The translations under genes and the position numbers were made by a program. Under the pieces are notes generated by a model that worked only from the letters and a program-made list of their open reading frames with translations, ran no database searches and was not told the DNA's origin. A stretch of DNA of 64,000 nucleotides from Neolewinella persica DSM 23188 (lineage in GTDB: Bacteria; Bacteroidota; Bacteroidia; Chitinophagales; Saprospiraceae): the NCBI RefSeq assembly GCF_000373105.1, contig NZ_KB890425.1, forward strand, positions 124,001 through 188,000. The letters are read 5' to 3'. Of the stretch, positions 1 to 64,000 are shown in pieces; within the stretch, counting starts at the first letter, position 1; every line of letters starts with the position of its first letter.

Positions 1-1
1 C

Positions 2-757
2 AAAATCGAACGGGTAAAGGAATACTACGACAAAGGTATTCGCTACATCACCCTTACGCACGCCAAGGATAACCTGATCTGCGACAGCAGCTACGACACT
101 ACGGCAACCCACGGCGGGTTGAGCGATTTTGGTCGCGAAGTCGTTATGGAAATGAATAATGTCGGAATCATGGTCGACATCAGCCACGTAAGTGATAAGA
201 CCTTCTGGCAAGTGGTAGAAATGACCGACGTACCGATGATTGCCAGTCACTCCAGTGTTCGCCACTTTACGCCAGGGTTCGAGCGGAATATGGACGATGA
301 TATGATCAAGCGACTCGGCGAAGAAGGCGGCGTGATCCAGATAAACTTCGGTTCTACCTTCCTTGATGGTACGTTGCGCACCCGGCAAGACAGCCTGCGG
401 GACGTTTTCAGGGAGCGAATGGAAGCCGCTGGCATTGAACGCGGTGACGAGGGTTCTGAAGAACTGGAGGAGGCCTTCAAGAAAGAATTCCCCACGCTGT
501 ACTCCGACGTCGAAATGGTAGCCAACCACATCGACCGTGTCGTCGAACTAGCAGGTGTGGATCACGTAGGCTTTGGCTCCGACTTCGACGGTGTAGGTGA
601 CTCTTTACCAACCGGCCTGAAAGACGTTGCCGATTTCCCTAACCTGATTTTCACCCTGCTTAAGCGAGGTTACTCCGACGAAGACATCGAGAAAATTTGC
701 TCCGGCAACGTCCTGCGCGTCTGGCGGGCGGTGGAAAAAGCTGCTGCTGCTTCTTAG
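2..757 (+). CDS. Membrane (renal-type) dipeptidase, peptidase family M19, 5'-truncated by the window edge
   Basis: This zinc-dependent hydrolase family cleaves dipeptides, often with D- or dehydro-amino acids. The frame is open from base 2, and its first residues (GIRYITLTHAKDN) already match the M19 core, so the gene begins before the window. A TTG at 119 is internal. Family blocks seen in order are GLSDFGREVVMEMN, VDISHVSDKTFW, MIASHSSVRHF with a metal-binding His, and VGFGSDFDGVGD with the conserved Asp near the C-terminus. The stop at 757 is followed by a strong hairpin. The N-terminal HxD metal ligands are not in view. The family call is secure; the substrate is unknown. Confidence 0.93.
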   Translation, partial: KIERVKEYYDKGIRYITLTHAKDNLICDSSYDTTATHGGLSDFGREVVMEMNNVGIMVDISHVSDKTFWQVVEMTDVPMIASHSSVRHFTPGFERNMDDDMIKRLGEEGGVIQINFGSTFLDGTLRTRQDSLRDVFRERMEAAGIERGDEGSEELEEAFKKEFPTLYSDVEMVANHIDRVVELAGVDHVGFGSDFDGVGDSLPTGLKDVADFPNLIFTLLKRGYSDEDIEKICSGNVLRVWRAVEKAAAAS

Positions 758-884
758 TGGTCAAGAACCGAGTAGGTACCCATCACGAAGTGGGTTGGAA
801 AATACCATGGTGCTGAGCGCCTGTAAACATAACCAGCCGCAAGTCAACTGAATCCTAAACCTTTACGGTTCGGGTTTGAGAAAG

Positions 885-922
885 TAAAAGCCCCCATCCG
901 AAACCTTCGGATGGGGGCTGAC
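885..922. terminator. Shared terminator between convergent genes
   Basis: A perfect hairpin has arms AGCCCCCATCCGAA (889-902) and TTCGGATGGGGGCT (905-918) with a very short loop. On the minus strand it is followed by TTTTACTTTC, so it best fits the large minus-strand gene whose stop is at 946. It also lies downstream of the dipeptidase. Confidence 0.8.
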
Positions 923-945
923 TTCATTAAGACGGGAATACAAAA

Positions 946-3900
946 TTAATTCACAATAAAACGTTTTGTCTGCCGGTCAGAGCCTGACCGCAGATCGAGC
1001 AGGTAGAGGCCTGCTTTGAGGCTACTTACGTCAAAAGTTGTCTGAACGGTTCCCTGCGCGGACTGCTCCATGATTTTGCGGCCCCTGAGATCCCAGACGG
1101 TAAGCTGTACCGAAGTCCCCTCCGCTGCCTGATAGACGACGTTGAGGCGGTCACTCGTTGGATTCGGGAAGATTTTAATCTCTGCGGTTGCGCTTATTTC
1201 CGGAAGTGCCAGAGTCGGCGCGGTTACAGAAACTTCTTCCTTAGGACCCTGCGGGCTCTCGTCCGTAGAGCTGAGGGCGAGACCAAATAATAAATAGGCC
1301 GCCTGCTCAGAAGTATGACTCCGTTCGTTGTCGCGGATTTGGTCTTCCTCAATGGCCAGGCGGAAACCGCCTGCACCAATTGGGTCAGCTTTGAATACCG
1401 GCCAGCCGCCATCATTTCCGTCCATGGCCGCTGAGCTGAGCACGCCACCCAGAAGGTAGAGGTTATTTGGCACGTTGTAGAGGTAACCGAGGCTACTGTT
1501 CTGTTGGCCTTTAACAATGTCGGATCCGACACCGGTAACATACTCCTCCCCGTTAATGGTGCCGCTTCCTGCCTCGATGACCACGTAGCCCAGCGACTCA
1601 TTTGACCGGGTCCGGTCGTTATCTTCAGCAACGTGCTTACCCGCAGCGAAGCTGGATGGCGTTGGCGCATTAGACTGCGAGTTGGATCGGGACGCCCAGA
1701 ATACACTAAAGTCAGCATCGTTTTGGCTCATCACCTGCCCCAACACTACGGGGTTTAGGTAAGCATTTTGATAGCTACGGTTTTCCCGGTAGTTACTACC
1801 CCAGCGACTTCTGGCCGCCGTGCGGGTGGAGGTCGTGAGGACTGCTTCCATTTTGACACCGTAAGTCGGGAAATCGTAGACGCCTTCTTCCACTACGAAA
1901 TACTCAATGTCGTAAGTATCATTGGTATTTGCTCCGGGGCGCTGCGCCCGGATCTGGAAGGAGTTGGCGCCGGCATTCCTGACGCGAGCCACAACCGGGT
2001 CAAGACTGGTGCTGGTGATTACCGGTGTGGCGATCACTACGGGGTTGGTGTACTGATTCGACAGTTGAACCGTTTGCCAGCCATCGCCGGTGGTGGAAAT
2101 CCGGCCACGCTCGAAGACGATCTGCGGCGTTGCCCCAATACAGAAATTTTGTGTTTCAGAAGCGCCGAACTGACCACCGTTCAATACCAAACTGCTGTTT
2201 TTCGTAATCTCGTAGTAGCCGGAACCGAGGCCGTTGCCACCCGCATCGAAGACCGTCAGGTCATAGCATCCGGCCGGCAGGCAAAGACTGTATTCAAGGT
2301 ACATAAAATCAACTACGTATGGCCCCCCACTAGCCACCGTCTGACCGTTCCCGTCCTTGAGTTCCCAAGTCGTCTCGCCGGGATGATCGTCAAGCTGTAT
2401 GCGAAAAAAAAATTCTTCGTCGTTACAGGCCGGAGTGGTGGAGTTGACGGTAAACTGCTGGTTGGCCGTACACCCGTTTGCATCAGTCACGGTACAAGTG
2501 TAAAACCCTTGTGGCAAATCATTGATGGTTGCCGTTGTCTGGTTACCGATGTTCCACAGGTAAGTATAAGGGACAGTACCACCGGAAGGGTTAACCGTTA
2601 CGCTGCCGTTGGCTCCGTTGCTCGCATCCGTAACGGTGCCGTTGAGGACAATAGCCGTAGGCTCATTGACAATAGTACCACCAACGGTCGTCTGACTGCC
2701 GGAGGTCACGGTGACGAAATAAGAGCCTGCCGCTAAACCGCTGATGGTGGCCGTTGTGGCACCATTACTCCACTGGTAGGTATAGTTGCCTACCCCGCCA
2801 AATGCCTGGACGTTGGCGGTGCCGTCACTGCCGCCGTTACAAGTTGCGTCTGTGCTGCTCTCCAATAATTCCAGCCCAGGAGTGTATTCCCCTATGGTGG
2901 CGCTACCAATGGCTGTACATCCGTTCGCATCGGTCACGGTTACGGTGTACGTGCCGGGGGCCAAACCGGTGGCCGACAGGAAGGTCGACCCGCTGCTCCA
3001 CAGATAAGTGTAGGGACCTACACCGGCAGATGGTGTTGCCGTAGCGTTACCAGTCGCCTGCCCCTGGGCACTGTCGTTGGAGAAGACGGTTACCTGTACA
3101 GCAGCTGGCTCACCGATGATAATCGAAGCGGTTGCCGTTCGGCTAAAGCTGGTCACAGTTACGATATAGGTGCCCGGAGCCAGGCTGCCGACGGTTGCCG
3201 TCGTAGCCCCATTGTTCCATAAGTAAGCATAGATGCCGGTACCACCCGAAGCAGTAACCGTCGCACTGCCGTCGGTATCTCCATTGCAGGTTACGTCAGT
3301 TGAAGAGGTCGTTAGGGTAACGGCAGGGGTGATGTCATTTACCACAACGGTAATATCTCCCGTACACCCGGTAGCGTCGGTGGCGGTGACGGTATAGCTA
3401 CCGGGGGCCAGGCCAAAGATGTTGGCCGTAGTGGCTCCGTTACTCCAGGCAAAAGTGTAAGGAGGGACTCCCCCGGAACAGGTTGCGTAGGCCGAGCCGT
3501 TCATGCCGTTGGAGGCAGAAAGGGAGCTCGCTGCAGGGTTTACCCGGGTTGGTTCGGTGATGGTGACGGAGCTGCTTACCGCTACCGTACCAGAGGTTAC
3601 GGTAACAGCATAGTTTCCGGGAGCAAGGCTGGTGATCCCGGGAGTCGTAGCGCCGGTGCTCCAGGCGTACTGATAGGCGCCCGTACCGCCGGCAGCAGCC
3701 ACAAAGGCCGTGCCGTCATCGGCATTTTTACAGCTAATGTTGGTGCTGGTCATGTTCAGGGTTAGCGGCGAACCGGCATTAACGATTACCACACCGGCGG
3801 TAGCCGGACAACTATTGGCATCGGTGACGGTCACGGAATAAGTCCCAGGAGCGAGACCCGAGATTCCTGGCGTTGTTCCACCGTTGCTCCAGGCATAGGT

Positions 3901-6807
3901 ATAGCCGGGGGTGCCACCGGAAGCCGCCACATTAGCCGTGCCGTTGTTCTGTCCCGAGGTAGCATCCGCACTACTAACGGAGAGCATAAGCACCGGAGGT
4001 TCGGTTACTACAATGGTCTCAACCACGAAGTTACTGGTGCTGATGACCGCAACCTGATAGGTGCCGGCCGGCAGTCCGGTAACCGTCTGCGTAGTAGCAT
4101 TGTTACTCCACTGGTAGGTGTAAACGCCCGCTCCACCGGAAGGGGTAACGGTGATGGCGCCATCGCTTCCTCCGTTGCAACTGACCTGTGTTATCAGTGC
4201 GGTAGCCGTAACGGGCGGTGTATCGTCAGTAAGGGTTATTACCGCTGATTCTGTACAGCCGTTTGCGTCGGTAACCGTCACAGAATAGGTGCCGGGTAGT
4301 AACCCAGTGATGGTGGAGGTGGTGGCGCTATTATTCCAAAGATAGGCGTATGGAGCGGTGCCTCCGGATGGTGCTATAGAAGCATCTCCGTTATTTCCCA
4401 GCGTCGGGTTATTGGAGGAGGTGTTCAGGGCGAGGACCGCAGGTGCAGTGATGGTTATAGAAGCAGTTTCCAGATAGATGCTATTCGTAACGGTAACGGA
4501 ATAGGTACCGGCGGTGAGTCCGGATATTGTTGGCGTGGTGCCACCGTTACTCCAGGCGTAAGACAAGGCGGCCTGGCTATATACATCGCTGACGGTAGCG
4601 GTGCCGTCGGCACCGCCAGCACAACTAATATCGGTGGAACTCATCGCCAGCAGCGAACGGTTACCGGTACAGAAAGCCTGGGTATACACCGCTCCGTAAT
4701 CGCAACCAGCATGGATAATTCCTCCGTTGGTGATGTCTTCCAACTCGAAATACCCGGGAGGGTTACTATTAGGATTGCACAGGCCGTTGCTTTGACCGTC
4801 CCAAACCGCCAGCGCATAACAACCTTCAGGCAGGCAGAAGACATAGCTGTATAAACCTCCGGCTGTAACACCTAACTGGCTGAAGAATTCGGAGACTATC
4901 GGGGTCCCGAATTCGTCGTAAAGCTCCCAGTAGGTATCGCTGGGAGACTGGTCCGCCTGGATGGTAAGGCGCATTACGGTGCCACTGGTACAGCCTGTCG
5001 CACCATCCGTCACTACGAAATTGTCGACGGCCGTACAGCCGATGTTATCGGTGACCGTGACAGTATAAGTGCCCGCCACCAGGTTCATCAGGTCGTTGTT
5101 GGTAGCGCCGGTGTTCCAGGCATAGGTGTAAGGCGGGGTTCCACCGGAGGCGCGGGCACGGGCGCGGCCATTAGCGGAGCCCGCAGCAGCCCAGCCATCC
5201 ATGTCCAATGTTGGTGTTGGGGAACCGCCGATGTTTACGAAATGCACTTCACTACAGCTGGTGCCGTCGGTAATGGTAACGGCATGGTTCCCCGGAGCCA
5301 GTCCGGTCGCAGTCGCAGTCGTTGCTCCGTTGCTCCAGTTGTAGATTAGGGGAGCTGTCCCGCCAGTCACGGTTGCCATGGCCGTTCCAGAAGAGGAATT
5401 ACAGGCGGAAGGCGTACTGGTCATACCGACCAAAAAACAGTCGGGCGCGGTGCAGCCGGTGAGGCAACCCGCCGCGTCTACTTTGGCCCGAAGGAGCGCC
5501 CCTGGTTGTGGGCCGAAGCCGTTGGCCAGTCCGATGCCGACATTGCCCACCAGATGGCAATAACTCATGATGGTGCCGCCGCCTGAAGGTGGCAGCGGTG
5601 CTGCTGTACAGGAACCGAGACCGGGGTATCCCGCGGCAGGCCCGCAACCATCGATGGCGGTATTGTTACCATTCCACACGCAATCATGGGTGTGGTAAGA
5701 ACCGAGGTTGTGGCCCATTTCATGGGTGATGACGTTAACCGTCCAGGAGTAGGTCGGCACGTTAGCGTAGGAATTGTAAACGTAGGAATACGCATAGTTG
5801 CGATTAGTACACAGCGCATTGAGATAAGCAACGCCCCCGCCAGAGGGGGCACCCCGGCTGATGAGGTGGGCAAGGTCGCCATTGAAGCTGGTACGGGTAC
5901 TCTGGAAAATGCTTAACGCCGTCGAGGTGTTGACAGCGTTATAGGGGTCAGGTGACGTCCAGGCCATAACCTGAGACAGCTGGGTCGTGATGTTCTCGTT
6001 CTGGTAGAGCGTGGCCACCTGGTTCCACACTGCCTCCATCCAATTCATGGCACCTGCGACCCCGCCCTTCTCTATCACCAGACTATGATCAAGCTCCAGA
6101 AATACCCGGACACAATTCGTGGACTTGGAGCGCTGCCCGGCGTCTCCGTTGGCAATCAAGGCCATCAGGACCTGATCTTTTGCACTGAGGGGTTGCGTTT
6201 TTACGCCACACGTACTTCCGGATTCCACAAGCAAATCACTGTCCCGATACAGCATATGCCGGCCGGAAGATCTATCTCCGTCCTGCAGTTTACCCAGGGT
6301 AAAGGTGCCTTTAGCGGAAGAGATGGCCCCCATCACTTCACCATCCATCACGGACAAGGCCACCAGTGAATGGGCATCTCCCGCTACGGTGCCGCGATAA
6401 TGAGCGATACCAGAATAAACCAGTCCTTTTCCGTCTGACGCATCGGTGATCAACGTGAAATCTTCCGTTAATACCTGAGCTTTTACCAGGTCCAGTTGGA
6501 AATCTCCGAACTGGCCTCCCGGGACAAACAGTTGCATGGTTTGAGGTGCCTTCTTTAGGTCAAAACCATCGGGTGTGAGGGCAAGTTCTTCATAAGTAAG
6601 AAGGACTTCGTCGGTGTTTTTATCGGTCTTCCTTTTATTCTGAGGGACCAGGGAAAGTAAGGATACCGGTTGAAAGGCCGGCTCTAGCGCGTGAGCATCT
6701 GCTACCAATTCCAGGACCGGTGACTGCAGCTCCTGAGCGTAGCCAAAAAAAGGCCCGAACAGCAGCAGGCACATAATGAGAAAGGGGGGTGTAGTCTTGA
6801 GGATCAT
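946..6807 (-). CDS. T9SS-secreted multidomain metalloprotease/adhesin with SprB repeats
   Basis: About 1,953 residues from ATG 6807. The frame is open upstream, but this start gives a clean signal peptide (MILKTTPPFLIMCLLLF...GYAQ). Near residue 360 is HEMGHNLGSYHTH, a reprolysin/metzincin HExxHxxGxxH zinc site. Then follow about 12 SprB/PKD-like repeats of the form GGTxPYTYxWSNGATT...GLAPGTYxVTVTDANGC. Two related Cys-containing beta domains occur, one before most repeats and one after. A region resembling H-type lectin (WQTVQLSNQYTNPVVI) is next, and the protein ends in a T9SS type A sorting domain (FPNPTSDRLNVVY...GLYLLDL...FIVN). I infer a secreted or cell-surface protease/adhesin. The true substrate and whether the protease is active are unknown. 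Confidence 0.9.
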   Translation of the reverse strand: MILKTTPPFLIMCLLLFGPFFGYAQELQSPVLELVADAHALEPAFQPVSLLSLVPQNKRKTDKNTDEVLLTYEELALTPDGFDLKKAPQTMQLFVPGGQFGDFQLDLVKAQVLTEDFTLITDASDGKGLVYSGIAHYRGTVAGDAHSLVALSVMDGEVMGAISSAKGTFTLGKLQDGDRSSGRHMLYRDSDLLVESGSTCGVKTQPLSAKDQVLMALIANGDAGQRSKSTNCVRVFLELDHSLVIEKGGVAGAMNWMEAVWNQVATLYQNENITTQLSQVMAWTSPDPYNAVNTSTALSIFQSTRTSFNGDLAHLISRGAPSGGGVAYLNALCTNRNYAYSYVYNSYANVPTYSWTVNVITHEMGHNLGSYHTHDCVWNGNNTAIDGCGPAAGYPGLGSCTAAPLPPSGGGTIMSYCHLVGNVGIGLANGFGPQPGALLRAKVDAAGCLTGCTAPDCFLVGMTSTPSACNSSSGTAMATVTGGTAPLIYNWSNGATTATATGLAPGNHAVTITDGTSCSEVHFVNIGGSPTPTLDMDGWAAAGSANGRARARASGGTPPYTYAWNTGATNNDLMNLVAGTYTVTVTDNIGCTAVDNFVVTDGATGCTSGTVMRLTIQADQSPSDTYWELYDEFGTPIVSEFFSQLGVTAGGLYSYVFCLPEGCYALAVWDGQSNGLCNPNSNPPGYFELEDITNGGIIHAGCDYGAVYTQAFCTGNRSLLAMSSTDISCAGGADGTATVSDVYSQAALSYAWSNGGTTPTISGLTAGTYSVTVTNSIYLETASITITAPAVLALNTSSNNPTLGNNGDASIAPSGGTAPYAYLWNNSATTSTITGLLPGTYSVTVTDANGCTESAVITLTDDTPPVTATALITQVSCNGGSDGAITVTPSGGAGVYTYQWSNNATTQTVTGLPAGTYQVAVISTSNFVVETIVVTEPPVLMLSVSSADATSGQNNGTANVAASGGTPGYTYAWSNGGTTPGISGLAPGTYSVTVTDANSCPATAGVVIVNAGSPLTLNMTSTNISCKNADDGTAFVAAAGGTGAYQYAWSTGATTPGITSLAPGNYAVTVTSGTVAVSSSVTITEPTRVNPAASSLSASNGMNGSAYATCSGGVPPYTFAWSNGATTANIFGLAPGSYTVTATDATGCTGDITVVVNDITPAVTLTTSSTDVTCNGDTDGSATVTASGGTGIYAYLWNNGATTATVGSLAPGTYIVTVTSFSRTATASIIIGEPAAVQVTVFSNDSAQGQATGNATATPSAGVGPYTYLWSSGSTFLSATGLAPGTYTVTVTDANGCTAIGSATIGEYTPGLELLESSTDATCNGGSDGTANVQAFGGVGNYTYQWSNGATTATISGLAAGSYFVTVTSGSQTTVGGTIVNEPTAIVLNGTVTDASNGANGSVTVNPSGGTVPYTYLWNIGNQTTATINDLPQGFYTCTVTDANGCTANQQFTVNSTTPACNDEEFFFRIQLDDHPGETTWELKDGNGQTVASGGPYVVDFMYLEYSLCLPAGCYDLTVFDAGGNGLGSGYYEITKNSSLVLNGGQFGASETQNFCIGATPQIVFERGRISTTGDGWQTVQLSNQYTNPVVIATPVITSTSLDPVVARVRNAGANSFQIRAQRPGANTNDTYDIEYFVVEEGVYDFPTYGVKMEAVLTTSTRTAARSRWGSNYRENRSYQNAYLNPVVLGQVMSQNDADFSVFWASRSNSQSNAPTPSSFAAGKHVAEDNDRTRSNESLGYVVIEAGSGTINGEEYVTGVGSDIVKGQQNSSLGYLYNVPNNLYLLGGVLSSAAMDGNDGGWPVFKADPIGAGGFRLAIEEDQIRDNERSHTSEQAAYLLFGLALSSTDESPQGPKEEVSVTAPTLALPEISATAEIKIFPNPTSDRLNVVYQAAEGTSVQLTVWDLRGRKIMEQSAQGTVQTTFDVSSLKAGLYLLDLRSGSDRQTKRFIVN

Positions 6808-7020
6808 AATAAAAAAACAGTTAGCTGAAGCTTCCACTTTGATCGTTTTGGAAATAGCGTAGCCCTGGCAACGCGGTGCGTTGATCTTGGGACACCGGGT
6901 CTTGGTGGACGAAAAGCGGAAGTTCAAAAAGCGGAAAAGCCGCTATGGGATGAATGAAATATGGTGAAATAGGTAGTAGGTAGCCACTGGGCATCCGTTT
7001 CATCCACTAATGACGGGCTT

Positions 7021-7392
7021 CTTCCTCCGAAAAAGAAGGTGGAATGATTAAGTGGCGGGAATGAGGTATTTAGTGGTTAATTTATTTTTGAAAGAGGAAT
7101 AGCCTTGTGATAGGTGCGGCAGAGCTGCTACGCAGCGAATTGTTCTCACGGAGAGCGCTCAGAAGAAGGTACGGAGGCAGCACAGAGGTGCCGCTGTTAT
7201 AGTTGCCTCGGTCATCAGAGGTGATTTTACGTTCGTGTAGCGAACGTGGCATTTACGAAGCCTGGCTAGTAGGGGCGACCCTCGCGGTCGCCCGACGGGC
7301 AAAAGATATTTCCGCCTCTGGTGCCCGCGGAAAGTTTATAAACAGGGCTTCCAATGTCAATTCGAAGGGCTGATTAGTTAAAAAACATCAGC
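7021..7392. repeat. Intergenic stretch with modular palindromic elements
   Basis: No gene is seen. The stretch contains a block with GCTGCTACGCAGC (about 7118-7155) that recurs inverted at 40801-40834. A second block at 7213-7235 recurs in the same orientation at 40765-40787. A hairpin ACGTTCG/CGAACGT lies at 7229-7247. Near 7270-7300 a further palindrome pairs GGGCGACC with GGTCGCCC. These look like repetitive intergenic elements rather than coding DNA. Confidence 0.55.
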
Positions 7393-9186
7393 CTACAAAC
7401 CAAAAACAATCGGAACCAAGAGCGTAGTCACCACCCAACAGATCAGGTTCAATGGCGTACCGATGCGAGTGAAATCCCGGAAGCGGTAGCGGCCGGCACT
7501 GTAGACCATCGCGTTAGTTTGGTACCCGACCGGTGTCATGAAACTGGCGGAAGCAGCGATGGTGACGGTCACTAATAGCGGCATTGGGTCTACGCCCAGC
7601 TGCTGCGCAGCAGCAATGGCAACTGGTGCCAGCAGGGCTGCCGTTGCGTTGTTGCTCATGATCTCGGTCAGCACATTAGTGACCAAATAGATGCAGGCGA
7701 TCAGGGCGTAAACCCCCAGGTTACTGATGGAGCCCGTAAGCAGCCCGGCAATGCTTTCATCGAGGCCACTGTTGCTCATGGCCTTGCCCAGGCTGAGGGA
7801 GCCGGCCAGTAGAAAAACGATTTTCCAGTCAATGGCCTCGTAGGCTTCACTCATGTTGATGGTCCGGCCGAGTACAAGGACACAAACGCCGACCAAAGCT
7901 GCAATGCTGATGGGCGTAATGCCTGCTGTGGCCAGGGCAACGACGCCGGTAATGGTGGCCAACACGAAGTAGAAACGGGTGCGTTTAAAGTCACTGATGG
8001 CGTCGCTCGACAGCAGGATGAAGGGACTGTCCTGTTGCTGTTCGATCCGCTGCAACTCGGCCAGGTAGTGTGTCTTTACTTCGGCGAGAATGACGTCGCC
8101 AGCCATCAGCGGAAGCTCGTAAAGATGTTCGTTTAAGGTTGCTTCCCGATGGCGGATAGCCAGGGGGACCGCGCGGTAGGCCCGACGGAAATCCACCTGA
8201 CGGAGTGTTTTACCAAGGAATTCAGAATTGGGGGTGATCACCATTTCGACCAGGCTGGAGTTGTTCCGTTCCAGGCCGGTACCCATCATTCGTACACCAG
8301 AAGACTGATCAACGACGCGGACCCAGTCTTTTAAGCCTTTGATCTTCTCGCGGTCGCAACGGACTTTCAGGGTATCTCCTTCCACCAAACGGAAATCCCC
8401 GGGGGGGAGGGTGAAAAGGTCTTTGCCCCTGCGGACTTCGATGATGTCCATGTCCAGCTCCCGGACGATGGCCGAGTCCATGATGCGGCTGTCCGCCAGT
8501 TGGGAATTGTCCGGAATGACGATCTCGGCCAGGTAGTCGTGCAGCGCGAACTGATCGGCGAGGCTTACCTCGGCTTCCCGATCGGGCAGGAGACGGCCGC
8601 CCAGGTAGGTCAGGTACACCACGCCGATCACCAAAAGGACGAGGCCGACTGGCGCCAGCGTGAAAACAGAAAAACCCGGCAGGCCGTTCTCTTCGGCAAT
8701 GCCACTCACCAGAATATTAGTGGAAGTGCCGATGAGGGTACACATCCCGCCCAGGATACTCGCATAAGAAAGAGGGATCAGCAGTTTGGCCGGGTTTATT
8801 TTAGCCGTGGCTGCAATACGGCCCACAATGGGAATGAATACCGCAACGACCGGGGTATTGTTGATGAAGGCGGAAACCGCAGCAACGAGCAGCATCAGCC
8901 GCAGCGTCGCTTTTTTGGGTTGCCGGCGGAAACGATCGGCCATGCGCCCGGCCAGCATTTGCAGGGCACCGGTTTTGAGCAGCGCGGCAGATAGGACGAA
9001 CATGAAAGCTACCGTCAGCGTCGCGCCGTTACTGAACCCGTCGAGCCCTTCGCCGGCGCTGATGACGCCGGTGGTGACCAGGGCGACGATGATCAGCATT
9101 GCGATCAGATCCACCGTCAGCCACTCCGTCACGAAGAGGATGACGGCGGCAAGGGCGACGAGAAGAGTGATGAGTGCGGGAGACAA
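7393..9186 (-). CDS. SLC13/DASS-family permease with central TrkA-C (RCK-C) domains
   Basis: A 597-residue inner-membrane protein. It has a hydrophobic N-terminal half with the ion-transporter motif (FINNTPVVAVFIPIV) and a soluble middle containing two TrkA-C-like segments (about 205-300 and 300-380: GDTLKVRCDREKIKGL, GDVILAEV). The hydrophobic C-terminal half carries MSNNATAALLAPVAIAAAQQLG. This architecture is typical of SLC13 transporters for sulfate, dicarboxylates or related anions, normally coupled to Na+. The start at 9186 places the first membrane segment immediately (MSPALITLLVALAAVILFVTEW). A weak -7-like box (TATCTTCG on the minus strand, 9229-9236) lies upstream. The substrate cannot be read from sequence. 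Confidence 0.9.
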   Translation of the reverse strand: MSPALITLLVALAAVILFVTEWLTVDLIAMLIIVALVTTGVISAGEGLDGFSNGATLTVAFMFVLSAALLKTGALQMLAGRMADRFRRQPKKATLRLMLLVAAVSAFINNTPVVAVFIPIVGRIAATAKINPAKLLIPLSYASILGGMCTLIGTSTNILVSGIAEENGLPGFSVFTLAPVGLVLLVIGVVYLTYLGGRLLPDREAEVSLADQFALHDYLAEIVIPDNSQLADSRIMDSAIVRELDMDIIEVRRGKDLFTLPPGDFRLVEGDTLKVRCDREKIKGLKDWVRVVDQSSGVRMMGTGLERNNSSLVEMVITPNSEFLGKTLRQVDFRRAYRAVPLAIRHREATLNEHLYELPLMAGDVILAEVKTHYLAELQRIEQQQDSPFILLSSDAISDFKRTRFYFVLATITGVVALATAGITPISIAALVGVCVLVLGRTINMSEAYEAIDWKIVFLLAGSLSLGKAMSNSGLDESIAGLLTGSISNLGVYALIACIYLVTNVLTEIMSNNATAALLAPVAIAAAQQLGVDPMPLLVTVTIAASASFMTPVGYQTNAMVYSAGRYRFRDFTRIGTPLNLICWVVTTLLVPIVFGL

Positions 9187-9463
9187 GTTGGGCTATTGGT
9201 TCTTTGGTCTGTTGGGACGTTAGTGGGACGAAGATAGGGCGAGTGAATGGGAGAATTAGTGAATGGGTGAATCGCTGCCGCACTGGGATACTCACTTGTA
9301 TCATTGTGAAAGTATAAAGTTAGCTTCGTTCGTCTCCTCGCCCGGTAATCGTGGGTGAAGACGATGCTAATGCTTCTTCTTTTCGGGCGCCAACGCTGGT
9401 GCAAGGGTTTTACCGGAACGAGTGCGCTCCGCGCGCGAGCATTTTCGAAGCAGTGCTTCATTA
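9187..9463. other. Intergenic region with low-complexity tracts and a degenerate dispersed-repeat copy
   Basis: No convincing gene is seen. The part next to the transporter start contains short irregular repeats on the minus strand (ATTCACCCATTCACTAATTC-like). GGGCGCCAACGCTGGTGCAA at 9385-9404 is a decayed version of the dispersed repeat that recurs intact at 9464. Confidence 0.4.
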
Positions 9464-9484
9464 GGCGCGGCCGCGGGTGCAAAG
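9464..9484 (+). repeat. Dispersed G-rich repeat, copy R2
   Basis: GGCGCGGCCGCGGGTGCAAA matches the family consensus GGGCGSGGNCGCRGGTGCAA. It faces copy R3 at 10391-10416 across the small gene between them. Confidence 0.8.
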
Positions 9485-9512
9485 TGATGGATAAAGGAGC
9501 AAGGGGGCTAGC

Positions 9513-10325
9513 TTAGTCTTCAAGCCAGCGGGCGTAAGCTTTTCGCCTAAGCTCAATCTTTTCCTGAAGTTCCTCTTCAGTACTGGGAATTATCTCGAAA
9601 GAGGCGAAAACACCTTTGATGATCCTGGAAATTTCTGGATCCTTGAGTTTTGCCTGACCAGCCTGCCTGATTTTTAAATCACCCTGAGAAATGATAACCT
9701 GGTAATTAGTAGGGTTTAGTACCAGGGCTTCTGCATACTTTTCACTTGCGTCAGCGAATCTGTTCTTGGCTGCAAACTTTAAGCCTAAAAAATATACCAG
9801 CCTACTTCGGTGGTTGGTACTATCCTTAGGTATCCGGCGCAAAAAACGAACTAGTTGCTTAAGATCAGGGTGCAGAAATTCAGTAGTGTCTATAGAAACG
9901 GCCATTTCTGAACTGTAGTACGGGGTGCTGTCAAGCGTGAAACGTGCCCTTGCCAAAGTTTGAAACGTTCCCAGTGTTCGGATGGAGCTGACTTTGGCGA
10001 AGTGATTTTTCCTGAGCGGGAATGAAAAGGTGAATCCCATAGGGCAGTCAATTTGACGGCTATCAGAATTATACACCCGCCAGTTACCCTCGTCGTCCTT
10101 TACCTCCAGCCAATCTTCTGCTGTTCCGTTAACGGCCTTAAGCATAACGGTACTATCCGTCCGATTAATGACCCATGCTTTGAACTGATTTGCAGCGGTG
10201 TCTTCTCTGAGCATAACGATGATGCTATCCGCCGGATAGCGATCAGGGTTGGGCAAAGCACTGCGCTGACCGCAAAGAGCTAGGCTACAGAGCAGGGTCC
10301 CCATCATGATCAGACCATATTTCAT
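9513..10325 (-). CDS. Secreted protein with a TPR-like C-terminal part, function unknown
   Basis: About 270 residues from ATG 10325, chosen because it opens a signal peptide (MKYGLIMMGTLLCSLALCGQ); the frame runs open to 10403. Residues 30-130 look like a beta-rich domain (MLREDTAANQFKAWVINRTDSTVML). Residues 180-230 contain a TPR-like helical pair (FADASEKYAEALVLNPTNYQ). No catalytic motif is recognised. The gene lies alone between inward-facing copies of the dispersed G-rich repeat. I do not recognise a family. Confidence 0.75.
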   Translation of the reverse strand: MKYGLIMMGTLLCSLALCGQRSALPNPDRYPADSIIVMLREDTAANQFKAWVINRTDSTVMLKAVNGTAEDWLEVKDDEGNWRVYNSDSRQIDCPMGFTFSFPLRKNHFAKVSSIRTLGTFQTLARARFTLDSTPYYSSEMAVSIDTTEFLHPDLKQLVRFLRRIPKDSTNHRSRLVYFLGLKFAAKNRFADASEKYAEALVLNPTNYQVIISQGDLKIRQAGQAKLKDPEISRIIKGVFASFEIIPSTEEELQEKIELRRKAYARWLED

Positions 10326-10390
10326 CAGGCTACTTTCTGGTAAGATGCTGCATACTGGGTTTATGGTTGGTGAAACACCCTGCCCTTTAA

Positions 10391-10416
10391 CCTTTCCCTG
10401 CACCTGCGGCCGCGCC
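10391..10416 (-). repeat. Dispersed G-rich repeat, copy R3
   Basis: On the minus strand this reads GGCGCGGCCGCAGGTGCAGG followed by GAAAGG. It is the inverted partner of the copy at 9464. Confidence 0.8.
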
Positions 10417-10420
10417 TTAA

Positions 10421-10513
10421 CAGTCAGGGAGTCAAACAGTCAAGTAGTCAAACAGACTTAAGTTTACCTGACTCTCTGACTGCTTGACTTTCTGACTCGT
10501 TGACTCCCTGACT
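10421..10513. repeat. Octamer tandem repeats arranged as an inverted pair after a stop codon
   Basis: The left arm repeats AGTCARNN with an 8-bp period (AGTCAGGG, AGTCAAAC, AGTCAAGT, AGTCAAAC). The right arm repeats TGACTNNN (TGACTCTC, TGACTGCT, TGACTTTC, TGACTCGT, TGACTCCC). The arms are complementary and could fold into a long imperfect hairpin. The element abuts the stop codon (10512-10514) of the DUF5916-type gene, so it would form its 3' end. Confidence 0.75.
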
Positions 10514-12719
10514 ATATATTCAGCCAATAAGTAGCCTTCGCCACCAACGACCGGTTCCGGGGTGTCCACCCCAGGGTGTCGTAATTGTCGGTATACACCA
10601 GAAAGAAATCCGACACCGGCGCAAAGCGCCATTGCAGGCGGGCGTTCAGGTTGAAGTTGTTGAACTGCTCGTTGTACTGCAGGAAAGTGGTCAGGAAAAC
10701 GGTTTTGCTGAAGGTCAGGTCGATGCGCGGGCCAATCAGGAAAAGTGCCGTGCTGGCGTAGGGCTCCGGTAGGTCGATGTACTGGAAATTGAAGCGCAGG
10801 TCAATACTGCCCAGTGGCTGATACCGGTAAACCAGCCCGCCGCCAAGGCCGTAGCTGTTGCCGTTAAAGAACTCTCCTGCTTCCAGCTCGAAACTGGAAC
10901 TGAACTTCTTGCGCCGGTCGCTCCGGTACTCTATGCCTGCCCGCCAGAAACCGTAGTCCTGGTTACCGGGGAGCGGGGTAGCATCGGTTCGCGTCGGATC
11001 AAAACCTTCGAAGAGATAGATGTTCTGAAAGCCGGTGCCAACGGTTAGCTGTTGGGTGTTGGTGTATTGCCATTCATACTGGAAGTCGTAGTTGTAGTCC
11101 GTAACACCTTCTCCCGGTTGGGTAAACGCCTGGACTTCGACGGATGGACCTTTCTGCACGACGTTAGGATTGTCCGGATAGTCGATGCGCTGTGCCTGTA
11201 TGTTGGAAGTGAAGAAACCCTTACGGGGCACAAAACCGACCTCAGCGTTGTATTCTTCCCCGACGTAGGAGTGGAAGTAGCCAATGTTCCAGTTCCGTTC
11301 CCGGTATTCCAGGTTAAGACCATGGACGTAGTCGTCACCATCTTCCCGATCGGAGAAGCTGCGGTGGAGGAAAGTCTTCCCGTTCCATTTGTTGTTTTTG
11401 GTGGCCAGGTTAAAATCGATCCCGGCAACGCGATTAAAGTTCAGGTTGGTTTCTGTGCTGTCCGTAAAATCTCCGAAATTCTGTTTGTTGACGAAGATGC
11501 CCCCCAGGGCCGAACGGTCACCAATTTTCCGCTGGCCTGCGGCGACTGTATAGTTATAACTCGGCAGCCCCTGTTCGAAATTCGCAGCCGTCTGCATGTT
11601 GAGTAATCCGATACGGTAATCATCGTTGAGCTTTCCGCTGAGGCGAGCACCGTAGAAAATGGGGTTTTGGATGGCCACCCCGGTCGTCGTATCCTGGGCA
11701 ACGCCGATCCGCCGGCTGAAGAAGGGGTTGGACCGCTCGAAGCCGAAGGAACTGAACAAGTCGGCATTTTCCAAGAAGAACTGCCGTCGTTCCGGAAAAA
11801 AAACCTCGAAGCGGGTGGTGTTGATGACCTGTTGGTCTACCTCCACCTGGCTGAAATCAGGGTTAATTGTGAGGTCCAGATTGAGGCCGGAACCGATCCC
11901 GATCTTGGCGTCTCCACCGATATTGCTGTTCCAGTCAGTGGTCGTCTCCGCTTCGTAATCTTTAATTGCGCCGCCGCCGATGTAGGGGATGAGGGTTACG
12001 TTGCCGCCCTGCGCCTGCGGCGCACCACCAATGAAGTCGATTTTACCCATGTACGCCAAACTCATGATGGTCTGGTTTTGCGGGATGCGGTGCCAGGTAG
12101 AACGGGTATTGGCCTGCGTATCGAAACGGTAAGAATTGAAGTACCACTGCGGGTCGCCATCGGGGAAACGGAGGCTGGCGAAGGGAATGACCATTTCCAG
12201 CGACCAGTATCCGTCCCCGATATAACTCTCCCCTCGCCACTTGTTGTCCCATTCTTCCCGAAAATCATCGCCGTTTTCTCCGCCGTTATAGATCAGGGCT
12301 TCCCGGGTTACACCATAGGGGTTCATGCCAAAGACTATGGCGTTGGTCTTATCCTTAAAGGGGTTGAAGAGAAAGGTAATATTGTCGTTACCTCCGGCGC
12401 GATAATCCCGACGTAAACTTGGAATGACGAAGTCAGAGCCACTACCATAGCATATTGCAGCAACGTAAAGGTTTTTATCGTCGAAGCCAAAAAATATCTC
12501 CGTCTGGTCCTTAACCCGGGTGGTGTCTGAAGGGAAAGTCTCCCAAAAATTGGTGGCAGGAACGCTTTGTCGCCATTCGGGCTCATCAAGTTTTCCGTCC
12601 AACGTGATACCGTTGGGCAGTAGCACGGCCGTTGCTGAAGGCTGGTCATCTGCAGTCAAAGGGTTAAACTGGGCAGTAAGCAGCAATGGCAGCAGGGTAA
12701 AAATCAGTACTAGTCTCAC
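10512..12719 (-). CDS. DUF5916-type outer-membrane protein with N-terminal CBM9-like domain
   Basis: The N-terminal about 200 residues resemble a family 9 carbohydrate-binding fold (ITLDGKLDEPEWRQ...FFGFDDKNLYVAAIC). The rest is rich in alternating beta strands (VFFPERRQFFLENADLF, then a barrel ending in NARLQWRFAPVSDFFLVYTDN). This matches the DUF5916 family of Bacteroidota, predicted outer-membrane barrels of unknown role. I prefer the GTG start at 12719 (735 residues, signal peptide VRLVLIFTLLPLLLTAQ). A good -7 box (TAACTTTG, minus strand, 12787-12794) would place the transcript start at or beyond the upstream ATG at 12782. If that promoter is wrong, the protein is 756 residues from 12782. 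Confidence 0.85.
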   Translation of the reverse strand: MRLVLIFTLLPLLLTAQFNPLTADDQPSATAVLLPNGITLDGKLDEPEWRQSVPATNFWETFPSDTTRVKDQTEIFFGFDDKNLYVAAICYGSGSDFVIPSLRRDYRAGGNDNITFLFNPFKDKTNAIVFGMNPYGVTREALIYNGGENGDDFREEWDNKWRGESYIGDGYWSLEMVIPFASLRFPDGDPQWYFNSYRFDTQANTRSTWHRIPQNQTIMSLAYMGKIDFIGGAPQAQGGNVTLIPYIGGGAIKDYEAETTTDWNSNIGGDAKIGIGSGLNLDLTINPDFSQVEVDQQVINTTRFEVFFPERRQFFLENADLFSSFGFERSNPFFSRRIGVAQDTTTGVAIQNPIFYGARLSGKLNDDYRIGLLNMQTAANFEQGLPSYNYTVAAGQRKIGDRSALGGIFVNKQNFGDFTDSTETNLNFNRVAGIDFNLATKNNKWNGKTFLHRSFSDREDGDDYVHGLNLEYRERNWNIGYFHSYVGEEYNAEVGFVPRKGFFTSNIQAQRIDYPDNPNVVQKGPSVEVQAFTQPGEGVTDYNYDFQYEWQYTNTQQLTVGTGFQNIYLFEGFDPTRTDATPLPGNQDYGFWRAGIEYRSDRRKKFSSSFELEAGEFFNGNSYGLGGGLVYRYQPLGSIDLRFNFQYIDLPEPYASTALFLIGPRIDLTFSKTVFLTTFLQYNEQFNNFNLNARLQWRFAPVSDFFLVYTDNYDTLGWTPRNRSLVAKATYWLNI

Positions 12720-12786
12720 GTTGGGTATTCTTGGTCGGAGCGAAGGAAGAAAGGCAAAGGTGCTTGCTATCTGTTCTAACAAGCGC

Positions 12787-12794
12787 CAAAGTTA
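12787..12794 (-). promoter_or_regulatory. Probable -7 promoter box for the DUF5916-type gene
   Basis: TAACTTTG on the minus strand fits the Bacteroidota -7 consensus TAnnTTTG. No convincing -33 TTTG is seen at the usual spacing. Confidence 0.4.
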
Positions 12795-12831
12795 GAATTT
12801 GTTGTGAAGTCGCTATCAGGTCAGGTTGTTA

Positions 12832-12877
12832 ACGCAAAGTAAAAGCGCCGCTTCCCCGGAAAGGGAAAGCGGCGCTG
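12832..12877 (-). terminator. Rho-independent terminator downstream of the epimerase gene
   Basis: Arms AGCGCCGCTTCCC (12844-12856) and GGGAAAGCGGCGCT (12863-12876) pair with one bulge. On the minus strand the stem is followed by TTTTACTTT. It lies about 170 bp after the epimerase stop. Confidence 0.7.
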
Positions 12878-13047
12878 AATTTACATACTGTTCTTGGGAT
12901 TAAATGGGAACTATTATTTCTAAACTAAAAAATCGTGGGATTAAGATCGTTGTTCATAGCGTATTTCAGAATGTTTTCGGTTATCTGTTTTACGCTGAAT
13001 TCGGTCTTTGGACGGAAGTATTATTAAAGGTCACTCTATTGTTACTG

Positions 13048-13884
13048 TTAAGAAACTATTAAACTCGTTTCAAGGTCGTCCCAGGTGGGTTGCCATCCCC
13101 GGTTTCGAAGTGCTGTGCTGTCGATCAGCTTACCACCTTCTCCGCCGGGAAGTGCGCCGGCTACGGTCAGTCCGATCGCATTGGCCGCATCGGTATAAAA
13201 AGCTCCCTTAGACGGGTGGGCTGCAGCACAAACATTATAGGTTGTTGAACCGGAATTGGTGTCCAGGCATAAATGAATGGCGGCAATCACGTCGTTTCGG
13301 TGGACCAGATTTACCGGTGCGCCGGCATCTGGGATGGGGCGGTCTTTCCCACCGTAGAAACGCCCGGGGTGGCGATCTGCGGCGACCAGGCCAGCCAGGC
13401 GGAGGACCGTCACCGGACAGCCCGTTGTAGCTAACCATTCCTCAGCTGCCAGCACAGCGTGAGCGGAGTGCGTCGCTGGTCGGGGAAGGGTCGATTCGGT
13501 CAATAGCCCTTCAGCGTTTCCATAAACGCTGGTGCTACTGGTGAAAATCACGGAGGGGGCATCAGAAGTATTCAACCAGTTGGCCAAAGGAGCAAAGCAC
13601 TTCAGGTAGTTTTCGGTGGTCGCCTCGCCAAAGGCCCGGCCCCGTGGCGGTAAGGTGATGATGAGTACATCACATGCGTCCATGAATTTCGGAGGCAGCG
13701 TCTGTGGCAAATCTATGGCAAAGGCCTGTCCTCCCACCGCCTTGATTTTCGAAAGAACCTCCGGCTTCCGCGAACTTCCCCGGACCCGATGACCGGCGTC
13801 AATTAACGACTGAAGTAAAGGCATCCCCAACCAGCCGCAGCCAAGTATAGAAATGGTGAGTGGGGTAAAGACAGTAGCAGACAT
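13048..13884 (-). CDS. NAD(P)-dependent epimerase/SDR-family oxidoreductase (YeeZ-like)
   Basis: A 278-residue cytosolic protein with an N-terminal Rossmann fold. The dinucleotide motif is GCGWLGMPL near residue 15, followed by GHRVRGSSRKPE. TSSTSVYGNAEG resembles the extended-SDR Ser/Tyr active-site region, and TVLRLAGLVAADRHPG and VNLVHRNDVIAAI are typical of extended SDR enzymes. Length and motifs match the YeeZ-like group, whose substrate is poorly known. The gene stands alone, divergent from the RNA/secA region. Confidence 0.85.
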   Translation of the reverse strand: MSATVFTPLTISILGCGWLGMPLLQSLIDAGHRVRGSSRKPEVLSKIKAVGGQAFAIDLPQTLPPKFMDACDVLIITLPPRGRAFGEATTENYLKCFAPLANWLNTSDAPSVIFTSSTSVYGNAEGLLTESTLPRPATHSAHAVLAAEEWLATTGCPVTVLRLAGLVAADRHPGRFYGGKDRPIPDAGAPVNLVHRNDVIAAIHLCLDTNSGSTTYNVCAAAHPSKGAFYTDAANAIGLTVAGALPGGEGGKLIDSTALRNRGWQPTWDDLETSLIVS

Positions 13885-13945
13885 AGTTTAATTTAAACGC
13901 AAAATAATTACAAAAAGCAGATTAAGACAAATAATTATCAAATAA

Positions 13946-13977
13946 TTTGTATTAAATATTGCTTTTGCCTATCTTTG
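13946..13977 (+). promoter_or_regulatory. Bacteroidota-type promoter of the candidate ncRNA
   Basis: TTTG (13946-13949) and TATCTTTG (13970-13977) are separated by 20 bp, matching the primary sigma consensus TTTG-N17-23-TAnnTTTG. Transcription should start near 13983. No ORF begins downstream before the terminator at 14141-14175. Confidence 0.7.
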
Positions 13978-13982
13978 TGTAG

Positions 13983-14175
13983 CAAGTTGTGGGAAGAAAT
14001 GGTCTCATTTACTGCCTGAAAATAAGTGTTTGATTTGTGCTGGATGCCGGGTGTCGTAGCCCTTGCAACAGGCCTGTGCTTTGTCAGTAAGTGGCAAACT
14101 AAATCTGAAAGAATTAAGTGTTTTGAGTGAGTTTTAGTCCGGGCGGAGGAGCCAGACCCGCTTCTCCGCCCTTTT
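13983..14175 (+). ncRNA. Candidate structured non-coding RNA of about 190 nt (6S-like?)
   Basis: A promoter at 13946-13977 and an intrinsic terminator at 14141-14175 bracket about 190 nt without a plausible ORF. Long-range pairing is visible. CATTTACTG (14006-14014) pairs with CAGTAAGTG (14085-14093), and the adjacent CCTG (14015-14018) pairs with CAGG (14069-14072) across a bulge. The size and the large interrupted helix would fit 6S RNA, but I cannot confirm a family match. A long 5' leader of secA is the alternative, though the terminator and a second promoter at 14292 argue against it. Confidence 0.5.
14141..14175 (+). terminator. Intrinsic terminator of the candidate ncRNA
   Basis: GGGCGGAG (14141-14148) pairs with CTCCGCCC (14164-14171), followed by TTTT. 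Confidence 0.75.
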
Positions 14176-14291
14176 CGCCAATCCAGCCTTCTCTCAACCG
14201 TACGATGTGTCAGGCGTTTTCATGATTACGTGACAATATGTCGGTCCAAATGCTTTGGCCCGTTATTCGCGCCACGCATTCTTATGCTACG

Positions 14292-14299
14292 TATCTTTG
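14292..14299 (+). promoter_or_regulatory. Probable -7 box of secA
   Basis: TATCTTTG is followed by GCAG and gives a leader of about 120 nt before the secA ATG at 14428. A matching -33 element is not clear. Confidence 0.5.
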
Positions 14300-14361
14300 C
14301 AGCCCATAAGCTGTATAGATACGGAGTTTTTGGCCTGAGACCTTGCCAGCGAGAATAGTTC

Positions 14362-14404
14362 TTGCACCCCTTTAGGGTTTTTTGGCGAGGACGCAGGTGC
14401 AAAG
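14362..14404 (+). promoter_or_regulatory. Hairpin in the secA leader built on dispersed-repeat copy R4
   Basis: GGCGAGGACGCAGGTGCAAA (14384-14403) is a copy of the dispersed repeat. Its GGTGCAA (14396-14402) is complementary to TTGCACC (14362-14368) upstream, so the leader could fold just before the start codon. Confidence 0.45.
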
Positions 14405-14427
14405 TAATCGTTTTAAAGAAGCCATTT

Positions 14428-17400
14428 ATGTTTAAGAAAGTCCTCGGTAAATTATTCGGTTCCAAGCAGGACCGCGACGTCGCCACCTACCAGCCTGTTG
14501 TAGATGAAATTAATGTTGTTTTCGAAGGGCTCTCTTCGCTTACCAATGATGAACTCCGTAATCGGACCCACGATCTTCGTGCACGCATCAATGAACATCT
14601 CTCGGCCATCGATGAGCAAATTACCCAATTAAACGCCGCAGCCGAGGCGGAGGATAATTTTCGGGAAAAGGATGCTATATATAAGGAAGTCGATCAGCTG
14701 AAAGAACAGCGCGATAAAGAACTGGAGGTAGTACTCAAAGAAATTCTACCGGAAGCCTTTGCTACCGTTAAAGAAGCCGCCCGCCGTTTTAGTCAGGGAG
14801 AACTCCGTGTTACGGCTACTGATGCTGATCGGGACCTGGCCGCCAACCCCAAGAAAGACCACATCACGATTGAGGGAGATGAAGCCATTTACAGCAACGT
14901 CTACACCGCCGCTGGTGGGGAAATTGAATGGAAAATGGTGCACTACGATGTGCAGCTCATCGGTGGAATCGCTCTGCACGAAGGCAAGATCGCAGAGATG
15001 CAGACGGGAGAAGGTAAAACCCTCGTGGCAACCCTGCCAGCTTACCTTAACGGACTCAGTGGTCAGGGCGTAAACGTCATCACCGTAAACGATTACCTCG
15101 CCCGACGGGATGCCGAGTGGATCGGCCCGCTGATGGAGTTCCTCCAACTCAGCATCAGCTGTATCGATTACTATAAACCTCACAGCCCGGATCGTCGCAA
15201 GGCTTATCAGTGCGACATTACCTACGGCACTAATAACGAATTTGGCTTCGACTACCTGCGTGACAATATGGTCCGCTCGCAGGACGATAAGGTGCAGGGA
15301 AAGCACCACTACGCTATGATCGATGAGGTCGACTCCGTGCTGATTGACGATGCCCGGACCCCCCTCATCATCTCTGGTCCCGTTACCGGCAACGCCGATG
15401 ATAAAGACTATGAAGAGCTAAAACCTAACATCGAAGCTCTGGTCGACGCTCAGAAGAAGATTGCGCACAAGTACCTCACGGAAGCCAAGAAGCTTTTCAA
15501 GGAAGGGTACATTGGCGTAGAAGATGGCGAAGCCGGTCTGGCGCTGCTGCGCGCGCACCGTGCCCTGCCCAAAAGCCGCCCGTTGATCAAATTTCTCTCC
15601 GAGGAAGGTGTGAAGGTATTGCTGCAAAAGTCGGACAACACTTACATGGCCGAGAACAATAAACGGATGGGCGAAGTCGACGCCGAAATTCTGTTCTCTA
15701 TTGATGAGAAAAACCGGCAGGTAGACCTCACTGAAAAAGGCGTTGCCTTCCTCTCCAAGTACAACGAAGATCCGCAGTTCTTCATCATGAATGACCTGGC
15801 CGATGATATGGCCGAGGTAGATAAACGAACCGACATCTCCGAGGAAGACAAAGTACTGGCGAAGAATAAGATATCTCAGGACTTTAGCGTGAAATCAAAG
15901 CGTCTTCACGCCATCCACCAGCTGCTGAAAGCTTACACCCTCTTTGAGCGGGAGAGTGAGTACGTAGTTATGGAAGGCCAAGTGAAAATTGTAGACGAGC
16001 AGACCGGCCGTATGATGGAAGGTCGTCGCTATTCCGACGGTCTTCACCAGGCACTGGAAGCCAAGGAAAATGTGAAGGTGGGTGAGATTACCCAGACCTA
16101 CGCTACCGTTACACTCCAGAACTACTTCCGGATGTACCACAAGCTTGCGGGTATGACCGGTACGGCCGAAACGGAGGCTGGGGAATTCTGGGACATCTAC
16201 AAACTGGACGTGGTGGTCATCCCGACCAACCGTCCGATTCAGCGCGATGACCGCAATGACCTGATCTACAAAACCGAACGGGAAAAGTACAACGCCGTGA
16301 TTAACGACGTACAGGAAATGACCGAAGCTGGACGTCCCGTCCTGGTGGGTACCACTACGGTAGAGATCAGCGAAAAACTGAGCCGCCTGCTGCAGGCCCG
16401 TGGCGTCGATCACAACGTACTTAACGCCAAACAACACCAGCGGGAAGCGGACATTGTTGCCGAAGCCGGTCGGCCAGGAAAAGTGACCATTGCCACCAAC
16501 ATGGCCGGTCGTGGTACGGACATTAAGATCAACGATGCGGTGAAAGCTGCCGGCGGTCTCGCCATTGTTGGTACCGAACGACACGATAGCCGGCGGGTAG
16601 ACCGACAGCTACGTGGTCGTGCTGGTCGCCAGGGAGATCCGGGCTCCAGCCAGTTCTACGTTAGCCTCGAAGACAAACTGATGCGGTACTTCCAGAGTGA
16701 ACGGATTGCCAAATGGATGGACCGTGCCGGCCACCAGGAGGGAGACGTTATTCAGGCAGGCATCGTGACCAAGTCGATAGAAAACGCCCAGAAGAAGGTC
16801 GAAGAAAACAGCTTCGGAACGCGTAAGCGCCTGCTCGAATATGATGACGTAATGAACATCCAGCGGGAAGCGATCTACCGTAAGCGGAACAATGCCCTTA
16901 GCGGACAGCGCCTGAACCTAGACTTGAATACGATGTTTGAAGGCTTATTGGACGACATCGTCTTTGTGAATAAGCAGAAGAACGATTACGACAGCTTCCG
17001 ATTTGACGTTCAGCGCTACCTCGGTTTCGATACCGCTATCCAGGCACCGGATTTCAATGAAAACAAAGATATAAACGCACTGGCTGACCGGCTACTGGAG
17101 GAATTCCAGGGTTTTTATCAACGTAAAATGCTGTTGCTTGTTGATCGGGTAATGCCGACCATCCGTCGGGTGCAGGAAGAACAACCAGGGCGCTACAAAC
17201 GAATCATCGTGCCGTTTACTGACGGCAGTACCCACCCGTTGAGCATCACAGCTGATATTGAGAAAGCACTGGAATCAAATGGTCGTAGTATCATCTCCGA
17301 TATCGAGCAGACGGTAACCCTTGCCATCATTGATGAGCACTGGAAGGAGCATCTCCGCTCAATGGATGAACTGAAAACGTCTACTGCAATGGCTTCCTTC

Positions 17401-17742
17401 GAACAGAAGGATCCACTGGTGGTCTATAAAATGGAGGCTTACAAGCTTTTTGAAGGATTGGTACGGCTAATCAACGAAAAGACTACTGCCTACCTCGCCA
17501 AGGGTGACCTGGTGCTTCAGGCCCCCGAAGATGTTCAGGAGGCCCGCGCTCCTCGCCGGGTGGAAACGCAGAAAACGATAACCAACCGCAGCCAGGAAGA
17601 ACAGGCGGCACGTCGGGCAGGCGAAGGCGTAAGCAAGAAACAAAAGGTGGAGACTTTCCAACGTGAAGGAAGTAAGACCAAGCGGAATGATCCCTGCCCT
17701 TGTGGTAGTGGCAAAAAATTCAAGCATTGTCACGGAAAATAG
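14428..17742 (+). CDS. secA: Preprotein translocase ATPase SecA
   Basis: SecA drives export of unfolded proteins through SecYEG using ATP. The preferred start, ATG 14428 (MFKKVLGKLFGSKQDRD), gives 1,104 residues; a longer frame starts at 14362. Walker A GEGKT lies near residue 193, and the DEAD-type box (DEVDSVLIDDART) near 298. The helicase-like NBD2 signature (TNMAGRGTDIKI and GRAGRQGDPGSSQFY) follows. The C-terminus is the zinc-binding SEC-C motif (CPCGSGKKFKHCH). The length exceeds E. coli SecA (about 900), as is usual for Bacteroidota. The gene is preceded by a candidate ncRNA and a leader hairpin. Confidence 0.98.
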   Translation: MFKKVLGKLFGSKQDRDVATYQPVVDEINVVFEGLSSLTNDELRNRTHDLRARINEHLSAIDEQITQLNAAAEAEDNFREKDAIYKEVDQLKEQRDKELEVVLKEILPEAFATVKEAARRFSQGELRVTATDADRDLAANPKKDHITIEGDEAIYSNVYTAAGGEIEWKMVHYDVQLIGGIALHEGKIAEMQTGEGKTLVATLPAYLNGLSGQGVNVITVNDYLARRDAEWIGPLMEFLQLSISCIDYYKPHSPDRRKAYQCDITYGTNNEFGFDYLRDNMVRSQDDKVQGKHHYAMIDEVDSVLIDDARTPLIISGPVTGNADDKDYEELKPNIEALVDAQKKIAHKYLTEAKKLFKEGYIGVEDGEAGLALLRAHRALPKSRPLIKFLSEEGVKVLLQKSDNTYMAENNKRMGEVDAEILFSIDEKNRQVDLTEKGVAFLSKYNEDPQFFIMNDLADDMAEVDKRTDISEEDKVLAKNKISQDFSVKSKRLHAIHQLLKAYTLFERESEYVVMEGQVKIVDEQTGRMMEGRRYSDGLHQALEAKENVKVGEITQTYATVTLQNYFRMYHKLAGMTGTAETEAGEFWDIYKLDVVVIPTNRPIQRDDRNDLIYKTEREKYNAVINDVQEMTEAGRPVLVGTTTVEISEKLSRLLQARGVDHNVLNAKQHQREADIVAEAGRPGKVTIATNMAGRGTDIKINDAVKAAGGLAIVGTERHDSRRVDRQLRGRAGRQGDPGSSQFYVSLEDKLMRYFQSERIAKWMDRAGHQEGDVIQAGIVTKSIENAQKKVEENSFGTRKRLLEYDDVMNIQREAIYRKRNNALSGQRLNLDLNTMFEGLLDDIVFVNKQKNDYDSFRFDVQRYLGFDTAIQAPDFNENKDINALADRLLEEFQGFYQRKMLLLVDRVMPTIRRVQEEQPGRYKRIIVPFTDGSTHPLSITADIEKALESNGRSIISDIEQTVTLAIIDEHWKEHLRSMDELKTSTAMASFEQKDPLVVYKMEAYKLFEGLVRLINEKTTAYLAKGDLVLQAPEDVQEARAPRRVETQKTITNRSQEEQAARRAGEGVSKKQKVETFQREGSKTKRNDPCPCGSGKKFKHCHGK

Positions 17743-17790
17743 CCGGGTAATGTTATGGTTGGTCTCAATCCATACGCTTTATGCTTAAAA

Positions 17791-17856
17791 GGGGGGTTAA
17801 GCCTGCGGGGTGCTGTATATTGCGGCGCGGCGTGGGATTAATCCCCCAGTTTTGTT
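17791..17856 (+). terminator. Possible secA terminator
   Basis: GGGGGGTTAA (17791-17800) can pair with TTAATCCCCC (17838-17847) with one G-T wobble, followed by AGTTTTGTT. The loop is long and may hold a secondary GC-rich hairpin. Confidence 0.4.
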
Positions 17857-17980
17857 CCTCCATGTCGTTTTTTTTTGCTGTACATAGGTTTGCTTTTTAA
17901 GTTATTTAGATAAATCTCCTGATAACGACCTAACTGATTGTCTTTCTTTCGGAACACCGCTGGATGTTAAGTATTTCCAT

Positions 17981-18616
17981 TTGAACAAACTTATTGACCA
18001 CACTTATTTGTCCCCAGATTGTACGGGGACGATAGTTGACCGTTTATGCGAAGAGGCTGTTGCTAATGCATTTTATGCAGTATGCGTACCTCCCTTCTTT
18101 GTAGGCCGCGCGGCCAAAAACCTGGCCGGAACACCAGTCAAGTTGGCTACGGTAGTTGCCTTTCCATACGGCTATGCGGAAACGGCCGTAAAGGTCCAGG
18201 AAATTCGTCGGGCAATGGACGAGGGCGCCGATGAACTTGACATCGTCATTAATCTTTCGGCGTTAAAATCAGGAGATTGGCCCTACGTTATTTCCGATTT
18301 AACCACAGTAGCTACCACCGTTCGCCTACGGGGGAAGGTCAGTAAGATCATTATTGAGATTACCGAACTTACCGAGGCGGAGAAAAAACAGGTGGTTGAC
18401 ATCTGCAATGAAATCAAGCCGAACTTTGTCAAAACCTCTACGGGGACAAAGGGAGGTGCCACGGTAGACGATGTTAGGTATTTACGCGCTAACTTGCACC
18501 CCGATATAAAGATCAAGGCCAGCGGCGGCATTCGCAACAAGAAAAGTTTCGAGGCGTTGGTAGAAGCAGGGGCTGATCGGATAGGAACTTCTTCCGGTTT
18601 AGCCATTACCAAGTAA
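17981..18616 (+). CDS. deoC: Deoxyribose-phosphate aldolase
   Basis: DeoC interconverts 2-deoxyribose-5-phosphate with glyceraldehyde-3-phosphate and acetaldehyde in deoxynucleoside catabolism. The 211 residues match the family along the full length: IDHTYLSPD at the N-terminus, VVAFPYGYAETAVKVQE, DELDIVINLSALKSGD, the Schiff-base lysine in FVKTSTG, and IKASGGIRNKKSFEALVEAGADRIGTSSG. The start is a TTG at 17981; no in-frame ATG precedes the conserved IDHT block. A short SPOR-domain gene follows after 12 bp and is probably co-transcribed. Confidence 0.95.
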   Translation: MNKLIDHTYLSPDCTGTIVDRLCEEAVANAFYAVCVPPFFVGRAAKNLAGTPVKLATVVAFPYGYAETAVKVQEIRRAMDEGADELDIVINLSALKSGDWPYVISDLTTVATTVRLRGKVSKIIIEITELTEAEKKQVVDICNEIKPNFVKTSTGTKGGATVDDVRYLRANLHPDIKIKASGGIRNKKSFEALVEAGADRIGTSSGLAITK

Positions 18617-18628
18617 AACCATTTTGTT

Positions 18629-19036
18629 ATGCAGCGTTTTTTCGCCTCCTTAACGTTTCTTATCCTACTGATCGGAAGTAGCCACCTGACGGCACAGTCA
18701 GCAGTAGCCATCAATACAGAAACGGGAATTGATGCATTAATGGAACTGTTCCAAACGGAGAATGAGGCAGAAAATAAAGTAGATGGCTGGCGCGTACAGA
18801 TCCTGGCAACTACGGACCGTAATCGATTGGAAACTGTGGAAAGTGCGTTTAAAGTCAATTATCCAAGTGTTCCCGTTGACTGGGTCCACACCAAGCCCTA
18901 CTATAAGCTTCGGGCCGGAGCCTTCCAGACCAAGCAGGAAGCTGAACGACTGAAGCATACCCTGGAACGGCAATTCGAAGGCGTTTACCTCGTTAAGGAT
19001 AAAGTTAGCGAGAACGAACTGCTCCGGATGTATTAG
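18629..19036 (+). CDS. Secreted SPOR-domain protein
   Basis: 135 residues with a signal peptide (MQRFFASLTFLILLIGSSHLTAQ) and a C-terminal SPOR domain (WRVQILATTDRNRLE...YKLRAGAFQTKQEAERLKHTLERQF). SPOR domains bind denuded peptidoglycan glycan strands at division or growth sites. Lying upstream of rodA, it may act in cell-wall remodelling, though this is inferred from the domain and neighbour only. Confidence 0.85.
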   Translation: MQRFFASLTFLILLIGSSHLTAQSAVAINTETGIDALMELFQTENEAENKVDGWRVQILATTDRNRLETVESAFKVNYPSVPVDWVHTKPYYKLRAGAFQTKQEAERLKHTLERQFEGVYLVKDKVSENELLRMY

Positions 19037-19243
19037 AAGCAATGTTCGGGAACGCCTGCTGGCTTCAGCGTTGACAATAAAAAGCGTAACCCTTCTGGCT
19101 CCAACCCCTCCTTGTAGGATCGGAGCTTATGAAAACACGTGCGTTTTCGGTCTAACCATCCAGTGACCATAAGTATTAGCACCAGTAGTCCGCCATCGGC
19201 AGGCGAAAAGCATCACCCGTAACTCAGCAACCCGTAATTTCGG

Positions 19244-20656
19244 ATGGCCCTTTCGGTAAAAAAACTCAAGAACGATCTCCCGACGGTCGTCCTCTACATT
19301 TTCCTGGTGGTTGCCGGGATGCTGATGCTTTATTCCGTTGACCGACCGCCTGAAGGCTATGATGGGGACTTAATGGCAATATTGGCTTCGCCAATGGGCA
19401 AGCAGTTCATCTGGCTGCTGTTATCGTTAGCTGCCTGGTTCGTAATTCATCACTTAATTGACCGGGACCTCTGGGTTGTCGGGTCTTACCCGATTTACGG
19501 GGCGACCGTCCTGCTGCTGGTCCTGGTCCTGATATTTGGAAAGGAAATCAATAACGCCCGTTCTTGGTTCAGCTTATTTGGTTTCACCTTTCAGCCGAGC
19601 GAGCTCGCTAAATTTGGCACAGCATTAGCCATGGCTGCCTTCTTGAGCCAATGGAGCGAAAAGCTCAATAACCTTGGTGCTATTGGCAGTGGATTACTGA
19701 TTATGGGATTGCCTGCTGTCTTCATCGTGCTGCAGCCAGACCCGGGGTCCGCGCTGGTTTTTGCCTCCTTCATTATGGTGATGTACCGGGAAGGACTTTC
19801 TCCATTGATCGTTATTTTTGGTGGCTTCTCTGCCACAATGTTCTTGTTGGGGATCCTGCAACCAACCTCCGTTCTGGCCGGCGGCTTATTGGGCCTGCTG
19901 CTGATCATTATGGCGTTGAACGTACCAAAAGGATTGAAGTGGTGGATGGCTGGAACCTTGGTTGTCCTTGCCGCAGCAGGCTATCTTTTTTATATCGGGA
20001 CCGGTTGGCCCGTATTGGTTGGCTTAGGTGTACTTTTTGCCGGGGCTGCGGTTTATCATTTGATTAAGCGAAATGGTCAGTTGGTGTTGCTGTCCGCTAC
20101 CGCGTTAGCCTGGGGAATCCTGATTGCATTTGCGGCCAATTTTATGTTCAACAACGTACTGAGACCACACCAGAAAGATAGGATCCTGGCCTGGCTCAAA
20201 CCGGAAGGGCTAAGTGAAAGAGGGGCTTTATACAACATCACCCAATCCAAGTTAGCCATTGCCGCTGGTGGTGTATCGGGTAAAGGGCTTGGCCAGGGAA
20301 CGATCACTAAATACGATTACGTTCCGGAACAAGAAACCGACTTCATCTTTAGTGCGGTGGGGGAGGCTGAAGGCTTCATGGGGTCGATGGCCATAATTCT
20401 GGCATTCCTTGCACTGCTTTGGCGGATCAGCGTTATTGCGGAACGGCAAAAACGCACCTTTGTCAGGGCTTACGCTTACGGTGTGGCTGGCATCATATTC
20501 ATACACATGTTGGTCAATATTGGTATGACAATGGGCGTCATGCCCGTCATCGGTATCCCGCTACCCTTTCTCTCCAAAGGAGGATCGTCTTTGCTGAGTT
20601 TTACCATCATGATTGCTGTTCTCCTGAAACTTGATCGGCACAGGGTGGATGTTTAA
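19244..20656 (+). CDS. rodA: Rod-shape SEDS peptidoglycan glycosyltransferase RodA
   Basis: A polytopic inner-membrane protein of 470 residues in the FtsW/RodA/SpoVE (SEDS) family, which polymerises lipid II in lateral wall growth. Family blocks seen are INNARSWFSLFGFTFQPSELAKFG, the LQPDPGSALVF loop, QSKLAIAAGGVSGKGLGQGT, VPEQETDFIFSAVGEAEGF, and the C-terminal GIPLPFLSKGGSSLLSF. There are about ten hydrophobic segments. The 207 bp upstream hold no gene, only a small palindrome (GAAAAC/GTTTTC near 19131-19150). RodA is chosen over FtsW because of the PEQETDFIF-type sequence and the absence of division genes. Confidence 0.93.
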   Translation: MALSVKKLKNDLPTVVLYIFLVVAGMLMLYSVDRPPEGYDGDLMAILASPMGKQFIWLLLSLAAWFVIHHLIDRDLWVVGSYPIYGATVLLLVLVLIFGKEINNARSWFSLFGFTFQPSELAKFGTALAMAAFLSQWSEKLNNLGAIGSGLLIMGLPAVFIVLQPDPGSALVFASFIMVMYREGLSPLIVIFGGFSATMFLLGILQPTSVLAGGLLGLLLIIMALNVPKGLKWWMAGTLVVLAAAGYLFYIGTGWPVLVGLGVLFAGAAVYHLIKRNGQLVLLSATALAWGILIAFAANFMFNNVLRPHQKDRILAWLKPEGLSERGALYNITQSKLAIAAGGVSGKGLGQGTITKYDYVPEQETDFIFSAVGEAEGFMGSMAIILAFLALLWRISVIAERQKRTFVRAYAYGVAGIIFIHMLVNIGMTMGVMPVIGIPLPFLSKGGSSLLSFTIMIAVLLKLDRHRVDV

Positions 20657-20679
20657 GCCTGGCTGGTGTGGGTCTTCCT

Positions 20680-20720
20680 AATCAAAACGGCCCCTAATCC
20701 AAATATGGACGAGGGGCCGC
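20680..20720 (-). terminator. Terminator between rodA and the small barrel gene
   Basis: CGGCCCCT (20688-20695) pairs with AGGGGCCG (20712-20719). The minus-strand side continues into TTTTGATT, so it best serves the minus-strand gene ending at 20786. Confidence 0.7.
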
Positions 20721-20785
20721 GAGATGACTTTAGAATCAGTAATCCGTGGAATACTGCTGCTATGACTAAAGGCTTTTCACCTTGT

Positions 20786-21364
20786 TTATTTAGGCAGCAA
20801 AGCGGTAAAAGATAAGCCTAGGCTGCCGGCGTTATAAGTCTCACCACTGTTCCCTTGATAGTTCATCAAGGTATAGGTAAGGGCCAAGCCTTTCCATCCG
20901 GCCTCGAAGCGGGGGCCTGATGCCGTAGGGGTGATCAAGCCTTCATCTGAATCGTCCACTTTGAATTTGATGTTGCGGTGTAGCGCAATGCCGCCACCTA
21001 CGTGGACGTCATCGGTAATCCGGAAGTGGCCGGTAAAATGGAATGGGATGCGCGTCAATCGGATGTTGATGTTGTCCGCAGCGGTGGTCACATATTTGTA
21101 CCCCACGGCTGTACGCACGAAAAATTTGTCGACCGAAGGCAGTTGGAACTGAGCGCCCACGAAGAGAGAGCCACCCTGGCCGGCCCTGACCATTTGCGAA
21201 CCACCGTCAATGAAGAAGACTTCGGCGATCTCGTCACCGCCTAATTCCAAAGCGCCGGCCACAACTAAGCGAACGGGCTTGTTGCTACCTGTTTCCTGCG
21301 CCTGAAGCTGGAAACCGGTAAAAAAGAGGCAAACGGTAAGCAGGAAAAAAGCAATTGATTTCAT
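20786..21364 (-). CDS. Small outer-membrane beta-barrel protein
   Basis: 192 residues with a clear signal peptide (MKSIAFFLLTVCLFFTGFQLQAQ). Alternating amphipathic strands (FFVRTAVGYKYVTT, IPFHFTGHFRITDDVHVGGGIALHR) end in a strand at the C-terminus (LGLSFTALLP). It resembles the OmpA-like/porin-fold small barrels common in Bacteroidota. Its function is unknown. Confidence 0.75.
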   Translation of the reverse strand: MKSIAFFLLTVCLFFTGFQLQAQETGSNKPVRLVVAGALELGGDEIAEVFFIDGGSQMVRAGQGGSLFVGAQFQLPSVDKFFVRTAVGYKYVTTAADNINIRLTRIPFHFTGHFRITDDVHVGGGIALHRNIKFKVDDSDEGLITPTASGPRFEAGWKGLALTYTLMNYQGNSGETYNAGSLGLSFTALLPK

Positions 21365-21428
21365 AGTTGGTAATGTGGTTTTATTACCAGATAAGAACGC
21401 TGAAAATTCATTCCGTCACTTTAAGCGC

Positions 21429-24400
21429 CTAAAAAAATGCCTGTACCTGCGCCCGACCCACGTGTGCCGTCTTCGCCTCCCCCGTCTGCCGCCCCTCATA
21501 GCTGAGGGTGAGTTGTAAGTACTGCCCCAGTTGGCGGGTTGCGCCCAGGTTCCAGAGTAAATTTCGCCCGGGCTGCAAGCCCTGCAGCAACGCATAGCCT
21601 ACGGGACTACGGCTGTCCCCTTCCAGCGCAATGTCTATCCAGCGGAAGCGGGCAGTTAACCAGTTTTTATAGTTGCCCTCCAGTTCCAACTCCAACCGGT
21701 CGGTGCGTTCGCCGGCTCCGCCGGCGAGGACATTCTCCTCCTGGCCGAAGATCACTTTGGTGACCAGTCGGACGTCCCCCGGCTGCCAGTTGATGCTGGG
21801 CTCGAACTTGCGAAGGTCGATCTGGTAGTCCTTATTGTTGAAAAACTCAGAATCGGCAGCGCGTGTACCCACAACACTACTGGCCTCTAAGCTTAGCTGG
21901 TCGTTGGGGCGATAACGGAACAGGAGGGTCCAGTCCTGTGTCCGGTTGCTCTCGTATCCAGTAGTGAGGACACGCCGGTTACGCCGGTCGGCGTTACTCA
22001 GTTGAACGTCGTATTTTGGGTTCGCCCGATTGAAGAACAGGCCATGGCGGCGCTGGACGTTGAGGGCCACCAGACTGGAATCGGCGACGCCCAACTGCAA
22101 AGGGTTCCAGGACTGAATCCGCTCGTCTTCCCGGGTTTTGCGGTCAATGATCACGCTGGTGTTGAGGGCAAAGCGGCGCAGGGCTTTTTTTATGCCTTTG
22201 CTCTCCCGCCACAGCCGGGCGGGATCCCAGTTGACTTTCTGGTTGAGGGATACGTTGTCGGTCCGGATAAAGTCGTTGCTGAAAACGGAGACCCTTACGT
22301 AATCGCCAATGTCGGCGAAGGGCGTAATCTCCATCTCGTTTGGTTGGATGCGGCCGTCGTTGTTGTACAGGCTGTCTTGCCAGATGTACTGCCCCTGCCC
22401 GGGGCCGACGTAGAGGTACTGAAAGTCCACCCGGGGTTCCTGTCCGCTACCTACCTGGTAGGTTGTTTGGGTTCGCAGACTACGCTTAAGGGCATTGATC
22501 CTGAGGTCCAGCCGGCCGAGGAAGGTACGGCTGGGGGTATCGTCGACCAACTCCTGGTCGGCAATACGCAGGTCGCGGTAAGTAAAGTTGCCGCCTAGTT
22601 TTACGAATTCGCTGGCGGTATAATTCCCCGCCGCGGTCACCTCCCGGGCCTCGGTGCTGGTGGTGAGCTCGTTGTTTTTCGGAAGTAAGTCCGTTCGTTG
22701 ATTAGCGCTGAGGCTGAAGGCGTAGTTGCTGTTGCCGGGCGCGGCCCGGCCGACGGTGTACCGATCAAATTGGAAGGAGGTCGGCAGCAGGCTGTCTTGC
22801 TGGGTGGTCCGGCGTTCAGACCGTTCTCCCAGGTAGCCGGACTGAAGCGTCCACCCTCCCAGTTTGTCGAAGGTCTTGTCGATGCTGAGGGAGGGCCGGC
22901 TGAAGGTACCTTCCGCCGTTTGGTCACGGCTGTCGAGCAGGCTGAATTTACCATCCACTAACCAGTTGGCTGCCGCGAGACGGAGGTTGCCGGCATGGCG
23001 CCTGCCGGTATAGCTGGTGCCCCGGGTAAACTGCTCGTAATCATAGTCGAGGCGGCCAACGCCTGGTTTCACCATGCCAATACCTCCTCCCAAAATCTGT
23101 TCGTTCTCCCGCTCGGGTTGGGACGTACCGAGGCGATTACTGAGGTTCCAGTTGCGGAAAAATTCGGGAGACCGGTAGGGGTTGATGGCATTGAAGGTGG
23201 CCTGGACGAACTCGTAGTGACTGCGCCCCGCCACTTGCCAACCCGAGGAGTCCGGTCCGATGTTCAGCACCCGGTCGGCATCGAACCGGAAAGCGCTACC
23301 GTTATCGTCACCAGCGTCTTCCCGGCTGAAACGGTTGAGGTCCAACTTACTCCGGGAACCTTCCATCCGGAGACTACCTTCTCCCCTGAAGCGATATTCT
23401 CCGCCCAGCGCGATGAGCTGTTGCTGTTCGGGGGCAACGAGGTCGATCAACGGAGCATAATTGCCGAGTGCGGCACAGGTTGCTGGGTCCTGGCCAACGT
23501 AGCGGAAGACGCGCTCGTTGGCTGGCCGGTCAGTGTCTAGCTCGTAGTCCCCTCCACCCGGACCACGGTCAGTGAAGGTGGCCACGTAGCGGCCAGAAGT
23601 AGAAGCCAGCAAATAAACGGTATCGATGGTACCGCCGGCGCAGGTGTAGGTAGTATCCAGTAAATCGTAGGTCGCCCGCTGCTCCGCCCTGCCTTCGAGG
23701 GTGTCCAGGCTGAGGATGGGGATGCCGCCCTGCTGATCACCGAATTGGCTGAGTTGTTCCCGTTGGTTCGCGTTCAGCTCCAGGTCGCCGGTGGCGGTCC
23801 GGCTGTCTTGCTGGGTGTAGGCATTGAGGTAGGCGCTGAAGCGCTCGGTATCGTACCGGCTGCCGCCGGTAGCCAGGGTACGGAGGTACCGCTGATCGGC
23901 GTATTCGTATTCCGCCGTGATGCGGGCGTCCCGGGTGATGAGCCGACGGGTGGTGAAGGTGAGCTCGGCGAGGTTGTAGTCGATGACGTAGTCGCCGTCG
24001 AGGCCCCGGGTGAGCAGTTGCCCGTCGAGGTAGATTCGTTCGGTGCCGGCCAGGATGATCAGGAACCGTTGTCCACCACCGTTGCCGGTGAGTTTGTAGG
24101 GCCCTTGGTTGCCTTCTACGGGTTGGATCTGCTGGCGGGTGAACTGGCCGCGGGCTACGGCTATGCTGGCGGTGTTGAGGAGCGTTGCTCCTCTCCCCGG
24201 ACTTTGTCCGACGCTGCGCGTCTCACTTCTTCCGGGGTTGAAGCGGTTCGATCCCTCCGGGATCTTGCTGGAGGTTCCTTGCTGTCCAACTCCCCCTGCA
24301 CCCGCGTCCGCGCCCGAAACAGTCGTAAAAGTAGCCCCCTCCAATTTTTTGAAGAACCGAAGAAAATACCCGTCTGGATTCCGCAACTCGTAATCTCCCG

Positions 24401-25022
24401 CAGTGAGTTGGGTACGGTCCTTACGCAGTTGAATGAAGATCTTGTCGAACTCCCGCAGCTGCTGCGTGGTCCCCTCGGGTTGTACCGGCAGGCTCTCGTC
24501 GGTGATGGCGGCCGACACCTCAATGCCGTTGCCCAATTCGCCGTTCATCTGAAGATTGAAGGCGGAGTTCAGCACCAGGTCCTGCCGGTTGCCGAAGCTG
24601 ATGGCGCGGCTGAAGCTGCCACTCGTGCGCACCTTCCCGTCATTGTCGAGCAGGCCCGAGCGAACGTACTCATTGTAGCCACCTATGACGAGCCCGGCCT
24701 CTTCCTGGATCAGCTGGCTGGAATCCAGCAACCTGACCGTGGCGTCGAGCGCGAAGGGCAGCACCCGGTAGCGCAGGCGAACCGAGTCTGGCAAATCATC
24801 GGCACGCCAAACGAGGTACCTGCCGGAAATCTGGTGGGGCGTAGCGGGAAAGATCGTGAGGCTGCCGGGGACGATCATCAAGCTGTCGACCAGCTGGCCC
24901 GCCGGGTTGACGGCTACCACGGTATCGCGCAAATTGGACAACGGACTGGTCTGGGCCATAAGCCCGCCAGTAACCAGCAGGAGTGCTGGTAACCACCAAA
25001 TCCACGTCTTCGATCCGATCAC
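21429..25022 (-). CDS. Large predicted outer-membrane/cell-surface barrel protein carrying repeat-derived insert
   Basis: 1,197 residues with a signal peptide (MIGSKTWIWWLPALLLVTGGLMAQ). The N-terminal part contains conserved-looking beta segments (RDDLVLN-type strands, FDKIFIQLRKDRTQLTAGDYELRNPDGYFLRFFKKLEGA). The long remainder is rich in strands with aromatic ends and finishes in VQAFF, as expected for a barrel. It is not a TonB receptor (no plug motif seen) and is much shorter than SprA. About 46 residues near position 240-285 (ADAGAGGVGQQ...SETRSVGQSPGRGATLL) are encoded by palindromic and dispersed-repeat DNA (24177-24315) and look inserted. Confidence 0.7.
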   Translation of the reverse strand: MIGSKTWIWWLPALLLVTGGLMAQTSPLSNLRDTVVAVNPAGQLVDSLMIVPGSLTIFPATPHQISGRYLVWRADDLPDSVRLRYRVLPFALDATVRLLDSSQLIQEEAGLVIGGYNEYVRSGLLDNDGKVRTSGSFSRAISFGNRQDLVLNSAFNLQMNGELGNGIEVSAAITDESLPVQPEGTTQQLREFDKIFIQLRKDRTQLTAGDYELRNPDGYFLRFFKKLEGATFTTVSGADAGAGGVGQQGTSSKIPEGSNRFNPGRSETRSVGQSPGRGATLLNTASIAVARGQFTRQQIQPVEGNQGPYKLTGNGGGQRFLIILAGTERIYLDGQLLTRGLDGDYVIDYNLAELTFTTRRLITRDARITAEYEYADQRYLRTLATGGSRYDTERFSAYLNAYTQQDSRTATGDLELNANQREQLSQFGDQQGGIPILSLDTLEGRAEQRATYDLLDTTYTCAGGTIDTVYLLASTSGRYVATFTDRGPGGGDYELDTDRPANERVFRYVGQDPATCAALGNYAPLIDLVAPEQQQLIALGGEYRFRGEGSLRMEGSRSKLDLNRFSREDAGDDNGSAFRFDADRVLNIGPDSSGWQVAGRSHYEFVQATFNAINPYRSPEFFRNWNLSNRLGTSQPERENEQILGGGIGMVKPGVGRLDYDYEQFTRGTSYTGRRHAGNLRLAAANWLVDGKFSLLDSRDQTAEGTFSRPSLSIDKTFDKLGGWTLQSGYLGERSERRTTQQDSLLPTSFQFDRYTVGRAAPGNSNYAFSLSANQRTDLLPKNNELTTSTEAREVTAAGNYTASEFVKLGGNFTYRDLRIADQELVDDTPSRTFLGRLDLRINALKRSLRTQTTYQVGSGQEPRVDFQYLYVGPGQGQYIWQDSLYNNDGRIQPNEMEITPFADIGDYVRVSVFSNDFIRTDNVSLNQKVNWDPARLWRESKGIKKALRRFALNTSVIIDRKTREDERIQSWNPLQLGVADSSLVALNVQRRHGLFFNRANPKYDVQLSNADRRNRRVLTTGYESNRTQDWTLLFRYRPNDQLSLEASSVVGTRAADSEFFNNKDYQIDLRKFEPSINWQPGDVRLVTKVIFGQEENVLAGGAGERTDRLELELEGNYKNWLTARFRWIDIALEGDSRSPVGYALLQGLQPGRNLLWNLGATRQLGQYLQLTLSYEGRQTGEAKTAHVGRAQVQAFF
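24177..24315. repeat. Palindromic insert inside the surface-protein ORF, with dispersed-repeat copy R5
   Basis: The segment holds GAGGAGCGTTGCTCCTC (24177-24193), CCCCGGACTTTGTCCG (24195-24210), the overlapping GACGCTGCGCGTC and a closing CCGGGG (24232-24237). At its other end is a minus-oriented dispersed repeat (24291-24315). The CCCCGGACTTTGTCC and ACGCTGCGCGTC pieces recur in non-coding DNA at 35698-35759. The reading frame stays open across it. Confidence 0.6.
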
Positions 25023-25093
25023 GGTAAGGGGAACGGTTGAAGAGGCCGCTTTGGTTTGATCTTAGACAGTTTCGTGCCATCGCCCGTCTGTCA

Positions 25094-25699
25094 TTATACG
25101 TATTCTTCTTTAGCGGGGCTGGTCGCCTCTGTTTTGACTAGTTCGTTTATCCTGGGTTGCAAGATCCAGACACCAACTGGAAAAAACCAGAGAAGGAAAA
25201 ACTCACCGATGAAATCACCTAAACTCACGGGGCGTTGCAACTCGGCTAGTTTGATCGTTTTAGCCGAAAAATACAAGCAGTATATAATGCAAAACATCGT
25301 GAAAAGATGAAGTCCCAGAATGATTATCAAAACAAAATTTCCACCAATCGTGGAGGATACCATGACACTTAGTAACGGAAACACAACGGCAATAACCAGA
25401 AGAATATAAGCGACCGGAAACACCAACGCTACTTTGAAAAAGCGTGTAGAGCGACGTAAAGCAATGGGAACTCTGGACTGGAGGCCAGATCCGACGGAGT
25501 ACAACCAAGCAAGTAAAAGGCTGAATAGCCAGATGGGAGCAATGAGGAGAAGGGGGAAAAAGAAAGCCGGCAATGGGTCAAATCCCCCTACAAGACCGCC
25601 AGTGGTAATACCTAGAAATATCATTTGAAAAATCAGCGGAAATCCAATGATTAAAGAGAATAGTTGCCAGTGCTTGGCCTTCAAAAGGCGAGAGGTCAT
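25094..25699 (-). CDS. Polytopic membrane protein of unknown function
   Basis: 201 residues with about five hydrophobic segments, for example FSLIIGFPLIFQMIFLGITTGG, FPLLLIAPIWLFSLLLAWLY, LVFPVAYILLVIAVVFPLL and FVLIIILGLHLFTMFCIIYCLYF. The C-terminal part (SAKTIKLAELQRPVSLGDFIGEFFLLWFFPVGVWILQPRIN) resembles uncharacterised Bacteroidota membrane proteins I recall. Composition is more AT-rich than its neighbours. It ends just before the large surface-protein gene, on the same strand. Confidence 0.7.
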   Translation of the reverse strand: MTSRLLKAKHWQLFSLIIGFPLIFQMIFLGITTGGLVGGFDPLPAFFFPLLLIAPIWLFSLLLAWLYSVGSGLQSRVPIALRRSTRFFKVALVFPVAYILLVIAVVFPLLSVMVSSTIGGNFVLIIILGLHLFTMFCIIYCLYFSAKTIKLAELQRPVSLGDFIGEFFLLWFFPVGVWILQPRINELVKTEATSPAKEEYV

Positions 25700-25735
25700 G
25701 TGTTAAGGGGCTTTGATAATCTTGCCTAAAGGTAA

Positions 25736-25756
25736 GGGCGCGGCCGCAGGTGTGAG
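25736..25756 (+). repeat. Dispersed G-rich repeat, copy R6
   Basis: GGGCGCGGCCGCAGGTGTGA differs from consensus only near its 3' end. It lies between the membrane-protein gene and the toxin-antitoxin pair. Confidence 0.75.
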
Positions 25757-25903
25757 TAAAAGGATTTAAGGGAGCAAAGGGTGAAGAGGCTGGGGTTTAA
25801 AATTTGCAATGAGCAACTTCTATACGAGTGGTTTTTTTAGGAAAATGAATTGGTAGCAACTTTTACACGTGCATTTGGTTTCTAATACGTACAAAGCGAG
25901 ATC

Positions 25904-26188
25904 ATGGCAGCAACTAAGCTTACACTACGGCTAGACGATAACGTAATCGAGAGGGGAAAGGCTTTTGCGAAAGAGCAAGGAACCAGTTTGTCTAAACTCA
26001 TTGAGCAATTCTTGAGCGAAGTAGCTCCCCCAATTAAGCAGGAACATATAGCAATTGAGCCCGATCCTGACATTCTTGCTCTTATGATTCCAAGAAAAAC
26101 GGGAGGGTCCTTTGCTGGAAATGCTGATGAACTTGGTGAATACTATGACGCTGTCAGCACGAACCACCTTAGTTCTGAAGTAGAATGA
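25904..26188 (+). CDS. Antitoxin of a type II toxin-antitoxin pair (DUF6364-like)
   Basis: 94 residues. The N-terminus (TKLTLRLDDNVIERGKAFAKEQGTSLSKLIEQFL) is a ribbon-helix-helix-like DNA-binding segment of the type seen in DUF6364 antitoxins. The C-terminal half is acidic and probably disordered, binding the toxin. The stop overlaps the start of the PIN-domain gene by 4 bp (ATGA), so the two are translationally coupled. It likely autorepresses the operon. Confidence 0.85.
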   Translation: MAATKLTLRLDDNVIERGKAFAKEQGTSLSKLIEQFLSEVAPPIKQEHIAIEPDPDILALMIPRKTGGSFAGNADELGEYYDAVSTNHLSSEVE

Positions 26189-26610
26189 TAGTATATCTCG
26201 ACGTGAATGTAATAGTAGATTATGTGACAAGCGGAGAGCGTTTTGGCAGAGAAGTAGCTGAAGTACTCACCTTTGCCAAACAGGGGGATTTCGTGGTGGT
26301 AACGGATCCAAACACCTTTGTCATTGCCTTCTTCCGTATGAACAAAATGGTTAAGAACCCTGAAAAATGTAAAAGGATACTTTCCGAAGTTCGCAAGATG
26401 GTAGGATGTGTTAATATGGATGCTAAAATTTTGGACTTGGGGCTAGGACGAGAGATACCCGTAGACCTGGAAGACGGTGTTCAAATTGAAGCGGCCTTAG
26501 CAGCGAAAGCCGATATATTTCTGACAAACAATAAGAAGCTGCTTAAACTTAAGGACCTAAAAGTCATGACAACGGAGAAATTTCTTCAAACTCGACCGTT
26601 CAAAAAATAG
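26185..26610 (+). CDS. PIN-domain ribonuclease toxin (VapC-like)
   Basis: 141 residues matching the PIN fold. The N-terminal strand MIVYLDVNVIVDYV carries the first acidic residues, VVTDPNTFVIAFF follows, and the C-terminal acidic block is EDGVQIEAALAAKADIFLTNNKKLLK. PIN toxins cleave RNA with Mg2+ bound by the acidic cluster. It partners with the preceding antitoxin. Its stop lies 7 bp from the stop of the convergent helicase gene. Confidence 0.88.
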   Translation: MIVYLDVNVIVDYVTSGERFGREVAEVLTFAKQGDFVVVTDPNTFVIAFFRMNKMVKNPEKCKRILSEVRKMVGCVNMDAKILDLGLGREIPVDLEDGVQIEAALAAKADIFLTNNKKLLKLKDLKVMTTEKFLQTRPFKK

Positions 26611-26617
26611 TGATCAT

Positions 26618-29600
26618 TTACGTCCAATCATCCACCTCGTCCACCCGTTTCAGCGGCGCTTCTTCCCGTAAATCCTCTACAAAGCGGCACCACTCACAGT
26701 CGTCTTCTCCGCAGCCGGAAAAGTTCTGCGCCTGGATCCCCTCCCAGGCTTCCCGCATGATGGCGCGCAGCGCATCCTGGTCTTTCGGCCCCATACTGAC
26801 ACCGACCTCCGGTTGCTTTCCGGCAGCGTTGACCAGCAAGAAGCTGATCTTGCCTTCCTTGACCCGGCGGATGTTACCCGGCCGGTTATTGTAAAGCAGC
26901 TTGTAAAAATTGAGTTGTCGCCAGTAGCTTCCGCCATGTGGATTAGAGGCCGTAGGGGCTTTAGTTTTCTTACTTAGGGCTTGCTTACCGGAACCACTGG
27001 TTTTATAGTCCACCACGCGAACCCAGGCGTCGCTAAGTATGTCGACGCGGTCGATCATGCCTACGAGCGGGATGCCGTCGACTTCCACGTTCCGGATCAG
27101 TAGTTCCACTTCTACGTCTGCCAGCCATGTCTTCCGGTAAACATCGTGGTAGCGGGCCAGCTCCCGCTGGCCCTGGCGCAGTCGGTTGTCGAAACTTTCG
27201 GGGCGCAGCAGCCCCCGGCGTTTGCCAAGGGCCTGTTCGAAATTGTACAGTAGCTCCTCCTTGCTGGGAAACATATTCATGGTGTCCCGCTTCATCCGCA
27301 GGAAGTAGGTCTCCAGGGCATCGTGCAGGGCTGATCCGTAGAGCGTCTGTTCCCGCTCCAGGTCAGGTACTTTGAGGAGCTTTTCGTAGAAGAAGGCCGT
27401 AGGGCAATTCAGGTAGCTGTACAGCGCGCTGACGCTCAATCGGAAATCCTTGAGCAGTTCGGCGATGGCCGATGCTTCCAGGCCGGGGAGGCGGCTTTGG
27501 TCGGTGGGCTGAAGTTGGAGCGCGACGGTGGTCGCCGTTTCTTCGGCAGTCAATCCGGCTTGCTCAATGGTGAGGCCGGCTTCGGCCACCAGTTCGTCGA
27601 TGAAGGAGACACGCTGCTGGGCCTTGCCTTTGGTGTCCTGATCGGCCACCGACATGACGACTTCGGTTTTCGCCCTGGTGATGGCGACAAAGAAAAGACG
27701 CCGTCGGGCTTCGTCTTCACTCTCCGCTCCCGTGTAAGTGAGGGTGTCCGGCAGTTTGAATTGGCTTTTACTGCCACGGCTTTTGCCCCACTGCGCTTCC
27801 GCGCAGTCGAGCAGCCAGACTTTATCGAATTCCAACCCTTTGGCGCTGTGCGCCGTAACGAGCAACACCGCTTCGGCCTGGTCGAGGTGGCTGCGGAGCG
27901 GCAGTTGGATACGGTTTTCGTCCATTTGCCGGAGGGTCTCCAGCAAATCTCCGAGCATAATGCGCGGCCGGCGGGCGACTTCCGCCACGGTGAAGTCGGC
28001 AAAGGTAGCCAGGTGTTGGAGTAGTTCTGCGCGGTTGGGGTGGCGCAGCACTGTGGGGAGGAGGCCTGATCCGTTCATGGCCCGTTCGACGTATTCTGTG
28101 AGCGGGTAAAGCCCGATTTCTCCGATCATGTCTTCCAGCCAGTCGGCGGTAATTTGAATGGAGTCGCCGTCGCGCAGGTCCGTAGGCCAGCGGGCGGGCA
28201 TTTGCAGGAAGTCGCGCCAGGTGGGGAAGAAGCCTTCGGCATTTTTGCTGGCCAGCCGGGCGCGGTTGAGCCGCGCCAGGTCGTGTGGCCACAGGCCGAA
28301 ACACCTAAAGTGCAGGACGCGGAACAAGAGGTACTCTCCGGTTCCCGGTCGGCCGTACTCGGCTTGCAGGTAGGTCAGTAGATCGAGCAGTTGGCGGACG
28401 GGCCGGCCGTTGAGTACGTTAGGACGGCGTTTGCTGTGGTACGGGATGTCGGCCCGTTCCAGCAGATGGCGCAGCTCGTTAGCCTGACCGTGTTTGGCGT
28501 AGATGATCGCCATCTCCGACCACGGCGTACCGGCAGTGTGCCACTGGCGGAGTTGGTTGATCAGGTAGCCGGTTTCCTGGTGGGGGTCGGGGAAGGAGAG
28601 GATTTTTACGGGCGGGGTCGCAGGTGCGGGGGAGGTTGGAGGAGCAGTTTCTTCCCGTTCCGCACGAGCGAAGCGAGCATCCCCGTCTCCCCTCTCCGGG
28701 GGAGAGGGGCCGGGGGAGAGGCGACTGTGCTCCTCATCCTTTCCCTGCACCCGCGTCCCCGCCGCCACCAAAGTCTTCTCCTCCGCCAACCCCGGCAGCG
28801 TATTCCCAATCCGCAGCTCATTCTTACTAATGAGCGTAGTCGCGACATCCAGAATTTCCTGCCGGCTGCGGTAGTTTTCCGTCAGGGTAACCAGTTTGAC
28901 GTCGCCGTACCGCTGGAAAAAATCGGTCATCGATCGGAGGCGAGCGCCCTGAAACTCGTAGATGGCCTGGTCGTCGTCACCTACTATGAAAACGTTGGGC
29001 CGTTCCCAGTAATCTACTAAGCTGCGGACAATCATATCCTGCGCGCCGTTCGTGTCCTGAAACTCATCCACCAACACGTATTGGTACCGTTCCTGGTAGG
29101 CCTGCAGCAGGCTGGGAAAATCGTTGAAGGCCCGTAGCACCCAACCGATCATGTCGCCGTAGTCGTAGCGCCGTTCTTTGCGCAGGGCCTCCTGGTAATC
29201 GGGGAACAGATGGATCGCGGCTCGGAGCCGCTTCATGCGTAGCGTTTCTTCGTCGATGGTCCCTTGCTTTGGGTCGCCTTTGACCTTGTCTTTATACTTT
29301 TTCTTGTAAGTGAAGTCCGGATGCGTCGGCAGGCTCACTACATATCGATCTATCTTTTGGTCGATGTCATCGATCTCCCAGTTCTCCGCTTTGATGGCGC
29401 CGAAGAGGTGCTTCAAGTGGGGTTCGTAGAAGTAATTTTCGTGGTACCCCTGGCGCAATGGCGTGTTCTGCTCCAGCCCGTCGAGTAAGCTGCGGATGAT
29501 GCGTATCTGCTCCAGTTCTCCCAAGGGCTCCAGGTCCGGCTTGCCGAAATACTGGAGGTTTTGTTGGATCAGATTACTGCAAAAACCGTGGAAGGTGAAA

Positions 29601-29884
29601 ATGCCAATCCGGTGCGCCTCAGGTCCGATAAATTTCAGCAACCGCTCCCGCATGGCCTTCACTCCCGCTTCGGTGAAGGTGAGGCAGAGGATGTTGTGAG
29701 CGCCAGTATCGGTCTCCGTCAGAATGTTACCGATGCGAGCGGCGAGCAAATGGGTTTTACCCGTTCCTGGGCCAGCCAGGACCATAACCGGACCGTCGAT
29801 CTTTTCCACGGCGGCGCGCTGCGCCGGGTTGAGGCGGTCGAGCTCGGTTTGGAAGGTGGTATTATAGAAGAACTTGTTTTTCAA
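26618..29884 (-). CDS. UvrD-like superfamily 1 helicase fused to an Fe-S RecB-type nuclease
   Basis: 1,088 residues. Helicase motifs in order are GPGTGKT (38-44), VLVDEFQDTNGAQD, GDDDQAIYEFQGA, TLTENYRS, TAHSAKGLEFDKVWLLDC and RRLFFVAITRA. The C-terminal third is a PD-(D/E)XK nuclease with GSALHDALETYF, GMIDRVDIL and VVDYKTSG. A Cys in SYLNCPTAFF (about residue 826) and three in CGEDDCEWC (about 1056-1063) form the four-Cys pattern of AddB/AdnB/Cas4 iron-sulfur nucleases. The role is probably DNA end resection or repair. Between helicase parts, an insert of about 52 residues (VAAGTRVQ...APATPP) is encoded by repeat DNA at 28610-28767. Confidence 0.92.
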   Translation of the reverse strand: MKNKFFYNTTFQTELDRLNPAQRAAVEKIDGPVMVLAGPGTGKTHLLAARIGNILTETDTGAHNILCLTFTEAGVKAMRERLLKFIGPEAHRIGIFTFHGFCSNLIQQNLQYFGKPDLEPLGELEQIRIIRSLLDGLEQNTPLRQGYHENYFYEPHLKHLFGAIKAENWEIDDIDQKIDRYVVSLPTHPDFTYKKKYKDKVKGDPKQGTIDEETLRMKRLRAAIHLFPDYQEALRKERRYDYGDMIGWVLRAFNDFPSLLQAYQERYQYVLVDEFQDTNGAQDMIVRSLVDYWERPNVFIVGDDDQAIYEFQGARLRSMTDFFQRYGDVKLVTLTENYRSRQEILDVATTLISKNELRIGNTLPGLAEEKTLVAAGTRVQGKDEEHSRLSPGPSPPERGDGDARFARAEREETAPPTSPAPATPPVKILSFPDPHQETGYLINQLRQWHTAGTPWSEMAIIYAKHGQANELRHLLERADIPYHSKRRPNVLNGRPVRQLLDLLTYLQAEYGRPGTGEYLLFRVLHFRCFGLWPHDLARLNRARLASKNAEGFFPTWRDFLQMPARWPTDLRDGDSIQITADWLEDMIGEIGLYPLTEYVERAMNGSGLLPTVLRHPNRAELLQHLATFADFTVAEVARRPRIMLGDLLETLRQMDENRIQLPLRSHLDQAEAVLLVTAHSAKGLEFDKVWLLDCAEAQWGKSRGSKSQFKLPDTLTYTGAESEDEARRRLFFVAITRAKTEVVMSVADQDTKGKAQQRVSFIDELVAEAGLTIEQAGLTAEETATTVALQLQPTDQSRLPGLEASAIAELLKDFRLSVSALYSYLNCPTAFFYEKLLKVPDLEREQTLYGSALHDALETYFLRMKRDTMNMFPSKEELLYNFEQALGKRRGLLRPESFDNRLRQGQRELARYHDVYRKTWLADVEVELLIRNVEVDGIPLVGMIDRVDILSDAWVRVVDYKTSGSGKQALSKKTKAPTASNPHGGSYWRQLNFYKLLYNNRPGNIRRVKEGKISFLLVNAAGKQPEVGVSMGPKDQDALRAIMREAWEGIQAQNFSGCGEDDCEWCRFVEDLREEAPLKRVDEVDDWT
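28610..28767. repeat. Small insert with inverted dispersed-repeat ends (R7/R8) inside the helicase ORF
   Basis: The left end is GGGCGGGGTCGCAGGTGCGG (28610-28629, plus). The right end, read on the minus strand, is GGCGGGGACGCGGGTGCAGG (28745-28764). Between them lies a palindromic CTCTCC/GGAGAG-rich block that encodes LSPGPSPPERGDGDARFAR. This has the layout of a miniature element with about 25-bp terminal inverted repeats, and it keeps the frame open. Confidence 0.65.
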
Positions 29885-29948
29885 CGCTGATGAACTGATG
29901 ATCAGTAAGTCAGTAAGGTAATGTTTTGGGTCGACAGTAGCTGAGGGC

Positions 29949-30821
29949 TTATCCGCCTCCGGTCTCCTTCTCCTTGCTTGGATCCTTCTTTCGTGGCCTG
30001 ATCTTGAGAACTGTTTTACTTGGGTCGATTTTAATTTCTTTCTTCTTGATCTCCCTGTTTTTTACCGGGTTGAACTCCGCATAACTCGGATCATATTCCG
30101 CCCAGCCAATGCACCACGCGGTCAACTCGTCGACGATCAATTCGCCCTTGTTTTGGTGGGTGTTTATCATGATTGAAAAGGGCCATCGTTCTATGGCATT
30201 CTGTGCGCTGGTTTCTGTCTGGCTCCGGCCCATGTATAAATCCCAGGCCCCAAATTGGTGGAGTAATTCGTGGATAATGACGTATCGATCAGTAATCATA
30301 CCATAGGTGCTTCTACAATACACAATGGCGAGGTCGACGTCTGCCATGGACCAGTAATTAAAGGCGTGGCTACGGTTATTACTCTTTACGAACAGCAGGA
30401 TTTTGAACTTGTCCTCCTTCATGGTCACCCGGTTGTAGGACATAAAAGCCTCCAGATCACGGTAATTTAGTTTATCCAATACTGCATTGGTCGTTTTTGT
30501 TGGGGACTGTCCAATGATTGGCGTCTTGTCAAGAAAAATTACCGAGCCGTTATCCCGTGAGAAGTAATCCTCGTCAAATTCTAATTGCTGCCCATAATAC
30601 TCCGCCTCAGTAACGATCCAGTCACGCGCCGCTGCATATTCCTTAAGGGTATAATCGATCTCATCATCCTCCCAATTACCTTCTGGTGTCTCGACGAAAA
30701 CGCTGAGGATTTTCACCTCGTCGGTCAAAGAAAGGTATTCCTTACTACTGAACTGACCAGGGCGTTGAGCGGATAATACTATTGGAAACGCAAGGAGTAT
30801 TAATAAAAATCTGAAGAGCAT
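29949..30821 (-). CDS. Secreted zincin-like putative metalloprotease
   Basis: 290 residues from ATG 30821, chosen for its signal peptide (MLFRFLLILLAFPIVLSAQ); the frame is open to 30926. HELLHQFGAWDLY near residue 190 is an HExxH zinc-binding helix followed by a possible third ligand. The C-terminus is very lysine-rich (NREIKKKEIKIDPSKTVLKIRPRKK). I do not recognise a named family, and activity is inferred only from the motif. It follows prs on the same strand. Confidence 0.75.
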   Translation of the reverse strand: MLFRFLLILLAFPIVLSAQRPGQFSSKEYLSLTDEVKILSVFVETPEGNWEDDEIDYTLKEYAAARDWIVTEAEYYGQQLEFDEDYFSRDNGSVIFLDKTPIIGQSPTKTTNAVLDKLNYRDLEAFMSYNRVTMKEDKFKILLFVKSNNRSHAFNYWSMADVDLAIVYCRSTYGMITDRYVIIHELLHQFGAWDLYMGRSQTETSAQNAIERWPFSIMINTHQNKGELIVDELTAWCIGWAEYDPSYAEFNPVKNREIKKKEIKIDPSKTVLKIRPRKKDPSKEKETGGG

Positions 30822-30858
30822 AATAGGCTTTATTACTAGGTGTATCTCAATTAAGCTA

Positions 30859-31797
30859 TTACTTCCCCCCCACAAACAACTGCGAAATCGACTTATTCTC
30901 GTGTGTATTCCGAATGGCGTGCGCAAAAAGCGCAGCAGAGGAAAGTACCTTGATCTTCGGAGAAATCTGCTTCAGCGGAACGGCATCACAAACAATGAGG
31001 CTTTCCAGCCGTGACTTCTCGATCTTCTCGTAAGCATCGCCGCTCAGAATTGGGTGGGTGGCGATGGCACGGACGGACCTGGCGCCTTTTTCCATGATCA
31101 GGTCAGCGGCGCGGCACAGCGTACCGGCGGTATCGACGAGGTCATCCACCAGAATGACGTCGGCGTCTTTCACGTCACCGATCAGGGTCATACCGGCGAT
31201 TTCGCCGGCACGTTTGCGGTACTTATCACAGATCACGACGTTGCGTTCGTAGTGCTTGGCGTAGTCGCGCGCGCGCTTTACGCCGCCCATGTCCGGGCTG
31301 GCGAAAGTGACGTTGGTCATATCCTGGCTGTCGAAATACGGGATGTAGATGGCCTGGCTTTTGAGGTGATCTACCGGGATGTCGAAAAAGCCTTGAATCT
31401 GATCGGCGTGCAGGTCAAGCGTCATGATGCGATCGGCACCTGCTTCTACGAGCAGGTTGGCAATCAGTTTGGCGCTGATGGGGACGCGCGGTTGGTCCTT
31501 CCGGTCCTGGCGGGCGTAGCCGAAATAAGGCATTACGCAACAGATGTAACCGGCCGAAGCACGGCGGGCCGCATCGATGGTCAGTAGCATTTCCATCAGG
31601 TTTTCGTGCGGCTGAAAGGTACTGCCGATGATGAAGACGTATTCCCCCCGTACACTCTGTTTGATGATGGGTTGCATCTCTCCGTCGTTGAACTTGGAGA
31701 CCATCAACTCGCCCAGTTTTTGGCCGTAGGCGGTGGAGATTTTATCAGAGAGGTACTGGCTGCCAGTGATGGAGAGCAGGGTGACCTCGTCGGTCAT
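30859..31797 (-). CDS. prs: Ribose-phosphate pyrophosphokinase
   Basis: Makes PRPP from ribose-5-phosphate and ATP for nucleotide, His and Trp synthesis. Motifs seen are FNDGEMQPIIKQSVRGEYVFIIGS, YFGYARQDRKDQPRVPISAKL, the metal-binding TLDLHADQIQGFF, and the PRPP loop VILVDDLVDTAGTL. I choose ATG 31797 (312 residues, MTDEVTLLSITGSQYL). This matches family length, and a -7 box at 31829-31836 leaves no room for a leader ahead of ATG 31824. The other possible start adds nine residues. Confidence 0.96.
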   Translation of the reverse strand: MTDEVTLLSITGSQYLSDKISTAYGQKLGELMVSKFNDGEMQPIIKQSVRGEYVFIIGSTFQPHENLMEMLLTIDAARRASAGYICCVMPYFGYARQDRKDQPRVPISAKLIANLLVEAGADRIMTLDLHADQIQGFFDIPVDHLKSQAIYIPYFDSQDMTNVTFASPDMGGVKRARDYAKHYERNVVICDKYRKRAGEIAGMTLIGDVKDADVILVDDLVDTAGTLCRAADLIMEKGARSVRAIATHPILSGDAYEKIEKSRLESLIVCDAVPLKQISPKIKVLSSAALFAHAIRNTHENKSISQLFVGGK

Positions 31798-31828
31798 CGG
31801 GGTGAGGCGGGGCTTGTGGGACATGGAG

Positions 31829-31836
31829 CAAAGGTA
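31829..31836 (-). promoter_or_regulatory. Probable -7 box of prs
   Basis: TACCTTTG on the minus strand fits TAnnTTTG. The implied transcript start is close to 31823. Confidence 0.45.
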
Positions 31837-31952
31837 GGGCGATTCTCGATTCTTGATTAGCGATGCTCAATTTTTGATTTTATGCCGCAAATTGACGCTA
31901 CGATCAACCCCACCAAAGACTAAAAGCTATATTACCCGTTCAAACAAAAACT

Positions 31953-33677
31953 ATGACGGAGAATAACGGCTTTACGGACATCAGCACCATAGACGAAGAA
32001 CAGCTGCCCATTCCTCGTCACAAACTCCACGGGTGGCTGCATTTTTTAGGTATCTACGCTGGCGAGCACGTAGCGGCTACCGAATTCGTGATCGGTGCCA
32101 CCTTCGTAGCCCTTGGTGCCACCACCCGGGACATTCTCCTCGGCCTCCTCATCGGTAACATCCTGGCCATCCTCAGCTGGACGCTGATCACCTCCCCGAT
32201 TGCCGTAGATACCCGCCTTAGCCTCTACACCTACCTGAATAAAATCGCCGGCGACTCCATGACGAAGCTCTACAACTGGGCCAACGTAGTCATCTTCACC
32301 GTCATCTCCGCAGCGATGATCACCGTCTCCTCAACGGCCGTTCGCTTCCTTTTCGACATCCCCGCCCAGCTCAATTGGTACCCCACCAACGTCTGGTTCG
32401 TGCTGATCGTGCTGATCGTCGGCGCCATTGTGGTCTTCGTCGCCATGTACGGGTTCAATGCTGTGGCCGACTTCTCCAGCATCTGCGCACCCTGGCTTTT
32501 CGTGATGTTCACTTGCGGCGCCCTGGTGCTGTTGCCTGAATTAACGAACGCCGTAGTGGGCCACACCTCCCTGGCTAACTGGAGCGAATTTCTCCTGATC
32601 GGCGACCAATCGATATGGACGGGCGTCAACAGCGATGGGGAACCCGGCATCGGCCTGCTGGAAGTGATCGGCTTCGCCTGGGCGGCCAATACCCTGACCC
32701 ACTTCGGGCTGATCGACATGGCCCTCTTCCGTTACGCGAAAAAGAAATCCTACGGTCTGACGACCAGCTCGGGCATGCTCTTCGGGCACTACATCGCCTG
32801 GATTTCGGCGGGCATCATGGGTGCTGGCGCAGCCGTGCTGCTCGGCAAAGCCATCGTCGAACTAGACCCGGGCGACGTGGCCTATTACGCCCTGGGTATG
32901 TCCGGTTTCGTGATCGTGATCGTGGCGGGCTGGACGACGGCCAACGCGAACCTTTATCGCGCCGGACTGGCCGCGCAAGCCATTTTTACCAATCATTCCC
33001 GGGAGCGGACCACTCTCGTGGTTGGGGTATGTACGGTTATCGTGGCCTGTTTTCCTTTCGTATTCACCAAAATCCTGCCGCTGCTTACCTACGCCGGGCT
33101 ATTGGTCGTGCCGGTAGGCGGCATCGTTTTTGCCGAGCATGTGCTGTTCCCAAAACTTGGGATGACCCGCTACTGGCTCGGTTATCGTGGACTGAACCAC
33201 AGCACGCCCGCCGTAACGGCCTGGGCCGTAGGTCTCATTTTTGGCTTCGGGCTGAATGCCCTTGACGTCATCTCTTTCTACTACCTCTTCCTCCCCACCT
33301 GGGTGGTGACCATGGCGGTCTACATCCTGATGGCCAAACGCTACGGTGCGGGCGAGAAATACCCCGAAGCAGAAGCCGCTGCCCGCAAACAAGATAACCG
33401 CATCGAAGCCTTTCAGGAACAGCAAGCCAACGAGGCTACCGAATTGGTGGCCGATGTTTCGGTACTTTCCAAGCTACTGCTGGTCCTCGCAGGCGCCAGC
33501 CTGCTGCTCATTCTGGTGCTGGGCTTGCTAACCATGTTTAATAGCCCGGACTTGGTCACCTACGAAGCCAATCGAGCGCGGTTTTACCGCTACGCTTTCA
33601 TTGGTACCCTGGTCTACTTTGTAGCTGCCTACTGGCGGCTACAGCGCCAGAAAAAGCTTAACCCCGTTCAAGCCTAG
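31953..33677 (+). CDS. NCS1-family purine/cytosine permease
   Basis: 574 residues with about 12 hydrophobic segments. N-terminal HFLGIYAGEHVAATEFVIGATFVALG, then SLYTYLNKIAGDSMTKLYNWANVV, LIVGAIVVFVAMYGFNAVADFS and WTTANANLYRAGLAAQ fit the nucleobase:cation symporter-1 (CodB-like) family. It imports purines, cytosine or related compounds with a cation. The next gene is a sugar-alcohol dehydrogenase, separated by a structured element, so a joint pathway is not implied. Confidence 0.85.
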   Translation: MTENNGFTDISTIDEEQLPIPRHKLHGWLHFLGIYAGEHVAATEFVIGATFVALGATTRDILLGLLIGNILAILSWTLITSPIAVDTRLSLYTYLNKIAGDSMTKLYNWANVVIFTVISAAMITVSSTAVRFLFDIPAQLNWYPTNVWFVLIVLIVGAIVVFVAMYGFNAVADFSSICAPWLFVMFTCGALVLLPELTNAVVGHTSLANWSEFLLIGDQSIWTGVNSDGEPGIGLLEVIGFAWAANTLTHFGLIDMALFRYAKKKSYGLTTSSGMLFGHYIAWISAGIMGAGAAVLLGKAIVELDPGDVAYYALGMSGFVIVIVAGWTTANANLYRAGLAAQAIFTNHSRERTTLVVGVCTVIVACFPFVFTKILPLLTYAGLLVVPVGGIVFAEHVLFPKLGMTRYWLGYRGLNHSTPAVTAWAVGLIFGFGLNALDVISFYYLFLPTWVVTMAVYILMAKRYGAGEKYPEAEAAARKQDNRIEAFQEQQANEATELVADVSVLSKLLLVLAGASLLLILVLGLLTMFNSPDLVTYEANRARFYRYAFIGTLVYFVAAYWRLQRQKKLNPVQA

Positions 33678-33692
33678 AGGGCTGATCCATCG

Positions 33693-33832
33693 GTTTCGTA
33701 ACTTGTTCCGTACGGACAGGGCTCGCCCCCGTCCGTATCGGCACCCCGGAAACGCTCTTATCGCTCGCTTAGCGAACGGCAATTGACATCACTTCACCTG
33801 TAGTGGCGGGGCAAGCCCCGCGACTACAGGTA
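33693..33832 (+). repeat. Three-hairpin dispersed element, copy 1
   Basis: About 140 bp starting 16 bp after the permease stop. Hairpin 1 pairs TACGGAC with GTCCGTA (33711-33737). Hairpin 2 is TCGCTTAGCGA (about 33766-33776). Hairpin 3 pairs CCTGTAGT-G-GCGGGG with CCCCGC-G-ACTACAGG (33798-33830). A second copy with the same order lies on the minus strand at 44090-44229. Confidence 0.75.
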
Positions 33833-33875
33833 CGCCCCTTGATTAACCAAATTATAAATCAGCCCATTATCACTC

Positions 33876-35369
33876 ATGCCCGCAAACATCCCGCTTCTCC
33901 AGGAAAACCTGTCAAAATTACCCGATGGTGTAGGTCGGCCCACTTACGACCGCACCCCCCTCAAAACCGGGATTGTCCACGTCGGTGTAGGTGGTTTTCA
34001 TCGGGCACATGAAGCCTATTACACCCACCTTTTACTGGAAGCAGGGAAGGCAAAGGACTGGGCCATCTGCGGCGTGGGCTTGCGGGAGGGCGACCGCCAA
34101 ATGGGCGAAGTCCTGAAGCAACAAGACTTCCTCTACTCCATGATTGTCCGTCATCCCGACGGGAAGATCGAAACGACCGTCATCGGTTCCATCGTGGAGT
34201 TCCTGCTTGGCCCGGATAATCCCGGGGCGGTGATCAACCGCATGGCTGCTCCGGAAACCCGGATTGTTTCCCTGACGATCACCGAAGGAGGCTACAACGT
34301 GAACCCCGCCACCGGGGCCTTCGACTTCGATAATACCGACATTAGTCACGATCTGGAACATCCGGATGCGCCCGTCACCGTTTTCGGCTACCTGGCTGCC
34401 GCGCTGCGCAAGCGGCGGGACGAAGGCCGTGAAGCGTTTACCGTACAATCCTGCGATAACGTGCAGCACAACGGCGACGTGACCCGCAGGGCACTACTGG
34501 CCTTTACAGAACGGCTGGACCCCGGGTTAGCGGAATGGATAGGTGCCAACGTCCGTTTCCCCAACGCCATGGTCGACCGCATCACCCCGAGAACCACCCC
34601 GGCGGATACAAACTACCTGCAGCAGGAATTCGGCCTGAAGGACGAATGGCCCGTCACCTGTGAGCCGTTCATGCAATGGGTCATCGAAGACGATTTCTCT
34701 GACGGGCGACCCGCCTGGGAAGCCGTAGGTGCGCAATTCGTGCCGGACGTGACGCCCTACGAAAAGATGAAGCTTCGGCTGCTGAACGCCGGCCATTCGG
34801 TGCTGGGCTTGTTGGGGGCCATCCACGGTCATGAAACCATCGACGGCTGCATCGCTGACCCGCTCTTCGCCGGCTACCTGCGCGACTTCCTGGATAAGGA
34901 GGCGACCCCGGTGCTTGACACCGTGGAAGGTATTGACCTGCAGGCCTATAAAGACAGCCTGATCGAACGCTTCGGCAACCCCAACGTGAAGGACGGGCTG
35001 GCCCGCATTTGCGCGGAGAGCTCCGCTAAGCTGCCGAAGTTCCTCATCGAGACCATCCGGGAAAACCTGGTCGCAGGTGGCAGTATCGATTACTCCGCCC
35101 TCATCATCGCCACCTGGTGTTACTACAGCGACACCCACGCCGACCGCTTCGGGAAGCCACTGGAGGTGATCGACGAGCAGAAGGAAGAGTTACAAAAAGC
35201 GGCGAAGGAGACCACCGAAGATCCGCTGGCTTTTTTACGGCAGGAGGAACTGTTTGGGGATTTGGTAAAGGACGAGAGGTTCGGTTCTAAGTACGCCGAG
35301 TTGGTGGAGAGGCTTTATGCTGATCCTGATGTTGGGGTGTTGATGAGGGAGGTGCGTAAGGGCTCCTGA
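33876..35369 (+). CDS. Mannitol-dehydrogenase family NAD-dependent polyol dehydrogenase
   Basis: 497 residues of the long-chain polyol-specific dehydrogenase family, which oxidises mannitol, mannonate, fructuronate or related acids to ketoses. The N-terminal NAD-binding segment is IVHVGVGGFHRAHEAYY. The substrate and catalytic block is KMKLRLLNAGHSVLGLLG, with the conserved Lys-Asn-His pattern. The sequence looks closest to mannitol 2-dehydrogenases (TITEGGYNVNPATGAFD, SCDNVQHNGDVTRRALLAF, FPNAMVDRITPRT), but I cannot fix the substrate. Confidence 0.9.
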   Translation: MPANIPLLQENLSKLPDGVGRPTYDRTPLKTGIVHVGVGGFHRAHEAYYTHLLLEAGKAKDWAICGVGLREGDRQMGEVLKQQDFLYSMIVRHPDGKIETTVIGSIVEFLLGPDNPGAVINRMAAPETRIVSLTITEGGYNVNPATGAFDFDNTDISHDLEHPDAPVTVFGYLAAALRKRRDEGREAFTVQSCDNVQHNGDVTRRALLAFTERLDPGLAEWIGANVRFPNAMVDRITPRTTPADTNYLQQEFGLKDEWPVTCEPFMQWVIEDDFSDGRPAWEAVGAQFVPDVTPYEKMKLRLLNAGHSVLGLLGAIHGHETIDGCIADPLFAGYLRDFLDKEATPVLDTVEGIDLQAYKDSLIERFGNPNVKDGLARICAESSAKLPKFLIETIRENLVAGGSIDYSALIIATWCYYSDTHADRFGKPLEVIDEQKEELQKAAKETTEDPLAFLRQEELFGDLVKDERFGSKYAELVERLYADPDVGVLMREVRKGS

Positions 35370-36030
35370 TTGCCCGCCTTGAACGAGCAGGACCGGAGGT
35401 CAGTCTCTTGTAGCCAGGTCGTTTACTGCCTTGTCTTCGTTAGTAACCTTGCAATTGCCCTGGATTGATTGGGAGGTTAGGGAGACGATCTCGCCCTGAT
35501 GTTTATTGGGCGGGGCCGCAGGATGCAAGGGAAGGTTTCTGGAGCGGGGTTAGGGCTTGTTGTTGGGGTTTACACCAGTACAGGGGAACATGAATTTATG
35601 CATGTTTTTACATGTTGCGGAGCGACTACCCGCTACGTTGCCTGGGACTGGGCGGCACGACGCAGTTCCAGGTAACGAGATCGCCCCTGGACGTTTGACG
35701 ACGCTGCGCGTCGTAAAGCCTAGGGCGGTTTGGCCGTTACCCCGGACTTTGTCCAGGGGAACTAATGTGTATTTGCTCGCGAAATCTGGTCCAGTTAAAT
35801 GTCTGGAATTTAAGGAATTACCCATTAGTAAGTTGTGCTTCGAGCGGGGAGGCCAAAACGGTGTTTACGGCCATTTGTACAACATTGTTAATAGCTTTTA
35901 TTTTTTGATAAACTGCTTTGTATTGCCTGCTCCGCAGGTGTTGGGGGAAGGCCCGTACGCTAAGTGGTATAAGAGGGATAAGGAATGGCCATTGGGCTGC
36001 TGCTTACCTTACTCGATTGTGCTTTTGTTA
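35370..36030. repeat. Intergenic region with compound palindromic element, no gene
   Basis: Contains dispersed-repeat copy R9 (35508-35535). A nested palindrome cluster follows: CCTGG/CCAGG ends at 35641-35672, ACGACGC/GCGTCGT at 35698-35714 and CCCCGGAC/GTCCAGGGG at 35740-35759. CCCCTGGAC (35684-35692) is also complementary to GTCCAGGGG (35751-35759). A 179-residue open frame crosses these palindromes and is not believed. The AT-rich tail belongs to the next gene's flank. Confidence 0.6.
35508..35535 (+). repeat. Dispersed G-rich repeat, copy R9
   Basis: GGGCGGGGCCGCAGGATGCA, then AGGGAAGG, with one inserted A in GGATGC. It faces R10 (37362-37388) across the low-GC DUF2268-like gene. Confidence 0.75.
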
Positions 36031-36915
36031 TTATTTCCAATATTCATCAAGGTAACCACTTTTCTTAGTGAATTGCGATGGGTCTTTGATGTTTAAAATT
36101 TCAAATATTGCTTTAGTCTTATCAGCTTGTCTATCGTAATATGCTTTAGTTATTTTATAGCCCATCCAATAGCCTAAGTCGTTTGGTCTGTCATCTTTTT
36201 CACTCGTTTGATAAAGCCAGTCTTTGAATTTTTTATTTTTCATTTTCTTTACGAATTCCCTAGTTAGCATTTCAGAGTGTGCTTCGCCATAATCAAAAGC
36301 AACTTTATTTATGTGAGTTCCAGAGATTAGTTCCCCGATGAAATCAGCACTCCCTTCTTTTAATGATTGGAACAATAAAGTTTTCTTACCCTTAAAGTTT
36401 TGTTGATAGTGGATGAGTTCGTGAGCCACCAATCCTGGTAAACCGTCCAAGTTTTCTAACATCTCTGTCCCCAATATGATACCAGCATCAGAAACAGTTC
36501 CTCCAGAGTTAAACCGACCAACTACATAATATATTGGTGGAAAAACAGCATCTGGATATAGCTCTTCCAACGCTTCGTATATTTTTATTATTTCTTGCTT
36601 TTTGGTATCAAGGTCGTCCAAAACATTACGAGATTTTAGATAGTCCTTTTTTCTCTCGTTGACTGTTTTATAGAGAGCATTGGCATTTTCAATTCTGTAT
36701 TTAGTAAAACCTTTTACGCCTTCTGTTCCATTTTCTATGTAATCAGCAAAAGCATCCTGGCCCAATGAATCAATATTGTCAAAGGCCTTCCAAAATCGTT
36801 CAACATCTTGGGTCACAAATTTTGCATCAGACGGTTTGGCCGAATAATTTTCCTGTCCTATCGCAAATTGAAATATTCCAAAAATTAAGGCTATTGTAAA
36901 AACTATTCTTTTCAT
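36031..36915 (-). CDS. Low-GC secreted DUF2268-like putative Zn-dependent protease
   Basis: 294 residues with a signal peptide (MKRIVFTIALIFGIFQFAIGQ). VAHELIHYQQ near residue 165 is an HExxH site, and EGSADFIGELISG about 25 residues later supplies a plausible Glu ligand, as in DUF2268/Zn-protease-like proteins. The codon use is strikingly AT-rich compared with both flanks. The gene sits between inward-facing dispersed repeats R9 and R10, next to a possible transposase fragment, so recent acquisition is likely. No partner gene is seen. Confidence 0.8.
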   Translation of the reverse strand: MKRIVFTIALIFGIFQFAIGQENYSAKPSDAKFVTQDVERFWKAFDNIDSLGQDAFADYIENGTEGVKGFTKYRIENANALYKTVNERKKDYLKSRNVLDDLDTKKQEIIKIYEALEELYPDAVFPPIYYVVGRFNSGGTVSDAGIILGTEMLENLDGLPGLVAHELIHYQQNFKGKKTLLFQSLKEGSADFIGELISGTHINKVAFDYGEAHSEMLTREFVKKMKNKKFKDWLYQTSEKDDRPNDLGYWMGYKITKAYYDRQADKTKAIFEILNIKDPSQFTKKSGYLDEYWK

Positions 36916-37361
36916 TTCGTTTGGTTTTAATAAAGCACAACATTAAGCCAGGTATCCGCCACCACGCGCAGCGGGGATGACGAGATACACCTGGCCGTTG
37001 AACGAAGCCGACTCGCTATGGGGATTCAATAGCTGGCACAGGGTTTTCAAGGTGGAGGAATTTAGGGATTTCAATGCTTCAAGATAGGGGTTTCGGTGAT
37101 AATTAGGTAGGTACTTCGGGTGAAAGCGCTCAGGGAACGGTTTAGGCCACAAAGCACCGTTCCCGTAATGAAGTGACTACGCGGCCGAGGGGTATAAGGC
37201 AAGGGTTGAAGGCGCGGACGGACCGGGAGAATGCCAGGGTGGAGCGCGGGCGGGTAGGAAGTAGTCAACAACCAGGAGAGGGCCACCGTAGTCGGCACAT
37301 CGATTGGGCGGTTGGCCGGTAATTTTTTCGTACAGCGCTTCCCAACTACCTGCTCTCAAAA
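36916..37361 (-). pseudogene. Possible remnant of a transposase C-terminus and other decayed coding DNA
   Basis: No intact gene is seen in about 450 bp. On the minus strand around 37190-37350, one frame reads SWEALYEKITGQPPNRCADYGG followed by LLVVDYFLPARAPPW. This resembles the zinc-ribbon end of IS91-type transposases as I remember them, with a Cys replaced by Tyr. A further frame at 36943-37152 ends FNGQVYLVIPAARGGGYLA. Both are broken and frameshifted. The assignment is tentative. Confidence 0.3.
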
Positions 37362-37388
37362 CCTCCCCCAGCACCCGCGCCCCCGCCC
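37362..37388 (-). repeat. Dispersed G-rich repeat, copy R10
   Basis: Minus-strand GGGCGGGGGCGCGGGTGCTG then GGGGAGG. It closes the segment opened by R9 and lies 57 bp before the start of the next gene. Confidence 0.8.
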
Positions 37389-37445
37389 AAATAAAACACA
37401 TGTAGTATCTTATCCCCCCATTCACTCCCATACCAAAACAAAAGC

Positions 37446-40400
37446 ATGAGACTACTACTATCCTTCCTCATCCTGCTGCTCGCCTTACCAGTGGCCGCCC
37501 AGGACAAACCCGAGACCCTTGAAGGTTTCCAACTCCGCAACGTCGGTCCCGCCTTTGTATCGGGCCGTATTTCCGACATTGCCGTACACCCCAGGCACGA
37601 GAACACCTGGTACGTCGGCGTCGCCTCCGGCGGCGTCTGGAAAACCAAAAACGCCGGCATCACCTGGGACCCGATTTTCGACGGAGAAAGTACCTTCGCG
37701 ACCGGCTGCATCACCATCGATCCGAATAACCCAGCCACCGTTTGGGTAGGCACCGGCGAGAACGTCGGCGGCCGCCACATCGCGTGGGGCGATGGCGTTT
37801 ACCGCTCCGATGATGCCGGCAAAAGCTGGAAAAATATGGGCCTGCCCAATTCCGAGCACGTCTCCAAGATCATTGTTCACCCGAGCAACAGCGACGTCGT
37901 TTGGGTAGCCAGCCAGGGCCCACTCTGGAGCAGCGGCGGTGACCGCGGCGTCTTCAAAACCACCGACGGCGGCAAGACCTGGAACAAAGTCCTCGGCGGC
38001 AGCGAATGGACCGGCGCCACCGACCTGATGATGGACCCCCGTGACCCTGACCTGCTCTACGCAGCCACCTGGGACCGCCACCGCACCGTAGCCGCCTACC
38101 TCGGCGGCGGCCCCGGCTCCGGCATCCATCGTAGTCGCGACGGCGGTGAAACCTGGGAGAAAATCGAATCGGGCATCCCCGGATCCAACCTAGGTAAAAT
38201 CGGTCTGGCCATGAGCCCGCAGCAACCTGACGTGGTCTACGCCGCCGTTACCCTCGACCGTCGGGAAGGCGGCATTTACCGCTCCGATAACCAGGGCTCC
38301 AGCTGGACTAAAATGTCCAACACCGTCTCCGGCGGTACCGGTCCACACTACTATCAGGAGCTGTACGCCAGCCCCCACGCTTTTGATCGTTTGTACCTGA
38401 TGGACGTTCGCGTTCAGGTCAGCGAAGACGGCGGTGCCAATTTTCGCCGGCTGAAGGAGGAGCAGAAGCACTCCGATAACCACGCCATCGTCTTCCGCGC
38501 CGACGACCCCGACTACCTGCTGATCGGCACCGACGCCGGTCTGTACGAAAGCTTCGACCTGGCCGAAAACTGGCGCTTTATCGACAATATGCCCATCACG
38601 CAGTACTATAAAGTTGCCGTCGATGACCGCGAACCCTTCTACCACATCTTCGGCGGTACCCAGGATAATGGCTCCCACGGCGGCCCCAGCCGGACAGACT
38701 CCGAGGGTGGTATCCGGAACGGCGACTGGTATAAAACGCTGGGGGCCGACGGCCACCAATCCGCCACCGAACCGGGCAACCCCGACATTATCTACGCCGA
38801 AACCCAGCAGGGCGGACTGCACCGCGTTGACCTGAAAACGGGCGACCCCGTGATGGTTCAACCCCAGGCCCGTGCCGGTGACCCGCACGAACGTTTCAAC
38901 TGGGATGCGCCGATCGTCGTGTCGCAGCACGACCCTAAGCGCCTTTACTTCGCCAGTTACCGCGTCTGGCGTTCCGAAAGCCGGGGCGATGATTGGAAGC
39001 CGATCAGCGGTAACCTCACCCGAAACGATGAGCGTATTGCCATGCCGATCATGGGGGGCGTTCAGAGTTGGGATAACCCGTGGGACATATACGCGATGTC
39101 TAACTACTCCACGATTACCTCCCTGGCGGAGTCGAAAACAAACGAAGATCTGATCTGGGCCGGTACCGACGATGGTATCCTACAGGTGACTACTGATGGT
39201 GGTGGTAACTGGAAGAAAATTATGGTCAACTCACTGCCTGGAGTACCCGAACGTGCCTTCGTAAATGACATTAAGGTGGACATGTACGACGAGAAAACCG
39301 TCTACGTTTGCCTAGATAATCACAAGGAAGGGGATTACAAGCCCTACCTTTTCAAGAGTACCGACATGGGTAAGACCTGGACCAATATGGGCAAAAAGCT
39401 CCCGCACGGTACCCTGACCTGGCGCCTTGTACAGGACCACGTTGAAAAGAACCTACTATTTATCGGTACTGAAAATGGTATTTACGTCAGTATGAACGGT
39501 GGTAACGACTGGAAAAAACTGGCGGGAAGCCCGACCATTTCTTTCCGTGACCTGGCGATTCAAAAAAGGGAGAACGACCTGGTGGGGGCCAGTTTCGGCC
39601 GCAGCTTTTGGGTCTTGGACGATTATTCTCCAATGCGGGAAATGACGGTGACTAAAATGGAAGACGAGGCAGCCCTGTTCTCTATCAGAGATGCCTGGTG
39701 GTTCAATCCCCGCGGCAACGACCCCGGTGTTGGTGCGAATCAGTACGCCGCCGATAACCCGGAATTTGGCGCGATGATCACCTACAACCTCAATACGGAA
39801 TTTAAGAGTATGGCCGCTCAGCGCAAGGAAGCAGAGAAGGAAGCGATGAAGGACAAAAAGCCGCTGACCTTCCCCGGCTACGATGCGCTTGACAAGGAAG
39901 CCGCCGAACGGAAACCTAAAGTTTGGTTCACCGTTAAAAATGCCTCCGGTGAGGTTATTCGTACTTTTAGCGAGCCGCTGAAAAAAGGCTTGCAGCGTAC
40001 GAACTGGGACCTGCGTTATGCCTCCACCCGGCCCGCTAGCCCGGGGCAAGGTGGTCGTGACAGAGGTGGTGCTATGGCGCCTCCCGGAAAGTATTCAGTT
40101 GCGATGAGTAAGGAAGTAGATGGTAAGATTACGGAGTTGGCCGGCCCGGTCAGCTTCAACGTTAAGCCGCTGCACAAGCCTACGGTCGCCGGGGCTACCC
40201 CCGCAGAAATCGTGGCCTACCGTGATGAACTGAGTGCCGTACAAAATCAGATGGCTGCCGGTGAAGAGAAGCTGGAGAAGTTGACGGGGCAGATCAAAGC
40301 GATGGAAACCGCGCTTTCCCGCGCGGCCGTAGCTCCTGGCAAACTGCACGAAGAGCTTTATGCCCTCCAGAATCAGGTCAATGACCTGGAGCTGATGCTG

Positions 40401-40652
40401 GAAGGCAGCCCAAGCCGGGCTGCCGTTGGCGAAAAGGCACCACCGACGGTCGAGGATTATTTCTCCGCCGGTTCCCGTGGCCTTTCTACTACCTATGGCC
40501 CAACGCCAAACATGAAACGTAGTCTTGGCATTGCCTCGGATATGATCAAGGAAATCCTTCCGAAAATCGATGCGCTGGCGGCTAAATTACCGGGCTTGCA
40601 TACGCAGCTTAAGGCAGCGGGTGCGCCTTACATCATTGGCGCCGGAGAGTAG
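37446..40652 (+). CDS. Secreted Asp-box (VPS10/sortilin-like) beta-propeller protein
   Basis: 1,068 residues with a signal peptide (MRLLLSFLILLLALPVAAQ). Many Asp-box/BNR blades of the form S-x-D-x-G-x-(S/T)-W are seen, such as YRSDDAGKSW, FKTTDGGKTW, HRSRDGGETW, YRSDNQGSSW and FKSTDMGKTW. The N-terminus RNVGPAFVSGRISDIAVHP is typical of the family usually annotated as glycosyl hydrolase or exo-sialidase-like. A helical C-terminal region (LEKLTGQIKAMETAL) follows. Function is unproven. A paralogue of similar length lies tail-to-tail at 40896-43991. Confidence 0.88.
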   Translation: MRLLLSFLILLLALPVAAQDKPETLEGFQLRNVGPAFVSGRISDIAVHPRHENTWYVGVASGGVWKTKNAGITWDPIFDGESTFATGCITIDPNNPATVWVGTGENVGGRHIAWGDGVYRSDDAGKSWKNMGLPNSEHVSKIIVHPSNSDVVWVASQGPLWSSGGDRGVFKTTDGGKTWNKVLGGSEWTGATDLMMDPRDPDLLYAATWDRHRTVAAYLGGGPGSGIHRSRDGGETWEKIESGIPGSNLGKIGLAMSPQQPDVVYAAVTLDRREGGIYRSDNQGSSWTKMSNTVSGGTGPHYYQELYASPHAFDRLYLMDVRVQVSEDGGANFRRLKEEQKHSDNHAIVFRADDPDYLLIGTDAGLYESFDLAENWRFIDNMPITQYYKVAVDDREPFYHIFGGTQDNGSHGGPSRTDSEGGIRNGDWYKTLGADGHQSATEPGNPDIIYAETQQGGLHRVDLKTGDPVMVQPQARAGDPHERFNWDAPIVVSQHDPKRLYFASYRVWRSESRGDDWKPISGNLTRNDERIAMPIMGGVQSWDNPWDIYAMSNYSTITSLAESKTNEDLIWAGTDDGILQVTTDGGGNWKKIMVNSLPGVPERAFVNDIKVDMYDEKTVYVCLDNHKEGDYKPYLFKSTDMGKTWTNMGKKLPHGTLTWRLVQDHVEKNLLFIGTENGIYVSMNGGNDWKKLAGSPTISFRDLAIQKRENDLVGASFGRSFWVLDDYSPMREMTVTKMEDEAALFSIRDAWWFNPRGNDPGVGANQYAADNPEFGAMITYNLNTEFKSMAAQRKEAEKEAMKDKKPLTFPGYDALDKEAAERKPKVWFTVKNASGEVIRTFSEPLKKGLQRTNWDLRYASTRPASPGQGGRDRGGAMAPPGKYSVAMSKEVDGKITELAGPVSFNVKPLHKPTVAGATPAEIVAYRDELSAVQNQMAAGEEKLEKLTGQIKAMETALSRAAVAPGKLHEELYALQNQVNDLELMLEGSPSRAAVGEKAPPTVEDYFSAGSRGLSTTYGPTPNMKRSLGIASDMIKEILPKIDALAAKLPGLHTQLKAAGAPYIIGAGE

Positions 40653-40655
40653 CGT

Positions 40656-40740
40656 TCGGCAGCCTTCAGGCTGCGGTTGAATAGTCTGAAGGCTGTATAC
40701 TAATGGTTGGAGCACGATGTAAATCGTGCTCCAACTTTTT
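40656..40740 (+). terminator. Strong terminator after the plus-strand Asp-box gene
   Basis: GTTGGAGCACGAT (40706-40718) and ATCGTGCTCCAAC (40723-40735) form a perfect 13-bp stem with loop GTAA and then TTTTT. A second palindrome, CAGCCTTCAGGCTG (40660-40673), sits just after the stop. Confidence 0.85.
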
Positions 40741-40764
40741 ACTTAGTGTCCTTAGCCACTAGGA

Positions 40765-40860
40765 CACCAGAGGTGATTGTGCGTTCGCGCAGAACTAATT
40801 CGGCTCTGTGATAACAATCAGCTGCGTAGCAGCCCTGAACATATGGCTATTTTATTTTCT
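40765..40860. repeat. Second copy of the two-part intergenic element
   Basis: CACCAGAGGTGATTGTGCGT (40765-40784) matches 7213-7232. The block 40801-40834 is the reverse complement of the GCTGCTACGCAGC block at 7118-7155. The relative orientation of the two parts therefore differs between loci. Confidence 0.5.
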
Positions 40861-40895
40861 TAAAATCAATAAGTCCATGGCTACGCATTCCACCA

Positions 40896-43800
40896 TCACA
40901 TCCCACTAACATCCTCCTCTGCTGCCAAAAACGCCTCCTTCGCAGGCCAGGTAATTTGCTCCTCTTCTCCCAGCTTGTCATTTAGCTTGGCCACGTCGTT
41001 CGCCAGGAAAAAATCCAACTTACTACGTGCAGCCACTAATTCCCGGTGAATCCGCTCCGCCTCCTGCAGCTGGCTGTCCGAAGGACGGCCGGGGAAGGAG
41101 GAGACCGAGAAGTAAAGATTTCCCATTTCTTCCCGTAGCATGGAGCCTTCGTTAACGTAAAAATCTCCTCCCTTAAAGGCAAGTCGTGATTTTTCCTTCC
41201 CGGCCATATCCTTGATGGAGGAAGCCATTTCGGTGATGCGTTTTTTGGTCGACTTCTGTTTGATGGAAGAAGCCTGCTGCTGTACCTGGTCCAAAACTTC
41301 ATAGATGTAAGCGAGCTCTTCGGTATCATCAAAAAGCTTCATCACGGCTTTCCGCTGAACGGCCCGGTCGGCTGCGGTATAGGGACTTGTTGGGTCGGTG
41401 GTGATGGTAAATTCCGTTTCGTAGGTGTCTTTACCCTTCACGAGCTTCACCTGGTAGGTTCCCGGCGCGAGCTGCGGAGGCTGCGAGCCCCCGATCAGTG
41501 CATTGCGGTTGTCGCTAGGCGCAGCTTTTGGCCGTTCGAGGGTGGTTGGCATCCGTATGATGTTGAGGCCCTTACTCTTTCCTGCGGGTAACTCCCGGAT
41601 CTTTTCGCCGTCTTTATACACCTCGATGTACATCTTACCAAAAGTGTGGCGGCTACCGGCATAGTACATAATCTCGGCGCTGGTGGTGGGGTTGCTGCCG
41701 ACATAGTTACCACTCCCGCCGAAGTTACCGTTGCCGAAACCACTGGGGTCGGGAAGAAAAGCAGGACGCGATTTCAGGAAGGCGATCTTCTGAGTGGTAA
41801 TCTCCGGAGTGATCTGACGCAGGGCTTCCAGGTCATCGATAATGATGACGCCCCGGCCGTGGGTACCCAGTACCAGGTCCGACTCGCGGGGGTGAATGAC
41901 CATGTCACGAATACCGACCATGGGCAGGTTGTTACGGAAGGGCGCCCAGCTACTACCACCGTCAAGGCTGAGGTAGAGGCCGAATTCGGTGCCCAGGAAA
42001 ACCAGGTTTGGGTTAACCAGGTCCTGTCGTACACTCAGGGCGTAACCATCGAGGTCTTCTCCGCCGAGCCTGGTCCAGGTTTTTCCTCCGTCAGCAGTTT
42101 TGTAGAGGTAGGTATCCATATTACCGGTACGGTGATCGTCAAAAGTGACGAAGGCAGTACCGGCGTCGTGGGGGCTGGGCTCCACGAAGGTGATCCAGGC
42201 GCCTTTAGGCAGGTCGGCGGGGAAGTTATCGTTCAGCTTCGTCCAGCTCTTTCCTGCATCGGTCGTTACTTGTAGGTTACCGTCGTCGGTACCTACCCAG
42301 ATGGTATTGTTATCAATGGGGCTTTCGGCCACCGCGTAAATGGTCGTATAGTTCTCGGCCGTTGAGTTGTCGATGGTCAGGCCACCACTGGTCGCCTGCT
42401 GCTGCTTGCTTTTATCGTTGGTTGTGAGGTCGGGGCTGATGCGCTCCCAGCTGTCCCCCTCGTCGTTAGACAGGAATAGGTACTGGCTGGCGAAGTAAGT
42501 CCGCTTGCCGTCCTGACTAAGGTGAATCGGTGTATTCCAGTTGAAGCGTAACGGATCGGTATCAGCAGTAGCGTAGGGAGCAATATTCTTCGCTACGCCG
42601 GTTTCGGTGTCGTAGCGTACCAGGTTGCCGCCCTGAAATTCGCTGAACACGTAGTTGTCCTTAGTGGGATGGCGGAAACTGTAGAAGCCGTCGCCGCCGT
42701 AGGTTTTCTCCCAGTCGGCGTTACTGATGCCGCCGGAAGAGCGGTTGGGGGCGAACCAGCTGCCGTTGTCCTGGAGCCCGCCGTAAACCCGGTAGGGCTT
42801 TGCGTTATCGACGCTGACGTGATAGAATTGACTGACGGGCAGGTTCATCCACATCTTAAAGGTATTACCCCGATCGCGGCTTTCGTACACGCCGCCATCG
42901 GTGCCGACGAGGATGTGCTTACCGTCTGCCGGGTCGATCCAGATAGCGTGGAAGTCGGAGTGAACAAAGCCATCAAAGTTTGACCAACGGTTGCCTGCAT
43001 CCCGGGAAATGATGCCTTCGCGGCCGCACTTCGCAACGATGCTGGCGTCACTGGGGTCCACAGTGAGTTCACTGAAATAGAAGGGGCGAATACGGGTGTT
43101 GAGGGCACTGCTGCGGTGGGTCCACGTTGCACCCGCGTCCCCGCTTAGGTACATGCCACTGGTGGAGGTATTGCCGGTTTCTACACTGGCGTAGACCGTG
43201 TCGCTATTACTTGGAGCGATGGCCACGCCGATACGACCGAGTTTCCCCTCCGGGAATCCGTTGCGCAGTTCGGTCCAGTTCTCCCCGCCGTCCGCACTTT
43301 TGTAGAGGCCGGATTTTCCGTTCAGACCGGAATCAAAGGAGTAGGGGGTCCGACGAAATGACCACATAGCAGCGTAGAGTACTTCCGGATTGTTGGGGTC
43401 GAGGCTAAGGTTGGCCGCGCCGGTATTTTCGTCGAGGTAGAGCACTTTTACCCAGCTCTTCCCACCGTCGGTGGTTTTGAATACGCCGCGTTCTTCTCCG
43501 CTACTCCATAAGGGACCAAGCGCAGCTACGTACACGATGTCCGGGTTCCCGGGATGAACGGCAACGGCGGCAATCCGCTCTGTACCTTCCAGTCCGAGCG
43601 ATTCCCAGCGGTTCCCGCCATCGACACTGCGGTACATTCCGGTGCCGACGCTTACACTGTTTCGGGGCCAGGGCTCACCGGTGCCTACGTATACGATGTC
43701 GGGGTCAGAGGGAGCCAGGGCGATGGCACCAATGCTCTGGGTGTACTCATCAAAGATGGGGGCCAAATTGGCACCGGCAGAGCTGGTCTTCCAAACCCCT

Positions 43801-43991
43801 CCTCCAGCTGCGCCAATGTATACCGTAGCTGCGTCAGTAGGGTGTACGGCCAGGCAGCTGATGCGGCCACTCATGACGGCTGGGCCGATCTGGCGGGCAC
43901 GAAGCTCTCCGAAAAGGGAAGTGGTGGTAGTGAAATCTTCCTGAGCGAAGAGGCCGAAGCTGGTGAGGAGTAGAAGTAGAGTTAAACGCAT
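40896..43991 (-). CDS. Secreted Asp-box (VPS10/sortilin-like) beta-propeller protein, paralogue
   Basis: 1,031 residues with a signal peptide (MRLTLLLLLTSFGLFAQ). The start RQIGPAVMSGRISCLAVHP and blades such as YRSVDGGNRW, FKTTDGGKSW, YKSADGGENW, LSGDAGATW and YKTADGGKTW parallel the 37446 gene throughout, including a helical C-terminal part (YIYEVLDQVQQQASSIKQ). I infer an old duplication followed by inversion or rearrangement. It is probably exported to the periplasm or surface; ligand and activity are unknown. Confidence 0.88.
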   Translation of the reverse strand: MRLTLLLLLTSFGLFAQEDFTTTTSLFGELRARQIGPAVMSGRISCLAVHPTDAATVYIGAAGGGVWKTSSAGANLAPIFDEYTQSIGAIALAPSDPDIVYVGTGEPWPRNSVSVGTGMYRSVDGGNRWESLGLEGTERIAAVAVHPGNPDIVYVAALGPLWSSGEERGVFKTTDGGKSWVKVLYLDENTGAANLSLDPNNPEVLYAAMWSFRRTPYSFDSGLNGKSGLYKSADGGENWTELRNGFPEGKLGRIGVAIAPSNSDTVYASVETGNTSTSGMYLSGDAGATWTHRSSALNTRIRPFYFSELTVDPSDASIVAKCGREGIISRDAGNRWSNFDGFVHSDFHAIWIDPADGKHILVGTDGGVYESRDRGNTFKMWMNLPVSQFYHVSVDNAKPYRVYGGLQDNGSWFAPNRSSGGISNADWEKTYGGDGFYSFRHPTKDNYVFSEFQGGNLVRYDTETGVAKNIAPYATADTDPLRFNWNTPIHLSQDGKRTYFASQYLFLSNDEGDSWERISPDLTTNDKSKQQQATSGGLTIDNSTAENYTTIYAVAESPIDNNTIWVGTDDGNLQVTTDAGKSWTKLNDNFPADLPKGAWITFVEPSPHDAGTAFVTFDDHRTGNMDTYLYKTADGGKTWTRLGGEDLDGYALSVRQDLVNPNLVFLGTEFGLYLSLDGGSSWAPFRNNLPMVGIRDMVIHPRESDLVLGTHGRGVIIIDDLEALRQITPEITTQKIAFLKSRPAFLPDPSGFGNGNFGGSGNYVGSNPTTSAEIMYYAGSRHTFGKMYIEVYKDGEKIRELPAGKSKGLNIIRMPTTLERPKAAPSDNRNALIGGSQPPQLAPGTYQVKLVKGKDTYETEFTITTDPTSPYTAADRAVQRKAVMKLFDDTEELAYIYEVLDQVQQQASSIKQKSTKKRITEMASSIKDMAGKEKSRLAFKGGDFYVNEGSMLREEMGNLYFSVSSFPGRPSDSQLQEAERIHRELVAARSKLDFFLANDVAKLNDKLGEEEQITWPAKEAFLAAEEDVSGM

Positions 43992-44089
43992 GGGTGATAA
44001 GGTTTTAAACAGGAAAGGGGCGGACGTGTAATGCCCGCCCCAGACGTGAATGCTAGTGGATCGTTTCAGAAGTTTCTTGAATCAAGGAT

Positions 44090-44229
44090 CACCTGTAGTG
44101 GCGGGGCTTGCCCCCGCCGCTACAGTCAAGTGCTATTCTCGGCGTTCGCTGAGCGAACAAATAAAGCGTTTTCAGGGCGCTGATTCGGACGGGGGCAAGC
44201 CCCGTTCGTACAGAGCAAGTCAGGAAACT
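44090..44229 (-). repeat. Three-hairpin dispersed element, copy 2
   Basis: On the minus strand it has the same order of hairpins as 33693-33832. They are an ACGAACGGGGC/GCCCCCGTCCG stem, GTTCGCTCAGCGAAC (44144-44158) and CTGTAGCGGC.../...GCCACTACAG (44093-44126). It starts about 30 bp after the stop of the LolA-like gene and runs in that gene's direction, as copy 1 does behind the permease. Confidence 0.75.
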
Positions 44230-44259
44230 TATGAAATGGTCCACTGGTTTGCAGATGAT

Positions 44260-44985
44260 TTACTTAAGCTCAAAAATAGCGTCGTCTATTTCAACGTTCA
44301 TTTCTCCTTTGGTCATGGTGAGTTTCTGGAAGGAGTTGCCGTTGATCTTCATGTCCATGAACATGGGCATCATCAGGCCGTCGACTTCCTGGTAGTCGCT
44401 CATGTACATCTCCACGGTCATTCCCTTCGTCTGTCCCGACTTGCCGACGGAAGAGATCATGATGGGGACTAAATTCTCAGTTTCAAAGTAGTAGGTCTTG
44501 TCGTAAGAACCTTCGTTGGTAACACGAACACCGTAGGTTGGTGTGCCTTCGATCTCCTTGCCATCCACGGCTTCCAGCTTGAAGCCACGATCGGCGTAGC
44601 CGATAAACACGTCAAGGAATTCCTCCTCCTGGAATTCCTTACTTTCTTCCTCCGACATAGCAGTTTTCTCGTTGATGCCCTGCATTGGGAAGAGCATCCA
44701 TGCTGTTTCACCGTTGAAGCCCTGCTCCATTTTGCTGCCCATAATAGACACTTCCTGGTAAAACTTATTGCCTTCGGCGCGGGTCATTACGAACGGGAAA
44801 TCCTGGCCTTGCATGTTGGCCTTACCGGAAAATCGCATGGATTTAACCTCCTTCCAGGCTTCTGCGCCTCCGATGGCTTCGAGGTAGGCTGTCGCAATCT
44901 CGTCGGGGCTCGGAGCGGTTTTCTGCGCGTTCAGGTTGAAGGTGAAGCACAGGATTAATCCAAAAAGTACACTCAACTGTCTCAT
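44260..44985 (-). CDS. Secreted LolA-like outer-membrane lipoprotein-sorting family protein
   Basis: 241 residues with a signal peptide (MRQLSVLFGLILCFTFNLNAQ). The domain order fits the LolA/LolB-like half-barrel: AYLEAIGGAEAWKEVKSMRFSGKANMQGQ, FVMTRAEGNKFYQEV, GFNGETAWMLFPMQG, then YYFETENLVPIMISS. Such proteins bind acyl chains in the periplasm, but many paralogues have unknown ligands. A weak -7-like TATCTTTA lies near 45035-45043, immediately next to dispersed-repeat copy R11. Confidence 0.8.
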   Translation of the reverse strand: MRQLSVLFGLILCFTFNLNAQKTAPSPDEIATAYLEAIGGAEAWKEVKSMRFSGKANMQGQDFPFVMTRAEGNKFYQEVSIMGSKMEQGFNGETAWMLFPMQGINEKTAMSEEESKEFQEEEFLDVFIGYADRGFKLEAVDGKEIEGTPTYGVRVTNEGSYDKTYYFETENLVPIMISSVGKSGQTKGMTVEMYMSDYQEVDGLMMPMFMDMKINGNSFQKLTMTKGEMNVEIDDAIFELK

Positions 44986-45048
44986 TTTAATGGTTTTGTT
45001 GCGGTTGTCTTTACCGCAGTGTTTGATTGATGGGACTAAAGATAATTA

Positions 45049-45071
45049 GGGCGGGGCCGCAGGTGCAATGG
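45049..45071 (+). repeat. Dispersed G-rich repeat, copy R11
   Basis: GGGCGGGGCCGCAGGTGCAA at 45049-45068. It faces R12 (46521-46546) across one lipoprotein gene. The rest of 44986-45320 shows no gene. Confidence 0.8.
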
Positions 45072-45320
45072 CTTGGACGAAAAGCAGGTTTTTTTCGATG
45101 GACGTTGCTGGATTTATCGTTCTCGACCATTTATACTTTGTTGTTCCCCCGTAACCTGGATAGTATTAAGATTGATTTTCCCGGTGGGAAGTATTGCTGG
45201 CCATTACCTTGGCGTGTGCGCCACATCACACGCTCACCTTTGTTGTAGACTTTATCTTCGCGGAAAGATTCAGGCTCGCCCTCACGTGTTTATCCCTTCC
45301 CCTCATTCCATCCAGGTGCC

Positions 45321-46487
45321 ATGAAGTTCACTTTTGTATTTATACTTGCCGTAACCGGTCTTTTGCTCTTCCGTTGCGGAGTACCAACTCCCGATGGTGC
45401 CTCCACCGATGCCATTGAGGTACTGGAAGCCACCCGCAATAAGATGCTGACCACCCCCACCCATCAATATCGATTCACGTCTTTCTGGGATAATCGTTTT
45501 GCCTCATCGACCTATACCGAAACGATGAACATTACGTATTCCTGGTTGCCAGACAGTGATTTAGGCTTTGGTTTCTATGCGGCCGGAAAGGATTCCGACA
45601 TCCTGTACGATGGAAAAGATAAACTGAAAATTGATCACATTAAACGCAAGGTTATCCGGACAACGGCCTCCGAGATCAATAAGGATGCCGCTTATTTCGC
45701 GAATTCGATGTGCTTTCATGGCGACCCTAAAGCTCTGCCGGAGTCTGCGGACGTAGATCGTATCACGGATACCATTATTGCCGGTAAGCCCCTGTTTATG
45801 TACGTAATAACCTTACGCACGCCGTCGGCTGGAACTCCGAGTAAGGAGACTATCGCTACCCGGGAGTATTACCTGGACCCAGAAAATAAGGTGGTGGATC
45901 GGATTCGTAACGTCTCCCAGACTGGAGAAGATACCACCCAGATCATTGATTATGTCTTCATTGATTATGCTTTCTCCGATGATTACCACGTGTTTGGAGC
46001 GGAAGACCGGGTACAATCTCTGGCCTACCGGGAGGTAAGTAAAGCCGTTGACCAGAAAGAAAGGCGGTCAGGCCTCATCCGCCCCGGAGCCCGGCTTCAC
46101 CGGGCAGACTATACGGACATCAACGGTAAGGAGCAATTGATTTATGGTAAGGCGGGTGAAAAGACTGTCGTAATGTTTGGCTTTATCGGCTGCGGCAACT
46201 GTGAGTACGCCTTTAGGGAAATGAAAAAAAAGAAGTTTGCCGTCAGAAGCAACGTAGACCTTGTTTACAGCAGCCCGGTTGACGAGTCTTTTAAGCTGGA
46301 GGGCTATCTGAAGAAAAAAGGATTTCCCTTTACCAGTTTCGATAAGAGCAGCCGGATGAATGATAATTTCAAAGTGGCGGGCTTCCCTACGTTTGTACTG
46401 ATCGATGAGCAGGGTGTTGTAGAGGAGGTAATTGATGGCTACGACCAGGTAGTGGAGGAGATGCTTTTTGTGTCTCGCAGCAATTAA
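45321..46487 (+). CDS. Lipoprotein with thioredoxin-like C-terminal domain
   Basis: 388 residues. The N-terminus MKFTFVFILAVTGLLLFRCG is a lipoprotein signal peptide with a probable lipobox Cys. Residues 30-230 form a beta-rich LolA/DUF2092-like region (MLTTPTHQYRFTSFWDNRF...). The C-terminal about 110 residues are a thioredoxin fold (KTVVMFGFIGCGNCEYAFREM with a CxxC, and VAGFPTFVLIDEQG with the cis-Pro). This is the TlpA-like layout common in Bacteroidota and may act in disulfide or redox chemistry in the periplasm. The gene lies alone between repeats R11 and R12. Confidence 0.8.
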   Translation: MKFTFVFILAVTGLLLFRCGVPTPDGASTDAIEVLEATRNKMLTTPTHQYRFTSFWDNRFASSTYTETMNITYSWLPDSDLGFGFYAAGKDSDILYDGKDKLKIDHIKRKVIRTTASEINKDAAYFANSMCFHGDPKALPESADVDRITDTIIAGKPLFMYVITLRTPSAGTPSKETIATREYYLDPENKVVDRIRNVSQTGEDTTQIIDYVFIDYAFSDDYHVFGAEDRVQSLAYREVSKAVDQKERRSGLIRPGARLHRADYTDINGKEQLIYGKAGEKTVVMFGFIGCGNCEYAFREMKKKKFAVRSNVDLVYSSPVDESFKLEGYLKKKGFPFTSFDKSSRMNDNFKVAGFPTFVLIDEQGVVEEVIDGYDQVVEEMLFVSRSN

Positions 46488-46520
46488 AAAAAGAAGCTTA
46501 GGTTACCCTGCTCCTCTAAG

Positions 46521-46546
46521 CCTCCCCCTGCACCTGCGGCCGCGCC
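46521..46546 (-). repeat. Dispersed G-rich repeat, copy R12
   Basis: Minus-strand GGCGCGGCCGCAGGTGCAGG, then GGGAGGC. The match to other copies extends further as TTAGAGGAGCAGGG (46507-46520). Confidence 0.8.
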
Positions 46547-46714
46547 AGAAAGACCATAAAACCATTAACCTAGCTCTAATTTTTACGACCCGCAAACCTA
46601 CAGCCCGGTTCTCCGTTATAAAGGGGAGGTGATATTTTTTCCGCTGAATTTATCGCCAAAACCTATATTTAGTGGGTAACGTAACCTTAATCAGCGAAAA
46701 TTCGCTAACCGAGC

Positions 46715-47773
46715 ATGGCAACAGCAACAAAAAAGACCGCATCGCGGACAAAGAAAACTACGACCGCTAAGAAAAACGGTACGGCTAAAGGATTGAAATA
46801 CAGCGCGGAACAGTATCTCGAGTGGTACACACTGATGCTTCGTATCCGTAAATTCGAGGAGCGTGCGTTGATGGCCTACGGTCAGCAAAAGATTCGTGGG
46901 TTCTGTCACGTGTACATCGGCCAGGAGGCAGTTGCTGCCGGAATGGAGAGCGCAATCACTAAAGATGACGGTATCGTGACGGCTTACCGCCAGCACGGTA
47001 CGGCCCTCGGCCGGGGCGTAACCATGAACCAGGCTATGGCGGAATTGTACGGTAAAGAAACCGGTATCGTAAAGGGCAAAGGTGGCTCTATGCACTTCTT
47101 CAGTAAGGAGAACAAGTACTTCGGTGGTAATGGTATTGTTGGTGCCCAGATTCCGATCGGAACGGGTATCGCCATGGCCGAGCAGTACCGGGGCACCAAA
47201 AATCTTTGTGTAACGATGTTTGGCGATGGTGCCAGCCGCCAGGGTGCACTCTGGGAAAGCTGGAACATGGCCATGACCTGGAAGATTCCCGTTCTCTACG
47301 TTTGTGAAAACAACGGCTACGCTATGGGAACCTCCGTGGAACGGACCAGTAACGTAACGGATCTGAGCCAACTTGGCGCCAGCTTCAACATGCCCAGCAA
47401 AAGTGTGGATGGGATGGACCCGGTTGCCGTACACGAAGCGTTCAGTGAAGCCGCCGAACACATCCGCTCCGGCAAAGGACCGTTCTACCTTGAGGTAAAG
47501 ACTTACCGCTATAAAGGTCACTCTGTATCCGATCCGGCCAAATACCGTGAAAAAACCGAGTTGCAGGAATACCAGGAACGTGATCCGATTAAAACGACTG
47601 AAAAGCTCATCCTAGATAATGGGTTGGCTACTGAAGCGGACATCAAGGAGATCAAAGACAGCGTGAAGGCAGAGGTGGCTGCGGCTGCTAAGTTTGCGGA
47701 ATCAAGTAGCTTCCCCGATGGATCTACCCTCTACACCGACAACTACTCTGAGCCATATCCTTTCCTTACCTAA
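46715..47773 (+). CDS. pdhA: Pyruvate dehydrogenase E1 component, alpha subunit
   Basis: Catalyses thiamine-diphosphate-dependent decarboxylation of pyruvate with the E1 beta subunit. 352 residues. The TPP motif runs from GDGASRQGALWESWN to ENNGYAMGT. The family blocks RIRKFEERALMAYGQQKIRGFCH and GSMHFFSKENKYFGGNGIVGAQ are present, and YRYKGHSVSDPAKYR holds the regulatory-loop region. The first about 26 residues are Lys/Thr/Ala-rich (MATATKKTASRTKKTTTAKK...) and not part of the usual fold. E1 beta and E2 are not in the window. Confidence 0.95.
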   Translation: MATATKKTASRTKKTTTAKKNGTAKGLKYSAEQYLEWYTLMLRIRKFEERALMAYGQQKIRGFCHVYIGQEAVAAGMESAITKDDGIVTAYRQHGTALGRGVTMNQAMAELYGKETGIVKGKGGSMHFFSKENKYFGGNGIVGAQIPIGTGIAMAEQYRGTKNLCVTMFGDGASRQGALWESWNMAMTWKIPVLYVCENNGYAMGTSVERTSNVTDLSQLGASFNMPSKSVDGMDPVAVHEAFSEAAEHIRSGKGPFYLEVKTYRYKGHSVSDPAKYREKTELQEYQERDPIKTTEKLILDNGLATEADIKEIKDSVKAEVAAAAKFAESSSFPDGSTLYTDNYSEPYPFLT

Positions 47774-47796
47774 GATTTAGGAGCCAGGAAATAGAA

Positions 47797-47832
47797 ACCC
47801 CACTTTCGCTGATGCGGAGGTGGGGTTTTTTG
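47797..47832 (+). terminator. pdhA terminator
   Basis: ACCCCAC (47797-47803) pairs with GTGGGGT (47820-47826), followed by a run of T. Confidence 0.85.
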
Positions 47833-47833
47833 T

Positions 47834-48010
47834 CGGGTTGTCCAGTTGTCCAGTTGTCGGTCGTCGAGTTATCAAGTTTTTATGTTGACTTGTCTTCAAA
47901 GTACAGGTGGCCCCTGACAACGGGACAACCCGACAACCGATAACGGGACAACCTGACAACCGATAACTGGACAACCGACAACCCGATAATTGGATAACTG
48001 GACTACCTGA
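47834..48010. repeat. Octamer-like tandem repeats in inverted arms
   Basis: The left part repeats TTGTCNNG (GTTGTCCA, GTTGTCCA, GTTGTCGG). The right part (about 47917-48010) repeats GAYAACYN roughly every 8 bp (GACAACGG, GACAACCC, GACAACCG, GACAACCT and so on). The two parts are complementary and could fold. There is no gene between the pdhA terminator and the next promoter. Confidence 0.7.
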
Positions 48011-48032
48011 TACACATTATCCCGACTTTCCT

Positions 48033-48040
48033 TATCTTTG
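48033..48040 (+). promoter_or_regulatory. Probable -7 box of the TPR membrane-protein gene
   Basis: TATCTTTG lies 50 bp before the ATG at 48091. No clear -33 element is seen; the upstream DNA is the tandem-repeat tract. Confidence 0.5.
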
Positions 48041-48090
48041 CGCTCGCTTTTGCGGCTCCGCAGCAATGGAGTCGGCTAAATCAAAGGAAA

Positions 48091-48846
48091 ATGGCAAAGA
48101 AGAATAACATCGGTCGTCGCCCACAGGGCACACCAAGCACAGGTCGCAATCAAGGCACCTCCGCTCCGGTACTTGAAGGTGATGATACCCTCGTTGATAT
48201 TGTTGAAGTCCGTGACCAGGGCCTCGACTTTTTTGAAAAAAATCGTAATACTATCGTCTACGGTGCAATTCTTGTAGCGCTGCTTATTGCGGGCTACTTC
48301 GTATACCAGACTTTCGTCGCCCTCCCCGCTGAAAAGGCAGCTATGGCTGAAATGCAGCAGGCACAGGTACAATTCGAGCGCGACAGCTTTAACCTGGCCC
48401 TGGCCAGCCCCGGAAACGGTGGGCTTGGCTTCATTGAAATCGTAGACCAGTACGGCGGCACCAAGGCCGGTAACCTGGCTAACTACTACGCTGCGGTATC
48501 CTACCTCAATATCGGCCAGTACGAAGCGGCACTCGATTACGCGCAGTCTTTTGATGCTGACGGCACGCTGCTTCCAGCAATGAAGTACGGCATCATCGGA
48601 GACGCGCAAAGCGAACTTGGGAATATGGAAGACGCCATGAGCGCTTACCGTAGTGCCATCGACGCCGCTGGCGAAAACTTCGTGACCGGTGGTTACTATC
48701 TCAACAAACTCGGTCAGCTGCTCCGCAGCCAGGGAAAGAATGAAGAAGCACTTGCTGCCTTCCGTCGTCTGAAGACCGACTTCGGGCAAAGCCCCGAAGC
48801 TGCCAGCGCTGATAAGTTCATCTCCATGCTGGAGATGGCGCAGTAA
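48091..48846 (+). CDS. Inner-membrane TPR protein resembling YfgM
   Basis: 251 residues. A cytosolic N-terminus is followed by one membrane segment near residues 55-78 (TIVYGAILVALLIAGYFVYQTFVAL). The periplasmic part has TPR-like pairs (NLANYYAAVSYLNIGQYEAALDYAQSF, AQSELGNMEDAMSAYRSAIDAA, QGKNEEALAAFRRLKTDF). Topology and layout match the YfgM/TPR-21 group, associated with the SecYEG translocon and periplasmic chaperones in enterobacteria. The same role here is inferred. Confidence 0.8.
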   Translation: MAKKNNIGRRPQGTPSTGRNQGTSAPVLEGDDTLVDIVEVRDQGLDFFEKNRNTIVYGAILVALLIAGYFVYQTFVALPAEKAAMAEMQQAQVQFERDSFNLALASPGNGGLGFIEIVDQYGGTKAGNLANYYAAVSYLNIGQYEAALDYAQSFDADGTLLPAMKYGIIGDAQSELGNMEDAMSAYRSAIDAAGENFVTGGYYLNKLGQLLRSQGKNEEALAAFRRLKTDFGQSPEAASADKFISMLEMAQ

Positions 48847-48849
48847 TCA

Positions 48850-49012
48850 GGTTGCAGGTTGCAGGTTGCAGGTTACAAGTTGCAAGTTGTAGGTTGCAAG
48901 TTGTACAATAAAAATGCCCGATCGACATCCAGTGTCGATCGGGCTTTCTGTTTTTTCTGCAACCTGCAACCTGCAACCTGCAACTTACAACCTGCAACCT
49001 GCAACCTGCAAG
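48850..49012. repeat. Heptamer tandem repeats as inverted arms around a terminator
   Basis: The left arm has about eight GCAGGTT-like heptamers (CAGGTTG, CAGGTTG, CAGGTTA, CAAGTTG...). The right arm (about 48958-49012) has the complementary AACCTGC heptamers. Between them is a separate terminator at 48916-48956. The tract starts 3 bp after a stop codon. Confidence 0.8.
48916..48956 (+). terminator. Terminator of the TPR membrane-protein gene
   Basis: GCCCGATCGAC (48916-48926) and GTCGATCGGGC (48934-48944) form a perfect 11-bp stem, followed by TTTCTGTTTTTT. Confidence 0.88.
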
Positions 49013-49026
49013 CGGCTGCGCCGCTT

Positions 49027-49623
49027 CTACTGCACCCGCACCTTATACTGGAAGGTATTGCCGACAGACTTGCCATCGAAGTGAACGGTGATCAGGTAGC
49101 CCTGCACGTTGGTCAGGGTGTGGCTACGGGTTTCCCGCTTATTACTTTTCTGGGAGTTGATCTCATTGATCCAACCCGTCTTCAGGTTGGTGTAGCGACC
49201 GTTCCGGTCGACCTTACAAACGACGTAACTCACCTTACCTTTTCCGTCGAGCTCTTTGATGTCGATGGTCAGGGTGTTTTTGTTGGAAGGAACGGCAGAA
49301 ATGTACATTCTGCCGCCGGTGCTTACGATCGTCCCTTCGTCGTAGGAGCCGAAATCAAGCCGACGAGGGCCGATCGTCGCCCAGCTGCGGGAACGGGAAT
49401 TGTAGTAACTGTTCATCTCCGTTTTGAGGGTGCCGTACATCGCGGCGTTATTCATACACTTATTGAAACTGCCCGGGCTACTGATGGTGCAGCCCTGAGC
49501 TGTTAGCACGCTGGCGATTTTACCGTTGAGGTCAGAAACTATCGAAGGAGCAGATTTACAACTTTGAGCAGTCATGGTGCCAAGACAAAAGAAGAAAAGG
49601 AAGGAAGAAATAAGGTGTCTCAT
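49027..49623 (-). CDS. Secreted protein of unknown function
   Basis: 198 residues from ATG 49623 (MRHLISSFLFFFCLGTMTAQ signal peptide); a TTG two codons earlier is less likely. The mature part has three Cys near the N-terminus and one later, and a beta-rich C-terminal half (GRMYISAVPSNKNTLTIDIKELDGKGKVSYVVCKV...GYLITVHFDGKSVGNTFQYKVRVQ). I do not recognise a family. Confidence 0.65.
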   Translation of the reverse strand: MRHLISSFLFFFCLGTMTAQSCKSAPSIVSDLNGKIASVLTAQGCTISSPGSFNKCMNNAAMYGTLKTEMNSYYNSRSRSWATIGPRRLDFGSYDEGTIVSTGGRMYISAVPSNKNTLTIDIKELDGKGKVSYVVCKVDRNGRYTNLKTGWINEINSQKSNKRETRSHTLTNVQGYLITVHFDGKSVGNTFQYKVRVQ

Positions 49624-49629
49624 ATTCAA

Positions 49630-50247
49630 TATTTTAGATGTAATTCGAGAGGGTAGCTATTTATCAGGCCCCGTTTTTGTTGCTGCCGGTTATTGATCCG
49701 CGGCGTGGCCACATCGTCCAGTAGGGCTTCGAACCAGCTTTGTTTGGTTTGCTTTCTGGCAGGTGGGGTCTGGTGGTTTCTATTGCAGAGATTCCCGGCC
49801 TTTTGCTTAAGGCACTTCATCAGTTAGAAATGCTTTGGGCGGTGCCTGACACGGCGAGGCTGCAGACGAGCAGGAAGGAAAAAGGATACGAGTAATCATC
49901 GTGGGCTGAGGTTTCGGGTATGCCGTTACCGAAGCGTTGGAGATGATGGAAATTCGGGGTAGGGACGGGCTATCCGTAGAAATTCCACACAACGCCGGAA
50001 TTTTTTTTTAAATTCGTAGCTGACATCTTCTTTATAGACACTGACTTCAAAGGCTATTCAAGGATTAGGTCACCGATCGGGGAAGCGAGGATTTACGGCT
50101 GGTTAAAGCCGGAAAGCATTCTTTTTCAATCAGGACACTTTTACTGTGAAAGCTTTTTTCTCGGCGAATTGTGCCGACATCCCTGGTGGTTCGTATTGGT
50201 AGTCGCTGATTTCTGAGGCGAACCCCTGTAGTACGGAATTTCAAACT
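49630..50247. other. 618-bp intergenic region upstream of the sigma-factor operon
   Basis: No supported gene is seen. Minus-strand frames of 61-64 codons exist (for example KQTKQSWFEALLDDVATPRINN near 49700), but none has a convincing start or recognisable domain. No strong -7 box was found before the sigma factor at 50248. That would fit control by an alternative sigma factor, but this is weak negative evidence. Confidence 0.4.
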
Positions 50248-50805
50248 ATGCAATCAGCCACGGATCTGGAGCTGGTCGCCGCTTTTTGCAAACAGGACGA
50301 AAAGCAGGCACTCGGCATCCTTTATCAACGGTACGGGCACCTGGTGGTGGGTCTTTGCCTGGACTACCTCAAGGACCGCGAAGCGGCCCGCGATGCCACT
50401 ATGGACATTTTTGAAAAGGTGACCCTTAAGGTTTGCAACCAGCCCATTGACACCTTCCGGGCTTGGCTCTTTTACACCAGCAGGAACTACTGTATCGACG
50501 TGTTGCGCAAAAAAATGCGCGAGCGGGAGCACCGGACAAAAATTTCTTCTCTGGAAGGTGTGGAATATGAATCCGACGAGCGTCCTCTTAGCGAAGCCCG
50601 GTTGGATCATCTGCCCGCAGCCTTGAATAACCTACCGGAGCAGCAGGCGCGATGCGTCAGGTTGTTTTACCTGCGGGGACATTCTTATGCTGCGGTTTGT
50701 GAGAAAACCGGCTACGACCTTAAACAAGTGAAAAGTTACCTGCAGAATGGACGTCGTAATCTCCGAATCCAACTTCAAAAATTAGCGCATGAGCAATCCG
50801 AATAA
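50248..50805 (+). CDS. ECF-type RNA polymerase sigma factor
   Basis: 185 residues. Sigma region 2 is ALGILYQRYGHLVVGLCLDYLKDREAARDATMDIFEKV with FRAWLFYTSRNYCIDVLRKK. Region 4 is LPEQQARCVRLFYLRGHSYAAVCEKTGYDLKQVKSYLQNGRRNLR, a helix-turn-helix for the -35 element. The spacing and length are those of group 4 (ECF) factors. The gene overlaps the next, membrane-bound TPR gene by 17 bp, which suggests a sigma/anti-sigma pair. It heads a four-gene operon. Confidence 0.93.
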   Translation: MQSATDLELVAAFCKQDEKQALGILYQRYGHLVVGLCLDYLKDREAARDATMDIFEKVTLKVCNQPIDTFRAWLFYTSRNYCIDVLRKKMREREHRTKISSLEGVEYESDERPLSEARLDHLPAALNNLPEQQARCVRLFYLRGHSYAAVCEKTGYDLKQVKSYLQNGRRNLRIQLQKLAHEQSE

Positions 50806-51613
50806 GCAAGACCGTGAAGGATGGCTGCGGGGCGACGAGCCCGATGCGCAAGCTGACGAATTTGCCCGCCACGCAGCGCAAGGGCGCAAAGAGTTGGGCT
50901 CAGAAGCCGAAGCAAGTGACCTGCTGAATGAACTGGATGGCTTACTGGCCGAACGGTTTGGAGGGACAGAAGTGGGCAAACAAGCCACCTCGCCCACATC
51001 ATCACAAGGAGGCGGGGGCGCAGGTGCAGCGGAAGAGGCAAAGAGCAAGCCCCCGGCGAGCGTTCGTCGCCTCAGGAGATTGTACGCAGCGGCAGCTGCC
51101 ATTCTCCTCCTGGTTGCGGCCGGTAGTTGGTGGTTGACGCAAACGGTAACTTATGACGCAAACGAAGTTTTTGCCGAGACTTTTACCCCCTACGCTAATG
51201 AGCTGAGCGGTCGTACAATGGGAGACGAAACCACCACCATCGGTGGCCAGCTGGGCGAAGCCTTACTCGCTTATGATCGCCGGGACTACCCGGCGGCGGT
51301 CTCCGCCTTCGAGGCGCACTTCCTTGCTCCTCCAACTTCTATTGCACCCGCGACCGCGCCCCAAATCCAACTCTACTACGGCATCAGCCTGCTGGGGGCC
51401 GGGCAACCCAAAACAGCCCTTCCCGTATTAGATGCCCTGCGGACAAATGCGACTTACGGCGACCCCGCCGAGTGGTATCATGCGCTGGCCCTTCTCCGCG
51501 ACGGACAAACGGCCGCCGCCCGATCTTCCCTTCAGAATATTGTTAAAGACACGAATTCAGCTTTTAGAGCCAAGGCTACTGCCTTGCTCCCCTCCTTTCC
51601 CTCTGAACGCTAA
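50789..51613 (+). CDS. Single-pass membrane TPR protein, probable anti-sigma factor
   Basis: 274 residues. The N-terminal about 90 residues are soluble and charged and carry no zinc anti-sigma (HxxxCxxC) motif. A membrane segment follows (LYAAAAAILLLVAAGSWWLTQTV, about 92-114). The outer part has TPR-like pairs (GEALLAYDRRDYPAAVSAFEAHF, LYYGISLLGAGQPKTALPVLDAL, WYHALALLRDGQTAAARSSLQNI). The overlap with the sigma gene suggests its cytosolic part binds that sigma. Two dispersed-repeat copies lie in frame, one on each side of the membrane segment, encoding GGGGAGAAEEA and IAPATAPQ. Confidence 0.75.
   Translation: MSNPNKQDREGWLRGDEPDAQADEFARHAAQGRKELGSEAEASDLLNELDGLLAERFGGTEVGKQATSPTSSQGGGGAGAAEEAKSKPPASVRRLRRLYAAAAAILLLVAAGSWWLTQTVTYDANEVFAETFTPYANELSGRTMGDETTTIGGQLGEALLAYDRRDYPAAVSAFEAHFLAPPTSIAPATAPQIQLYYGISLLGAGQPKTALPVLDALRTNATYGDPAEWYHALALLRDGQTAAARSSLQNIVKDTNSAFRAKATALLPSFPSER
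51011..51038 (+). repeat. Dispersed G-rich repeat, copy R13, in coding sequence
   Basis: GGCGGGGGCGCAGGTGCAGC plus GGAAGAGG, read in frame as GGGAGAAEE. Confidence 0.75.
51323..51362 (-). repeat. Dispersed G-rich repeat, copy R14, in coding sequence
   Basis: The minus-strand core is GGCGCGGTCGCGGGTGCAAT. The match extends as AGAAGTTGGAGGAGCAAG, like R7 and R12. It encodes TSIAPATAPQ and is the inverted partner of R13. Confidence 0.75.
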
Positions 51614-51627
51614 AAACATCCCTGACT

Positions 51628-53037
51628 ATGCGCTTTTCCCTCATCTTCTTATTCGCCTGCTTCTCCTGCCTGAGCCTGCTGGCCCAGTCTGACGGTCCTG
51701 ATCCCATTGAGGATCAATACGTAGAAATCTATAACGCCTACAAGCAAAAGCTGACCCAACTCGGCTACCCCGTTGGTCGTGCAGGCAATGCGGCCTATGT
51801 ACCCGGTCAGTATTCCATCCAGTACGAAGGGGCTAATGCAGCAAGCGACTTTGCTTCAGATCTGGCTAAGCTTAAGCGAGATTTCGGCAGCAAGAACGTT
51901 AAAGTAATTGGCGAGTGTGGTTGCTCTGGCCAGTTCAAGATATATAACCTGGAATTCACCAATATTGGCGGTGAAGAGCGAGGGAAAAAAGGAAAGCAAC
52001 AAGTGGCTCAGTCTATCGGGCAGGAAGAAGTCGAACCGAATTTCTACGTAGTACCCGAGTTGGAGCAACTTAAGAAGAATGCTCCCTATAATACCCTGCC
52101 ACCTAACTTTGCGGTTATCCCAAGTGGTAAACCAGCTAAACCCGTTACCATTGCCCTGCTTGATACCGGTATCGATCCCTACTTCCAGCATCCACAGGTA
52201 ACCAAGGGTATGGCCCCGCTTTACCTGTGGGAGAACCCTTTTCCCAATAATCCGAAAGACGAATTTTGCTTTGATGACGACCTGATTGGCTGGGACTTTA
52301 TCAACGATGATAACGCTCCGCTCGACGATCACTCTCACGGCACCCACGTAGCCAGCCGGATTGCACAACAACTACAGAATAATGCCCCCGACGTAAATTA
52401 CCGTTTCATGGCCCTCAAGATGCTGGACCAGAACGGCGTAGGGACTACCTTCCACGCCTCCTGTGCGGTTGCTTATGCCGGTTACCACAAGGCGGATGTC
52501 ATCAATGCCAGTTGGGGTTTCTATGGCGAACCGGACGCCATCTTACGTAAAGCTTTTCGCTATGCTCAGAACCAGGGAGTTGCTACGATGAATTCTGCAG
52601 GTAATTACCGTCGGAATTTGAGTGTCACCCGTCATTACCCGAGTGAATTTGCCCTGGAGGCTAATCCGATTCGCAGCATTTTCTTTACCTCCGCTACCAG
52701 AACCGGTACCCAACTTTGGCCGCTGACAAACTTCCGGGCCGAGCCCTTGGCGCCAGCCAGTCATTTCATGGCTGCTCCAGGAGGTAACTTACTCGGGTTT
52801 ATCCCTCACTACTTCGGTGTACCCGGTAATGTGGCCAGAAAAAGTGGCACTTCGATCGCCACACCCTTTGCTTCCGCTTTAGCTGCTCATTATAAGCACC
52901 TGCACCCTAATGCAGGCCCGGTTGCGTTGCGAAACACCTTGGTTGGTACCATCGAATCACAGGGCCTGGGCGGTACGATAAATTATCTTGGGCAGCAGGT
53001 ACCTTATAAAGTCTTTAACTGGGTTATCCTGCCTTAG
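51628..53037 (+). CDS. Secreted subtilisin-family (S8) serine protease
   Basis: 469 residues with a signal peptide (MRFSLIFLFACFSCLSLLAQ) and a propeptide-like region. The catalytic triad is readable: Asp179 in LLDTGID, His237 in HSHGTHVAS and Ser409 in SGTSIATPFASA. The oxyanion Asn lies in VINASWGF. It begins 14 bp after the membrane TPR gene and precedes the CHAT gene. In this operon it could process the probable anti-sigma factor or a partner in the periplasm, which is inference from context. Confidence 0.92.
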   Translation: MRFSLIFLFACFSCLSLLAQSDGPDPIEDQYVEIYNAYKQKLTQLGYPVGRAGNAAYVPGQYSIQYEGANAASDFASDLAKLKRDFGSKNVKVIGECGCSGQFKIYNLEFTNIGGEERGKKGKQQVAQSIGQEEVEPNFYVVPELEQLKKNAPYNTLPPNFAVIPSGKPAKPVTIALLDTGIDPYFQHPQVTKGMAPLYLWENPFPNNPKDEFCFDDDLIGWDFINDDNAPLDDHSHGTHVASRIAQQLQNNAPDVNYRFMALKMLDQNGVGTTFHASCAVAYAGYHKADVINASWGFYGEPDAILRKAFRYAQNQGVATMNSAGNYRRNLSVTRHYPSEFALEANPIRSIFFTSATRTGTQLWPLTNFRAEPLAPASHFMAAPGGNLLGFIPHYFGVPGNVARKSGTSIATPFASALAAHYKHLHPNAGPVALRNTLVGTIESQGLGGTINYLGQQVPYKVFNWVILP

Positions 53038-53165
53038 GGGAGCAACTTGTTCCTAAAGGGATAGTCGTATCGCCTCTGGCAGGCCAATATCGGTACACTA
53101 TCTGCGGCGTCTTTCTGTAAGCTTTCCTATCTTCCCCATACCGGAGAACCGGGAAACTACTGCTT

Positions 53166-55862
53166 ATGAAGGCCTACTTTCACATCCTCTGCTGCCTGAT
53201 TGTATGGATTGGCCCGGCAACTGCCGGGCTATCCGCACAATCCGGATGGCTGGCGCATCCGGAGCTTCGGGCAGCTTATGATTCCCTGGTTCAGCTGGCA
53301 GAAACCTATCCCGATGATTCGATTGCCCGAAAATCATGGTTGCTGCACCAATCGGGCCTCCGGGCCTCCGGTTCCAGAGAATTCACAGATGCCATTGGGG
53401 TTACCCAACGGGCACTTGACTTGCGGATGAGTCAGGAAGACAACTTCGAAATCGAGGTGGTGCTTTCTGCCTTTAATCTGGGGACCTATTATAATATGCG
53501 GGAAGAGTATCAGGAAGCCCTGGATCACTTTGGCATGGTACTCAACCGGGCCCCTCACCGTAAGGAAGGGGTAGCCCACTACCAGTGTGGTATCGTTTAC
53601 GGTAAGATGGGAGAATTGGTTGCTTCGGGGCAGGCATTTTCCAGGGCGGCTGAGTTGCCTCCCTTCAAGGAGGAAGGGATCAACCGGGCCTACCTCTGGC
53701 AACAAATGGCCCTGGTTGAATTGTCGAAGTTGAGCGTAGCGGGCGGACTCGCGGCCATTCCTAAATTTCAGCGGGCGTTAGAATATTTTGTCCGGGAGGA
53801 ATACTGGTATTCCGAGATGGAAACCAGGAGCTTGTTGGGTTGGGCTTATACGGAGGCAGGACAATACGAAAACGCGATCAAAGAGCTGACGAGTGCCAGA
53901 GAACTGGCCCTGGAATTGGAGATCGATGATACCGACCTGTCTACCATTTACAGCAACCTGGGCCTGGCCTATCGGCGTTCGGGCCGGCCAAAGGAAGCGC
54001 TGGCGCAATACGAAAAAGCCCTGGAGGTAGAGGCAACTTATGATGACCCGGGAGTCCCAAATATTTCGATAGCCACCTATTTCGATAATATTGCAACGGT
54101 ATACCTCGAAGCCGGTCAACCAGATTCCGCCTTACTGTATACCCAGCGTGCACTGGCCAGAACCGTGTCAGGGTTCACGCCTGCTGATAGCGATGAACTG
54201 CCGCTCCTTAATGACATGACGGGATCCAGACAAAGTCTGGTAACTTTCCTCCAGGACAAAGCCCTTGCCCAAGTCGCAATGGCCCGTAATGGTGCTACCG
54301 AAAACCTTGAGTCCTCCCTGGCCACCTACCGGCTGGCCGATGAACTGCTGGACCTCATGCGGCAAGATCAACTCCTGGAAGACACCCGGACCTTTTGGCG
54401 GGCGGATGCCCGTACGCTTTATGAGCGCGCCATCGATGCGGCGGTAGCGGCGGGAGATCCGGTGTCAGCTTTTTATTTTCTGGAGAAAGCCCGTGCCCGT
54501 CTATTGCTGGATGAACTTAGCGCCGATCGCGCTGGTGAAAATCTGCCGGAGTTCGTCAGGGATCGACTTGATGCCGCTGCGCGGCAAACCCGCCTGTCTT
54601 CGAATGACCCCGTGGAGCTACAGCAATTTCGCAGATTACAAGACAGCATCTTTACGGCGTTCCCCCGGTATGCGGAAGCCCGACTGGGGGCAGCACCGCC
54701 CGACCCGGCCCGATTGGCGGAGATCCTGGGGGCTGACCGTACACTGGTGGAGTACTTCGTTACCGAAAAGCTTACTCTGGCCCTCCGCTGGTCCCAAAAA
54801 CAGGGACTTGAATTTTTGGAGCTGCCACCTCCGGATCGTTGGCGGGACCGTTTGCAGGCTTACCGCCAATCCCTTGTGGATCCTAACGAAGAAGTGTCGG
54901 CAACCGAAGCTCTTTATCTCTACTCCCAGTTAGTTGCTCCCCTAAAACTGGAGCCCGGTGATGCACTTACGATTGTGCCAGATGGAGACCTTTACTTATT
55001 ACCTTTTGGTGCCTTACTGACCGACGCCCCCGCTACGGACGAGGCCGGTTACCAGCACTGGCCCTGGTTGGCGGCAACTCATGACGTCCATTACGCCTTC
55101 TCGGTTCAGTTGCTTGATTTTGCCCGTAACCGCCGCGGCCGGGGGAATGGCCGGGCCCTGGCCCTCGCGCCGGTGGCACGGTTGCGGCAAGATGGCCCCC
55201 TGGACCCGAAACTGGAGTTACCGGCCACCTTACGCACCGTCCGGCACATCGCCAGCCTTTTTCCTGCCGATACCCTGATCAACGATCAGGCCAGTCCCGG
55301 GGCATTCCGACGGAAGGCTGATGCCTACAGCCTGATACACCTTGGTACCCATGCTTACCTCGATCAAGGGGGGAGTTTTCTTCTGCACGGTCAACCCGGA
55401 GAGCAGCATTATGCGATGAATAACCTGGCCGATCATAATCTCCAGGCCGATCTTGTGGTGATGGGGGCCTGCGAAACCGGACTGGGCAAACAACTGGTCG
55501 GGGAGGGCGTGGCCAGTCTGGGGCGGGGCTTTGCCCGGCGCGGAGCGCCGGCGCTGGTGATGAGCCTGTGGTCGATCGATGATGCTACAACGGCAGAACT
55601 ACTTAACGCTACCTACGATGGATTGGCTGCGGCCTCCGGACCAGCGGCGGCGCTCTATACCGCCGGGAATAGTTACCGGACCAACGTTACCAATCCTCGA
55701 TTTGGCCACCCGTATTACTGGGCAGGGCTGGTATACTATGGGCCGGAGATGCCGCTGGAAATGGGGGCTACCGGGAGTTATTTACGCTTATGGTTATTGG
55801 CTGGCTTTGGGTTGGTTATTGGCTGTTGGTGGGTGACGAGGGGGGTGTTGAAGGCACTTTAG
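53166..55862 (+). CDS. Exported TPR-CHAT caspase-like protease with C-terminal membrane anchor
   Basis: 898 residues. A signal peptide (MKAYFHILCCLIVWIGPATAGLSAQ) is followed by at least six TPRs through about residue 400 (YENAIKELTSARELALEL, SNLGLAYRRSGRPKEALAQYEKALEVEATY). A CHAT domain then has DGDLYLLPFGALL, catalytic His729 in IHLGTHAYLD and Cys769 in VVMGACETGLG, plus VASLGRGFARRGAPALVMSLWSIDD. A hydrophobic tail (LRLWLLAGFGLVIGCWWVT) ends the protein. The CHAT domain would face the periplasm. CHAT proteases are caspase relatives; its target is unknown. Confidence 0.92.
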   Translation: MKAYFHILCCLIVWIGPATAGLSAQSGWLAHPELRAAYDSLVQLAETYPDDSIARKSWLLHQSGLRASGSREFTDAIGVTQRALDLRMSQEDNFEIEVVLSAFNLGTYYNMREEYQEALDHFGMVLNRAPHRKEGVAHYQCGIVYGKMGELVASGQAFSRAAELPPFKEEGINRAYLWQQMALVELSKLSVAGGLAAIPKFQRALEYFVREEYWYSEMETRSLLGWAYTEAGQYENAIKELTSARELALELEIDDTDLSTIYSNLGLAYRRSGRPKEALAQYEKALEVEATYDDPGVPNISIATYFDNIATVYLEAGQPDSALLYTQRALARTVSGFTPADSDELPLLNDMTGSRQSLVTFLQDKALAQVAMARNGATENLESSLATYRLADELLDLMRQDQLLEDTRTFWRADARTLYERAIDAAVAAGDPVSAFYFLEKARARLLLDELSADRAGENLPEFVRDRLDAAARQTRLSSNDPVELQQFRRLQDSIFTAFPRYAEARLGAAPPDPARLAEILGADRTLVEYFVTEKLTLALRWSQKQGLEFLELPPPDRWRDRLQAYRQSLVDPNEEVSATEALYLYSQLVAPLKLEPGDALTIVPDGDLYLLPFGALLTDAPATDEAGYQHWPWLAATHDVHYAFSVQLLDFARNRRGRGNGRALALAPVARLRQDGPLDPKLELPATLRTVRHIASLFPADTLINDQASPGAFRRKADAYSLIHLGTHAYLDQGGSFLLHGQPGEQHYAMNNLADHNLQADLVVMGACETGLGKQLVGEGVASLGRGFARRGAPALVMSLWSIDDATTAELLNATYDGLAAASGPAAALYTAGNSYRTNVTNPRFGHPYYWAGLVYYGPEMPLEMGATGSYLRLWLLAGFGLVIGCWWVTRGVLKAL

Positions 55863-55899
55863 TGATCGTTGCTCCATCCTGCTATGTTTTACAAGCTTT

Positions 55900-55955
55900 G
55901 TTCCCCGGCACTTGTGCCGGTTTATAAGAGAGGACCGGCACAAGTGCCGGGGAAC
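55900..55955. terminator. Long perfect hairpin between convergent genes
   Basis: The arms at 55900-55921 and 55934-55955 are perfect 22-bp inverted repeats around a 12-nt loop. Each arm contains its own palindrome CCGGCACTTGTGCCGG. It has no T-run but lies exactly between two gene ends. Confidence 0.6.
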
Positions 55956-55973
55956 GAGGCTCTCCAAAAGCAC

Positions 55974-56537
55974 TCAACGCAAACGACGAATCACCCGCCA
56001 GTAATTAGCGTGCTCCAGCCGCAATACCCTTTCTGCAATCTTTTCGGGCGTATCCTCCGGGTCCAACCGGACAGCAGCCTGGAAAACGGTGTTCCCTTCA
56101 TCGTATTTTTCGTTGACGTAATGAATGGTAATTCCACTCTCCGTTTCTCCGTTGGCCTTTACGGCCCGGTGAACGTTGGCACCGTACATCCCTTTCCCGC
56201 CGTAGTCGGGCAAGAGGGCCGGGTGAATGTTGAGTATCCGGTTGGGAAACGCCCGGACCAAATAAGCGGGGACAAGCCACAGGAAACCGGCCAGCGCGAT
56301 GAGGTCGACGTTGAAATGCTTCAGATCGTCCAGTAACGCCTCGGAGTTGTTGAAGCCATCGCGTTTGAGGACAAGGGTGGGAACGTTACGTTCGGCGGCC
56401 ATCAGCAGCGCGCCGGCATTTGCTTTATTGCTGACCAGTAAGACGACCTCTACGCCATCTTCCGGATGTGCCTGGAAGCGATCGATGATGGTGCGTGCGT
56501 TGGAACCGGTTCCGGAAACGAAGAGGGCGAGTTTCAT
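55974..56537 (-). CDS. purN: Phosphoribosylglycinamide formyltransferase (GART)
   Basis: Transfers a formyl group from 10-formyl-THF to GAR in purine synthesis. 187 residues, full family length. The N-terminal LFVSGTGSNARTIID binds phosphoribose. FLWLVPAYLVRAFPNRILNIHPALLPDYGGKGMYG contains the catalytic Asn-His region, and GITIHYVNEKYDEGNTVFQ holds the catalytic Asp. An AGTCAG-type octamer tract (56538-56580) directly precedes the ATG. A decayed partial copy lies at 62529-62907. Confidence 0.96.
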   Translation of the reverse strand: MKLALFVSGTGSNARTIIDRFQAHPEDGVEVVLLVSNKANAGALLMAAERNVPTLVLKRDGFNNSEALLDDLKHFNVDLIALAGFLWLVPAYLVRAFPNRILNIHPALLPDYGGKGMYGANVHRAVKANGETESGITIHYVNEKYDEGNTVFQAAVRLDPEDTPEKIAERVLRLEHANYWRVIRRLR

Positions 56538-56642
56538 AGTCAGAGCGTCAGATAGTCAGGGAGGCAGCGCGTCAGGGGCCGGGATTGTTTTTCGGAACCT
56601 AAGCGTGGTACGAAGGTAAGTTGTTCCTTGCTATCGGTTTTT

Positions 56643-56663
56643 GGCGCGGGCGCGGGTGCAAGG
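56643..56663 (+). repeat. Dispersed G-rich repeat, copy R15
   Basis: GGCGCGGGCGCGGGTGCAAG. No inward-facing partner is seen before the window ends. Confidence 0.75.
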
Positions 56664-56715
56664 ATGTGGTTTTGTTCAGCCATTAGTTTGTACCTTTTAT
56701 AATTTTTCGCAGGAC

Positions 56716-57255
56716 CTAAGTTTTAAAGAAAAAGCCTATTCCAATACTCGGGATAATCGGCCAACTTAGGTCGAAATTAAAGCACCAAGTACATGATGGT
56801 AATGGTTTTTTTATTATTGACTTGCTGCTCATCTCATGAAGAATTCCAAATTCGATCTGAAAGCCGGTTTTATCCGAAATATTTATTTCTCTACCGATCC
56901 GTGTATTGAAGTGTAAGTATTTGTTTATTTTATATTCATCTTCGTCTCGAAGATAATTCAACCCAATCTTTCCATACCAAGGGCGTCTGGTGGACAATTT
57001 GGAAGGTCTTCCAAAGTGGTAATAAACGTCACTTGAAATAGATATAGAACTTTCATCAATTGCAGGAAATGAACCAATACTAGACCCTATTTGAAACTGG
57101 TTAATTTGATACCGTACACCAACATTTAATAACTCTGGTATGCCAACTCCAGTCGTGATATTAAAATCCTTCTGTGCAGAGGCTTGATGTAAAGTGCCGA
57201 ATAAAAAGATAATTACTATGAAAATATAAAATGGTGATTTCACTACGTCTTTCAT
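56716..57255 (-). CDS. Low-GC secreted protein, probable small beta-barrel
   Basis: 179 residues with a signal peptide (VKSPFYIFIVIIFLFGTLHQASA). Alternating strands (DFNITTGVGIPELLNVGVRYQINQFQIGSSIGSF, SSDVYYHFGRP, WYGKIGLNYL) end in IGIGFFFKT, typical of a small outer-membrane barrel. Its base composition is AT-rich compared with purN. Its function is unknown. Confidence 0.7.
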   Translation of the reverse strand: MKDVVKSPFYIFIVIIFLFGTLHQASAQKDFNITTGVGIPELLNVGVRYQINQFQIGSSIGSFPAIDESSISISSDVYYHFGRPSKLSTRRPWYGKIGLNYLRDEDEYKINKYLHFNTRIGREINISDKTGFQIEFGILHEMSSKSIIKKPLPSCTWCFNFDLSWPIIPSIGIGFFFKT

Positions 57256-57378
57256 ATCTTTTATATTTAGGTGGTTTTGAAATGAATATGTTGGAATGAT
57301 TCACAACGATTCGTCCAGCCGAAAGCCACCCAACTGGGGCCTTCAGAGAGCCCGGAAGTGCTAGAGGGTACCTTGTTT

Positions 57379-59910
57379 TTATTGCACTAAAAACTTACGA
57401 ACGCTACGTGCTGTGCCATCATCTAATTGAATGAAATAGCTCCCTTTTTTCAACGAAGCAATGTTCACTGAAAAGATCTGTTGACCAACAGCGGAACGTA
57501 GCTGCTGCTTCAACAGGCGTCCATATAAATCAAATACCTTTATGGTTACAGATCCACTTCCACCAGAATGGTACCTGATGTTCAAGTTGTCCGCTTTTAT
57601 AGGATTGGGATAAAGAGTGAATTCAAAGCTATTTGCGCTAACCAAATTGTCCCTTGAAGACGTCAAGCCATCGTTGGTGTACAGTTTCGCAATTTTCACA
57701 CCGAAGCCTTTCTCTCCTGTTATCAAAACGTCGTTATCCCCGTCCCCGTCAATATCCGAAAAGGCCACCGAACTAGCGACCAGGCCATCGAATGGGGTGC
57801 CCGCCAATTCCGTAAAATTACCACCTACGTTAGTATATAACTTTGTAATTCGCTCAGAAGAGACGCTCAGCCCGGTTATCAAAACGTCGTTATCGCCGTC
57901 CCCGTCCACATCTGAAAAGGCCACCGAACTTAAGAATACACCTTCAAGAGGGGTGTCTGCTACTTCCGTGAAGCCACCCTCGATGTTGGTGTACAGCTTA
58001 GTAATAGGGGCGAATGAACCTTTATTACCCGTGACCAGCAGGTCTTGATCACCGTCTCCGTCCACGTCCGAAAAAGCCACTGATCCATACGCCACGCCAT
58101 CGAATGGAGTACCCGTAACTTCGGTGAAGCGCCCCTCAGCATTAGTGTATAGTTTCGCAACTGGCTCGTCTGAACTATTCTTGCCCGTGATCAACACATC
58201 CTGGTCCCCATCGCCGTCTACGTCCGCAAAAGCCACTGAGCCTGACTCCACACCCTCAAAGGGAGTACTTGCCACTTCCGTAAAGCTGCCTCTATCGTTG
58301 GCGTAGAGTTTGGTGATGGGTTCGGAGGAAATGTTCCGTCCCGTAATCAGCACATCGCTGTCTCCATCACCGTCAACGTCCGAAAAGGCCACTGAGCTAT
58401 ACCCAACGCCCTCAAAGGGGGTACCTACCGCTTCGGTAAAGCGCCCCTCAGTATTGATGTATAATTTCGCAATAATATCGAATGCTTCTTTATACCCCGT
58501 AATCAGCACGTCGTTGTCACCGTCATCGTCAACATCGGAAAAAGCCACCGAACTCCACATAACACCGTCAAAGGGCGTATCCACAACTTCTGTAAAATTG
58601 CCGTCTACATTAGTGTACAGCTTCGCAATTCGCTCGTCTGAACCATTCACACCTGTGATTAGCACATCCTTGTCCCCATCGTCGTCTACATCCGCAAAAG
58701 TCACCGAACCTGACGTCACACCATCAAAAGGGGTGCCCGCAGCTGCCATAAAGCTCCCCTCAGTATTAGTATACAGTTTCGCAATTCGCTCGTCTAAACC
58801 ATTCCAACCTGTGATCAATACGTCTTCGTCCCCGTCGCTGTCAACATCTGAGAAGGCTACTGAACTAAGCCATACTCCCTCGAAAGGGGTATCCATAACT
58901 TTCGTAAAACTGCCCTCAGCGTTGGTGTACAGCTTCGCAATTCGCTCACCTGAGACATTGTTCAGTCCTGTGATCAGCACATCCTGATCACCATCGTTGT
59001 CTACGTCTGCAAAAGCAATAGAACTCCATATCACTCCGTCAAAGGGGGTGCCCGCAACTTCTGTGAAACTGCCCCCTAAGTTGGTGTACAGCTTCGTAAT
59101 TCGCTCGTCTGAGCCGTTCGCACCCGCGATTAGCAGGTCTTGGTCACCATCGTTGTCTATGTCCGCAAAAGCAACAGCACCTGCTCTCACTCCCATAAAA
59201 GGAGTACCCTCAACTTCCGTGAAGCTCCCCCCAGCGTTGGTGTACAGTTTCGCAATTCGCTCTATTGAACTATTCAGACCAGTGATTAGTAGGTCCTGGT
59301 CGCCATCGTCGTCTACATCCGCAAAAGCAACAGCACTTATGTTCACCCCTTCGAAGGGGGTGCTAACTGCTTCCGTAAAGGTCCCTCCATCATTAGTATA
59401 TAGTTTCGCAATTCGCTCTATTGAGCCATTCATTCCCGTGATCAGCACATCACTATCCCCATCGTCGTCTACGTCAGCAAAAGCAATAGAACCACCTGCC
59501 ACGCCTTCAAAAGGGGTGCCGGCAACTTCCGTAAAACTTCCACTATCATTAGTATATAGTTTAGTAATAGGTTCGTCTAAACCGTTCCTACCCGTGATCA
59601 GCACATCGCTATCCCCGTCGTCGTCTACATCAGCAAAAGCAATAGAACCATCCGCCACGCCTTCAAAAGGGGTGCCGGCCACTTCGGTGAAACGGCCCTT
59701 CGTGTTAATGTACAGTTTTGAAATAGGCTCAGAAGCGTTTTTTCCCCCTGTGATCAGTACGTCCTGATCACCATCACCGTCTATGTCCGAAAATGCCACT
59801 GAACTAAATGCAACACCATCGAAGGGAAAGGCCCTTGGCACTTCAGTAAACATTTGGGCCGAAAGTAATTGCCCAAAAAAGAAGAGTGTAAAAAATAGTA
59901 TGTTTTTCAT
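57379..59910 (-). CDS. T9SS-secreted protein of fourteen FG-GAP/VCBS repeats
   Basis: 843 residues from ATG 59910 (signal peptide MKNILFFTLFFFGQLLSAQ); the frame is open to 60003. Fourteen near-identical repeats of about 52 residues follow. Each has the pattern FTEVxGTPFxGVxxxSVAFxDVDxDGDxDVLITG...AKLYTN, where the DxDxDGDxD loop should bind Ca2+. The C-terminus is a type A sorting domain (FTLYPNPIKADNLNIRY...GSYFIQL...KFLVQ). It probably forms a surface beta-propeller or superhelix used in binding or adhesion. Confidence 0.92.
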   Translation of the reverse strand: MKNILFFTLFFFGQLLSAQMFTEVPRAFPFDGVAFSSVAFSDIDGDGDQDVLITGGKNASEPISKLYINTKGRFTEVAGTPFEGVADGSIAFADVDDDGDSDVLITGRNGLDEPITKLYTNDSGSFTEVAGTPFEGVAGGSIAFADVDDDGDSDVLITGMNGSIERIAKLYTNDGGTFTEAVSTPFEGVNISAVAFADVDDDGDQDLLITGLNSSIERIAKLYTNAGGSFTEVEGTPFMGVRAGAVAFADIDNDGDQDLLIAGANGSDERITKLYTNLGGSFTEVAGTPFDGVIWSSIAFADVDNDGDQDVLITGLNNVSGERIAKLYTNAEGSFTKVMDTPFEGVWLSSVAFSDVDSDGDEDVLITGWNGLDERIAKLYTNTEGSFMAAAGTPFDGVTSGSVTFADVDDDGDKDVLITGVNGSDERIAKLYTNVDGNFTEVVDTPFDGVMWSSVAFSDVDDDGDNDVLITGYKEAFDIIAKLYINTEGRFTEAVGTPFEGVGYSSVAFSDVDGDGDSDVLITGRNISSEPITKLYANDRGSFTEVASTPFEGVESGSVAFADVDGDGDQDVLITGKNSSDEPVAKLYTNAEGRFTEVTGTPFDGVAYGSVAFSDVDGDGDQDLLVTGNKGSFAPITKLYTNIEGGFTEVADTPLEGVFLSSVAFSDVDGDGDNDVLITGLSVSSERITKLYTNVGGNFTELAGTPFDGLVASSVAFSDIDGDGDNDVLITGEKGFGVKIAKLYTNDGLTSSRDNLVSANSFEFTLYPNPIKADNLNIRYHSGGSGSVTIKVFDLYGRLLKQQLRSAVGQQIFSVNIASLKKGSYFIQLDDGTARSVRKFLVQ

Positions 59911-60201
59911 CTTGTTTGATTTTTGGTATGCTAATCGAGTTGGTTCTTTATTTGGTGGCTGCCTACCTACCGGATGGAGGGGATGGCACGCACTTGAGGG
60001 CATGGGTTTTATAATGAAATGAATTAGTCAATAAGTAGTACCGGAGACCATTAAGGTCATTCCCTTTTTTGTTCTAAGCAATGACTTTTAGCACTGATGA
60101 AAATGATACTTATCAAAAAGGATAAGTTTATGAACATTAGGTTCGGCGTGAAGTGCTTTGTCTTCTATGCCCATTATGGGCAAGTGCTTTTAATTGGATA
60201 C

Positions 60202-62412
60202 TCAACGAATCGACAGCCTTAAAATAGAGCAAGCCGCTTTTTCCGCAAACCTATCCTTTTCGGTGCCCAGCATAACATCAAAAAGATTCTTTTTCACAGG
60301 TGTCCCAATTACCAGTAAGTCAAAAGCAGCTGAAGCTTCAGCGATCAATTTTACCGGGTCATTACCTCGCAGAATGAGTACATCAGAGGGTGATTCAGTC
60401 GCAGCAACTAAGGTTTCCGAATTTCGGCGCAACTGCTCTACTTCTGCCTCCGGGGCATTGTTATTGGCCACGCGGACCAGAACTAATTCTGCATTGTAGA
60501 ATCGAGCAATCCGGTCGCAGGCAAGAATAAAAGAAGGGTTGTCTTTTCCCGGGGCGAGCGCTACCAATATTTTGCGGATGTACCGGATGCCGTTGTCTTT
60601 AAATAAAGCAAAATCACAATCAATATGCGTGACTAACCAACCGATAGGGTTCCTGATGAACAGCCCTTCTCCGGATTTACCATCCCAGCCGGCCACCAAC
60701 CATTTACAATGGGTTTGCTCAGAGATGGTTTGTATTGTCTCCACCAAATCATGGGTTACCGCCGATTCGAAATTAACGTCAACTTCCTTATCCGTAGACA
60801 TGGCTTTGATCCTACGATTTAAGGAGGTAATTCCTGGGCTGTCCACGAGTAAAGCATCCAAATCAGTGATGTCTGGAACTTCATTCAGGTGGACTACCTG
60901 TACCTTTCGACCGTGTGCCAATGCCGCGCCCATTTCTACCAGCATTTCCGGAGAGCGTTCATTACCAAATAACGGTATTACTGTTCCGGCCTGGTTCGTC
61001 AGGGTGGCTCCCAGATGAGAGGAAAGCTTTTTACTCGCCAACTCTTCGACAATATCAGGAGTAGCATCAACTGAGCCCTTATTGAACTTTCGAGCAAGCA
61101 AATAGGCGGCAGGTCGATGTCCATAAGTTTTCAGTACCCCGGAACGTGGTGTATGATGACGACCATAGAGCGCATAGACCAGGGTGCCCAATACAGTAAT
61201 AACTAACGCAGCTATAATGGCTAAACCACCCAGCACAATCAATAAGATCACTCCTGAGAGGATGCCAAAAATCTGTATCCAGGGGTAGAGCGGAGACTTG
61301 TAAGAAGGCTGGTACCACTGGACTGCCGTTTCTCGTAGAATAATGACACATCCATTTACGGCAATGAACATCATTACTTTAAAGGCTGAGGCTAGTTTTG
61401 CTATTTTTTCAACGTCAAAAAAGAGAATGACAAAAGCCATTAAGGCACAAGTAATCACGATGGTGACAATCGGTGTTAAATATTTTGGGTGCAGCTTTTT
61501 TAAGAAGGGAGGTAATAAGCTATCTCTACTCATCGCAAATGGAAAACGAGAGGCAGCAAGTACGCCAGAATTAGCCATGGAGATTAAAGTGACGACGCCA
61601 AGTACCGCAGCACAAGTGCCTGCATATTTTCCGCCTAACATTTCCGCCAAAGTATAAATCGGTTTAATGTTTGTTACCAATTGGTCCAATGGAATATTTC
61701 CCGCCAGGGTAAACGTAACGGAAACATAGATGGTAGTAACCAAAACCAAAGCTGTCATCATAGCGATGGGTAAGTTCCGATCAGGATTTTTGATTTCCCC
61801 CGCAATGGCGGCGACTTTAGTAACCCCGGCATAAGAAACAAACACAAAAGCAGTAGCGGTTGCCAGTCCGATTTTACCATTGGTAAACATGGGTTTCAAA
61901 TTCATTGGGTCTATGGCTGGAAGCCCGAAAATCAATAAGACGCCTAATCCAATCAGACTCAATCCAACTACAATCATTTGTACATTCCCTACTTTTTTTA
62001 CCCCCATAATATTCAGGAAAAGAATTAAAACCAAGAAGGTAAGTGCTATCGGGCGAAGGGGTACTACGGCCAAAACGGCCAAGTAAGCACCAAAGCCAAC
62101 AAGTGCAAAAGAACTTTTTAATAATAGAGATAACCAAAGTCCAATACCAGCAATAGTCCCTAATAATGGCCCGAATGCTCTTTCGATAAACACGTATGTT
62201 CCCCCCGAAGTAGGCATGGCGGTCGCGAGCTCTGATTTAGAAAAAGCTGCTGGCAAGACACACACTCCTGCTAAAAGATAGGCAAGCCAGACTGAAGAAC
62301 CGGTTTTCGCAGCAGCCAGGCCGGGTAAAACAAATATGCCGCTACCGAGCATACCGCCAATCCCTATTGCTATGACAGACCATAGGCTTAAACTTCTTTC
62401 GAGTTTCTTCAT
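60202..62412 (-). CDS. APC-family amino-acid permease fused to universal-stress-protein domains
   Basis: 736 residues from ATG 62412 (MKKLERSLSLWSVIAIGIGG); an ATG at 62460 is less likely. Residues 1-430 hold about 12 hydrophobic segments with the APC signature GIGGMLGSGIFVLPG and TSGGTYVFIERAFG. Residues 450-736 are soluble and carry two Usp-like domains (VIPLFGNERSPEMLVEMGAALAHGRKVQVVHLNEV; KILVALAPGKDNPSFILACDRIARFYNAELVLVRVANN...LLVIGTPVKKNLFDVMLG). This fusion is known in several phyla. The Usp part may gate transport by nucleotide binding; the substrate is unknown. Confidence 0.9.
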   Translation of the reverse strand: MKKLERSLSLWSVIAIGIGGMLGSGIFVLPGLAAAKTGSSVWLAYLLAGVCVLPAAFSKSELATAMPTSGGTYVFIERAFGPLLGTIAGIGLWLSLLLKSSFALVGFGAYLAVLAVVPLRPIALTFLVLILFLNIMGVKKVGNVQMIVVGLSLIGLGVLLIFGLPAIDPMNLKPMFTNGKIGLATATAFVFVSYAGVTKVAAIAGEIKNPDRNLPIAMMTALVLVTTIYVSVTFTLAGNIPLDQLVTNIKPIYTLAEMLGGKYAGTCAAVLGVVTLISMANSGVLAASRFPFAMSRDSLLPPFLKKLHPKYLTPIVTIVITCALMAFVILFFDVEKIAKLASAFKVMMFIAVNGCVIILRETAVQWYQPSYKSPLYPWIQIFGILSGVILLIVLGGLAIIAALVITVLGTLVYALYGRHHTPRSGVLKTYGHRPAAYLLARKFNKGSVDATPDIVEELASKKLSSHLGATLTNQAGTVIPLFGNERSPEMLVEMGAALAHGRKVQVVHLNEVPDITDLDALLVDSPGITSLNRRIKAMSTDKEVDVNFESAVTHDLVETIQTISEQTHCKWLVAGWDGKSGEGLFIRNPIGWLVTHIDCDFALFKDNGIRYIRKILVALAPGKDNPSFILACDRIARFYNAELVLVRVANNNAPEAEVEQLRRNSETLVAATESPSDVLILRGNDPVKLIAEASAAFDLLVIGTPVKKNLFDVMLGTEKDRFAEKAACSILRLSIR

Positions 62413-62528
62413 AAGAAGCCATAATAGGAAAAGATTATGATAAAACTCACCATGGGCCATAAGCCCCTGAAAACAAGTTGGTAAAGGTGCCTGCTAAGCA
62501 ACGGTCTTGCAGCAAACTAAACCTGTAG

Positions 62529-62907
62529 CCGATTCATTGGCCTTTACCGCCCGGTGTAAGTTGGAACCGTACATCCCTTTTCCGCCGTAGTCGGGCCAGA
62601 ATGCCGAATGAAGGTTGATTATCTGGTTGGAAAAACGCTCAGACCAAATAAGCGGTGACAAGCCACAGGAAACCGGCCAGCGCGATGAAGTCGAAGTTGA
62701 AGTGCTTCAGGTCGTCCAGTAGCTCCCCGGAGTGGTTGAAGCCACCACGTTTAAGGACAAGGGTGGGTACATTAAGTTCGGTAGCCATTAGCAGCGCGCC
62801 GGCATTTGCTTTGTTGCTGACCAGCAAGACTACCTCTACACCATCTTGTGGATATACCTGGAAGCGATCGATGACGGTGCGGACGTTGGAGCCGGAGGCG
62901 AAGAGGC
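62529..62907 (-). pseudogene. Decayed partial copy of purN
   Basis: The segment aligns with 56145-56530 of purN over nearly its whole length with many substitutions. One frame still reads LVSNKANAGALLMATELNVPTL and LLDDLKHFNFDFIALAGFLWLV. The copy lacks the ATG, carries a 1-bp insertion in an A-run near 62632, and lacks about the last 55 codons. The AGTCAG-type tract upstream of purN also has a counterpart at about 62930-62960, so flanking DNA was duplicated with it. Confidence 0.88.
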
Positions 62908-63078
62908 TAGACGCATAAGTGTAAGAATTCAGTCAGTCAAAGAGTCGGATAGTCGGAGGCGGATCTATGTGCTTCCGAGGGAGATGCTGAGGGAGGTTGT
63001 TTGTTGATGTTAACTTATTGGCTTGGTCCATTACTCACCGCTTGGAATACCAATTGAGTTGCCTGGCGTTCTATTTAA
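62908..63078. other. Short non-coding flank of the purN copy
   Basis: Contains AGTCAGTC and AGTCGGAT-like units that correspond to the tract preceding the intact purN. No gene is seen. Confidence 0.4.
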
Positions 63079-63999
63079 TTAGTAATAAGGCTCGTTTTCT
63101 ATTTCAGCATTCCTTGGGTCTAGAAGCACATTTAAAATTGGCCACTTAATGTATTCTATATTCGATTTAATGAATGGTTCTTTAGCTTCGTCATACAAGG
63201 GTATCACTAAGATGTCTAATCCGCTTAAATTGTACTTGTTGTGTCTTAGTGTTTTCAGGACCTGATTGATTTGATCATTAAGTATGGCGATTTTGTTTGA
63301 AAATATTGATATTTTATTACTGTCTACCTCGTCTCTTAGTTCCACACTGATGAAGTAGTTTTTTTGTTTTTGGTAAGGCTTAGGAGAGAGTATTATTTTA
63401 AACGTTAGCCGCTTTTCGCGTAAATCGTTAATAGTTATTTTTATACACTTTGTTAGGTTAATTGTTTCTTCAAAATTTCGAGGTGTTGGAATTTGAAAAT
63501 GAGTTTCCGTAAGAATGTAAGGGGCCTTATTTTGGTCAAATGAAATTTCCTGTACATTGAAAAATGTTGATGAAAGTTCCGGTTTTATAATCGTTTTTTG
63601 AAAATGATTGGTTTTTTCAAGTCGATTTAATAGGCCAATCAGTGTGTATTTGAAAGCTGCTGGCTTTGAGTCTACTGAGTGGTATGAATGATTTGTTATC
63701 CGAAAATTTATTCCACCCAAGTCTACCCCTCTTTTCTCTTGCTGTTCAATAAATTCAGTTAAACCACTTTTTATACCTTGGTAAAAGATGCCATCGTGAT
63801 AGGATTGTTTATTCTCACCATTGTCAATTAATGATACAATCCAGATGGAATCTTCATTTGGTGTTATATCGACGCTGTATTTAGCCCACCAGTTCCCTCC
63901 TGTTTGTCGAATGTCAATTATTAGCTCTTGATATGGGATGACCAAAGCGGCCCTCCTTTTACGGTTTTGGGGCAACCTGATATTAAATGAAATTTGCTC
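63079..63999 (-). CDS. Low-GC protein with EF-G domain IV-like region(s), N-terminus outside the window
   Basis: The frame is open to the window edge (reading EQISFNIRLPQNRKRR...), so the gene is 5'-truncated here. The TTG at 63975 is probably internal. IRQTGGNWWAKYSVDITP, GIKSGLTEFIEQQEKRGVDLGGINFRI and SYHSVDSKPAAFKYTLIGLLNRL follow the pattern of elongation factor G domain IV. In EF-G the corresponding parts read roughly QSGGxGQYGxVxIxxxP, GxLxGYPVxDV and SYHDVDSSExAFKxA. The C-terminal half (INQVLKTLRHNKYNLSGLDILVIPL) may be a second, weaker copy. No GTPase motif is visible. Function unknown; AT-rich composition suggests acquisition. Confidence 0.6.
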   Translation of the reverse strand, partial: EQISFNIRLPQNRKRRAALVIPYQELIIDIRQTGGNWWAKYSVDITPNEDSIWIVSLIDNGENKQSYHDGIFYQGIKSGLTEFIEQQEKRGVDLGGINFRITNHSYHSVDSKPAAFKYTLIGLLNRLEKTNHFQKTIIKPELSSTFFNVQEISFDQNKAPYILTETHFQIPTPRNFEETINLTKCIKITINDLREKRLTFKIILSPKPYQKQKNYFISVELRDEVDSNKISIFSNKIAILNDQINQVLKTLRHNKYNLSGLDILVIPLYDEAKEPFIKSNIEYIKWPILNVLLDPRNAEIENEPYY

Positions 64000-64000
64000 T

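Follow-up and report, generated by a model that had tools for sequence, protein, structure and literature searches.

What joins an ECF sigma factor, a membrane protein and two exported proteases in one run of genes in Neolewinella persica DSM 23188, and do the proteases act upstream of the sigma factor? The run was analysed within a stretch of 64,000 nucleotides, referred to here as the window, and all positions are those of the window. An earlier reading, made from the sequence only, had placed four tightly spaced genes on the + strand and had suggested that both proteases were tied to a sigma/anti-sigma pair. Reading frames and Pfam searches confirmed the four genes, their positions, their strand and their spacing.

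The four genes and their products

The first gene (50248–50805, + strand) encodes an ECF sigma factor of 185 aa in which the Pfam domains Sigma70_r2 (4.9e-9) and Sigma70_r4_2 (1e-9) were both above cut-off. A profile search with this protein matched ECF structures, and it showed 68–86% identity across six orthologous operons. The second gene (50789–51613, + strand) overlaps the first by 17 nt and encodes a 274 aa protein, designated TM-TPR. An AlphaFold2 model (mean pLDDT 78, with low confidence immediately ahead of the TM segment) and family alignments gave TM-TPR a cytosolic three-helix N-terminus, one TM segment (about residues 94–118) and then a periplasmic TPR domain. Pfam returned weak TPR matches only, and fold searches with Foldseek and VIA-align also returned TPR matches only, with the TPR domain resembling peptide-binding TPRs among others. 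No fold match to the anti-sigma N-terminus was present among the Foldseek and VIA-align listings, an absence that does not count as evidence. The NF052375 anti-sigma factor model matched 24 of 44 TM-TPR family members at E ≤0.01; its match to the window protein was weak (17.3 bits, cut-off 100) and covered residues 84–166, which take in the TM segment but not the sigma-binding part. At the CHAT loci, 41 of 47 sigma matches had a protein of <340 aa with a TM segment as their immediate downstream neighbour in the same orientation. TM-TPR has the gene adjacency, helical N-terminus and TM segment of membrane anti-sigma factors, and its position, topology and family likeness indicate that it is probably an anti-sigma factor. 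A juxtamembrane motif, LY..YF.PY...R, was considered as a CHAT-specific cut site and was dropped because TM-TPR proteins without CHAT carry the same motif.

An exported S8 subtilisin of 469 aa (51628–53037, + strand; Pfam Peptidase_S8 1.5e-29) follows TM-TPR after a gap of 14 nt, and a TPR-CHAT protease of 898 aa (53166–55862, + strand; Pfam CHAT 8.6e-44) follows S8 after a gap of 128 nt. The sequence-only reading had judged all catalytic residues of both proteases to be intact, and these were seen as Asp179, His237 and Ser409 in S8 and as His729 and Cys769 in the CHAT domain. TPR-CHAT consists of a signal peptide, a TPR superhelix, the CHAT domain (about residues 585–859) and a C-terminal helix (871–897) that reads as a TM segment. 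Both the fold and the His/Cys pair of CHAT (clan CD) peptidases were found in the window protein. A VIA-align search with its model matched Csx29 chains best, with separase and DdvA, an anti-sigma of Myxococcus, next in line. Querying the PDB with the single sequence of the CHAT domain gave no relevant match. An alignment of 72 TPR-CHATs showed that the catalytic His and Cys were conserved in every one, and simple hydropathy revealed an N-terminal hydrophobic segment in 55 and a C-terminal TM segment in 53 of them. The latter counts support the earlier placement of CHAT in the periplasm, and TPR-CHAT is predicted to face the periplasm while anchored in the membrane. An Rfam scan of 48800–56600 gave zero matches above threshold, and sigma-70 promoter and terminator scans gave counts no higher than chance.

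Linkage of sigma factor and CHAT genes

The same four-gene order was found in seven orthologous operons, all from one genus. The sequence-only reading had proposed to check this order in Saprospiria; it held in these seven operons, but the sigma/TM-TPR/CHAT link was not confined to that group, extending to Flavobacteriaceae and Cytophagales, and S8 was inconstant.

Linkage was counted at 54 loci picked by TPR-CHAT similarity only, regardless of sigma. These were 60 of the best 62 TPR-CHAT matches outside the N. persica genome, minus six orthologues; contig-edge fragments G037:C234 and G026:C576 were left out of the 62. A sigma gene lay ≤5 kb from TPR-CHAT at 34 of the 54 loci, versus 3.15 ± 1.7 expected (binomial p about 1e-28, which is only a guide because the loci are related). 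The lack of co-conservation that the sequence-only reading had named as refuting its case was not observed. Both sigma and TM-TPR were within 5 kb at 30 loci, and 20 loci had no sigma within this distance. Among the best 80 of at least 503 matches in named Bacteroidota, 54 had a sigma gene ≤5 kb away; this set indicates breadth only, as its profile came mostly from sigma-linked TPR-CHATs, it partly overlaps the 54 loci and it has no null.

The sigma/TM-TPR/CHAT arrangement was also repeated within the N. persica genome, which contained 16 CHAT and 52 sigma matches. Seven of eight sigma/TM-TPR pairs lay ≤10 kb from a CHAT match, versus none of the 44 other sigma matches. After six further sigmas came proteins whose match to the TM-TPR family profile was confined to its N-terminal/TM half, and the pair count becomes 7/14 if these are included. 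The converse count, in which 63 of the 133 TM-TPR matches listed were ≤10 kb from CHAT (4.6 expected), is biased because the TM-TPR profile was built from CHAT loci and only matches listed were counted. Sigma/TM-TPR pairs without CHAT were common in the genus and, as 20 of the 54 CHAT loci were without sigma, neither half requires the other.

S8 is the least constant part of the module. All S8 counts rest on a catalytic-domain profile, a motif filter being too strict. By this profile S8 was directly before CHAT at 16/54 TPR-CHAT loci and 30/80 named loci, and ≤5 kb from CHAT at 17/54 and 40/80 respectively. The subtilisin is therefore optional, and the claim that both proteases are tied to the sigma/anti-sigma pair stood for CHAT, with its linkage above chance, and less constantly for S8, which was often absent. 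The triad was intact in 16/16 and 30/30 S8 domains directly before CHAT elsewhere, and all ten of the S8 proteins tested from this position were above the Pfam S8 cut-off. T9SS tails above cut-off were found in three of four S8 paralogues tested; such paralogues would exit the periplasm. The window S8 has no tail. A broader S8 profile that included T9SS tails was rejected as its counts were too high (31/54 and 50/80 within 5 kb, and 19/54 in another count), as was the 838 aa protein L016, a DUF4347 protein.

A predicted promoter and its regulon

Analysis of the region ahead of the sigma gene revealed a predicted ECF promoter, TRTGGRWW-N14-CGTCCCTA, between 49960 and 49989 on the − strand, directed away from the sigma gene. 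It adjoins the operon in 7/7 orthologous loci. This was the sole site in the 64-kb window; the stretches ahead of sigma, S8 and CHAT had no second copy. Between 49671 and 49894 (− strand), tblastn picked up remnants of two genes for small exported proteins, of a 133-aa family and an LTXXQ family; both genes are intact in several orthologous loci, and the LTXXQ assignment comes from the Pfam match of an intact relative. An exported protein of ~198 aa (49027–49623, − strand) is a probable regulon member, and its relatives adjoin the operon in other bearers of the sigma.

Exact copies of the promoter numbered 24 in the seven sigma-bearing genomes and zero in 13 congeners without the sigma. Genome G007, which falls among the sigma bearers in a PdhA tree, had neither the sigma nor an exact copy. 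Thirteen of the 17 exact copies outside the locus were upstream of genes for exported proteins (signal peptides judged by eye), several of them with T9SS tails, and no suitable gene start was found at the other four (G002:C55:40183, G014:C91:124640, G017:C110 and G017:C112). Only sites with no or one mismatch were used because the pattern with up to two mismatches showed no excess over a reversed control. There were 13 one-mismatch sites, two of them within the sigma gene itself. With up to one mismatch allowed, the 13 sigma-less genomes had three matches to the pattern and nine to the reversed control. The co-occurrence of promoter and sigma suggests that the window sigma reads the promoter. 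The predicted promoter and regulon, tied to sigma-bearing genomes, are new, and with them a direct reporter test becomes available for one member of the family. Sigma autoregulation through a + strand element was also considered and was dropped, as the element is promoter-like on the − strand and faces the exported genes; no promoter match directed at sigma was above the 95% background level in the seven loci.

Role of the proteases and comparison with known systems

On balance, and with moderate confidence, we favour the reading that the four genes form a conserved envelope-signalling module in which CHAT, with S8 in some loci, acts on the input side. The cytosolic N-terminal part of TM-TPR would hold the ECF sigma and its periplasmic TPR domain would report on the periplasm. 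On a signal, the membrane-anchored TPR-CHAT, with the subtilisin in some loci, would cut or displace TM-TPR, and the freed sigma would fire the promoters of exported proteins, the putative regulon comprising small exported proteins, an LTXXQ/Spy-like protein and T9SS surface proteins. The binding of sigma by TM-TPR, the signal, and the cleavage of TM-TPR by CHAT or S8 are steps that we infer.

S8 and TPR-CHAT might instead be effectors (surface, defence or cell-death proteases) made with the sigma, while TM-TPR senses alone or with others. This account, which we consider possible but doubtful, agrees with the existence of sigma/TM-TPR pairs without CHAT, the T9SS tails on several S8 paralogues, the export of predicted regulon members and the placement of sigma and CHAT on opposite strands in 24 of the 34 linked loci. 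However, none of the sigma, S8 and CHAT genes of the window operon is preceded by the sigma-linked promoter, so that S8 and CHAT look like input and not regulon products. At divergent loci GTTACCC was found upstream of sigma in 22/28 cases, but the 400 nt preceding each of the 16 S8 and 31 CHAT reading frames did not contain it. The predicted membrane tether of CHAT beside the anti-sigma also argues against effectors, as does PADLOC, which detected no defence system: the four module proteins matched generic subtilase, IetS and TPR component models only, and the seven neighbour proteins between 45321 and 60003 matched no model.

An improbable alternative is that TPR-CHAT works as a DdvA-like sensor, controlling the anti-sigma through binding, and that its protease activity is directed at something else or at itself. 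The TPR-CHAT part of the anti-sigma DdvA fits such a role, as does the resemblance of the TPR domain of TM-TPR to peptide-binding TPRs among others, but the retention of His and Cys throughout the aligned TPR-CHATs is not expected of a pure scaffold. It is very improbable that unrelated genes lie together here by chance or in a loose neighbourhood: the genome is rich in CHAT and ECF genes, but the excess at the 54 loci and the order conserved in seven genomes contradict it.

For the envelope-signalling module favoured here, DdvS-DdvA of Myxococcus xanthus (PDB 8ROT, 8RW5) is the known precedent and is nearer than craspase. There an ECF sigma is paired with a TM anti-sigma bearing a TPR-CHAT part, a comparison based on the PDB titles and on the available part of PMC4374960, which covers DdvA genetics. 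An alignment of DdvA with the window TPR-CHAT gave a VIA-align Z of 23.2 over 539 residues (rmsd 16.4), and DdvA matched the CHAT profile at E 8.5e-5. DdvA is one chain, whereas TM-TPR and TPR-CHAT are separate genes here and a subtilisin is added in some loci.

The TPR-CHAT of craspase is not known to carry an export signal or TM segment, in contrast to the signal peptide and C-terminal TM segment of the window protein. Type III-E craspase (Cas7-11, Csx29, Csx30 and CASP-sigma), as described in the available part of PMC10028731, likewise encodes a TPR-CHAT protease with an ECF sigma and an inhibitor, but is RNA-guided and has Cas7-11, Csx30 and Csx31, while the window protease is predicted to be exported and membrane-anchored. 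The craspase likeness drawn by the sequence-only reading holds in structure, as Csx29 (8EEY chain B) was the best match (Z 32.4, 581 residues, rmsd 5.6, 12% identity), but DdvA displaces it as the closer precedent. Its statement that Cas genes are absent agreed with our scans for the marks of a craspase locus (Cas7-11, a CRISPR array, Csx30/Csx31): no Cas gene was matched among the four module proteins and seven neighbours (45321 to 60003), and no CRISPR-like repeats were found between 34000 and 64000. In the open-licence literature, judged mainly by titles and abstract openings, no report of a non-CRISPR TPR-CHAT/sigma module was found. It is conceivable, though unlikely, that TPR-CHAT control of ECF sigmas is an ancient CRISPR-independent envelope scheme, split in Bacteroidota and fused in DdvA, from which craspase derived its Csx29/Csx30/CASP-sigma arm by swapping the envelope for an RNA-guided input. 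Craspase gains a CRISPR-free comparison, which makes the origin of its sigma arm testable.

In regulated proteolysis of the RseA/DegS and RsiW types, the site-1 proteases are DegS and PrsW. These belong to families other than those of the two candidates in this operon, one of which is a CHAT cysteine protease and the other a subtilisin. The TM anti-sigma, its cytosolic sigma-binding part and the outside input are alike, as far as these systems are cited in the available part of PMC10028731. Class I anti-sigma factors (ASDIs) resemble TM-TPR in their helical N-terminus, in a TM segment in many and in a gene adjoining the ECF, and the share of Bacteroidetes ECFs that they adjoin is only 6% according to the available part of PMC7406223. 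Some of the anti-sigmas left unrecognised beside these ECFs may belong to the TM-TPR family, and a widespread sigma/TM-TPR family, often beside a caspase-like protease, is now offered.

The four-gene operon and its conservation

The four genes described in the sequence-only reading were found on the + strand of the window (C13:124001-188000 of the 7.08-Mb genome). These encode an ECF sigma factor of 185 aa (gene 1, 50248-50805), a 274-aa protein with one TM segment and weak TPR signals, here TM-TPR (50789-51613), an exported S8 subtilase of 469 aa (51628-53037) and, last of the four, a TPR-CHAT protein of 898 aa (53166-55862). The sigma gene overlaps gene 2 by 17 nt and the later intergenic gaps are 14 nt and 128 nt. 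The catalytic residues of both proteases, which that reading had also described as intact, are present as Asp179/His237/Ser409 in S8 and His729/Cys769 in CHAT. Further along, on the - strand (57379-60003), is a gene for an 874-aa secreted protein built of many similar repeats, which we take to be of FG-GAP/VCBS type. A short CAACCTG tandem repeat lies at 48960-49011, between a TPR gene and an exported-protein gene.

Orthologues of the sigma factor and TPR-CHAT shared a contig in 6 of 19 same-genus genomes. Gene order, whose conservation the sequence-only reading had proposed as a check, was identical, as was orientation, in 7/7 operons, the window included. Named relatives that carry the operon are Neolewinella lacunae (L105) and an uncultured Lewinella (L104). 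Across the six orthologous operons, amino acid identity to the window proteins was 68-86% for sigma, 50-61% for TM-TPR, 51-72% for S8 and 50-56% for TPR-CHAT (64-74% for the CHAT domain alone), which indicates that the sensing parts evolve faster than sigma. In six operon-less genomes, the stretches analysed around PdhA (4.9-19.5 kb each) retained PdhA in 6/6 and the next gene in 4/6, and contained no module gene and no gene for the ~200-aa protein described below.

The TM-TPR and TPR-CHAT proteins

Members of the TM-TPR family have an N-terminal I..YL.G.L...E...FE pattern, frequently a basic stretch, a single TM segment and a C-terminal TPR domain. The model of the window protein (mean pLDDT 78; residues 61-87 poor) showed three N-terminal helices, then the TM segment (94-118) and, modelled with confidence, a TPR domain that most resembles those of YbgF, BamD and the SycD/IpgC chaperones. 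At E <=0.01, 24 of 44 TM-TPR relatives matched the NCBIfam 'anti-sigma factor' model and 8 of 44 'putative anti-sigmaE protein'; the match of the window protein to the anti-sigma model was weak and spanned the TM segment. A short TM protein directly followed 41 of 47 sigma matches in CHAT loci. Behind six more sigma genes of the window's own genome, the next protein matched only the N-terminal/TM half of the TM-TPR profile, with E-values between 2.7e-9 and 0.005; this would fit a sigma-binding role for that half. We infer that gene 2 encodes an anti-sigma factor. Sigma/TM-TPR pairs without CHAT were common across the genus, so this anti-sigma type is wider than the CHAT module.

His729 and Cys769 were conserved in 72/72 aligned TPR-CHATs. 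By simple hydropathy, 55/72 had an N-terminal hydrophobic segment and 53/72 a C-terminal TM segment, which points to a periplasmic protein anchored in the inner membrane by its C-terminus and favours the location proposed from sequence. The best structural match of the TPR-CHAT model (pLDDT 88, pTM 0.84) was the craspase protein Csx29 (8EEY chain B, with a Z of 32.4 and an rmsd of 5.6 over 581 residues at 12% identity), with separases next and DdvA (8ROT; Z 23.2, rmsd 16.4 over 539 residues) as well as gingipain R after them. A CHAT-domain profile search of the PDB (E <=0.01) returned craspase TPR-CHATs and DdvA and nothing else.

Association of TPR-CHAT with sigma factors beyond the operon

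Of the 62 top-ranking TPR-CHAT matches in genomes other than the window's own, 60 were used; removal of six orthologues left 54 loci from 22 genomes, selected by likeness to the window TPR-CHAT only. An ECF sigma lay within 5 kb in 34/54 loci, against 3.15 +/- 1.7 expected from every genome's own sigma match count, and both sigma and TM-TPR did so in 30/54; 18 of the 22 genomes had at least one sigma-linked locus. The arrangement varied between loci (one operon, divergent or convergent). The 20 loci with no sigma within 5 kb count against a general link. Within the own genome, 8 of the 52 sigma matches formed co-directional sigma/TM-TPR pairs, and a CHAT match lay within 10 kb of 7/8 pairs versus 0/44 other sigma matches (Fisher). 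In a phylum-wide scan, a sigma was present within 5 kb in 54 of 80 named loci (the best 80 of 503), in 52 of them together with TM-TPR within 6 kb; this sample is biased by the search profile and has no null expectation. The sigma-linked named loci include Aquimarina, Kordia, Tenacibaculum, Roseivirga and one Cytophagales MAG. The association of TPR-CHAT with sigma is general.

S8 is a less constant member of the module than sigma and TM-TPR. A true S8 domain was encoded co-directionally with CHAT, no more than 350 nt ahead of it, in 16/54 loci and in 30 of the 80 named loci (the best 80 of 503); the Asp-His-Ser triad was intact in 46/46 S8 domains standing before CHAT. Five CHAT loci of the own genome adjoin a Pfam-confirmed S8, all five also with a sigma. 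That genome is rich in both families, with 16 CHAT and 52 ECF sigma matches. One paralogous module (L016, G000:C17:50000-66000, at 3338-5854) also encodes a secreted protein of the DUF4347 type that carries a T9SS tail and stands before S8 and CHAT.

Predicted promoters, proposed mechanism and known systems

Alignment of the sigma upstream regions of the seven operons revealed one conserved element (window 49960-49989), TRTGGRWW-N14-CGTCCCTA on the - strand, directed at exported genes diverging from sigma. When its + strand form was searched in 2.92 Mb of loci, the true spacing gave 12 matches (the seven loci, duplicates of two loci and two sites within the sigma gene) and 11 other spacings gave 0-2 each. 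Genome-wide, 24 exact sites were found in the seven sigma-bearing genomes and none in the 13 congeneric genomes that lack this sigma; allowing up to one mismatch changed the counts to 37 versus 3, and at two mismatches the pattern was noise. In a PdhA phylogeny, a single gene tree with some weak nodes, the bearers did not form one clade, and sigma-less G007 was nested among them, grouping with G000, G013 and G003 (support 0.999). G007 had no promoter site either.

Outside the operon, 13 of 17 exact sites were followed, after 16-101 nt, by the start of an ORF encoding 100 aa or more (after 16-21 nt for 10 of the 13), and 13/13 of these ORFs had a signal-peptide-like start, judged by eye. A T9SS sorting domain scored above the NCBIfam cut-off in each of six large proteins tested, of which five are encoded after exact sites, and two of the large predicted targets were BNR-repeat proteins. 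One own-genome site (L217, G000:C13:294000-307000) precedes a large secreted-protein gene interrupted by a run of N. In other bearers, the genes that diverge from the operon encode members of a 133-aa family of exported proteins, a Spy/CpxP-like LTXXQ protein with a Pfam match slightly above cut-off and a protein of ~200 aa. Broken remnants of the 133-aa-family and LTXXQ/Spy-like genes, intact beside several orthologous operons, lie at 49671-49894 (- strand) in the window.

In other lineages a different motif, GTTACCC, was found within ~350 nt upstream of sigma and reading towards it in 22/28 divergent loci (among L108-L180), mostly of Flavobacteriaceae; in many of them GTTC precedes the motif by 16-17 nt. 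None of the 28 had GTTACCC before the S8 or CHAT reading frames. This seems to be a second ECF-like promoter, belonging to another sigma lineage.

In the mechanism we propose, TM-TPR would keep sigma bound until a periplasmic event led CHAT, with or without S8, to inactivate it, and the released sigma would switch on exported and surface proteins. The predicted TRTGGRWW-N14-CGTCCCTA promoter is absent in front of the window S8 and CHAT genes, and the proteases are therefore placed on the input side. Gene order, conservation, topology, intact active sites and co-occurrence of sigma and the predicted promoter are what the computations show; the module is real and widespread, and the mechanism is plausible. 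A reporter promoter opens it to direct testing.

The comparison with craspase put forward earlier is partly supported: the two systems would be alike in logic, and Csx29 is the best fold match. However, the window CHAT protein is exported, the interval 34000-64000 contained no CRISPR-like repeats, and PADLOC gave no match among seven neighbour proteins and only generic matches to the module proteins, so the module is not a craspase member. The Myxococcus xanthus protein DdvA is described as the anti-sigma factor of the ECF sigma DdvS, which becomes active when DdvA is inactivated; the signal was not known as of 2015 (PMC4374960). The module would work like DdvA, but with the anti-sigma and TPR-CHAT parts, fused there, as separate chains. 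The combination of TM anti-sigma and TPR-CHAT in one protein was thus known before. No account of the split module was found in the open-access literature searched. The split form, to which a subtilisin is added in some loci, is the variant described here.
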